DNA from: a virus
DNA length: 30,139 bases
Virus record (IMG/VR): IMGVR_UViG_3300030108_003573
Span: 1 to 30,139 of that record
Reading direction: 5' to 3' (one strand)
In this document: one piece after another, positions 1 to 30,139 of the stretch
How the letters are laid out: the number at the start of each line of letters is the position of its first letter
How positions within the stretch are numbered: position 1 is the stretch's first letter
The notes under the pieces: model-generated
What the model was told of the DNA's origin: nothing
Database searches by the model: none
Seen by the model: the letters and a program-made list of their open reading frames with translations, nothing else
Position numbers and translations under genes: made by a program

Positions 1-2
1 AA

Positions 3-629
3 TTAGTCTTGAAAATCTGTTTCGAGCAGGAGCGTGTATGTAAAAGAATTTCCATATCTCTTCTCCGCCTCTTCGGTCAGGTCCATGAACTCAGCGAAGT
101 CAGCGCTCTTAGCAAACACCTGACAACCGGCGCTCCACTTGTCAACCTGAACTGAGGAGCGTCCTGCTTTGTGTATGTTGATACCAAAGAAACCCGTGTC
201 AATCTTATCATCTGACATATCGTGGCGACGGTCGCCATCAGCATCGCGATAGACTCGGACGTTGCCGCCGCGCTGACACAGAGCTTCATACTTGCCCTGA
301 TGGAGATCTCGCTTATATACTCCTCGGTATTGATCCGGAACCAAGATGGCTGTGCCCTCTACATTAATGGGGTGCATTAGCCAATAGAGACCTGGGTCTG
401 TGGTAATGTCGGCGGTGAAGACCGTCCACGGTCCCTCTACCCTCTCCCGATAAATAACCACAATCGTGTCGTCAAACTTGTTGGGAATAGCGTTCTCAAC
501 ACGACGGACACCAATGATGTTTAGATTATATGGCTTATCTCTGTCAAAGAAAGCGTAGCCCTTCTTTTTCATCACCTGGCAATACATATTTGCCATAAGC
601 TCTGCTTGGAGCCCCTTAATCGTTGCCAT
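3..629 (-). CDS. YkuD/L,D-transpeptidase-like protein, candidate endolysin
   Basis: A 208-residue protein with no signal peptide or membrane segment. Near the C-terminus it has the layout of the YkuD active site: His153 in GINIHKAG, then Ser167-Ala-Gly-Cys169 in KWSAGCQVF. In YkuD enzymes this His and Cys are catalytic and act on peptidoglycan stem peptides. A stretch around residues 125-150 (VRVYRDADGD and following) is Asp-rich and could be a surface or metal-binding loop. Family knowledge suggests a peptidoglycan-active enzyme; use as a phage lysin is inference, and no holin is recognised beside it. The ATG at 629 has a strong GAGGAGAAG ribosome site. The preceding gene's stop lies 14 bases inside this gene. 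It is the last gene of a group starting at 1968. Alternative: a virion-associated peptidoglycan enzyme. Confidence 0.6.
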   Translation of the reverse strand: MATIKGLQAELMANMYCQVMKKKGYAFFDRDKPYNLNIIGVRRVENAIPNKFDDTIVVIYRERVEGPWTVFTADITTDPGLYWLMHPINVEGTAILVPDQYRGVYKRDLHQGKYEALCQRGGNVRVYRDADGDRRHDMSDDKIDTGFFGINIHKAGRSSVQVDKWSAGCQVFAKSADFAEFMDLTEEAEKRYGNSFTYTLLLETDFQD

Positions 630-861
630 CTTCTTCTCCTCGTATTACGCAGACCACCTCTGAGTCTGTCTCAATCCAGACACGAGCGCCACAAGACAGC
701 GGCTTGTCTGGAGAATAGATTACACGACACGGTCCATCAATGACGGCTTCGTGGCAATAATCATTTGATTTGTAGGTCTTAACCGTGAGTACAGGCTCAC
801 GCTCGTTGTTTTTTCGATTGGACCGAATAATGTGCTGATTAACATGTATCTTTTTCCTCAT
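616..861 (-). CDS. Small conserved phage protein of unknown function
   Basis: An 81-residue basic protein beginning MRKKIHVNQH and containing the segment SPDKPLSCGARVWIET. It resembles a small family of phage and bacterial proteins with a shared IHVNQH...SPDKPLSCGARVW pattern; I know of no assigned function. The frame is open to 900, but the ATG at 861 is preferred: it has AGAGGGAAG just upstream and lies 7 bases after the ClpP-like stop, while the longer version would run deep into that gene. The 3' end overlaps the YkuD-like gene by 14 bases, suggesting translational coupling. The C-terminus is acidic. No signal peptide, membrane segment or paired cysteines. Confidence 0.7.
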   Translation of the reverse strand: MRKKIHVNQHIIRSNRKNNEREPVLTVKTYKSNDYCHEAVIDGPCRVIYSPDKPLSCGARVWIETDSEVVCVIRGEEDGND

Positions 862-868
862 CTTCCCT

Positions 869-1549
869 CTATACGATGATGTCAGCGATGCCAAACTCAA
901 CAGCCTCTTCAGCTGAAAGGTAAATGTTTACCTTACGTTGTAGCATCTTCTTTAGTTGTGCTCGGGATAGGTCTGACTCATCCGCGAGCATCTTGATGTA
1001 CTGATCTTGAACCCAGCGAATCTCGTCAATCTCGTTCTCGACATTGTGAAGACCACCGGAGACGCCGCCGATGACACTGTGGATCATCACACGACAGTTT
1101 CTACCAATTTTGCGCTCACCCTTAGTTCCCGCTGCCAAGACTAAAACACCGGCTGACATTACCTTGCCCATCCCCAATGTGTGGATGGGGCAACTATCTC
1201 TGATAAGTCGCATACAGTCATAAATCGCAAACATCTCGGATGCGTTACCGCCAGGACTACAGATCATTAGTTGAATGGGATCTACAACCTCTTCCAAGCC
1301 CTCGGTCAAATCCTCGGGGTTCTTTGCCATGTATCGCTTGTCGGCGGCAAGGTGGAACAAGTTGTAGCAAAGCTGCCCCGCTTTCACCTCGTCAATGTCG
1401 CCGAACAGGGCAATGAGTCGATTGTCCACTGGCTCTTTGGCACTAGCCTCTAACAGCATCTCTAGTGCTGCTGCCTCTTGTGCCTCCTGTCGGGCTGCCT
1501 CTTCGGCAGCAGCCTTCTCGGCTGCCTCTTTTTCTTTTTTGGTTGCCAT
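869..1549 (-). CDS. ClpP-like serine protease (peptidase S14)
   Basis: A 226-residue protein with a ClpP fold pattern. The first ~38 residues are an Ala/Glu/Lys-rich helical extension absent from cellular ClpP. The core follows: the nucleophile Ser132 in GKVMSAG and His157 in MIHSVIGG, 25 residues apart exactly as in E. coli ClpP. The C-terminal SAEEAVEFGIAD matches the segment after the third triad residue, but the position usually Asp reads Asn208 (VNIYLSAEE). It could degrade proteins with a host Clp ATPase or act in head maturation, since S14-like enzymes serve as prohead proteases in some phages and an acidic scaffold-like gene lies just upstream. No ATPase partner is in the window. Start ATG 1549 follows GGAGAACACA. 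Confidence 0.85.
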   Translation of the reverse strand: MATKKEKEAAEKAAAEEAARQEAQEAAALEMLLEASAKEPVDNRLIALFGDIDEVKAGQLCYNLFHLAADKRYMAKNPEDLTEGLEEVVDPIQLMICSPGGNASEMFAIYDCMRLIRDSCPIHTLGMGKVMSAGVLVLAAGTKGERKIGRNCRVMIHSVIGGVSGGLHNVENEIDEIRWVQDQYIKMLADESDLSRAQLKKMLQRKVNIYLSAEEAVEFGIADIIV

Positions 1550-1560
1550 TGTGTTCTCCG

Positions 1561-1968
1561 TTATTTAAATTTACTGGCTTTGTCTAGATTTCTCTCAACG
1601 TATCTTAGTTGTTTCATCGCACCCGCCCAGTTGTGAAACTCAAGGCGACTTCTATATTTTCCTGGATATGCGGCAATAAAGTGTGCTATAACTGTCTCTC
1701 GCCAAATGCGAACCGCTTCGGCATCAAGGTCCTCTATAAATTTTATGGACTCTCCTTCTACGCCCGCTTGCTTTAGCATTTTAATCTTTAGTTCTCGGAC
1801 ATATCCTGCGTCTTCGTCTAGAACCTGAAGCATCTTTAGTGCTTGAACTTCCACGACGCGCACGAACAATCCTAAATAGCCCATTCCGATAATATCAGAA
1901 CAAATCTTATGAAACAACATTCCAATTACGAATGCAAGAATGTTTACTATTATACTTGTCTCTATCAT
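1561..1968 (-). CDS. Membrane-anchored protein of unknown function
   Basis: A 135-residue protein. Residues ~4-20 (TSIIVNILAFVIGMLFH) form one hydrophobic segment near the N-terminus with no clear cleavage site, so it is probably a single-pass anchor. The rest is mixed-charge and helical, ending in a basic tail (LDKASKFK). I do not recognise the family. It is the first gene after the promoter at 1996-2024 and has a GAGG ribosome site 5 bases before ATG 1968. It leads a group with the ClpP-like protease, a small conserved protein and the YkuD-like protein, so a role in late protein processing or lysis (holin- or spanin-like) is possible but unsupported by any motif. Confidence 0.7.
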   Translation of the reverse strand: MIETSIIVNILAFVIGMLFHKICSDIIGMGYLGLFVRVVEVQALKMLQVLDEDAGYVRELKIKMLKQAGVEGESIKFIEDLDAEAVRIWRETVIAHFIAAYPGKYRSRLEFHNWAGAMKQLRYVERNLDKASKFK

Positions 1969-1983
1969 GTTTCCTCAATAAAA

Positions 1984-2021
1984 AACCGCTGTAAGATTAT
2001 AGCACAAATCTTACAGCGGTT
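1984..2021 (-). terminator. Rho-independent terminator of the acidic protein gene
   Basis: A perfect 15-base-pair inverted repeat (1984-1998 with 2007-2021, 8-base loop). On the minus strand it is followed by TTTTATT. It lies 22 bases after the stop of the acidic scaffold-like gene. The loop and inner stem carry the -10 box of the next promoter. Confidence 0.85.
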
Positions 2022-2024
2022 CAA
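1996..2024 (-). promoter_or_regulatory. Sigma-70-type promoter embedded in a terminator
   Basis: Minus-strand -35 TTGAAC (2019-2024), 17-base spacer, extended -10 TGCTATAAT (TATAAT at 1996-2001). The predicted start near 1989 lies inside the 3' arm of the terminator hairpin, so the new transcript cannot re-form that hairpin. It would drive 1968 down to 3 with a leader of about 20 bases. Confidence 0.7.
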
Positions 2025-2043
2025 GATTGAAACCGTAAAATAA

Positions 2044-2781
2044 TTACTTCTTTGCCATTGCCTTTACTAGGCGGGCGGTTACACGCTTGGCAACCTCATT
2101 GATTAGGTCGGCGTCATCGACAACCTCAACGTTCTCTAACATGGCATCGACCTCAACCGCATCGTCGTCGTCATCAACGTCAACTGCGACCTCAGCCTCG
2201 GGAGCGGCGTCCATCTCGGGAGCTGCATCATCATCGCGCTCAACATCTAGATCTAGGTCGAGTTTGTCGGCGAGGTCTTCAAGGGCAGACGCTAGGGCAT
2301 CTTCAATGCGGTCACGAACGTCAGCGGGGATGTCGCCATCCTCCATGGCGTCCATCTCGCCCTCCATATCATCCATCTCGTCACGCTCCCGGTCAGCCTC
2401 GGCGTCCATGTCACTCAGCTCGCGCTCTGTAGCGTCAAGCTTCTCGGCGTCGTCAGCCTCTTCCATATAGTCGCGAGCGCCAGGCTCATCGTCCTCGTGG
2501 GCGCCCTCATTGGCATAGTCAACGCGACCGTGACCTGGGGTCTTGGCGAGGGTGCCCTCAGCACCACGCTTCTCAGCGCCCTTACGCATATCTGCGCCAG
2601 GCTTCTCCTTCTTTGCGGTATAATCCTTGTCTTCCTCCATAGGCTCGTCATCGTCACGACCACCAGAGGGGCAGTGCATCTCGTCAAGACGGTCGACGAA
2701 GGGGCTTGTTAGGGGCTCCATGTTCGCAAGCTTCATGAAGCGACGGATGGTGGCTTCATTTAGTAGTTTCTCATTGCTCAT
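2044..2781 (-). CDS. Highly acidic protein, candidate head scaffold/prohead core
   Basis: A 245-residue, extremely Asp/Glu-rich protein. The N-terminus NEATIRRFMKLANMEPL is a non-acidic helical motif like the start of some T4-like phage head or prohead-core proteins. Residues ~40-110 are charged and low-complexity, ~105-190 are largely helical and acidic, ~195-225 are Asp/Val repeats, and the C-terminus (AKRVTARLVKAMAKK) is basic and amphipathic. An acidic helical body with a basic tail is typical of scaffolding proteins that bind the inner capsid surface, but the role is inferred from composition only. ATG 2781 has AGGAGA upstream. It stands alone with a strong terminator after it, and a ClpP-like protease follows, which would suit scaffold removal. 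Its GAC/GAT-rich codons create long antisense open frames. Confidence 0.75.
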   Translation of the reverse strand: MSNEKLLNEATIRRFMKLANMEPLTSPFVDRLDEMHCPSGGRDDDEPMEEDKDYTAKKEKPGADMRKGAEKRGAEGTLAKTPGHGRVDYANEGAHEDDEPGARDYMEEADDAEKLDATERELSDMDAEADRERDEMDDMEGEMDAMEDGDIPADVRDRIEDALASALEDLADKLDLDLDVERDDDAAPEMDAAPEAEVAVDVDDDDDAVEVDAMLENVEVVDDADLINEVAKRVTARLVKAMAKK

Positions 2782-2878
2782 TATAAGTTTTCTCCTATTT
2801 TAGGGTTTCAATCAGTAAATAGTCTCAAATAGATAAAAAAGCCGCCGTTAGTGACAACTTCTCTATCTACAATAAGTA

Positions 2879-3133
2879 TCAGCTGGAATTGCTAAAATCC
2901 CTTAATCTAGTATTTTTAGCTGCAATCTTGGCTATAGCCGTGTCTTGCAATTGCTTAACTCTAACAAAACTTATGCCAAGACGCTCACCGACTTCTCTTA
3001 AAGTCATCGGTCCATGCTTCTCTGCGGCGATAAGTGTGCAGTTCAAATCATCTTTATAGTCAATCCACTGCCGACACTCACAATCCTGACAAGGCTTGTT
3101 CGCCAAAGTAACTCCTATTTTACATTTTCTCAT
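2879..3133 (-). CDS. Sigma region 4-like helix-turn-helix protein
   Basis: An 84-residue protein. Residues ~41-68 (GPMTLREVGERLGISF then VRVKQLQ) match the helix-turn-helix of sigma-70 region 4, which reads -35 elements. The N-terminus carries four cysteines (C4, C15, C18, C20), possibly a small metal site, and one more at C32. No sigma region 2 is present, so it cannot be a complete sigma factor. It may bind DNA or appropriate host RNA polymerase. ATG 3133 overlaps the upstream stop in an ATGA junction, so the two small regulator-like genes are probably translated together. 97 bases without a gene follow; I see no convincing terminator there. Confidence 0.65.
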   Translation of the reverse strand: MRKCKIGVTLANKPCQDCECRQWIDYKDDLNCTLIAAEKHGPMTLREVGERLGISFVRVKQLQDTAIAKIAAKNTRLRDFSNSS

Positions 3134-3471
3134 AAATCTGGATGCTCCTCTTCCATCAAGTCAAATATACTTTCAATAACATCATCATCCAAAGCAAACT
3201 TCCTTCTGGTTTGTTGACCCTTTTCATAGAGGTCCCTATTCTTCTTAAGGGAGTTCTTGCCTTGTCTCTTTTTTCTTTTCTTCTCTCGCTTATATTTCTC
3301 GACGTATTCAAGTAGATTGCGGTCCTGCTCTAGGTATCCCGAAATCATGGCGCGAAAGAACTCGGACTGTGTCATCCCATCGTATCCCAGGCGAATTCGA
3401 AAGTCCGCCTGGCGCTTCGTGGTGTCTGTAAAGACAATCCTTTTGTCTAAGTCTTCCTTGGGTATAGTCAT
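3130..3471 (-). CDS. Small basic protein with possible ribbon-helix-helix N-terminus
   Basis: A 113-residue, strongly basic protein. Residues ~8-48 (KRIVFTDTTKRQADFRIRLG, then a helix containing TQSEFFRAMISGYLEQD) look like a strand followed by two helices, as in ribbon-helix-helix DNA-binding proteins. Residues ~58-90 are Lys/Arg-rich and probably disordered or coiled-coil. The C-terminus turns acidic (ALDDDVIESIFDLMEEEHPDL, first part). DNA or RNA binding is inferred from shape and charge; no family is certain. Its ATG overlaps the GuaC-like stop (TAATG). The next gene carries a sigma-region-4-like motif, so the pair may be regulatory. Confidence 0.6.
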   Translation of the reverse strand: MTIPKEDLDKRIVFTDTTKRQADFRIRLGYDGMTQSEFFRAMISGYLEQDRNLLEYVEKYKREKKRKKRQGKNSLKKNRDLYEKGQQTRRKFALDDDVIESIFDLMEEEHPDL

Positions 3472-4505
3472 TATCGCCCAAGGATGTGGGTTGAACTCTC
3501 AACCTGTCCAGCGCTGGTCTGGTGAATGAACTGTGCGTTCAGCTGGAACTCCGGGATGCTGCGGCTGCCCGTGTAGGATAGACCGCTGCGGATACCATTA
3601 ACCAAGTCGTCAACGATGTACTTCACCTTGCCCTTGAAGGGCACGAAGGTTGCGATGCCCTCCAGCGACGACGCACGTCCACGCCAAGCAAGTTGTGCTT
3701 CGCGAGATGCCATGCCTCGGTACTCCTTCATCTTGGAGCCGTCAGCAGCCTGAAGAATCTTGCCAGGAGTCTCGGTTGTCCCTGAGAACATAGAGCCGAT
3801 CATAACAAAATCTGCCCCTGCTCCAAGAGACTTTACAATATCCCCACTGGTCTTGATGCCACCATCAGCGATGATGGGAATCGTGCCTGCATATTCTGAC
3901 TCACTGCAGTCAAGAACGGATTGGAAGGTTGGAACACCGTGACCGGTCTGGACACGAGTAGAACAGATGGAGCCTCCGCCGATTCCAATGCGAACAGAGT
4001 GGGCGCCCCAGTCTGCCAGGTCTTCATAGCCCTTGCGTGTTGCAACATTTCCTGCCATAATATGAATATTGTCAGGCAGGTCGCGGCGAAGGCGGCGGAG
4101 GGCATCCTTCATCATAATGTGATGACCGTGGGCTACATCGACGCAGAGTATGGTGGCACCTGCATTATACAGCGCCTCGGCTCTCTCCATAAAGTCGCCC
4201 GTGATAGCAATCGCTGCTGCGACGGGCTTGTTGGGGGCTGCGTTCGCCACATTCCAAGCCATATCCTTCTGGTCCCTAATAGAATTATAGCGATGAATTA
4301 CACCCAGCGCGCCTAGCTCAGCTAGCGCCAGCGCCATCTCGGTCTCCACTACTGTGTCCATTGGGCTTGCAATAATTGGAAGCTCAAAGCGGTTGTCTTT
4401 GTCCAGCTCTGAGACAAGCGAGACCTCGCTACGACTTTCAATATCTGAATACTGGGGCACCACCAGCACATCATCATAACTTAGTGCCTGATTAAACTGT
4501 GTCAT
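3471..4505 (-). CDS. GMP reductase / IMP dehydrogenase family enzyme
   Basis: A 344-residue TIM-barrel enzyme of the IMPDH/GMPR family. Visible features are DDVLVVPQYS near the N-terminus, ASPMDTV (46-52), the catalytic loop GGGSICSTR (Cys181, Thr183), the phosphate-binding ADGGI (213-217), EYRGMASREA (261-270) and PFKGKV...GIRSGLSYTG near the C-terminus. It lacks the CBS domains of most IMP dehydrogenases. Its length and its short loop after YRGMAS fit GMP reductase (GMP + NADPH to IMP + NH3) better, but an IMPDH role (the committed step to GMP) is not excluded. The frame opens at 4517; ATG 4505 is preferred because GGAG lies 6 bases before it. It overlaps the upstream gene by 14 bases. It belongs to the phage nucleotide-supply set. 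Confidence 0.85.
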   Translation of the reverse strand: MTQFNQALSYDDVLVVPQYSDIESRSEVSLVSELDKDNRFELPIIASPMDTVVETEMALALAELGALGVIHRYNSIRDQKDMAWNVANAAPNKPVAAAIAITGDFMERAEALYNAGATILCVDVAHGHHIMMKDALRRLRRDLPDNIHIMAGNVATRKGYEDLADWGAHSVRIGIGGGSICSTRVQTGHGVPTFQSVLDCSESEYAGTIPIIADGGIKTSGDIVKSLGAGADFVMIGSMFSGTTETPGKILQAADGSKMKEYRGMASREAQLAWRGRASSLEGIATFVPFKGKVKYIVDDLVNGIRSGLSYTGSRSIPEFQLNAQFIHQTSAGQVESSTHILGR

Positions 4506-4770
4506 CTGATTCTCCATACACTTGTTCTACTGCTTTTTGTGCGGCTTCCCAACAAGTGGGACAATATAAGCGCACCTGCTGTTCGTCACTTCGCACGACT
4601 ACACTCCAAGATGATACCATATCACGGTCCCTCTTGTCAAACGTTTTGGTGCACGCGGAGCATTCGTCTGGGAGTTTATTGAAAAGAAACATCTTTTCTG
4701 CTAGCTCATCTTCAGAAGCCCCTTGCTTCTTGAGTTGTCTCTCCAGCGCCCGTCGCTCTTTGCGGTTCAC
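4492..4770 (-). CDS. Zinc-ribbon-like small protein
   Basis: A 92-residue protein starting with the basic stretch NRKERRALERQLKKQG, followed by two CxxC pairs: Cys37-Ser-Ala-Cys40 and Cys70-Pro-Thr-Cys73. Between them the chain is strand-rich (MVSSWSVVVRSDEQQVRLYC). This is the layout of a zinc ribbon. The function is unknown; nucleic-acid or protein binding is the usual role for such modules. The start is a GTG at 4770, four bases upstream of the dUTPase stop and preceded by AGGGAC. It lies between dUTPase and the GuaC-like gene, but nothing in the sequence ties it to nucleotide metabolism. Confidence 0.7.
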   Translation of the reverse strand: MNRKERRALERQLKKQGASEDELAEKMFLFNKLPDECSACTKTFDKRDRDMVSSWSVVVRSDEQQVRLYCPTCWEAAQKAVEQVYGESDDTV

Positions 4771-5225
4771 GTCCCTGTGCTCCCAAAGCCGCCTTCTCCA
4801 CGCTCCGTCATTGCGATTGGATACCAGTTATAAAGGTCTCCCCCATGGGTTTCCATCGCTCGAAAATGCACGACGGGCACCATCACAATCTGGGCAATCT
4901 TGGATCCAGCCTCAACAATCTGAGTCTCGGTGCCGATGTTGTGAAGGTTGATAAGGACCTCTCCGTCATAGCCAGCGTCAATCACACAGGCGCCCACCAC
5001 CAGCGAGCGCTTGGAGGCGAGACCTGAGCGGTTCTTAACCTCTAGCATATAGCCATGAGGCACGCCGAACCGATAGCCCGTCTGAAGGACCACACTGTCA
5101 CCAGGCTCGATTATAACAGAGGTGCTATTCTCTGGGTTGTAAAATACATCAAGCCCTGCATCACTTGGGTTAGATCGCGATGGGGGCTTTGCCGAATCGC
5201 GCATCCTTGCATACTCTAAAATCAT
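4767..5225 (-). CDS. dut: dUTP diphosphatase (trimeric dUTPase)
   Basis: A 152-residue protein of normal trimeric dUTPase length, hydrolysing dUTP to dUMP and diphosphate. This keeps uracil out of phage DNA and supplies dUMP for ThyX. The family motifs appear in order: SDAGLDVF (21-28), RSGLA (66-70), GACVIDAGYDGEV (78-90, with the uracil-pocket Tyr86 and catalytic Asp83), the ...AGSKIAQIV segment (107-114) and the C-terminal P-loop-like ERGEGGFGSTG (141-151), which closes over the triphosphate. The ATG at 5225 overlaps the preceding stop (ATGA). Complete, with no odd replacements. Confidence 0.96.
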   Translation of the reverse strand: MILEYARMRDSAKPPSRSNPSDAGLDVFYNPENSTSVIIEPGDSVVLQTGYRFGVPHGYMLEVKNRSGLASKRSLVVGACVIDAGYDGEVLINLHNIGTETQIVEAGSKIAQIVMVPVVHFRAMETHGGDLYNWYPIAMTERGEGGFGSTGT

Positions 5226-5536
5226 TGGGTTCTTCCTGTTCTGGTCATTAGACCTTCATAGATTGATAGGAACTGGTCCATATCAACATCGGCTGTCATC
5301 ATACGATAAGCCTTTACGGTTAGGCTGATTTCCTCTCCGGTGAGCCAGCCCTGCTCCTTAAACTCTGCCTTGAGTTCGCGCTTTTGTTCCTTAAAGGGCT
5401 CCATCGCATCCTCAATGGCACGCAGTGAGCGGATGTATTCAATCATCTTCTCCTGCTTCTTCTCTTGCTCTGAGCGAGCCTCTACCTCGCCCACAATCTC
5501 AATATCTTCTGAAACATTTAGATAGTTTGTATTCAT
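5222..5536 (-). CDS. Small coiled-coil protein of unknown function
   Basis: A 104-residue charged protein. Residues ~18-65 form a long helix rich in Glu, Lys and Gln (EARSEQEKKQEKMIEYIRSL, then an EPFKEQKRELKAEF segment), probably a coiled coil. The rest reads like a small strand-helix domain (GEEISLTVKAYRMMTADVDM). I do not recognise the family. Its ATG shares bases with the stop of the 50-residue basic protein (TAATG) and its stop overlaps the dUTPase ATG, so it is translated within the DnaE operon. A replication accessory role would fit the neighbours but has no direct support. Confidence 0.7.
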   Translation of the reverse strand: MNTNYLNVSEDIEIVGEVEARSEQEKKQEKMIEYIRSLRAIEDAMEPFKEQKRELKAEFKEQGWLTGEEISLTVKAYRMMTADVDMDQFLSIYEGLMTRTGRTQ

Positions 5537-5688
5537 TATCGTCTCCTTCCAGAGCCCTGTCCTCGGGGCTTCTTCTTGTATCCCTTTGCACCACCATGGT
5601 GACCGGGTTGAATATACTTGGTAAACGCACCCTTTCCCTGGCGCGTATTCTTTCCTGCTCTCCTGTTGCCTGTTTCTTTCTGTGCCAT
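5536..5688 (-). CDS. 50-residue very basic protein
   Basis: A 50-residue open frame lying exactly between the DnaE stop and the next gene. It begins MAQKETGNRRAGKNTRQGKG and ends PRGQGSGRRR. About a third of the residues are Lys or Arg, with Gly/Gln spacers and a central IQPGHHGGAKGYKKK. It has AGGAGC upstream of ATG 5688, and its stop overlaps the following ATG (TAATG). That spacing and the ribosome site mark it as a real gene. Its composition resembles nucleic-acid-binding tails such as those of ribosomal or histone-like proteins; binding DNA or RNA is inference. It should be disordered in solution. Confidence 0.75.
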   Translation of the reverse strand: MAQKETGNRRAGKNTRQGKGAFTKYIQPGHHGGAKGYKKKPRGQGSGRRR

Positions 5689-5696
5689 TATTGCTC

Positions 5697-8600
5697 CTAT
5701 CCTAGTAGTCTAAAAGTTCTACCGATTGCTCGGGTTGAAAAGCCCCAATTGGGGTCATAATTAAGCTTTGCCATATACGGACGGTTTAAGAAGATGCGGT
5801 CCTTGTTTGGGTTGACCCCCCAGCACCGCACCTTGGTCAGCGTGCTGGTATCATCAATGCATTCTAGAATCCAGTAATCCTTACCGTTTTTGGTCTTCTT
5901 GGGAATGATGGCTCGCGGAATGAACCACGAGAGCATCAGGTCTGGGTCGTACTCTCCAAGTGGCGGCACGCCATAGTCTTGGAGCTTGCGCAGGACTTCG
6001 CCTGTAATGACCTTCTCCATTGGGAATACACCCGTGAGGTCAACAAGATATTCAATCTTTTCTTCCTCGCTGAAATCTCCTTCGGGCTTGTAGAGTTCCA
6101 CGTTCTCGTCAAGCTTCTTTTGGTTTCTCGGGCGGTCAACAGCCACGGCAGACCAGAAATGCTTGCCGCCAGTGAAGCGGTCGTCAATCAGCGGGTCCAT
6201 TGCGCCTGACCGAATAAGAATGTCGAGCACTCGCTTGTTGACCTTAGAGTAGACCATCTCCTCATTGAACAGAAACTCCTCTACTGTGTTATAAGGACGG
6301 TGTGCCACAATCTGATCAATGGCTGCGTCACCGATACCCTTACAAGAAGACAGGGGCTGAATGAGTGTGTTGCCATCCTCAGAAATTTCCCAGACCTTGC
6401 CAGACGTGTTGATGTTTAGCCCTTCGATATCGAAGTTTTGGCTCTTGGCGATGTTAATTGCCTTCTCCTTACGAGTCTCAGGCTCCTTGTCTAGGAAGGC
6501 TGCAATCCACTCAGCGGGATAATAGTTGAGCAGCCACGCACACTGATAGGACAGGACACAATACGACACGGCGTGAGACTTGTTGAAACCATAGCCTGAG
6601 AAGTATTCAAATGTCTTCCATAGTTCTTCGGCATCCATCTTACGAATGCCCTTTTCCACGCAGCCAGCAATGAACTTGTCATGAATCTTGCGCTTGGCTT
6701 GCGCACCCTTGCCAGTGCCCTTCTTGGTCAGCACCTTACGCAGCAGGTTTCCTTCGTCCAGGGAGACATCCTTGCCCAGCTTGTGAGCCAGCATTGCAAT
6801 CTGCTCCTGGAAAATGAGGAACCCGTAAGTCTCCTTGGTAAGCTCCTCCACCAGTGGGTGCAGATACTTAACATCCAAGGGGTTCTCCTTGGCGTTTACG
6901 TAGGACCGGTCAACGCCGGCGCTCAAGGGTCCTGGGCGGTAGATTGAGGTGATGGCTGCGAGGTCAATGATGCTCTTTGGCTTTGCTCGCTTGCAGAAGT
7001 CTTGTGCGCCAGTCTCTGTGAACTGGAAGACCCCCGCCCACTTACCAGCGTGGAAGATGTTTTCATAAACGTCCTGATCATCAAGATCAATCTTGTCAGG
7101 ATGTAGGTTATTATCATAGTATTCCTTAATCTGGTGATACGTCGGCTCCTCGATGTCATGATGACGCTTGAGGACGTGTCGAATAGCACCCTCGACCATT
7201 CGCAGGGTCGATAGACCAAGGAGGTCAAACTTGATGAACCCCATCGGCTCTAGGTGGCGAACATTCTGCCCCTCGGACCAAGGCGTCTGTCGGACGCCCT
7301 TGCTGTTAATCAGAGGCATGTATCGGTCTAGCTCCTCAGCAATCACCACACCACCAGCGTGACGGGAGCACGAGCGGACCTGTCCGTAGAGCACGTCAAT
7401 GTGGTCAGCCACACTAGAATGCTTTCGCAGGAAGTCCTGAAGGCTCTTGCTGTACTGCTTGACCTCCTCAAAGGTCGGAACATACACACCAGCTGTGATG
7501 CCGTGTGCCTTCTTGGCAGCCGGTGTCGCCTCACGCAGCATCTTGCCTGTGACTGCATTCACCTCAGTAAACGGAATATTGTAGAGCTTGCTGATATCCT
7601 TGATAAGACTTCGCAGCTGAAGTGTGTTCCAGTTGCTGATGGGGACCACTGTGGTATCACCCCACTCTTCCACCAGCTGCTCCTTGAGATACATTGGCTC
7701 AGCGACGTCGTAGTCAATGTCTGGATAGTCCTTGGCGTCTGACCGCAGGAATCGAGAGAATAGCAGTCCATACTTGAGCGGGTCGATCTGGGTGATGCCC
7801 AGGACATAAGCCACCAGAGCACCAGCGGCAGAACCACGACCTGGACCGGTGAGCATCATGTCGTTGGCGCGGTCGGCAATAGCCTTCATTGTCAAGAAGT
7901 ATTTGCTAAACCCACGGTCTTCAATGACGTCCAGTTCGTGGTTGAGCCGGTTGATATACTCCGGGTTGTTCTGCTCGTTGATATCTCGCAGTCCCTCGAA
8001 GCACATCTTGCGCAGCGCTCCAGCGGCTGTTGCGCCCTCGGGGACAACGAAGTCGGGAAGGCGGACGGTCGTGTCAGGGAAGAATGTTTCAATCCTGCCG
8101 TGTGCGATGTGATAAGTTTCCGTCAGCGAGTTCAGCACGAGGTCGTCGTCATACTCCCGACCCACCATCTTAGAATAGTGCTTGTAAGACTCAAACATCT
8201 CGTCGCCGTTCTTGGGATAGAGTTCGTAGCCAATCTCCTCAACGCTGAGTGGAAGCTCTGTGCCGTCTGCCCAGTCGGGCTTACCCTTACCGAGCCAGCC
8301 GAGGCGCTTGTAAAGCTCACGGTCCTTCCAGGCGTTGCGGTTGGGATAGTGACTGTCAGCCGTGGAGATGAGCGGAATGTCAAACTCCTTGTGTATCTGA
8401 ATAATAAACTCGTTTAGGTCATGCTGCTCGGGAACGTTGTTCCACTGCAGTTCGCCATACCAACGGTCACCAAAGATGCCGACCATTCGTCGGGTGGTGT
8501 CCCTCATAGCCTCTAGGACGGCTTCTCTGCCCTCTTCCCTGTTTTCCCAATAGTTACCTGCGTAAACACCGCCGAGGCACGCAGAGGACGCGATAACGCC

Positions 8601-9134
8601 TTCTCCGTACTTTTCAAGCATTTTGTAATCAACTCGGGGATATCGATAGAAGTTCTCGGGCTTGTAGCTCTCGGACACGAGCTTGAAAAGATTCTCAAGC
8701 CCCTGCTGGTTCTGCGCAAGCAGGACGAGGTGGCGACGTCGGTTGAGAATGTTCTTTACGGCTCGCTTGGAAGCGTTCTCGTCCTCTACGGTCGTGCCGG
8801 ATACATCGTCTTCACCCTTCTTTGCCTTCTTCTCTGCGCGCACACGCTCGTACTCCTCACGCCACTCGGAGATGGAGGGAATAAAGTATGCCTCCATACC
8901 GAAGATTGGCTTGAAGTCCTTGCCTTCGGCTTGCATCTTCTGGGCGTGAAGGACTTGTCCTGCGAGCCCGTTCATATTGCCGTGGTCCGTAAGAGCAAGA
9001 GCGTCCATTCCATTGCTATAGGCAAAGTCCATATGCTCGGGGGGATGCCCGATTGCATCAAAGATGGAGCCTGCCACGCTATGTGCGTGCAAGCCTGCAA
9101 ATAGAATGCCTGGTTCTGCTCTGTTAATCGTCAT
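5697..9134 (-). CDS. dnaE: DNA polymerase III alpha subunit, DnaE type, with intact PHP domain
   Basis: An 1145-residue C-family replicative polymerase close in size to bacterial DnaE. The N-terminal PHP domain (~1-270) keeps metal ligands: H16 and H18 in LHAHS, D50-H51 in ALTDHGN, E81, H135, C186 in SACLGG, D260 and H262 in STADSHY. This suggests a live phosphoesterase or proofreading site. The polymerase core has GPGRGSAAG (430-438), catalytic D472/D474 in PDIDYD and D637 in KFDLLGL. Further DnaE motifs follow: IYRPGPLSAG, FQEQIAMLA, LLRKVLTKK and GYGFNKSHAVSY. The C-terminus looks like an OB fold. No beta-clamp motif was positively identified. A TTG at 9149 is in frame, but ATG 9134 is preferred; it overlaps the preceding gene by 11 bases. 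A consensus promoter lies 160-190 bases upstream, inside that gene. Confidence 0.95.
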   Translation of the reverse strand: MTINRAEPGILFAGLHAHSVAGSIFDAIGHPPEHMDFAYSNGMDALALTDHGNMNGLAGQVLHAQKMQAEGKDFKPIFGMEAYFIPSISEWREEYERVRAEKKAKKGEDDVSGTTVEDENASKRAVKNILNRRRHLVLLAQNQQGLENLFKLVSESYKPENFYRYPRVDYKMLEKYGEGVIASSACLGGVYAGNYWENREEGREAVLEAMRDTTRRMVGIFGDRWYGELQWNNVPEQHDLNEFIIQIHKEFDIPLISTADSHYPNRNAWKDRELYKRLGWLGKGKPDWADGTELPLSVEEIGYELYPKNGDEMFESYKHYSKMVGREYDDDLVLNSLTETYHIAHGRIETFFPDTTVRLPDFVVPEGATAAGALRKMCFEGLRDINEQNNPEYINRLNHELDVIEDRGFSKYFLTMKAIADRANDMMLTGPGRGSAAGALVAYVLGITQIDPLKYGLLFSRFLRSDAKDYPDIDYDVAEPMYLKEQLVEEWGDTTVVPISNWNTLQLRSLIKDISKLYNIPFTEVNAVTGKMLREATPAAKKAHGITAGVYVPTFEEVKQYSKSLQDFLRKHSSVADHIDVLYGQVRSCSRHAGGVVIAEELDRYMPLINSKGVRQTPWSEGQNVRHLEPMGFIKFDLLGLSTLRMVEGAIRHVLKRHHDIEEPTYHQIKEYYDNNLHPDKIDLDDQDVYENIFHAGKWAGVFQFTETGAQDFCKRAKPKSIIDLAAITSIYRPGPLSAGVDRSYVNAKENPLDVKYLHPLVEELTKETYGFLIFQEQIAMLAHKLGKDVSLDEGNLLRKVLTKKGTGKGAQAKRKIHDKFIAGCVEKGIRKMDAEELWKTFEYFSGYGFNKSHAVSYCVLSYQCAWLLNYYPAEWIAAFLDKEPETRKEKAINIAKSQNFDIEGLNINTSGKVWEISEDGNTLIQPLSSCKGIGDAAIDQIVAHRPYNTVEEFLFNEEMVYSKVNKRVLDILIRSGAMDPLIDDRFTGGKHFWSAVAVDRPRNQKKLDENVELYKPEGDFSEEEKIEYLVDLTGVFPMEKVITGEVLRKLQDYGVPPLGEYDPDLMLSWFIPRAIIPKKTKNGKDYWILECIDDTSTLTKVRCWGVNPNKDRIFLNRPYMAKLNYDPNWGFSTRAIGRTFRLLG

Positions 9135-9999
9135 CTGGTTCGTATCCAATCCTGTTGTATTCGTGGTATTTAAGAATGTGTGGTCCTGGGTGCTTGACCT
9201 CTTTGCGGTCTTCGGAGCCCATATATGCGCAATAATTGTCCCAATTGTCGATGGGATGATACCAAGGGACCTCGACCACCTTTGCGTCTTCCATTATAAC
9301 ATGTTGGAAGATAGTGTCAAGCTTAAAATTTTTGGCGGGGTTTTTTCCCTCCATTAACTCTGCCTTGATGAGGTCTTTGCGGCGCATTCTCACAATGTCG
9401 CGGAGATGCTTGTAGCCTTTTTCGTCAAAGCTGAATCCGAGATATGAGCCATTCTTGACTGTGTTTCCTTGGTATCTCAAAAAGAATGGACGCTCGGATG
9501 AAATATCTTTGCGGTGCGGACGTATTAGTTCTGTCGGGTATACCGCTTGGGGGAACGCTACGTAGTACATTCGGGGCGCCAGATACTTGCTGATGTTATC
9601 GCAGACCTTAAAAGCCCGATACGCACCATATAGAATAGACCACGGCAGGCAATCCCTGCGTCCCCTGTCGTATGGATGGATTGGGACGTAGTAAAGCGGG
9701 ATACGCTTGCGCCGTTCTGATGGAAATGGGTCCATTCGGTTAAAATACACCGGATCCATCACAAACTCACCCAGACGATGACGGATAAGCGGGCTTACAT
9801 CGTCGTTACAGACGATCCAGATGGTTTCACAGCCTGCCCAGGCGCATTCTGTCACAGCACGCTCAATAGCCGTATAGTTGGGTGCGATAGGGGTCAGACA
9901 GTCTGACCACTCCATTCCAAAGTCTGATTGTTCCACCGATACAGGGATTACTCCAGCCAAATGAAACGCATTTGGGTGATTTAGTCCGTTTTCAAGCAT
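9124..9999 (-). CDS. Possible nucleotidyltransferase-like phage protein
   Basis: A 291-residue protein. The N-terminal half (AFHLAGVIPVSVEQSDFGM, then DCLTPIAPNYTAIERAV and ETIWIVCNDDVSPLIRHRLG) has the rhythm of GT-A-fold nucleotidyltransferases: a glycine-containing first strand, a conserved substrate loop with Asp and Pro-Ile, an AERAV-type helix, then a strand ending in Asn-Asp-Asp. I recall similar proteins in other large marine phages, where they are unassigned. The C-terminal half (~150-291) has no motif I know. A sugar- or base-activating role, perhaps in DNA or surface modification, is only a hypothesis. ATG 9999 has a weak ribosome site and overlaps the preceding gene by 19 bases. 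A consensus promoter at 10005-10033 feeds it, and another inside it (9293-9320) feeds DnaE. Confidence 0.6.
   Translation of the reverse strand: MLENGLNHPNAFHLAGVIPVSVEQSDFGMEWSDCLTPIAPNYTAIERAVTECAWAGCETIWIVCNDDVSPLIRHRLGEFVMDPVYFNRMDPFPSERRKRIPLYYVPIHPYDRGRRDCLPWSILYGAYRAFKVCDNISKYLAPRMYYVAFPQAVYPTELIRPHRKDISSERPFFLRYQGNTVKNGSYLGFSFDEKGYKHLRDIVRMRRKDLIKAELMEGKNPAKNFKLDTIFQHVIMEDAKVVEVPWYHPIDNWDNYCAYMGSEDRKEVKHPGPHILKYHEYNRIGYEPDDD
9293..9320 (-). promoter_or_regulatory. Consensus sigma-70-type promoter for dnaE
   Basis: Minus-strand TTGACA (9315-9320), 16-base spacer, TATAAT (9293-9298) with an extended TG(T). It lies inside the 9124-9999 gene, about 160 bases before the DnaE start, and would give a separate dnaE transcript. 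Confidence 0.7.
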
Positions 10000-10832
10000 A
10001 TCTTATTATACACACGCTTTGGGTACGTGTCAAGAAAGTTCTTTTCTATCTCCTCTTCGGTCTGGTGGTTGAACTTTATTGTTTTGGTGTTCTGATGAAT
10101 GTCTCGTCCGATTGTCTCTACCTCTCGGTGATCGTGCTCTAGCTTAACAGCGTAGTATAGCCGCCTATCGGGCTTTCGCGTGTCATAGCCATTGGCTGCG
10201 CCCCGTATTCCCGCCTCTTTCATCATGGCTGTGACCTTCAGGCGCGCTAGGTTCTCTCCATAGTTCACATCGTGGAGTTGTTTTTCGTTCATATACGAAA
10301 TGGCGACTGGGTCATACCACTCCTTTTGTGCGAAGGGTTTGAAAGAGGAGTGAAATATCACCTCCTTAACAAAATCGTCGTCGGAGGCTAGCATTCGGTG
10401 CTCGTGCTTCTTGCCTTGCTTCGCAAAGAGCCAGTCATATACTTTATATTTCTTCTTTACTCGCTTTTTGACTTTGGGCAACCCCTGTATTCCAGTCTCG
10501 TCAAATATAATCAGCTCGTCAAACTTGACTTTTACTTTTCTTGCCTCGGAGTAAGCTTCCAGAGTGTTCTCGTCGATGATGCGGATGGATTTAGTGGTGC
10601 CGGCGAAGGGGAGGAGTCCTGATATTGACAGCGATGTGCCTAGGCGCTCTAAAACGTCTCGTTTGGTGTCCCCAAATACTCCTTGTAGGACCCCTGCCTC
10701 CTCAAACATAAATGGCTTTTTTAGCTCAACATTTATACTTGGCACTGCGCCATAATAGCAAAACAAAAAGGCTGGCAGAGTTCCCCCGATTGCCAGCCTC
10801 TCGTATTCGTATTCGTGGTCCTTAATCTTCAC
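9981..10832 (-). CDS. Conserved-looking phage protein of unknown function
   Basis: A 283-residue protein, basic in the middle (KVKKRVKKKYKVY). The N-terminus YERLAIGGTLPAFLFCYYG reads as strand, Gly-Gly turn and hydrophobic helix, like the opening of a Rossmann or FAD-binding fold. I cannot see a complete nucleotide-binding motif, so no function is assigned. Other visible segments are ELIIFDETGIQG (~105-117) and a strand-rich C-terminal half with REVETIGRDIHQ. It follows thyX with overlap and starts at a GTG (10832) with AAGG upstream. Its neighbour is the possible nucleotidyltransferase, so the two could act together on nucleotides. Alternative: a flavoprotein partner for ThyX, without direct support. 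Confidence 0.6.
   Translation of the reverse strand: MKIKDHEYEYERLAIGGTLPAFLFCYYGAVPSINVELKKPFMFEEAGVLQGVFGDTKRDVLERLGTSLSISGLLPFAGTTKSIRIIDENTLEAYSEARKVKVKFDELIIFDETGIQGLPKVKKRVKKKYKVYDWLFAKQGKKHEHRMLASDDDFVKEVIFHSSFKPFAQKEWYDPVAISYMNEKQLHDVNYGENLARLKVTAMMKEAGIRGAANGYDTRKPDRRLYYAVKLEHDHREVETIGRDIHQNTKTIKFNHQTEEEIEKNFLDTYPKRVYNKICLKTD
10005..10033 (-). promoter_or_regulatory. Perfect-consensus sigma-70-type promoter
   Basis: Minus-strand TTGACA (10028-10033), 17-base spacer, TATAAT (10005-10010). It lies in the last codons of the 9981-10832 gene, directly before the ATG at 9999. Transcription would begin within a few bases of that ATG (about 9998), giving a leaderless or nearly leaderless message unless initiation occurs slightly upstream. 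Confidence 0.75.
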
Positions 10833-11547
10833 TAGGCTGCCTTATATCTCGGTATGCTCCAACCGTAATTGGCCACAAATCCGTTGCGATATCAAGACAA
10901 GCCTTAGCGACCTGCTGAATCTCCCACTGTGCTCCATCATGGGTTCGGAGGTCAATGAACTTCAAAAGATTGTTTAGATTTACGGTGCCGTAGTATTCGG
11001 TGTAGAGATTTTGAGGCAAGACGCCACGGGCTTGCTCTCGGCAGACACCGGCGTAAAGTAGTTTATCAAACAGATCCACTGATTCCTTGTGGTGCTTGCG
11101 CACCAAGTCTGCCGCCGGGGTGGTCACGGCGTGTGTCATTTCTGGATGGGCGTGGCTAATGCGAGGGTTAATCAGTTCTTCGGCGTTTGACGCTTGTCGA
11201 TTTGATTTGTGCTGCGTCCTGAAAGCCAGTGGCTCATAAAATCGGAGGTCAACATCGGTATACCGCCTGGATATCTCATTATACGACCAAGTGCGATGAC
11301 GGTGGTGCTGACTACGAATAAATAAAGGAACGCAAAAACGGAAAGTGACACTGTTATGCTCCAAAGTTGATGTGTGGCGATGCCTAATAAGATATTTAAT
11401 TAGCTTCTTATCTTTGGCATCGACCTCTTCTTTTTGTTTTCCAAAAGAAACTCTTGCTGAATTTACAACTGTAATATCGTCGCCCATATGCTGGACATAC
11501 TCAACCTTTCCGATGCCATCACCGAAAAGTTCAATACTCTTCTTCAC
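10822..11547 (-). CDS. thyX: Flavin-dependent thymidylate synthase ThyX
   Basis: A 241-residue protein that converts dUMP to dTMP using FAD, NADPH and methylene-tetrahydrofolate. The ThyX signature RHRxxSxNExSxRY is present as RHRTWSYNEISRRY (83-96). Upstream is IRHRHTSTLEHNSVTF (54-69), the FAD/dUMP-binding region, and downstream are ARGVLPQNLYTEYY and LKFIDLRTHDGAQWEI with the conserved late Arg. The start is a GTG at 11547 with AGAGGTAAAT in front. dUTPase elsewhere in the window supplies its substrate. It is the fourth gene after the weak promoter at 12828 and overlaps the next gene by 11 bases. Confidence 0.96.
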   Translation of the reverse strand: MKKSIELFGDGIGKVEYVQHMGDDITVVNSARVSFGKQKEEVDAKDKKLIKYLIRHRHTSTLEHNSVTFRFCVPLFIRSQHHRHRTWSYNEISRRYTDVDLRFYEPLAFRTQHKSNRQASNAEELINPRISHAHPEMTHAVTTPAADLVRKHHKESVDLFDKLLYAGVCREQARGVLPQNLYTEYYGTVNLNNLLKFIDLRTHDGAQWEIQQVAKACLDIATDLWPITVGAYRDIRQPSED

Positions 11548-11549
11548 AT

Positions 11550-12296
11550 TTACCTCTTGTTGATTAGTTCTTGTAGCTTCTTGAATTCTACGTTTATCAT
11601 TCCGCGATGATGCCAGTGCGATTTTTTGGTTCTCGTAGATTCTGTGAGGAAGTCAGAGCGGCGCTTGAGAGACTCAGCTAGTTTGCGAGCCTCTGGGTCC
11701 TCCGGAACCTCCTCGTCACGATAAGTGACCTGGACGCCATCGCCTCGCTCAAACTTAGCGCCCTCGTAAGCGTCGTCGAAAAAGGGAATAAAAAACTTGC
11801 GACCCTGCACCTGAGAGAAGTAATCGTCTCGGGATTGGACCTCGGCACCAGATAGACTTACATCGCGATTCTGAATCGTGTCGTCTCCCTCAATATAGGA
11901 GAAGCGGAAGAAGGGGTCGTCGTTGTCGTCTGTTAGCTTCTCGCCCCAAATGACGGCTTCCTGACCGTATTTGATGCCGAGGGCTGCAACATCTTCGCGG
12001 CTCATATTTGGCACAAGTAGAGAATCCTCATCGGATCCAAACTTGCCCTGAATCTTGTGAAAGCCATAGTTCATACCACGAAGGTCACGCTCTAGTGCTT
12101 TCATACTTTGCGCGTTAGACTTACGATCCGCAGGCTTTCCGCCAGGGTTCTCGGCTGTCAAAATGCCCACTGTGTTAATGCGCGGGATGACGCCCATCAT
12201 GATCTGGCGAACATGAGAGAACTTCGCCTCATAGACGATGACCTTCTTTTCGCCCTTTACCTCTTTAATGAGTGTTCGTAAGTCTTTAAGCTTCAT
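11550..12296 (-). CDS. DUF3293-like protein
   Basis: A 248-residue protein. The first ~120 residues read INTVGILTAENPGG, then KALERDLRGMNYGFHKIQG, EDSLLVPNMSREDVAALGIK and YGQEAVIWGEK. This order (a strand ending in a TA-x-NP turn, an Asn/Leu-rich helix, a G-containing strand, then the SLLV...FGQ-A-W segment) resembles the small bacterial family DUF3293, whose function is not established. The remainder is acidic then basic, with no motif I know. It sits between the GroES-like gene and thyX and has GGGAAG upstream of ATG 12296. The family match is from memory of the pattern and is moderately certain at best. Confidence 0.6.
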   Translation of the reverse strand: MKLKDLRTLIKEVKGEKKVIVYEAKFSHVRQIMMGVIPRINTVGILTAENPGGKPADRKSNAQSMKALERDLRGMNYGFHKIQGKFGSDEDSLLVPNMSREDVAALGIKYGQEAVIWGEKLTDDNDDPFFRFSYIEGDDTIQNRDVSLSGAEVQSRDDYFSQVQGRKFFIPFFDDAYEGAKFERGDGVQVTYRDEEVPEDPEARKLAESLKRRSDFLTESTRTKKSHWHHRGMINVEFKKLQELINKR

Positions 12297-12299
12297 GGT

Positions 12300-12584
12300 T
12301 TATACTTCCCGTTCTACTATTCCTAAAATATAGTTTTCCAATACTAAATAGAAGGTTTCTCCCTCAAAAGTCACCTCTTTTAGCATAGATCGTTCTACCA
12401 TTAGGGTATCACCAGCCATTAGCAGCTGGGAGACATCGGGGGCAACTGACAGAACTGAAACAGCTGCGTAAGGGGACTGAGGTTTGCGATAGTTCTCAGG
12501 TAAGAGCACAGCGCGCTCCTCATCTTGTTCCTCCTCATCCTGGGGAATTACTAATAGGTGACGATTTCTAGGGTTTAACATCAT
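12300..12584 (-). CDS. GroES-like co-chaperonin
   Basis: A 94-residue protein with the length and layout of Cpn10/GroES. NPRNRHLLVIPQDEEE corresponds to the first strand of the barrel (GroES: RPLHDRVIVKR). An acidic 18-residue segment lies where the mobile loop sits. AAVSVLSVAPDV matches GEVLAVGNG, LLMAGDTLMVERS matches VKVGDIVIFND, and FYLVLENYILGIVE matches the C-terminal strand ending ILAIVE. Phage co-chaperonins such as T4 gp31 replace GroES so that the host GroEL chamber folds phage capsid protein; that role here is inference. The mobile loop lacks an obvious GroEL-binding hydrophobic tripeptide, though AVLLPENY is a candidate. ATG 12584 overlaps the upstream stop. Confidence 0.65.
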   Translation of the reverse strand: MMLNPRNRHLLVIPQDEEEQDEERAVLLPENYRKPQSPYAAVSVLSVAPDVSQLLMAGDTLMVERSMLKEVTFEGETFYLVLENYILGIVEREV

Positions 12585-12802
12585 AATTCACACTCTCTTT
12601 CTAAGTTCTCTGCATGTAATCTATATTGCTCTATTGTAATGAAGTTACCGGCGCGCTCTTTGCAGTGGCTACACACAAAACTAATGCTCATATAGTCACC
12701 CGGTGTCGCATTAACCTGCGTGGGCTTCCAACGGTGCATTCTATCAGTTCCGGGGCAACGCCCCTCTGCAAGGTGGCGTGGCAACAAGTGATTGAACTTC
12801 AT
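12581..12802 (-). CDS. Small Cys-containing protein of unknown function
   Basis: A 73-residue protein beginning MKFNHLLPRHLAEGRCPGTD. It has one CxxC pair (CSHCKER, ~44-50) and further cysteines at 16 and near the C-terminus (ERECEL). With His23 these could form a small zinc site, but the spacing does not match a family I know. It has a strong ribosome site (AGGAGGAG) before ATG 12802 and is the first gene after the candidate promoter at 12828, heading the GroES-like, DUF3293-like and thyX group. Its stop overlaps the ATG of the GroES-like gene. Confidence 0.65.
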   Translation of the reverse strand: MKFNHLLPRHLAEGRCPGTDRMHRWKPTQVNATPGDYMSISFVCSHCKERAGNFITIEQYRLHAENLERECEL

Positions 12803-12827
12803 GGTCTCCTCCTAGTTTTGCTGTTCT

Positions 12828-12856
12828 ATTATACAGCCTCATAGGAGAAAATTTAA
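12828..12856 (-). promoter_or_regulatory. Weak candidate promoter before the thyX group
   Basis: A perfect -10 TATAAT (12828-12833) on the minus strand lies in the 50-base gap after the ribonucleotide reductase stop. The hexamer 17 bases upstream is only TTAAAT (three matches to TTGACA) and there is no extended -10, so it is weaker than the other promoters here. Confidence 0.4.
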
Positions 12857-15279
12857 CCACATTTCGCATACCCGCACTGAGTGCAAGTTGCGCATCCCTC
12901 CACGTATATTAGTCCTTCGGCGCCACACGAGGGGCAAGTTTTTTCAGAAGCGCGTTCTCCATCCTTGATATAATTCTTGAGGATACGAGCAATACATCTA
13001 GAAAAACTAAACATATCGCTCTCTCTATTCTTTTGTAACTGCTCCACAACATAATTAATCTTCGCTCCGTGTCGTAGTGATAGTGAAATCATTCTGGTAA
13101 AGATTGAGTTATTGGGATTGTCGAACACCTTTACAACATTCTTGATGAGAACCTCATCTTCACCTTCGCCAAATCGTAGGTCATATACAGAGTTCATTGT
13201 CTTGCGAGGATGCTTAACGATCATTCCAGTCTTATACTTTCTTGGAATCTCGATCAAGTTTGCTAAGCCGCCCATGACCTCATAGGGCTTGCCTTCCCAG
13301 AGCCCCACAAGAAACACCCACTTTTCTCCACCGATTGTGGTATGATGGATGTCGCAGGGCAGCTCCTTGGGGCGCTTTGGCGCACCGTGCTGTGGGAAAT
13401 CTTCCTTGGTCTCTTCCTCGTTGGTTACAAGGACACCGGAGCGGGAACCGTCCACGTAGACGGTGATTCCCTTAAGACCCAGCTTCCAGCCCTCCAGATA
13501 AAGCTCGGCGACCGTAGAGGGGTCTGTCCCCTTGGGTAGGTTGATCGTTGAACTGATGGAGTGATCAATGTGCTGCTGAATCGCAGACTGAATCTTGACC
13601 CTCTGCTGCCAGTCAATGCCATCGCTTTCGGTGAAGAAGGCTGGCACTTGATCATCGCTTAGTCGATGCTGCTGTAGGTATTCTCTCACATTGTGGTGAA
13701 ATACCCTAAACTCTTTCCAACGATCGCCTAGCTCGTCAACGAAATCAGCCTCTTGGTCGGTCTCGTTGTGAGAAAGCTTGCGCCTTCTGGTGTACCAGTT
13801 ACGAAAAACAGGCTCAAGTCCAGAGCTGGTCTGTGACATAATCGAGACGCTGCCGGTAGGGGCGTTGGTAAGAATAGAAATGTTCCTTCTTCCAGACTCC
13901 TTGATGGCGTCCTGTAGGTCTTGTGGAAGAGACTGAATGAACCCGTTATCACACTCTGTCTCCCAATCAAAAACAGGGAAAGCTCCGCGCTGTTTTGCCA
14001 GCTCCACGCTCTGGCTATAAGCGGTAACCTTGAGGGTCTCATAGATGCGGTCAATAACCTCTAGCGCCTCGGGTGAGTCGTAAGCCATCCCTAGACCGGC
14101 AATGGCGTCTGCCAAGCCATGGGTTCCGAGACCGGTGCGGCGACCCTTAGTGCATGCCTCAAGTAGGTTGGTCCATAGCTCGCGCTCATCCGGCGTGTCA
14201 GCGGCACGAAGGATAGACTCTAGCTTTTCTACCTCTAGCTCCACAAGGTCGTCAGAGAGGCGCATAGCCTTGCGTACAGTGTCCGCAAACTCCTCTAGAT
14301 CAAAGTGAGCGTGCTCCGTCCAGCGCTGCTTAACAAAGTTCTTAAGGTTGACTGAGATAAGGCGACAGCTATCATACGCTGATAATGGAATCTCACCGCA
14401 GGGGTTGGTCGTCAGGGTCTTGAACCCCTGAGCGCTGTAAGACTCGGCTGGTAAGTTCTTTGTGATGTTGTCCCACATAAGAATGCCGGGTTCAGCAGTC
14501 TTGGTGGCAGACTCTACAATGTCGTGCCAGACGTCGCGCGCCTTTACAATCGTGGTATATTGAGGGGCGGGTGCCCCCACGGGGAAATGAAGCTCATAGT
14601 CTTCATCGTTCATCACAGCCCTCATAAAGTCGTCCGTAATACGAACTGAGACGTTTGCTCCAGTGACCTTAGTAAGGTCGTGCTTCATCTTGATGAACTC
14701 CGTCACATCGGGGTGACGGACGTCCATGCTGATCATCAGGGCGCCTCGACGACCGTTCTGCCCAATCATACGACAAATATAAGAATACAGGTCAGCAAAG
14801 CTCCAAGCGCCAGTAGTCGTCCCAGCTGAATTATTGACAGGAGTATCTTGAGGGCGAAGATTGCTAAGGTCAAGACCAACACCGCAACGGCGCTTAAATA
14901 AATTGGCGAGGTGCTTACCAGCATCCATGATGGAAGAAATGTTATCAGCAGGACTGTCCACCACGACACAATTTGAGAGAGAAACGTTAACATAATTATT
15001 TCCAATACCCATCATAGGTGACCCTTGAGGGACCACCTTGTTAAATCCTCTTAAAAGTTCATAAATCTCTTCATATGAGAGTGCATCAGAGCCACCAAAC
15101 TTCTCTTCAATTCGAGCAAACTCTTTTGCCATACGAACATGCATATCATCTGGCGTGAGTTCTGTAAGATTGCCCTGCTTGTCCTTAAGGCAATACTTTG
15201 TCATAAAGACGTTGGTGGCAAGTTCATCACCACCGAAATACTCTAAAGTCTTTGCTCTAACCTCTTCTTCGCTATACAT
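12853..15279 (-). CDS. nrdJ: Adenosylcobalamin-dependent (class II) ribonucleotide reductase
   Basis: An 808-residue class II reductase, making deoxyribonucleotides using a B12 radical and needing no separate small subunit. Core signatures are LSNCVVV (Cys104, first redox Cys), RRCGVGLDLSNLRP (~131-143), NPCGEIPLS with Asn292, Cys294 (thiyl radical) and Glu296, and NAPTGSVSIM (472-481) at the phosphate site. The C-terminus has a Cys-rich tail (Cys782, 785, 796, 799, 802, 807) of NrdJ type that relays electrons. No NrdB-like gene is in the window. The frame is open to 15366, but ATG 15279 with AGGGAG upstream starts at the usual NrdJ N-terminus and overlaps the helicase stop by 8 bases. Activity depends on host or imported cobalamin. 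Confidence 0.94.
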   Translation of the reverse strand: MYSEEEVRAKTLEYFGGDELATNVFMTKYCLKDKQGNLTELTPDDMHVRMAKEFARIEEKFGGSDALSYEEIYELLRGFNKVVPQGSPMMGIGNNYVNVSLSNCVVVDSPADNISSIMDAGKHLANLFKRRCGVGLDLSNLRPQDTPVNNSAGTTTGAWSFADLYSYICRMIGQNGRRGALMISMDVRHPDVTEFIKMKHDLTKVTGANVSVRITDDFMRAVMNDEDYELHFPVGAPAPQYTTIVKARDVWHDIVESATKTAEPGILMWDNITKNLPAESYSAQGFKTLTTNPCGEIPLSAYDSCRLISVNLKNFVKQRWTEHAHFDLEEFADTVRKAMRLSDDLVELEVEKLESILRAADTPDERELWTNLLEACTKGRRTGLGTHGLADAIAGLGMAYDSPEALEVIDRIYETLKVTAYSQSVELAKQRGAFPVFDWETECDNGFIQSLPQDLQDAIKESGRRNISILTNAPTGSVSIMSQTSSGLEPVFRNWYTRRRKLSHNETDQEADFVDELGDRWKEFRVFHHNVREYLQQHRLSDDQVPAFFTESDGIDWQQRVKIQSAIQQHIDHSISSTINLPKGTDPSTVAELYLEGWKLGLKGITVYVDGSRSGVLVTNEEETKEDFPQHGAPKRPKELPCDIHHTTIGGEKWVFLVGLWEGKPYEVMGGLANLIEIPRKYKTGMIVKHPRKTMNSVYDLRFGEGEDEVLIKNVVKVFDNPNNSIFTRMISLSLRHGAKINYVVEQLQKNRESDMFSFSRCIARILKNYIKDGERASEKTCPSCGAEGLIYVEGCATCTQCGYAKCG

Positions 15280-16654
15280 TTTTCTTTGCTCCCTGCTTCT
15301 TGAACTTCTTATACTTATCAAAAAGATGTTGCGACTGCTCCTTTGAAGAGGGTGCCTGAGAAGCATTTAGTGTTTCTTCAGTTGCCGGTGGCAACACCTT
15401 AATAGATACATTTGAGGTATCCATAAAAATTGGATATACTAGTCCGTCTGGACCATTTCTGTTTTTGGCGATGAACACGCGACCACCATTTACCACCTTG
15501 TCTTCAATCGTCCGAGAGATTGAGAAGATGAAGTCAGCCACGAAACACTTGTTGAAAGCTTCTGAGATTGACTCCATTGTGATGACTTCGGCGTTGAGAC
15601 CGGAGCGGTTTGTCTGTGATGCGGTCCACAGGCACATCTTGAACTCCTGCGCCATTCCGCGCAAGTCCTCGTATGTGTTCTCTAGTTCGTGACGACGCTC
15701 TCGCTGCACCGACGCAGGGCGCAAAAGGTCAGCGTAATCAACCAAGACCATGTCCACCTCGACACCCCGATTTCGCAGCTTTTCCAAATGCGCCTTGATT
15801 GTATTTGTGCTCGCTGACCGAGTGGGGTATTCCTTAATAATTAGTTCCCCAGGAACATCTTTCACCATTTCATAAATCTGTTCTTTGAGAGGAATTAGCT
15901 CGTTCAAGGGTAGTCCTGTGAGGCAACTGTCGAACCGCCCACCGACCACGGTGTCCTGCAATTCTAGAGTATAATATACCACAGTTTTGCCTGCTTTTAC
16001 AGCCTGAGCGCCGATATGTACAAGCGCCATTGACTTGCCTGCGCCGGTTGGGGCGATAACCACACCCAACTCGCCTTTGCCCAAGCCGCCCTTGCAAATA
16101 TCGTCCATCTCCTTCCAGCCGGTGCCAATCGGATTGCGAGCCTTGAACTGAAAGCGGGCTTCAAAGTCCTTGAAGTAGTCATATCCGAAGTCGTTGTCGG
16201 AACCCAGGATTAGGGCGTCGTTGATGGTCTTGGCAATCTCGTCAAATGAAGAATTCTGTAGCAATTCCACAGACTTGAGCATTGCTTCCTTGAGCTTCTG
16301 CTTCTTGCAAAACTCAAGCGACGTATCCTTGATATACTTGCTGTCGCGGATGTCTTGGTCATAGATGCGGGCGTAATAATCACGAATCTGCTTTTGAATC
16401 GCGTCGTTTTCATTCTCCAGGTCAGACCGGAGAATCGTAAGCATAATCTTGGGCGACGGATGGACGCCATACTTGTCACGATACGAGAATATCTTCTTGA
16501 TGAAGACCTGAAGATATTTTAGCTCAAAGAAGTTGTAGTCCAGAACTTCTGAAATCTGGTCTGCGAACGGACGGTCCTGCAGGACAAGTTGACACAGGCT
16601 TTCCTGGAACGATTTGCCAAACCTGCTAAAGTCAACCTTGTCGTTGTTCGTCAT
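15272..16654 (-). CDS. Replicative DNA helicase, DnaB/T4 gp41-like
   Basis: A 460-residue RecA-fold hexameric helicase that unwinds DNA at the fork. The N-terminal ~150 residues are helical, like the DnaB/gp41 primase-interaction domain. The C-terminal ATPase domain has Walker A APTGAGKS (201-208), catalytic Glu231 in YYTLELQD, Walker B DMVLVDYADLL (301-311), and TASQTNRSG with the sensor Gln347. A Lys-rich tail ends KKFKKQGAKKNV. ATG 16654 (MTNNDKVDFS) is chosen over the open frame to 16690 because the -10 of the promoter lies inside the longer version and AGGGGG stands just before 16654. No primase is found in the window. Confidence 0.92.
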   Translation of the reverse strand: MTNNDKVDFSRFGKSFQESLCQLVLQDRPFADQISEVLDYNFFELKYLQVFIKKIFSYRDKYGVHPSPKIMLTILRSDLENENDAIQKQIRDYYARIYDQDIRDSKYIKDTSLEFCKKQKLKEAMLKSVELLQNSSFDEIAKTINDALILGSDNDFGYDYFKDFEARFQFKARNPIGTGWKEMDDICKGGLGKGELGVVIAPTGAGKSMALVHIGAQAVKAGKTVVYYTLELQDTVVGGRFDSCLTGLPLNELIPLKEQIYEMVKDVPGELIIKEYPTRSASTNTIKAHLEKLRNRGVEVDMVLVDYADLLRPASVQRERRHELENTYEDLRGMAQEFKMCLWTASQTNRSGLNAEVITMESISEAFNKCFVADFIFSISRTIEDKVVNGGRVFIAKNRNGPDGLVYPIFMDTSNVSIKVLPPATEETLNASQAPSSKEQSQHLFDKYKKFKKQGAKKNV

Positions 16655-16672
16655 CGAACCCCCTACCATTGT

Positions 16673-16700
16673 ATTATACATAAATCTCAAGAATTTTCAA
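16673..16700 (-). promoter_or_regulatory. Sigma-70-type promoter for the helicase and nrdJ
   Basis: Minus-strand TTGAAA (16695-16700), 16-base spacer, TATAAT (16673-16678). It overlaps the end of the exonuclease gene and lies about 20 bases before the helicase ATG, so the predicted leader is very short. Confidence 0.6.
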
Positions 16701-17649
16701 GAGAAATTCTTCTCATTGTTGCCGCCAGATCCGACCAGTTTAGCTCCCCAAAGCCAATCTCGTACATAATCTTTGTGATGCCCGTTTTATTAAATCCCAT
16801 ATCGGCGTTTTCAAGCGTATACTTAATTTTCTCTTTACTTTGCACAGAAATCGCGGGAGAATACAACTGCATGAGCTTATAATTATCTTCAATTACAGCT
16901 TTATTTTCAAGAATATTCGTGTGAATTTTAAGTTTCTTTTCTACGTTTTCACAGTGTTCGTAGATGTCACTGAAAGTAAAGGATTTTCCTTCTTGAAGAA
17001 AATTTAGACGCTTTGCGACGGATGGTAGACCGATGCCCCTAATACCTGCTAGGTTGTCACTTGGGTCTCCAACCATCGCTCGTGCCATCGCGAAGTTTGT
17101 TGGGTGGATGCCATATTCTTCAATAACTCTGATACGGTTTAGAAACTGCTTCTGGATAGGACGATACAGAACCACATCATCAGAGCCCAGCAACTGAATA
17201 AAGTCCTTATCGGAGGAGATAATGACCTTTTGCCAGCCTTCATAGACTGGGGCTTGTGCCACGGCACTGATCACATCGTCAGCTTCGACCTCGGGAAACA
17301 TAAACTGAATGACGGGCATATTATTAAGAAGCTCAAAAAGCTCTGTTTGTTGCCACACCTTGTTTTCCATCTCCTCGTCGAGCGACATGTTGCGAACGCT
17401 GCGGTTAAGGCGAATGGGCTTTCGTCCAGACTTATAGTTCTTATTTTGTGCTCGGCGCTTATTACTACCGCCGGCACCGTCCCAACAGATGACTACCTGG
17501 TCTGGCTTCATCTCGCGACACATCTTCTGGAGAATCTTAACAAATCCCTTGATGCCCCCGATGGGTTCTCCGTTAGTGGAGATGCTTGGGTCTACGATAT
17601 AAGCTCTGAAATACATATTCAGGGCGTCAATAATCATAACTCGCTTCAT
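16687..17649 (-). CDS. 5'-3' exonuclease / flap endonuclease (T4 RNase H-like)
   Basis: A 320-residue FEN/XPG-family nuclease that would remove RNA primers and 5' flaps. The N-terminal metal site starts at Asp8 in MIIDALNMYFRA, followed by QVVICWDGAG (Asp57). Then come the FPEVEADDVI cluster (~117-126), ISSDKDFIQLL (~145-155) and the helix-three-turn-helix GDPSDNLAGIRGIGLPSVAK (~193-212), whose Asp residues complete the second metal site and contact duplex DNA. It lacks a polymerase domain; the phage family A polymerase is a separate gene lacking an exonuclease domain. It overlaps the deaminase stop (ATGA) and belongs to the same transcript. Confidence 0.92.
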   Translation of the reverse strand: MKRVMIIDALNMYFRAYIVDPSISTNGEPIGGIKGFVKILQKMCREMKPDQVVICWDGAGGSNKRRAQNKNYKSGRKPIRLNRSVRNMSLDEEMENKVWQQTELFELLNNMPVIQFMFPEVEADDVISAVAQAPVYEGWQKVIISSDKDFIQLLGSDDVVLYRPIQKQFLNRIRVIEEYGIHPTNFAMARAMVGDPSDNLAGIRGIGLPSVAKRLNFLQEGKSFTFSDIYEHCENVEKKLKIHTNILENKAVIEDNYKLMQLYSPAISVQSKEKIKYTLENADMGFNKTGITKIMYEIGFGELNWSDLAATMRRISLENS

Positions 17650-18041
17650 AGTTTCATTCTTCCTACTTCTTCGTCGTTGATGGTGTAGATAACTTCTTTG
17701 ATGCCAACGTGTCGCATAGCTGATTCACACATTGAGCAAGGCTTTGAGAGGCGCGTAGCCCCTGCCTTGCCAACACGAGCCACATACACAGTTGCACCCT
17801 GGGTGAGGGATCTATCCACACCTAGGATGCAACCGAGTTCTGCGTGATGCGTGGCGTGACCTTCGTTCCGATGTCGGAATCGCTGACCCCACGACTTGTA
17901 GCTGTTCTTATTAGCGCTAACGTTAATTACGGTCTTACCACGAGCGAGTACAGCGCCGTGGCGGTATTCGTGAAAATCTGAATTATTCGCAATACGCTTC
18001 GCCAGATCAAGGTGGCGCCGATGACGCTTAGTAATAACCAT
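17646..18041 (-). CDS. Zinc-dependent deoxycytidylate/cytidine deaminase family protein
   Basis: A 131-residue deaminase-fold protein. It has the zinc and proton-shuttle motif HAE (His66-Ala-Glu68) and the two Cys ligands PCSMC (Cys102, Cys105). Following LSKPCSMCESAMRHVGIKEV is the usual family helix and strand. In phages this family generally deaminates dCMP to dUMP, feeding thymidylate synthase; with ThyX and dUTPase in the window that is the likely role. The chain is shorter than T4 dCMP deaminase and lacks its long insertion, so a cytidine or RNA-editing-type deaminase is not excluded. ATG 18041 has GAGGAG upstream and follows a strong promoter. Confidence 0.85.
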   Translation of the reverse strand: MVITKRHRRHLDLAKRIANNSDFHEYRHGAVLARGKTVINVSANKNSYKSWGQRFRHRNEGHATHHAELGCILGVDRSLTQGATVYVARVGKAGATRLSKPCSMCESAMRHVGIKEVIYTINDEEVGRMKL

Positions 18042-18061
18042 GGAGGCTCCTCAGTGTCTAA

Positions 18062-18090
18062 ATAATACAACACTGTAGCCAGAAAGTCAA
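18062..18090 (-). promoter_or_regulatory. Sigma-70-type promoter for the deaminase and exonuclease
   Basis: Minus-strand TTGACT (18085-18090), 17-base spacer, TATTAT (18062-18067): five of six matches in each box. It lies in the 51-base gap between recA and the deaminase. Confidence 0.7.
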
Positions 18091-18092
18091 GA

Positions 18093-19205
18093 CTAATCGT
18101 TATCAGGTTCGTAAAAATCTGCAGCATTTCCTTGCCTCTGGTCAAACCTGAAGATTACCTCTTCGTCCATTACTTCGAGCACACGAGCCTTGAATTTCTC
18201 CTCTGCCATATACTCCATCCAGCGGGATGCCTGGAACTTCTGGGACGTTCCATCGCCCATATCAAGTTCATACCAAGCGCCTCGCTGGGAGATGTGAGAG
18301 GAACCCCTGATGGCGTCGAATAGGCTCTCGTCGTCTTGGATGCCAATTTGGTCACCCCAAAGAATCTTGAAATTACACTGTCGCCCCTGAGTACCAAAGC
18401 GAGACTTTTCTAGCTTCACCTTGACCTCGGAACCAATGCGGAAACCGTTGTCGTCAGTGACGAAAGAAGCCTTCGCCTTACGCCCTGTAAGCCACACGCG
18501 GAGCGAATACGCATAGATCATCGCTTTTCCGCCTGGCGTCACGTAGGGGGTGGTCATAGCCTCCGCTGGCATACGTGTGATATTAGTCTTCAGCTGGTTG
18601 AGGACCAGGAATGTAGATTGCGTATTGGCAATAGGCTGCGTGAGCTTGGACATACCCTTGGCAAGGATACGTGCCTTGACAGCCATTGACGACTGTGGGT
18701 TGAAGTCGCCCTCTACGTCAGAAATAGCTGGAGTTAGTGCGAGAGAATCCCAGATAAACAAAACTCTATTGTCTGTTGCTCCGAGGATTTCCTCGATGGT
18801 CTCCAGCACGAATTCTACGGACGCTGCCTGGACATACAATAGGCTTTCCAGGTCGCATCCAGCCTTTACAAGGAAGGTCGGGTCAATAGCGGACTCTGAA
18901 TCAAAGTATACCACGTCCATACCCATCTTCTGGGCGTTGCCGGCAATCTGTGCTGCCATATAGGACTTGCCTGTAGCCTCTAAGCCGGCGATCTCTACGA
19001 CCTTGCCGACAGGGATACCACCGAGCTTTCCTCGGCAGATGATGGAGTCCAGCCAACGTGAGCCGGTCGGAATCCAGTCCTTTACTTCGGTTGGATTTTC
19101 TTCTGTTAGGTCGTGGGCAACGTTCATGCCCGCCTTTTTATTAATAAGATTTCTCATATCCGCCAAAGACAGCTTTCCTGTCTTGGCTTTTGAAACTCTA
19201 GCCAT
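18093..19205 (-). CDS. RecA/UvsX-like recombinase
   Basis: A 370-residue strand-exchange ATPase that forms filaments on single-stranded DNA for recombination-dependent replication and repair. It has Walker A GLEATGKS (74-81), catalytic Glu104 in YFDSESAID, Walker B VLFIWDSLA (148-156), and a region around STFLVLNQLKTNI with the sensor Gln. TPGGKAMIYAYSLRVWL matches the region after the DNA-binding loop. The C-terminus is acidic (DFYEPDND), as in many recombinases. A GTG at 19211 is in frame, but ATG 19205 with AGGTG upstream gives MARVSKAKTG and is preferred. It is transcribed from its own promoter and followed at once by the deaminase promoter. Confidence 0.93.
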   Translation of the reverse strand: MARVSKAKTGKLSLADMRNLINKKAGMNVAHDLTEENPTEVKDWIPTGSRWLDSIICRGKLGGIPVGKVVEIAGLEATGKSYMAAQIAGNAQKMGMDVVYFDSESAIDPTFLVKAGCDLESLLYVQAASVEFVLETIEEILGATDNRVLFIWDSLALTPAISDVEGDFNPQSSMAVKARILAKGMSKLTQPIANTQSTFLVLNQLKTNITRMPAEAMTTPYVTPGGKAMIYAYSLRVWLTGRKAKASFVTDDNGFRIGSEVKVKLEKSRFGTQGRQCNFKILWGDQIGIQDDESLFDAIRGSSHISQRGAWYELDMGDGTSQKFQASRWMEYMAEEKFKARVLEVMDEEVIFRFDQRQGNAADFYEPDND

Positions 19206-19229
19206 TTTCACCTCGTTTTAGTTTGTTTT

Positions 19230-19258
19230 ATTATAGCACAGAGTGCTATGAAAATCAA
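19230..19258 (-). promoter_or_regulatory. Sigma-70-type promoter for recA
   Basis: Minus-strand TTGATT (19253-19258), 17-base spacer, extended -10 TGCTATAAT (TATAAT at 19230-19235). It shares the 11-mer TGTGCTATAAT with the promoter at 1996-2024. The -35 falls inside the arm of the preceding terminator hairpin. Confidence 0.7.
19233..19249. promoter_or_regulatory. Perfect 7+7 inverted repeat over the recA promoter
   Basis: ATAGCAC and GTGCTAT are separated by AGA. The repeat covers the spacer and half of the -10 box of the recA promoter, where a repressor would block polymerase. It could be an operator. No LexA box (CTG-N10-CAG) is present. Confidence 0.45.
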
Positions 19259-19278
19259 GACAAAACGTTCTTGATTTT
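19251..19278 (-). terminator. Terminator-like hairpin after the putative nuclease gene
   Basis: A 10-base-pair AT-rich stem (19251-19260 with 19269-19278, 8-base loop) begins at the stop codon of the 19278-20336 gene. The 3' arm ends in TTTT on the minus strand. It is weaker than the GC-rich terminators elsewhere in the window. Confidence 0.55.
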
Positions 19279-20336
19279 TACATATCGGCTCGGAGAGCTA
19301 AGCCCCGAACACCGCCTCGCCCACGAACGTCGAACTTTACGCTGGGTGCTATCTTTTTGATAAACTTGTTTGCCTCGTAAAGCTCTCCATTTCCACTATC
19401 ATCCCAAATTAAGAAATAATTTGGAACTGAGCGGGGGTCTGTAAATTTATGTTCACCCAGTGCGGCTTCGCGCACGAGCGCCTCCGAACGCTCCTTACCG
19501 CCAAAGTTAAGAAGCCTATTTAGTAGGAACTGTCGCACCATCTTGATCTTCTCTTTTTCATTAGGCTGTCGACCTTTGAGCTGGGCATATCCTTTTTTAA
19601 CATCAAAATAGTCTCTGACCACATCAGCCATCCGAGAGCGAGCTTGACTGCTAGCGTTAATTACAGCCAAAAAAACAGCCCTTGTTTCATTAGCCTGGGC
19701 ACTAATAAATTGTCCACCCTTTTTCTTGACTGAAATACGCACGCTGCCATCTTTGGATATAATATCAGTTTTAGGTTCCCGGCTTTTTACACCCTGCTCT
19801 TTGTATAGTTGCGTTAGGTCACCCCTTTGTTTTAGCTTTTCAAAGCACTTGCCTTTTAATGCAGGGCTATCAATCTTTGATATGACCTGCATTGCCAATT
19901 CATCAAATTGACTACCGGCGCCGGGTAGGGACTCTCCACAATCAATTCCGCTTGAAGCGTTGATGGCGTTAACTAGGTTTTCCTCAAATTTAGTGGCGCT
20001 TAGTTTACCCTCTGAGCCCTGCTTTAACTCAACAAAATAGACTGGCTGACCATCTCTAAGAACGTAAATTCTGTAAAGTCCGCTGCCGTCTCTCTTTGTT
20101 CCCGCCTGGATCTCTAAATCAAAACCAGGCAGCTGCAGGTTATCTTTAACAAACGATAAGATCTTCTGTCGATCTTGCCGGCTTCCAGTATTTGTAAAAA
20201 TAGCTGAGCGACCACTGGATTTTAGCACCTCTGCTTTCTCAGCTTGGGTTCGCACCGCAGTCAAAAGTGCATCCCTTACCTCATCGGATGTTGCCTCAGA
20301 TATTACATGGCGCCAATTTTCTAAAAGAATTTTCAT
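19278..20336 (-). CDS. Candidate PD-(D/E)xK nuclease next to a Dam methylase
   Basis: A 352-residue protein I do not recognise with certainty. It opens MKILLENWRHVISEA, a helix like that seen at the start of many proteins of large phages. Residues ~99-105 read VYFVELK, and ~187-205 read REPKTDIISKDGSVRISVKK. The second stretch (Asp191, then SVK with Lys204 on the next strand, with an earlier helix Glu119) has the spacing of a PD-(D/E)xK nuclease core. An endonuclease would fit its position directly after a Dam-type methyltransferase. The C-terminal ~130 residues are basic. Start: GTG 20345, ATG 20342 and ATG 20336 are in frame; 20336 is chosen for its AGGG site 8 bases upstream. Alternative: a virion protein with no enzymatic role. 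Confidence 0.6.
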   Translation of the reverse strand: MKILLENWRHVISEATSDEVRDALLTAVRTQAEKAEVLKSSGRSAIFTNTGSRQDRQKILSFVKDNLQLPGFDLEIQAGTKRDGSGLYRIYVLRDGQPVYFVELKQGSEGKLSATKFEENLVNAINASSGIDCGESLPGAGSQFDELAMQVISKIDSPALKGKCFEKLKQRGDLTQLYKEQGVKSREPKTDIISKDGSVRISVKKKGGQFISAQANETRAVFLAVINASSQARSRMADVVRDYFDVKKGYAQLKGRQPNEKEKIKMVRQFLLNRLLNFGGKERSEALVREAALGEHKFTDPRSVPNYFLIWDDSGNGELYEANKFIKKIAPSVKFDVRGRGGVRGLALRADM

Positions 20337-20341
20337 TCGCA

Positions 20342-21148
20342 TCACCCTATAATTAGTATCTCTGAGGACTTACCCATCTTTTTGCCTCCAACGTTTTTCA
20401 TCCCGTAAGCCCATTCGGCTTCGCGGATTTCATAATTGTTGTAGAGGTCTCGGATTTCTTCGCAATCGTTGTAGGACAAGACCCAGCCAGAACGTTGGCT
20501 GAGGATGTCGTAGAGGGCTCTGTGGTCAAAGCCTGCGTGCGTGCTGCCCTGGTCACCATATAGCTTGTCCTTGTCCTCTCCAAGCAGGTATGGCGGGTCG
20601 CAATATAGGAATGCGCCAGGGTGTTTGTTAATTGAAGTTTTAAAATCTTCACAATTAACTGTTATGTTGGGCTCTCGGAAGTTGTAGATACGGTCAATGG
20701 AGCTGTCGGTGAAGCGCTTGTAGGATGCGCGCTTTGACCAACCACCGGAGAACGTTGCCCCGGAAAAGCTACTCCGATTGATTGCGTAGAACTTGGCTGC
20801 GTTAGTAAAAGAGAAGCGGTCGCTCTCTCTCAGCTCGTTCCGAAGACGTATAAAATCCTCTTTTAGAAGTCCTTCGTGCCCTTCAAAGTCAGGATGCTCT
20901 TTTCGGTAAGAATCCGCACAAATCGCCAGCAAACGGGGGTCTGTTAGCAGAGCATCCCAGAACCACACGAGTGGTTCAAAGATGTCGTAAGCGTGGACGG
21001 GTGTCCCTCGGGCAGCAACAGCAAGCTCCACCGACCCACCCCCGAGGAACGGAGAGCAAAGCTCCGTTATGTCCTCGGGGATGAGAGGGAGGATGTGCTT
21101 TACAGCACGAGACTTTCCACCAGGATATCGGAGTGGAGTCTTAGGCAT
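20342..21148 (-). CDS. dam: DNA N6-adenine methyltransferase, Dam (D12) type
   Basis: A 268-residue class D12 methyltransferase that transfers a methyl group from S-adenosylmethionine to adenine N6 in DNA. The SAM-binding motifs are LRYPGGKSR (6-14) and PFLGGGSVEL (33-42). The catalytic motif is DPPY (184-187). The target-recognition region lies between them, with INRSSFSGATFSGGW (~123-137) typical of Dam-like enzymes. GATC is a plausible target by family, but specificity cannot be read from the sequence. Its ATG immediately follows the stop of the ParB-like gene, and its stop lies 5 bases before the putative nuclease start, so all three should be co-expressed. Confidence 0.93.
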   Translation of the reverse strand: MPKTPLRYPGGKSRAVKHILPLIPEDITELCSPFLGGGSVELAVAARGTPVHAYDIFEPLVWFWDALLTDPRLLAICADSYRKEHPDFEGHEGLLKEDFIRLRNELRESDRFSFTNAAKFYAINRSSFSGATFSGGWSKRASYKRFTDSSIDRIYNFREPNITVNCEDFKTSINKHPGAFLYCDPPYLLGEDKDKLYGDQGSTHAGFDHRALYDILSQRSGWVLSYNDCEEIRDLYNNYEIREAEWAYGMKNVGGKKMGKSSEILIIG

Positions 21149-22294
21149 CTATACCGTGTATGTAGTGTGGGTATCTGCAGCAGTCTTTAGCTGCTTGGCA
21201 AAGGACACAAACTTAATGTCCAAGCTTACATTCAACTTGCTCAAAAGAGTATTCATATCTCTAACTCGATTTAGAAACTTATTGCGTGCAGAATCTAGGG
21301 CTGCCTTGTCAGTCGAAGGCTTATAAATTCTAGCAGCAATGTTGATATGCCGAATGTTGTTATTTTGTAGATTATTACGATACTCGTCGTCGGAATGATA
21401 ACGTTCTACAATACCAAATACCTTTTCTTGAAGGTGGCGCCCATTATCGTCGACCGCAACAATCATTGCATTGTTGGCAGTGTCAAAGTGTTCATCCGAA
21501 GCGCAGCGTGTTAGCTTTCCGCGAGCATTTTGGCGCAGACCTGGGTTCCAACCAATAGACTGAAGATGAGCGGTCAGCGCAGCGTCATCAATTTCGACGA
21601 GCTTTGCACGGTTAGGAGCATCAACAAGCTCTTTGTAAATCTTTGTTCGCGTGCCCTTGTGGGGAAAACGATCTGGACCCATGACCCGGTCTACAAGGTC
21701 ATCAAAGCTAAAACTTCCGTTACTAGTCTCCCTGGGTGGAATACCCGTGCCGGTGTAGCGACCATCCTGGGTGGGGTTCATCCTTAGTGCCTCTGATAAA
21801 ATGTAGACAGCGTCCTTGCGATTGTATGTCCTATGTGTCTGTGGCTTATTTGCCTGGACACCTTGAACTATATTAATATCAGCGGGCACACTGCCACCAG
21901 TAATGTTATAGTTCTTCGAGACGGTAATAACTGGTATCTTCTCGCCAAGCTGATCCATCGAGTAGGCTCGGTGATGACCCGTAAGCATGTTGAAATTACC
22001 CGGACTGTGAGATGCCTCCTCGACCAGTGGAGGGTTTTGGAGTCCGTCCCGCTTGATAAGAGGGATTAGATACTCCTTGCAGCGAACTTTGTCAAAAATT
22101 CTTTCTGCAACCTGGCGCTCTATAAGGTCCGTATAGTCTACCTCCTTAAAGCCAGTAATGAATCGTCGACAATCCCCGGTGCGAAGGGCATCAGCAAAAT
22201 CGTCATAAGGGTTATTATATGGTGTATTCGCATCCAATTCTGCCAATACCTTGTCTTCTTGCGCTTGCAGCGCCTCAAAATCTACCGTATTCAT
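21149..22294 (-). CDS. ParB/sulfiredoxin-fold N-terminal domain protein
   Basis: A 381-residue protein. Residues ~76-125 read LIPLIKRDGLQNPPLV, then NFNMLTGHHRAYSMDQLGEKIPVITV (from 101). This is the ParB-like nuclease-domain pattern: a helix ending in G-x-x-x-P-x-V, a strand, then the [IL]-x-GHHR box (106-109) and an LG-x-x-I-P-V strand. In ParB the corresponding arginine box binds CTP. The C-terminal half (KDAVYILSEALRMNPTQDG, and HKGTRTKIYKEL) could hold a DNA-binding helix pair, but I do not recognise it. Such domains occur in partition proteins and in phage methyltransferase gene clusters. It precedes the Dam-type gene with no gap and has GGAGGTAGA before ATG 22294. Confidence 0.7.
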   Translation of the reverse strand: MNTVDFEALQAQEDKVLAELDANTPYNNPYDDFADALRTGDCRRFITGFKEVDYTDLIERQVAERIFDKVRCKEYLIPLIKRDGLQNPPLVEEASHSPGNFNMLTGHHRAYSMDQLGEKIPVITVSKNYNITGGSVPADINIVQGVQANKPQTHRTYNRKDAVYILSEALRMNPTQDGRYTGTGIPPRETSNGSFSFDDLVDRVMGPDRFPHKGTRTKIYKELVDAPNRAKLVEIDDAALTAHLQSIGWNPGLRQNARGKLTRCASDEHFDTANNAMIVAVDDNGRHLQEKVFGIVERYHSDDEYRNNLQNNNIRHINIAARIYKPSTDKAALDSARNKFLNRVRDMNTLLSKLNVSLDIKFVSFAKQLKTAADTHTTYTV

Positions 22295-22312
22295 TCTACC
22301 TCCAAAAGAAAT

Positions 22313-22335
22313 GGGGCACCTGTAACCCGTGCCCC
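22313..22335 (-). terminator. Rho-independent terminator after the SSB gene
   Basis: A 7-base-pair stem GGGGCAC/GTGCCCC (22313-22319 with 22329-22335, 9-base loop) with ATTTCTTTT following on the minus strand. It separates the SSB gene from the ParB-like gene. No promoter was found for the downstream trio, so some readthrough is likely. Confidence 0.7.
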
Positions 22336-22349
22336 CCTGCGGTTCTGAA

Positions 22350-23105
22350 TTAAGCGTTCATCAGCTCGTTGAATGCATTGTCCACCGAGTCAGTGTTGTT
22401 GTTCGCATACTGTACGGTCTCCGTAGAGTTACCCTCAGCGTCAACACCACCAGAAATAAACTCTTCTAGAAGCTTCTCAACCTCATCAGGGCTCTTGCGC
22501 TCGAAAAGCTCCATGATATCCTGAATGGAGTTGAGGTACATCGTCGTCGTATCCGTATCCTCAGAGAGGGGCGAGGAACGACGGCGAGGCTGCAGCTTCG
22601 TTTGCGGGAACTGGGCACCAGCGGGCTTGCCATACTGGAGCACGAGGTCAGTTCCCTCATCAGTATCGGTGATATCACCGTAATCTGGGTTTAGCACTAG
22701 ATTCAGCAGACTCTCATAGGCAGTCTTGCCATAGCCCCACCAACGAACACCGTCAGTCTCCTCGCCACGGACAAGAACCGGGCTAAAGAAGCGCTGTCGC
22801 ACGAAGAGGCTCTTTGCCATCTTCTTGGAGGACTCATCATTCTTATCTGCACCTTCACGCCATAGATTGGAAGCAAAGTCACAGATAGGACACGAGTCCC
22901 CGAAGTTACGCTTAGGGCATAGAATACCACCCTTAGTTACATTATAGTGAAAATAGACCTCCTTGAAGGGGTCGCCGTCTTCGGTAGGCACCACACGAAT
23001 TGTCTGGTTACCGTCGTTCGGGCGCCAAAAGGCACTCTTAGAGCTATCTCCATTGTTCTGCACTGCAGCGAGCTTTGCTCGCATCTTTTCTAGATTGATT
23101 CCCAT
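22350..23105 (-). CDS. Single-stranded DNA-binding protein, T4 gp32-like
   Basis: A 251-residue protein that coats single-stranded DNA at the fork and in recombination. The N-terminal basic helix (GINLEKMRAKLAAVQ) matches the gp32 cooperativity region. SAFWRPNDGNQTIRVVP starts the OB-fold core. A zinc site is visible as His53 in YFHYN, Cys63 in ILCPKRNFG, and Cys72/Cys75 in SCPICDF, an HCCC set as in gp32 with slightly shorter spacing. The C-terminal ~75 residues are acidic and would bind replication partners. It is transcribed from a perfect-consensus promoter with a hairpin at the start of its leader, and followed by a terminator, consistent with high, separate expression. Confidence 0.9.
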   Translation of the reverse strand: MGINLEKMRAKLAAVQNNGDSSKSAFWRPNDGNQTIRVVPTEDGDPFKEVYFHYNVTKGGILCPKRNFGDSCPICDFASNLWREGADKNDESSKKMAKSLFVRQRFFSPVLVRGEETDGVRWWGYGKTAYESLLNLVLNPDYGDITDTDEGTDLVLQYGKPAGAQFPQTKLQPRRRSSPLSEDTDTTTMYLNSIQDIMELFERKSPDEVEKLLEEFISGGVDAEGNSTETVQYANNNTDSVDNAFNELMNA

Positions 23106-23133
23106 ATTGTTTTTTTCCTTTATTGGTTATAGT

Positions 23134-23157
23134 AAGTCGAGCAAATCTTCCCGACTT
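23134..23157 (-). promoter_or_regulatory. Hairpin in the SSB mRNA leader
   Basis: An 8-base-pair stem (23134-23141 with 23150-23157, one G-U pair, 8-base loop) at the 5' end of the predicted SSB transcript, which should start near 23160. The remaining ~30 bases to the ATG are A-rich and unstructured. Confidence 0.5.
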
Positions 23158-23166
23158 CTACCATTG

Positions 23167-23195
23167 ATTATATCAAAATTTGGGGTATATGTCAA
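23167..23195 (-). promoter_or_regulatory. Perfect-consensus sigma-70-type promoter for SSB
   Basis: Minus-strand TTGACA (23190-23195), 17-base spacer, TATAAT (23167-23172) with an extended TG(A). It is the strongest-looking promoter in the window, in the 93-base gap before the SSB gene. Confidence 0.8.
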
Positions 23196-23198
23196 GAA

Positions 23199-24029
23199 CT
23201 ATTTTTCTTGAACGATTGAGCTGTAGGCTACGCAATAAACGTAGTCTTCGTCATATTGAGTGGGGTATATCCCATAAGTGGTCTTAGTATTTTTGGCGTT
23301 TTCTTTTACCTGTGCTATGACCCGTTTATGAATATCCCCTTGAGTCTTTAACTTTTTTTCATTGATAGCATAATAATACACTTTTTCTCGCACGTTGTCA
23401 AGATCAAAAAACATTTTTTCTTCACCTGTCTCAAAGTCGACGAGACCATAGGATACAATGCGACTAATCTGATGAGGAGGAGAAATATTGTCCATTACGC
23501 TATCGCTGTGTGAAAGCACATTGACCATATGCATAGTAGGGACAAGTAATTCGTTTAGTTGTTCATAAAATCCGATTACAGGTAAGTCTCCCAATATTTC
23601 TTCCAAGCGCGTGTTATCAATTAAAACTACTTTCTCAAACACTCCAGAGCGTGCATATTCCTGAAAGACGTTAAAAGTAACCCTCTGTTGCAGTCGCGCA
23701 GTCTCACCAATCAATTCAGGGTCTGAAAAAATATACAACACATGTAATCTACATTTTTTAACTTGTTCCAAAATCCGTAGTGATGCGCCGCTAATCATAC
23801 CGCAGCCAGACACGACAAACAACACATCTCCTTCAACATTTTTAAAAAATGTCTTGAGACTGCCTACTGATTTTTCGAAATTCTCTGGACCTTCTGATGC
23901 TTTGACGCCATAAGTCCTGGGTGTTCTCTTAAGTCCGACGTCCATCTGATACACCTCATATTGAGGATACTGAGCAAACCTGTGTGCAATTCTGCAGCCG
24001 GCTTTGCCAAGACCAATTATTGTTTCCAT
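23199..24029 (-). CDS. Divergent tubulin/FtsZ-superfamily GTPase-like protein
   Basis: A 276-residue protein whose segment order follows FtsZ/tubulin. IIGLGKAGCRIAHRF (4-18) matches the first strand and T1 loop (FtsZ VIGVGGGG). GDVLFVVSGCGMISGAS (67-83) matches the strand and T4 signature loop (FtsZ GGGTGTG), here degenerate as GCGMISG. HVLYIFSDP (96-104) matches TVAVVTKP. A helix with Gly129 precedes KVVLIDNTRLEEIL (133-146), matching VITIPNDKLL with Asn139. FYEQLNELLVPTMHMVNVL (154-172) matches the core helix H7, followed by ISRIVSYG. It is ~100 residues shorter than FtsZ. GTP binding and filament formation are inferred. Phage tubulins (PhuZ, TubZ) position or segregate DNA. It overlaps the polymerase gene by 13 bases. 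Confidence 0.65.
   Translation of the reverse strand: METIIGLGKAGCRIAHRFAQYPQYEVYQMDVGLKRTPRTYGVKASEGPENFEKSVGSLKTFFKNVEGDVLFVVSGCGMISGASLRILEQVKKCRLHVLYIFSDPELIGETARLQQRVTFNVFQEYARSGVFEKVVLIDNTRLEEILGDLPVIGFYEQLNELLVPTMHMVNVLSHSDSVMDNISPPHQISRIVSYGLVDFETGEEKMFFDLDNVREKVYYYAINEKKLKTQGDIHKRVIAQVKENAKNTKTTYGIYPTQYDEDYVYCVAYSSIVQEK
23373..23401 (-). promoter_or_regulatory. Second candidate promoter upstream of SSB, inside the tubulin-like gene
   Basis: Minus-strand TTGACA (23396-23401), 17-base spacer, TATTAT (23373-23378). It lies within the coding region of the tubulin-like gene, about 270 bases before the SSB ATG. It may simply be coding sequence, but the match is close (11 of 12). Confidence 0.5.
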
Positions 24030-25204
24030 TCTCTCATATCCCCATAGCTCTTGCCATATTTTACATTAACTCCGAACTTTCCTAAAGCAGTATTTGAGAA
24101 ATGTTCAACTAAAACGTTGATTAAGGCGCACTCGCCATCCGTTAAATCTAAAACGACCTCGTCATGGACGCAAAATGCAACATGTGATGCCTTATCTTGA
24201 AGGTATTTATCCAACTTGATCATTTGGCGCAGCACAACATCAGAACAAGTGCTCTGAATAAGATAGCTCATTGCGTGGTGGGCATCAGCTGGAATGGTTC
24301 TGTTAAACGGATTCTTCACAGCTCTACCATCCCAGTGCTTGTTTATGACCGCACCCTTGTCGTATACTCGCTCAGCAACGTTGTCCTTGGACCTTGGATT
24401 GTAAAGCCACGCAAAGAATCTTTCCTTAACTTCTTCTCTGGTTCCAAGGCTGTCATAGACGTTCTGGCGGTTCCAGTCGTGGACATCAAAGTCAGGCTGC
24501 TCCATCTCGGACAAAGCTAGAAACGTGCGCAGCTCTGCACCGTTGAAGTCAAGAGAGACAAACCAGTCGTTGGTCGGCGTGACGACCTTGCGAAACTTCT
24601 TGTCCATTGTGAGGATTGGAAAGCTGTTCTTCTTTGTGGTCAGGCGCCCAGTCTTTGTCCCAAAGATATTGTAGTCGCACGAAAGTGAAATATGACCTAG
24701 CTTCTTTGTAAAGTCCCTCGTTCGCTTCTGGTGCATGAGGTCGCGGAGAGCCCAGGGGTCGACCTGGAGCTTACGATGTTTAATATCGTGGAGCACCTTA
24801 GTCAGGTCTACCAGAAAATCATAGTTGTCGGGCTTATGGTAGTTTTTAAAAACATACTCAGTAATCTTGTTTTTCATCTCGCAATACTCTCGCAGAAAGC
24901 GCTCGTTTACGAGGTCAAAGAAGCAGTTTTCGGTAAGGTCTATTTTAGCCGCCGTAAAGGCACGTAGGAACGCCTTCATTCTTCCATTGATAGTTTCCCA
25001 CTCCTCAGCGAGATCGCGCGGACAGGTGCCCTCTAGAGGCTTCTGGGCATATAGAAAAGCATACTCCATATCCCTCCTGTCACGAAGGAAGGCAGAGTAG
25101 TTCCAAGTGTGCGTCAGTCCCTCGGGAACAGCGTCAAAATGCAACTCATTGTTACAGTAAACGCCGACACACTCTTCTTTGTTGTCAAGTGTCTGAAAAA
25201 TCAT
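24017..25204 (-). CDS. Compact family A DNA polymerase (PolA catalytic domain)
   Basis: A 395-residue family A polymerase with only palm, fingers and thumb; no 3'-5' or 5'-3' exonuclease domain is present. The landmarks are FGTKTGRLTT (181-190, usual TGRxSS), motif A SLDFNGAELR (217-226) with catalytic Asp219 and Glu224, and motif B Arg256-Lys260-Phe264-Tyr268, whose 4-residue spacing equals that of the O helix in Klenow. Motif C is CVHDEV (345-350), with His347-Asp348-Glu349. Motif A reads FNGAELR where most enzymes have YSQIELR. A 5'-3' exonuclease is encoded separately at 16687-17649. Its ATG overlaps the preceding stop (TAATG). It may replicate or repair phage DNA alongside DnaE; the division of labour is unknown. 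Confidence 0.92.
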   Translation of the reverse strand: MIFQTLDNKEECVGVYCNNELHFDAVPEGLTHTWNYSAFLRDRRDMEYAFLYAQKPLEGTCPRDLAEEWETINGRMKAFLRAFTAAKIDLTENCFFDLVNERFLREYCEMKNKITEYVFKNYHKPDNYDFLVDLTKVLHDIKHRKLQVDPWALRDLMHQKRTRDFTKKLGHISLSCDYNIFGTKTGRLTTKKNSFPILTMDKKFRKVVTPTNDWFVSLDFNGAELRTFLALSEMEQPDFDVHDWNRQNVYDSLGTREEVKERFFAWLYNPRSKDNVAERVYDKGAVINKHWDGRAVKNPFNRTIPADAHHAMSYLIQSTCSDVVLRQMIKLDKYLQDKASHVAFCVHDEVVLDLTDGECALINVLVEHFSNTALGKFGVNVKYGKSYGDMREWKQ

Positions 25205-26424
25205 TAATATGTGGGGCTAAGGTTTCTACCAGTTCGAATAGATTCACGGTCCACAACAATCTTTGCAAAAGAGCCGCTATAGTTCGCAAACCCATTCAAT
25301 TTATCATTGATGAGGGTCAGCGCTGCTGTCATACCCTGTGTCGCTAAAATAGAGGGAATATTCTTTTTAAGACTAACAATATCACCTTCACTGATTGGAA
25401 GTTCTTGTTCAGCATACCTTATATCAATATATTTGTCAAGCCAAAAGTTCTCAGGGTATATTTGTTCTATCTCTTCAAACCTAATTGTCTTTCGACAGAC
25501 CCTAGCTTTTCTATTGTTCACCACCGTTCTTACAAACCTTTTGGTCAAGGACAGCTCATTATACAAATCAAAAGCAAATCTTTTTAACTCCTCGATATCA
25601 GAGGCTCCCAAGCGCTGATAATTTACCTTCAACACATCGTTCTCTGTATTCAAGCCGTATACCGCTGCATATTGTAACATGAACGGGTTGGCGATATCAG
25701 CCACAAGCTCCCAAGGTCGATTTTTATTTACAAAGAAACCGTGCTTTTTTAAAACTTCAAGATAATATTGAAAGTTTGGTGAAGTTATGAAAGACTCTTT
25801 ATCCTCATCGTTGGTAGGGTCCAAATCGGAGACAGATATTACAAGACCAGAAACAGCCGGCGGGCAAAACTTAGTTGTTGTAAACGCAGTGGTTGTCAAA
25901 ACGGATGATTCAGTTAAGTCCGCTATGTATTCTAAGAATACAGGCACGAATGACCTGAAATTTAGAATTCTTTGATTTCTTTTACTTGTGAGAAACACGT
26001 CGAAAAAGACTCGTTTGAGGCTGGCTCTATAATTGTTGTATACGCTCTGTAGGTTAATATGCCCTGCATATGCTTTTAAATTATATAAGAAAGGATCCGA
26101 GCTGTCAAGCTTTCCTTGCACGGAAGCTTTTTCAAATTCTTGAACCACTTGTGCAAATGCATCCGCAACAAAGTTAACTGCAGCCACCTCAGCTTTAGGG
26201 TCATCAACTTTTTCAATTCTTTTTAGCCCCGTCTTCACCAGAGATATTGGATTGTGATTTTTATTTATTCTCCCATATAACATATACTCTGCAAAATTAA
26301 AGTCCCGAATAGGATGAAGATATAAGGACGTAGCGCTTCGAGGAAACGCTTGTTGGGAATATTTTAATCTTTGGTAAAACAGCTCGGTTGAGCCAAGGTC
26401 GTTTTTTCCTTCAAAGTTTGTCAT
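25204..26424 (-). CDS. Unknown phage protein, possibly virion-associated
   Basis: A 406-residue soluble protein I do not recognise. Visible segments include SATSLYLHPIRDFNFAEYML (30-49), a helical region ~80-150 (VADAFAQVVQEFEKAS) and TTKFCPPAVSGLVISVSDLD (~183-202). The C-terminal half contains PWELVADIANPFMLQYAAVY and ends in RESIRTGRNLSPTY. No transmembrane segment or catalytic motif is evident. It overlaps the 1182-residue virion protein by 3 bases and the polymerase by 3 bases, so it sits exactly between virion and replication genes. A structural role is inferred from the upstream neighbour only. A consensus promoter lies inside it. Confidence 0.7.
   Translation of the reverse strand: MTNFEGKNDLGSTELFYQRLKYSQQAFPRSATSLYLHPIRDFNFAEYMLYGRINKNHNPISLVKTGLKRIEKVDDPKAEVAAVNFVADAFAQVVQEFEKASVQGKLDSSDPFLYNLKAYAGHINLQSVYNNYRASLKRVFFDVFLTSKRNQRILNFRSFVPVFLEYIADLTESSVLTTTAFTTTKFCPPAVSGLVISVSDLDPTNDEDKESFITSPNFQYYLEVLKKHGFFVNKNRPWELVADIANPFMLQYAAVYGLNTENDVLKVNYQRLGASDIEELKRFAFDLYNELSLTKRFVRTVVNNRKARVCRKTIRFEEIEQIYPENFWLDKYIDIRYAEQELPISEGDIVSLKKNIPSILATQGMTAALTLINDKLNGFANYSGSFAKIVVDRESIRTGRNLSPTY
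26080..26108 (-). promoter_or_regulatory. Perfect-consensus sigma-70-type promoter inside the 406-residue gene
   Basis: Minus-strand TTGACA (26103-26108), 17-base spacer, TATAAT (26080-26085). It lies within coding sequence, about 880 bases before the family A polymerase ATG, and could separate replication-gene transcription from the virion operon upstream. Confidence 0.6.
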
Positions 26425-29400
26425 TAATTATTTCCCCCCTGACCTTGATTTATGGCTCTTGTGGTAGGCGTCGGCGAGTCAGTCAAGCTCTGTGCCTCTA
26501 TCTCTTCTGGGCACCTTTCCTCGCGACCAGCTGTTTGTTCTGCTCCGGAGAAGCCAAGTGCGCCTCTAGCGCCCGATGCCACAAAAATAGCCTTCATAGT
26601 AGTCTCGAACTTGCCCCCCTGAATATAAGAGCGAACGCCCGTGACATCATGGTAGCCACCTATCCCAAGCAAGTTAGCGGGAGAATATGGCTCAGCTGGG
26701 CTTCCGAGCATTGGAGCGATTCCGGAAGGGTTTAAGAATACTTTCATTCCTGGGGCAAACATGGTGTTACCAAACATTGTGATCTCTATTTCATAAACAT
26801 TTGCCAGAATTGTTAAACCTGTAGCTGATGCCTCTGCGTCCGCAGCCTGAAACCTACCTTCTCTAAGAAATGGTAGATCTGTTTTGGAGAATTTAACAGA
26901 CTTAAAGATACCTCGATCTTTTCCTATTCCAAAGTGATATATGCCACGTTCATTATCCTCAGTGAAGTTGCCCCGTCGTCGTTCTGTTGACCCTGGATTA
27001 ATGGCGTATACTAACATGTAATGATACGTTCGTTCGCCCTCGTTGGGAGCCCTTAGCAACGGACGCAGGGATGTTGGAATCCCGTCGACGTCTAATCTAG
27101 TAAAGTCTTGAGGGGTGTCAAATCCCAACTGTTGACGCAAAGCAGCGCGAGATCTTGGGTCTGGTAGGATATTAAAATTGTTTTGAACTATGTCGCCGCC
27201 ACTAACATCAGCTGCAGCAGAGAAAAAGTTAGACCTCAACTGCAGGTTTTGACGCGCAATATTTCCAAAGCCGTGCGCCTGGTTTCGCATGATATTAGAG
27301 AGCATCTTGTTCGCCAAGTCGCGAACAAACACCAATATTGGATATGTGGTCCTCTGTTCTGAGATCGCTTGTTTTAGAAGCCACTCACCAAAAAAACTCA
27401 CAGATATTGGAATATCAGCCAGATTTATGTTATACAAAAATTCAGTCTGTGCGGGCAAGTCAGGCTGCACAGGCTGCAGAGTGCGCTTAAAACTTATTGG
27501 TCCCAAAAGTATACGCAAATCCTTTTGCAATTTGCCCACCATTCCAGCAGAGGGATTTTGACCTGCGTTGGGAGGAACCGATGTTGAGGCTTGTTCAAGA
27601 GCAACTTTTATTAAGTCTCCAAAAAAGAAATACTGTAGATTTAAATTCCTTGCACTTGGGTCATAAGCTATATCTTGTATCTTCTTAAGTATTGTATCGT
27701 CGCTAACATTCTGACCGCTAAGTGATAAAATCTGCGCTAATTGTCCAGAGGATTGAGACGCAACATTTGAGAAGTCAACATCTACTGCTGAAGAATTATT
27801 ATTGGAATTATTGAGCACTGAATTAACTGCTCTGGTATTAACACCCGACTCGCCGAAGTTAATATATCTTTGTAAACTTGTAACTGGCACCGGCACGTAA
27901 TATATTCGCTGCTCGTCGACAAGCCTTTTTAGCAAACTTTGATAAGAGTTTAGGCGCTCAGCTCGTAGAACTCCCTTATAGTTTTCAATAATTCTATTGA
28001 CCTCTTCTTCATTGCAGCGGCTCCGAGCGCGATCAATCTGTGCGCGGCGCTCAAGTCTTCTCTGCTTAAGCTCAGGGGTTGCTAGGACATCAGAGTCTTG
28101 ATCTAGATATGAAGCCTCTTGCCAGGCGACATACTGAATTGACATGTTTACATTACCCTGATCGTTTACATCGATTGAATGGTCAATGGCAGTTAAGTAC
28201 ATCACCATCCTAGAATTTACAACAGCATCTCTTTTTGCCTCGCGTTCCTGGCGAGTGCCCAAAAAGGCATTTTCTGAGCCAGGGTCTTGCCAGCCCACAT
28301 CAACTTTAAGTTTATAATAATCTGGATTCCAAGCGCCCTCGCGGGTCTGCCTGACTACGCCGATATTAACAAGGTCAACATACCTGAATGAGCGCATCTC
28401 GCTTTTCAAATCTGTAGAGCCCAGCTTTCTAACTCTCAAAATTTCATCAAAACTTTGAAAATGAAGCTTTAATTCTGCAAAAATGTCTCTTCGAGAGGTG
28501 AAGGGGTCTCTACCCTCAAGTCGCCAATCAAAACTCGTCAGACCCACTCCCCTGCCGCGATCAAACGCATTCTTCATCATTGACCCTATTTCGGATTGTT
28601 GAATATAGTTGTCAAATGGTATTTCTTGCTCCTCGTATGTTACTTGAGTTTCGTCGACGTTTTCTGCATTATCTGTGTCGGAAAAAACTTTGAACAGCCT
28701 TATCTTTGGAACAAGACCCGCTAGCTCAGAGGGTCTTAATAAATCCATCTGCTGCAACGCAGGATTATGCATTAAGCGATTTACCACAGTATCAGTGCGT
28801 CCATGAATCATACTAAAGTAAGGGGCGCCTGAATCTTCGCTTAGATAAGTAGGCACTCGAATCTTCTGATTTTGCTTGGCAAAATCTGGAAGGTGGTCTA
28901 TAAGAAATGCCTGCTCGGCTAACCGCCTCAATTGAGACTGGATCTCTTGGCTTCCTCGGTCCTCTTCGGGCACAGTCTGCTCCTGGACTCGGCGAGCCTC
29001 TATCTGTCCCAGAAGCTCTTGTGCCTCTTGAAAGTCCCTGGTGTTCTGGGGACCGCTGGGATCTGCCAGGGTCTGTTGTGCATCCTCTGGCAGCTCGTCA
29101 ATAGACTCGTGTAATATCTCATTAGTTCGAGACCTAATAAACAAAGCCACTATCTCGTCTAACCCAATATAGTCTATTACTTCGCTCTCAGCTGGCTCTG
29201 AGCCGTTTCTGGCAAAGAGGGTGTAATACGCCCATCTAAAGTTTGTCTTAGCGTTGTAAAGTATTCCAGCTGGGCTGGAGGGCGTTTCGCTCGGACTTTG
29301 ACTAAAGAATATCGCGGTTCTCCTGAGTCTGTTTACTTGGTCTGCGTCTGATAGACCTCCAGCATCTGCGTTCACCACCCTTTCTCTAAAAGCTGCTTCA

Positions 29401-29972
29401 AGGATGTCGTCAACCTGACCAGGCTCTTTTGCCGCTTCACGGGCTTCACCAGCCTTTTGTGCGAGGGTGGCTCTGCCGGCAGTGCGCAAAGCTTCTTGAC
29501 GATTGTTTCGCTCAGCGAGCCTGGTAAGGGCTTCCCTGCGCTCCTCGGAACCCGCAGGTCCAAGGCTATTGAGATATCTTTCGCTGTAGACCACGCCGGG
29601 GGTTGCAAGACGAGCAATATCTGCATCACTAACAGGATCTGCCGTTGCCAAAATTGCTGTATACACAAAAGAGTTTAAGGCAGTATTGCGCAGCTTGTTT
29701 ACATTCCACTCATCATTTGAGTAATTTAAATCTGGAGAGACGGGCATAAACCGGCTTGGGTTTCCCGGCGCAGGATTGCGAGAAGAAAAAACTCGCAGGT
29801 CGCTGACGCGCTCGCCCGCATCGTCGCGCCCCACCATGTCATCGATAGTGTCTCGTCGTTTTGTATCCAAACCACGCCACAAGGCGACAGCGTCGGTGCC
29901 GATTCTCCTCCTTGTGTATTCCGCACCAGCGGTATTTTCAATTATTTGCTCTTTTTCTTGATCGGTTGCCAT
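26424..29972 (-). CDS. Large virion protein, probably baseplate or tail
   Basis: An 1182-residue protein. The N-terminal ~250 residues are helical and rich in Ala, Arg, Glu and Gln, with likely coiled coil around 120-210. The middle has several Asn/Gln-rich linkers (for example NSNNNSSAVD). The C-terminal domain at ~1060-1135 (YEIEITMFGNTMFAPGMKVF, then LGIGGYHDVTGV and KFETTMKAIF) is strand-rich, with the order seen in tail and baseplate hub-type proteins: a field of strands, an NPS turn, a GIGGYH box and a final T-T-x-x-A strand. The last ~45 residues are a low-complexity tail. The frame opens at 30008; ATG 29972 with AAGAGAG upstream is preferred and lies directly after the LysM/gp53-like gene. 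No enzymatic motif is seen. Confidence 0.7.
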   Translation of the reverse strand: MATDQEKEQIIENTAGAEYTRRRIGTDAVALWRGLDTKRRDTIDDMVGRDDAGERVSDLRVFSSRNPAPGNPSRFMPVSPDLNYSNDEWNVNKLRNTALNSFVYTAILATADPVSDADIARLATPGVVYSERYLNSLGPAGSEERREALTRLAERNNRQEALRTAGRATLAQKAGEAREAAKEPGQVDDILEAAFRERVVNADAGGLSDADQVNRLRRTAIFFSQSPSETPSSPAGILYNAKTNFRWAYYTLFARNGSEPAESEVIDYIGLDEIVALFIRSRTNEILHESIDELPEDAQQTLADPSGPQNTRDFQEAQELLGQIEARRVQEQTVPEEDRGSQEIQSQLRRLAEQAFLIDHLPDFAKQNQKIRVPTYLSEDSGAPYFSMIHGRTDTVVNRLMHNPALQQMDLLRPSELAGLVPKIRLFKVFSDTDNAENVDETQVTYEEQEIPFDNYIQQSEIGSMMKNAFDRGRGVGLTSFDWRLEGRDPFTSRRDIFAELKLHFQSFDEILRVRKLGSTDLKSEMRSFRYVDLVNIGVVRQTREGAWNPDYYKLKVDVGWQDPGSENAFLGTRQEREAKRDAVVNSRMVMYLTAIDHSIDVNDQGNVNMSIQYVAWQEASYLDQDSDVLATPELKQRRLERRAQIDRARSRCNEEEVNRIIENYKGVLRAERLNSYQSLLKRLVDEQRIYYVPVPVTSLQRYINFGESGVNTRAVNSVLNNSNNNSSAVDVDFSNVASQSSGQLAQILSLSGQNVSDDTILKKIQDIAYDPSARNLNLQYFFFGDLIKVALEQASTSVPPNAGQNPSAGMVGKLQKDLRILLGPISFKRTLQPVQPDLPAQTEFLYNINLADIPISVSFFGEWLLKQAISEQRTTYPILVFVRDLANKMLSNIMRNQAHGFGNIARQNLQLRSNFFSAAADVSGGDIVQNNFNILPDPRSRAALRQQLGFDTPQDFTRLDVDGIPTSLRPLLRAPNEGERTYHYMLVYAINPGSTERRRGNFTEDNERGIYHFGIGKDRGIFKSVKFSKTDLPFLREGRFQAADAEASATGLTILANVYEIEITMFGNTMFAPGMKVFLNPSGIAPMLGSPAEPYSPANLLGIGGYHDVTGVRSYIQGGKFETTMKAIFVASGARGALGFSGAEQTAGREERCPEEIEAQSLTDSPTPTTRAINQGQGGNN

Positions 29973-29973
29973 C

Positions 29974-30139
29974 TTATACTCTCTTAAGGACTGTGAGCAC
30001 TCGATCAAGGGGAACCGGGATAAACAATAGATCGCCCTCCTTGAAGTGCGATTCGGTTGGCTTCATATTATACCATGCAATCACCCACCAGTGGGTCGGG
30101 TCGCCGTAGTGCTTTTGCGCCAGCTTATATAGCCTATCG
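29974..30139 (-). CDS. LysM/gp53-like baseplate protein, 3' end only
   Basis: The last 54 codons of a gene that continues beyond the window edge. They read DRLYKLAQKHYGDPTHWWVI, then AWYN, EGDLLFIPVPLDRVL and a basic end. The pattern L-A-x-x-x-Y-G-D-x-x-x-W-W-x-I-A followed by G-D-x-L-x-I-P is the LysM-like motif of T4 gp53-type baseplate wedge proteins and of phage tail LysM proteins. This supports a contractile-tail phage. The stop (29974-29976) lies one base before the ATG of the 1182-residue gene. Confidence 0.75.
   Translation of the reverse strand, partial: DRLYKLAQKHYGDPTHWWVIAWYNMKPTESHFKEGDLLFIPVPLDRVLTVLKRV

Follow-up and report, generated by a model that had tools for sequence, protein, structure and literature searches.

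The window analysed here, a 30-kb (30,139 nucleotides) IMG/VR fragment from an uncultured virus of bacteria, contains a block of DNA replication genes in which an open reading frame (ORF) for a protein of the tubulin/FtsZ fold lies between a family-A DNA polymerase gene (polA) and a gene for a gp32-like single-stranded DNA-binding protein (SSB). The features of the locus are listed in Table 1. As read from the sequence, the tubulin gene starts inside the 3' end of polA with an overlap of 13 nt, so that the preliminary description of the locus, which had the ORF overlapping a family A polymerase and preceding SSB, held on both points. Beyond SSB, the DNA genes are those for a UvsX-like recombinase, a 5'-3' exonuclease, a DnaB-like helicase and ribonucleotide reductase, and profile matches (Pfam/PHROG) add ThyX, DnaE-like polymerase and dUTPase genes to this series. 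The two orphan genes upstream of polA gave no significant match, in Pfam, PHROG or PDB in the case of the 406-aa product and in Pfam or PHROG in the case of the 1194-aa product. No gene of the window could be recognised as a capsid gene, no iteron array was detected in the surroundings of the tubulin gene (21100-26500), and the gene is not near division genes.

Table 1. Features of the tubulin-fold gene and its surroundings (residue numbers refer to the 276-aa protein; conservation percentages were obtained with 148 representatives below 90% identity)
Feature	Position	Strand	Details
Tubulin/FtsZ-fold protein ORF	23199..24029	minus	276 aa, ATG to TAA
Gly-rich first loop IIGLGKAGCRIA, residues 4-15		minus	read from translation
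T1 glycine loop GLGKAG, residues 6-11	23997..24014	minus	G6 96%, G8 99%, G11 97%
Second signature-loop segment VVSGCGMISGAS, residues 72-83		minus	read from translation
T4-like loop GCGMISG, residues 75-81	23787..23807	minus	G75 80%, G77 88%, S80 89%
Family signature VFQEYARS, residues 121-128, end of H5	23646..23669	minus	Q123 and R127 100%, S128 99%
N139, T6-loop Asn, proposed guanine contact	23613..23615	minus	97% conserved
N159, helix H7, proposed guanine contact	23553..23555	minus	97% conserved
T7/H8 segment, residues 174-190	23460..23510	minus	without conserved acid, without helix
Short family-A DNA polymerase (PolA)	24017..25204	minus	395 aa; Pfam DNA_pol_A 4.4e-14
gp32-like SSB, next gene downstream of tubulin gene	22350..23105	minus	Pfam gp32 2.1e-16, PHROG 1192 2e-26
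UvsX/RecA-like recombinase, same replication block	18093..19211	minus	PHROG 97 5.2e-56; gene order conserved
Orphan gene directly upstream of polA	25204..26424	minus	406 aa; order kept in almost every locus of sufficient length
Second orphan family upstream of polA	26424-30008	minus	1194 aa; present in almost every carrier locus of sufficient length
ORF between SSB and UvsX, weak ParB-like match	21149-22294	minus	phrog_4715, E 0.011
Cpn10-like co-chaperonin	12300-12584	minus	just below cut-off
DnaE-like polymerase III alpha	5697-9149	minus	1150 aa
IMP dehydrogenase/GMP reductase-domain protein	3471-4517	minus	PF00478, 3e-103
Sigma-70 region 4 protein	2879-3133	minus
ClpP-like protease	869-1549	minus

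Some further genes of the window deserve a mention of their own. The DnaE-like polymerase III alpha coexists with the very short PolA, which is without an annotated exonuclease domain. The ORF with the weak ParB-like match is absent from that position in most relatives. The IMP dehydrogenase/GMP reductase-domain gene recurs in 10 of 13 large contigs that carry the tubulin gene, and none was found in Flavobacterium phage immuto (L111, NC_055915.1); phage-encoded guanine-nucleotide metabolism thereby accompanies a proposed GTP-binding protein.

Searches of Pfam, PHROG and PDB by hmmsearch with the sequence alone returned nothing significant and consistent for the tubulin-fold family. Matches to FtsH_ext, SirA, TrkA_N and PHROGs of unknown function were at chance level, differed between members and were rejected. 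The Pfam Tubulin profile (PF00091) touches 5 of 30 members with a best E of 0.0055, below its curated cut-off, and a genome search also stayed below the cut-off. The AlphaFold2 model of the 276-aa protein, built with an alignment of 30 homologues, reached a mean pLDDT of 93.6 and a pTM of 0.91, and a Foldseek search of the PDB placed FtsZ first (E 6.7e-13, probability 1.00, TM 0.71), with an identity to FtsZ of 10-14% over the fold match. The independent model of a second member, L030 (about 35% identical; first row of alignment A2; pLDDT 92.2), gave the same kind of match list, from E 6.7e-14. For both of these divergent proteins the top 50 PDB matches were all FtsZ, TubZ, CetZ or tubulin with probability 1.00, those of the window protein including TubZ 4ei7 (E 1.3e-12), CetZ 3zid and tubulin. 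The GTPase domain, helix H7 and the C-terminal domain expected of the fold are all present. These results show, at the confidence of predicted models, that the protein has the fold of the tubulin/FtsZ superfamily; the missed PF00091 cut-off is a family-level sequence criterion and is, with the same confidence, outweighed by the fold.

In profile-profile comparisons (hhalign, run with non-default realignment settings), PhuZ scored 36.8 and the best of 100 column shuffles 21.7. The result for FtsZ was borderline, with scores of 25.0-28.5 against a shuffle maximum of 27.8 and a next best shuffle of 20.5. Since sequence profiles barely detect the fold, the family has gone unnoticed so far. The tubulin/FtsZ-like fold proposed in the preliminary description was thus confirmed by AlphaFold2 and Foldseek with two divergent members, and all the FtsZ-like segments that it named are present in order. 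It would have been refuted by a non-tubulin fold or by another family matched with high significance; this was checked and did not occur. The profile-profile check that it suggested found PhuZ clearly and FtsZ only weakly.

The T1 and T4 loops are kept in the family in modified form, as GLGxAG and G(S/C)GxISG, and hhalign paired the GCGMISG loop of the window protein with GGGTGTG of FtsZ. A strand ending in YIFSDP (residues 99-104), a VLIDN segment (residues 135-139) and helix H7 (residues 154-173), which carries N159, complete the series. N139 and N159 we take to be the equivalents of tubulin Asn206 and Asn228, on the basis of their position in the model and of the alignment, without a modelled ligand. 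Over the 148 representatives the nucleotide-site residues are conserved to 88-100%. We infer that GTP or GDP is bound through the canonical pocket, whose residues were assigned from alignment and secondary structure. The most conserved motif of all, VFQEYARS, is family-specific and lies outside the classic nucleotide motifs; we infer that it could possibly be a partner-binding site.

Computation also shows that the family has lost the catalytic T7 acids, helix H8 and the C-terminal tail. Asp/Glu stays at or below 70% in every column of residues 174-190, and the stretch 174-184 is entirely free of these acids in 14 of the 147 members. As controls, the NxDxxD-type T7 motif was recovered in 7/7 FtsZ and the paired T7 acids in 9/9 PhuZ. 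The models of two proteins only 35% identical both lack a helix between H7 and S7, and both chains stop just past the last strand, the window protein six residues beyond it, leaving no H11, tail or C-terminal peptide. Because the T7 acids and H8 are missing, a dynamic filament of the PhuZ/TubZ type is less likely than the preliminary description implied.

Relatives of the protein are encoded by at least 584 IMG/VR stretches, and a second search gave 596 of 600. With three members as queries, tblastn recovered no relative from 50,697 named phage records, nor did a scan of bacterial and archaeal genomes reveal one, whether prophage or cellular. Family members are 265-317 aa long (median 279.5). 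Pairwise comparison of the tubulins from 118 loci in which the tubulin, PolA and SSB genes are all complete gave a median identity of 43% and a minimum of 25%. With respect to its six nearest relatives the gene has a dN/dS of 0.1 or less (dS being saturated in several pairs). Since 147-148 non-redundant members also share the conserved motifs, the ORF is not a product of chance.

A Gp23-type major capsid protein scored above the cut-off in all nine large carrier contigs. The carriers are therefore T4-like phages, of about 150-200 kb, which does not imply strict Far-T4 status. Chimallin was found in none of these nine contigs, which may be incomplete, while the controls phiKZ and RAY were positive. 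Related carrier sequences come from aquatic phages and number in the hundreds. The open-access literature that we searched holds no report of a tubulin or FtsZ for this T4-like phage group, and the papers on Far-T4 phages (PMC4360716, PMC7198788) do not mention either.

The place of the gene within the replication block is strongly conserved. Upstream sequence is available for 154 unique members; PolA lies no more than 300 bp upstream in 122 of them and no more than about 2.7 kb upstream in 150. Of the 140 members with downstream sequence, 103 have SSB at a distance of up to 300 bp and 139 at a distance of up to about 3 kb. No TubR-like neighbour occurs in this conserved gene order. Conversely, each of the 74 polA loci with room downstream carries the tubulin gene, a figure that applies to this clade, as the PolA sequences examined were those nearest to that of the window. 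Fifteen contigs of 46-204 kb each contained exactly one tubulin copy. The pairwise identities of tubulin and PolA are correlated with r = 0.85 (permutation maximum 0.07), above the values for tubulin and SSB (0.73) and for PolA and SSB (0.71). The tubulin-fold gene is thus a single-copy core gene, co-inherited with PolA in the replication block. The most frequent spacings between PolA and tubulin (-13, -4, +1 and -1 nt) are as expected for translational coupling, and the operon position suggests a role in replication without proving it; both inferences are made from sequence alone, without biochemistry.

The gene order polA-X-SSB-recA-exonuclease-DnaB-Nrd is shared with immuto. The slot between polA and SSB is occupied there by two small unrelated genes, which were rejected as tubulin candidates. 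The whole genome of immuto and the Far-T4 isolate RM378 gave no tubulin match, in searches run without a positive control.

How might such a protein work? The reading that we favour, and to which we give about even odds, is that of a nucleotide-binding factor with poor or no hydrolysis that is made alongside the replisome and organises it; both function and polymerisation are inferred here, in the absence of biochemistry. The protein is a minimal member of the tubulin/FtsZ superfamily specific to a large uncultured group of T4-like phages, and would hold GTP or GDP in the canonical pocket. Since the T7 loop, which completes the active site of the neighbouring subunit, is gone, we infer that it would not form a dynamic GTP-hydrolysing filament but a nucleotide-dependent stable oligomer or adaptor. 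Its synthesis would be in step with that of PolA, through the overlapping start, and of SSB, and the oligomer or adaptor would organise or position the phage replisome or DNA. Filament formation stays possible, because polymerisation is usual among proteins of the tubulin fold and static filaments are formed by PhuZ even when its T7 loop is mutated (PMC7950403).

Among the alternatives, a true cytomotive or scaffolding filament of the PhuZ/TubZ kind, whose mechanism of hydrolysis would be altered and which would centre or segregate phage DNA, remains possible. It is supported by the tubulin fold, by PhuZ as the best profile match, by the filaments that T7-mutated PhuZ still makes (PMC7950403) and by the phage actin AlpC, which is needed for prophage DNA replication (PMC4446434). 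Against it stand the missing T7 acids, H8, H11 and C-terminal tail, together with the lack of an adjacent TubR-like gene, of a nearby iteron array and of chimallin. We consider it unlikely that the protein is a degenerate tubulin serving another activity, for example as a nucleotide/dGTP sensor or a structural polymerase subunit, without any GTP-dependent assembly. The loss of the polymer interface would fit this view, as would the short PolA with its very high correlation to the tubulin and the precedent of a Nitrosopumilus FtsZ homologue, though the GTP motif was lost there too (PMC3684127); however, the conserved pocket residues suggest that nucleotide binding still matters.

It is likewise improbable that the protein blocks host cell division by capping or poisoning host FtsZ filaments. 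Division inhibitors are common in lytic phages, and a nucleotide face that is kept while the T7/H8 face is lost has the appearance of a capping decoy. Such a decoy, however, needs FtsZ-like surfaces, yet the identity to FtsZ is just 10-14% and the profile similarity to PhuZ is higher, and a universal, co-inherited place between polA and SSB would be unusual for a host-takeover gene. Finally, an ordinary Rossmann enzyme or dehydrogenase could have been taken for a tubulin, since the N-terminal GxGxxG resembles dinucleotide-binding loops and a few members have weak TrkA_N and Pyr_redox matches. This is all but excluded by the fold search, in which the top 50 PDB matches of two divergent members belonged without exception to the tubulin/FtsZ superfamily with probability 1.00; at model confidence, a plain Rossmann enzyme is refuted.

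Returning to the favoured stable, replisome-organising factor, a bolder version of it would be a tubulin relative without GTP-driven filament dynamics that has become a standing part of the replication machine and a core gene of a widespread group of uncultured T4-like phages. We regard this version as possible but less likely than not, and to our knowledge no tubulin or FtsZ relative has an established standing role in a replication machine. The preliminary description suggested that the protein represents a new subfamily and is linked to replication; the data on the family, on synteny and on co-inheritance support both suggestions. A cytoskeletal nature of the protein has not been shown, as the T7 acids and H8 of canonical GTP-driven filament turnover are missing. 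A fold kept under strong selection without its catalytic loop allows its worth to be tested apart from hydrolysis-driven dynamics, and the family connects a tubulin relative with phage DNA replication in a specific way that can be tested.

Compared with known systems, the family shares with PhuZ of phiKZ-like jumbo phages (phrog_4733) a phage-encoded tubulin/FtsZ fold and the best profile-profile score among those tested (36.8; shuffles up to 21.7). Nevertheless, neither the window protein (P0001; E up to 1) nor ten other members (up to 0.5) matched phrog_4733, against which PhuZ itself scores 4.6e-118. PhuZ keeps the T7 acids (9/9), whereas our family is without them and without a C-terminal helix or tail, and its carriers, unlike those of PhuZ, are T4-like and lack the phage-nucleus shell protein chimallin. 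TubZ of Bacillus-type plasmids and phage c-st has the same fold (4ei7, E 1.3e-12; the comparison is a PDB fold match, without TubZ reference sequences), but the present family has no TubR-like neighbour, iteron centromere, H11 or tail and resides in a replication block instead of a plasmid partition locus. FtsZ of bacterial and archaeal cell division gave the best PDB fold matches (E 6.7e-13, TM 0.71), and its motif order T1, T4, T6, H7 aligns with the window protein, which differs in its 10-14% identity, in having neither an NxDxxD T7 loop nor H8, C-terminal linker or peptide, and in the absence of division genes nearby. The Nitrosopumilus FtsZ homologue also misses the T7 loop, but it lost the GTP-binding motif too and does not polymerise (PMC3684127), whereas the pocket residues of our family are conserved. 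The closest predicted viral structure is A0A6J5RW92 (BFVD), an 'FtsZ Cell division GTPase' of an uncultured Caudovirales phage, with a TM of 0.80 normalised by query, 15% identity and 452 aa versus 276. We also observed an unannotated FtsZ-like protein with a GGGGGTGTG loop, adjoining a PcfJ-domain gene, on the 149-kb Marinomonas algicola plasmid NZ_CP061942.1 (L122:61-1023); FtsZ matches in 'phage' records appear to be host sequence and were discarded. According to a 2020 review, phage tubulins form two groups, TubZ and PhuZ, and are confined to large phages (PMC7950403). The family does not show the features tested for these two, as the preliminary description had anticipated for sequence and context, nor those tested for FtsZ, and it is therefore neither FtsZ, PhuZ nor TubZ. 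It adds a third lineage of phage tubulin-superfamily proteins, core and single-copy in T4-like phages of about 150-200 kb, which is likely best filed as a new phage-specific subfamily of the tubulin/FtsZ superfamily.
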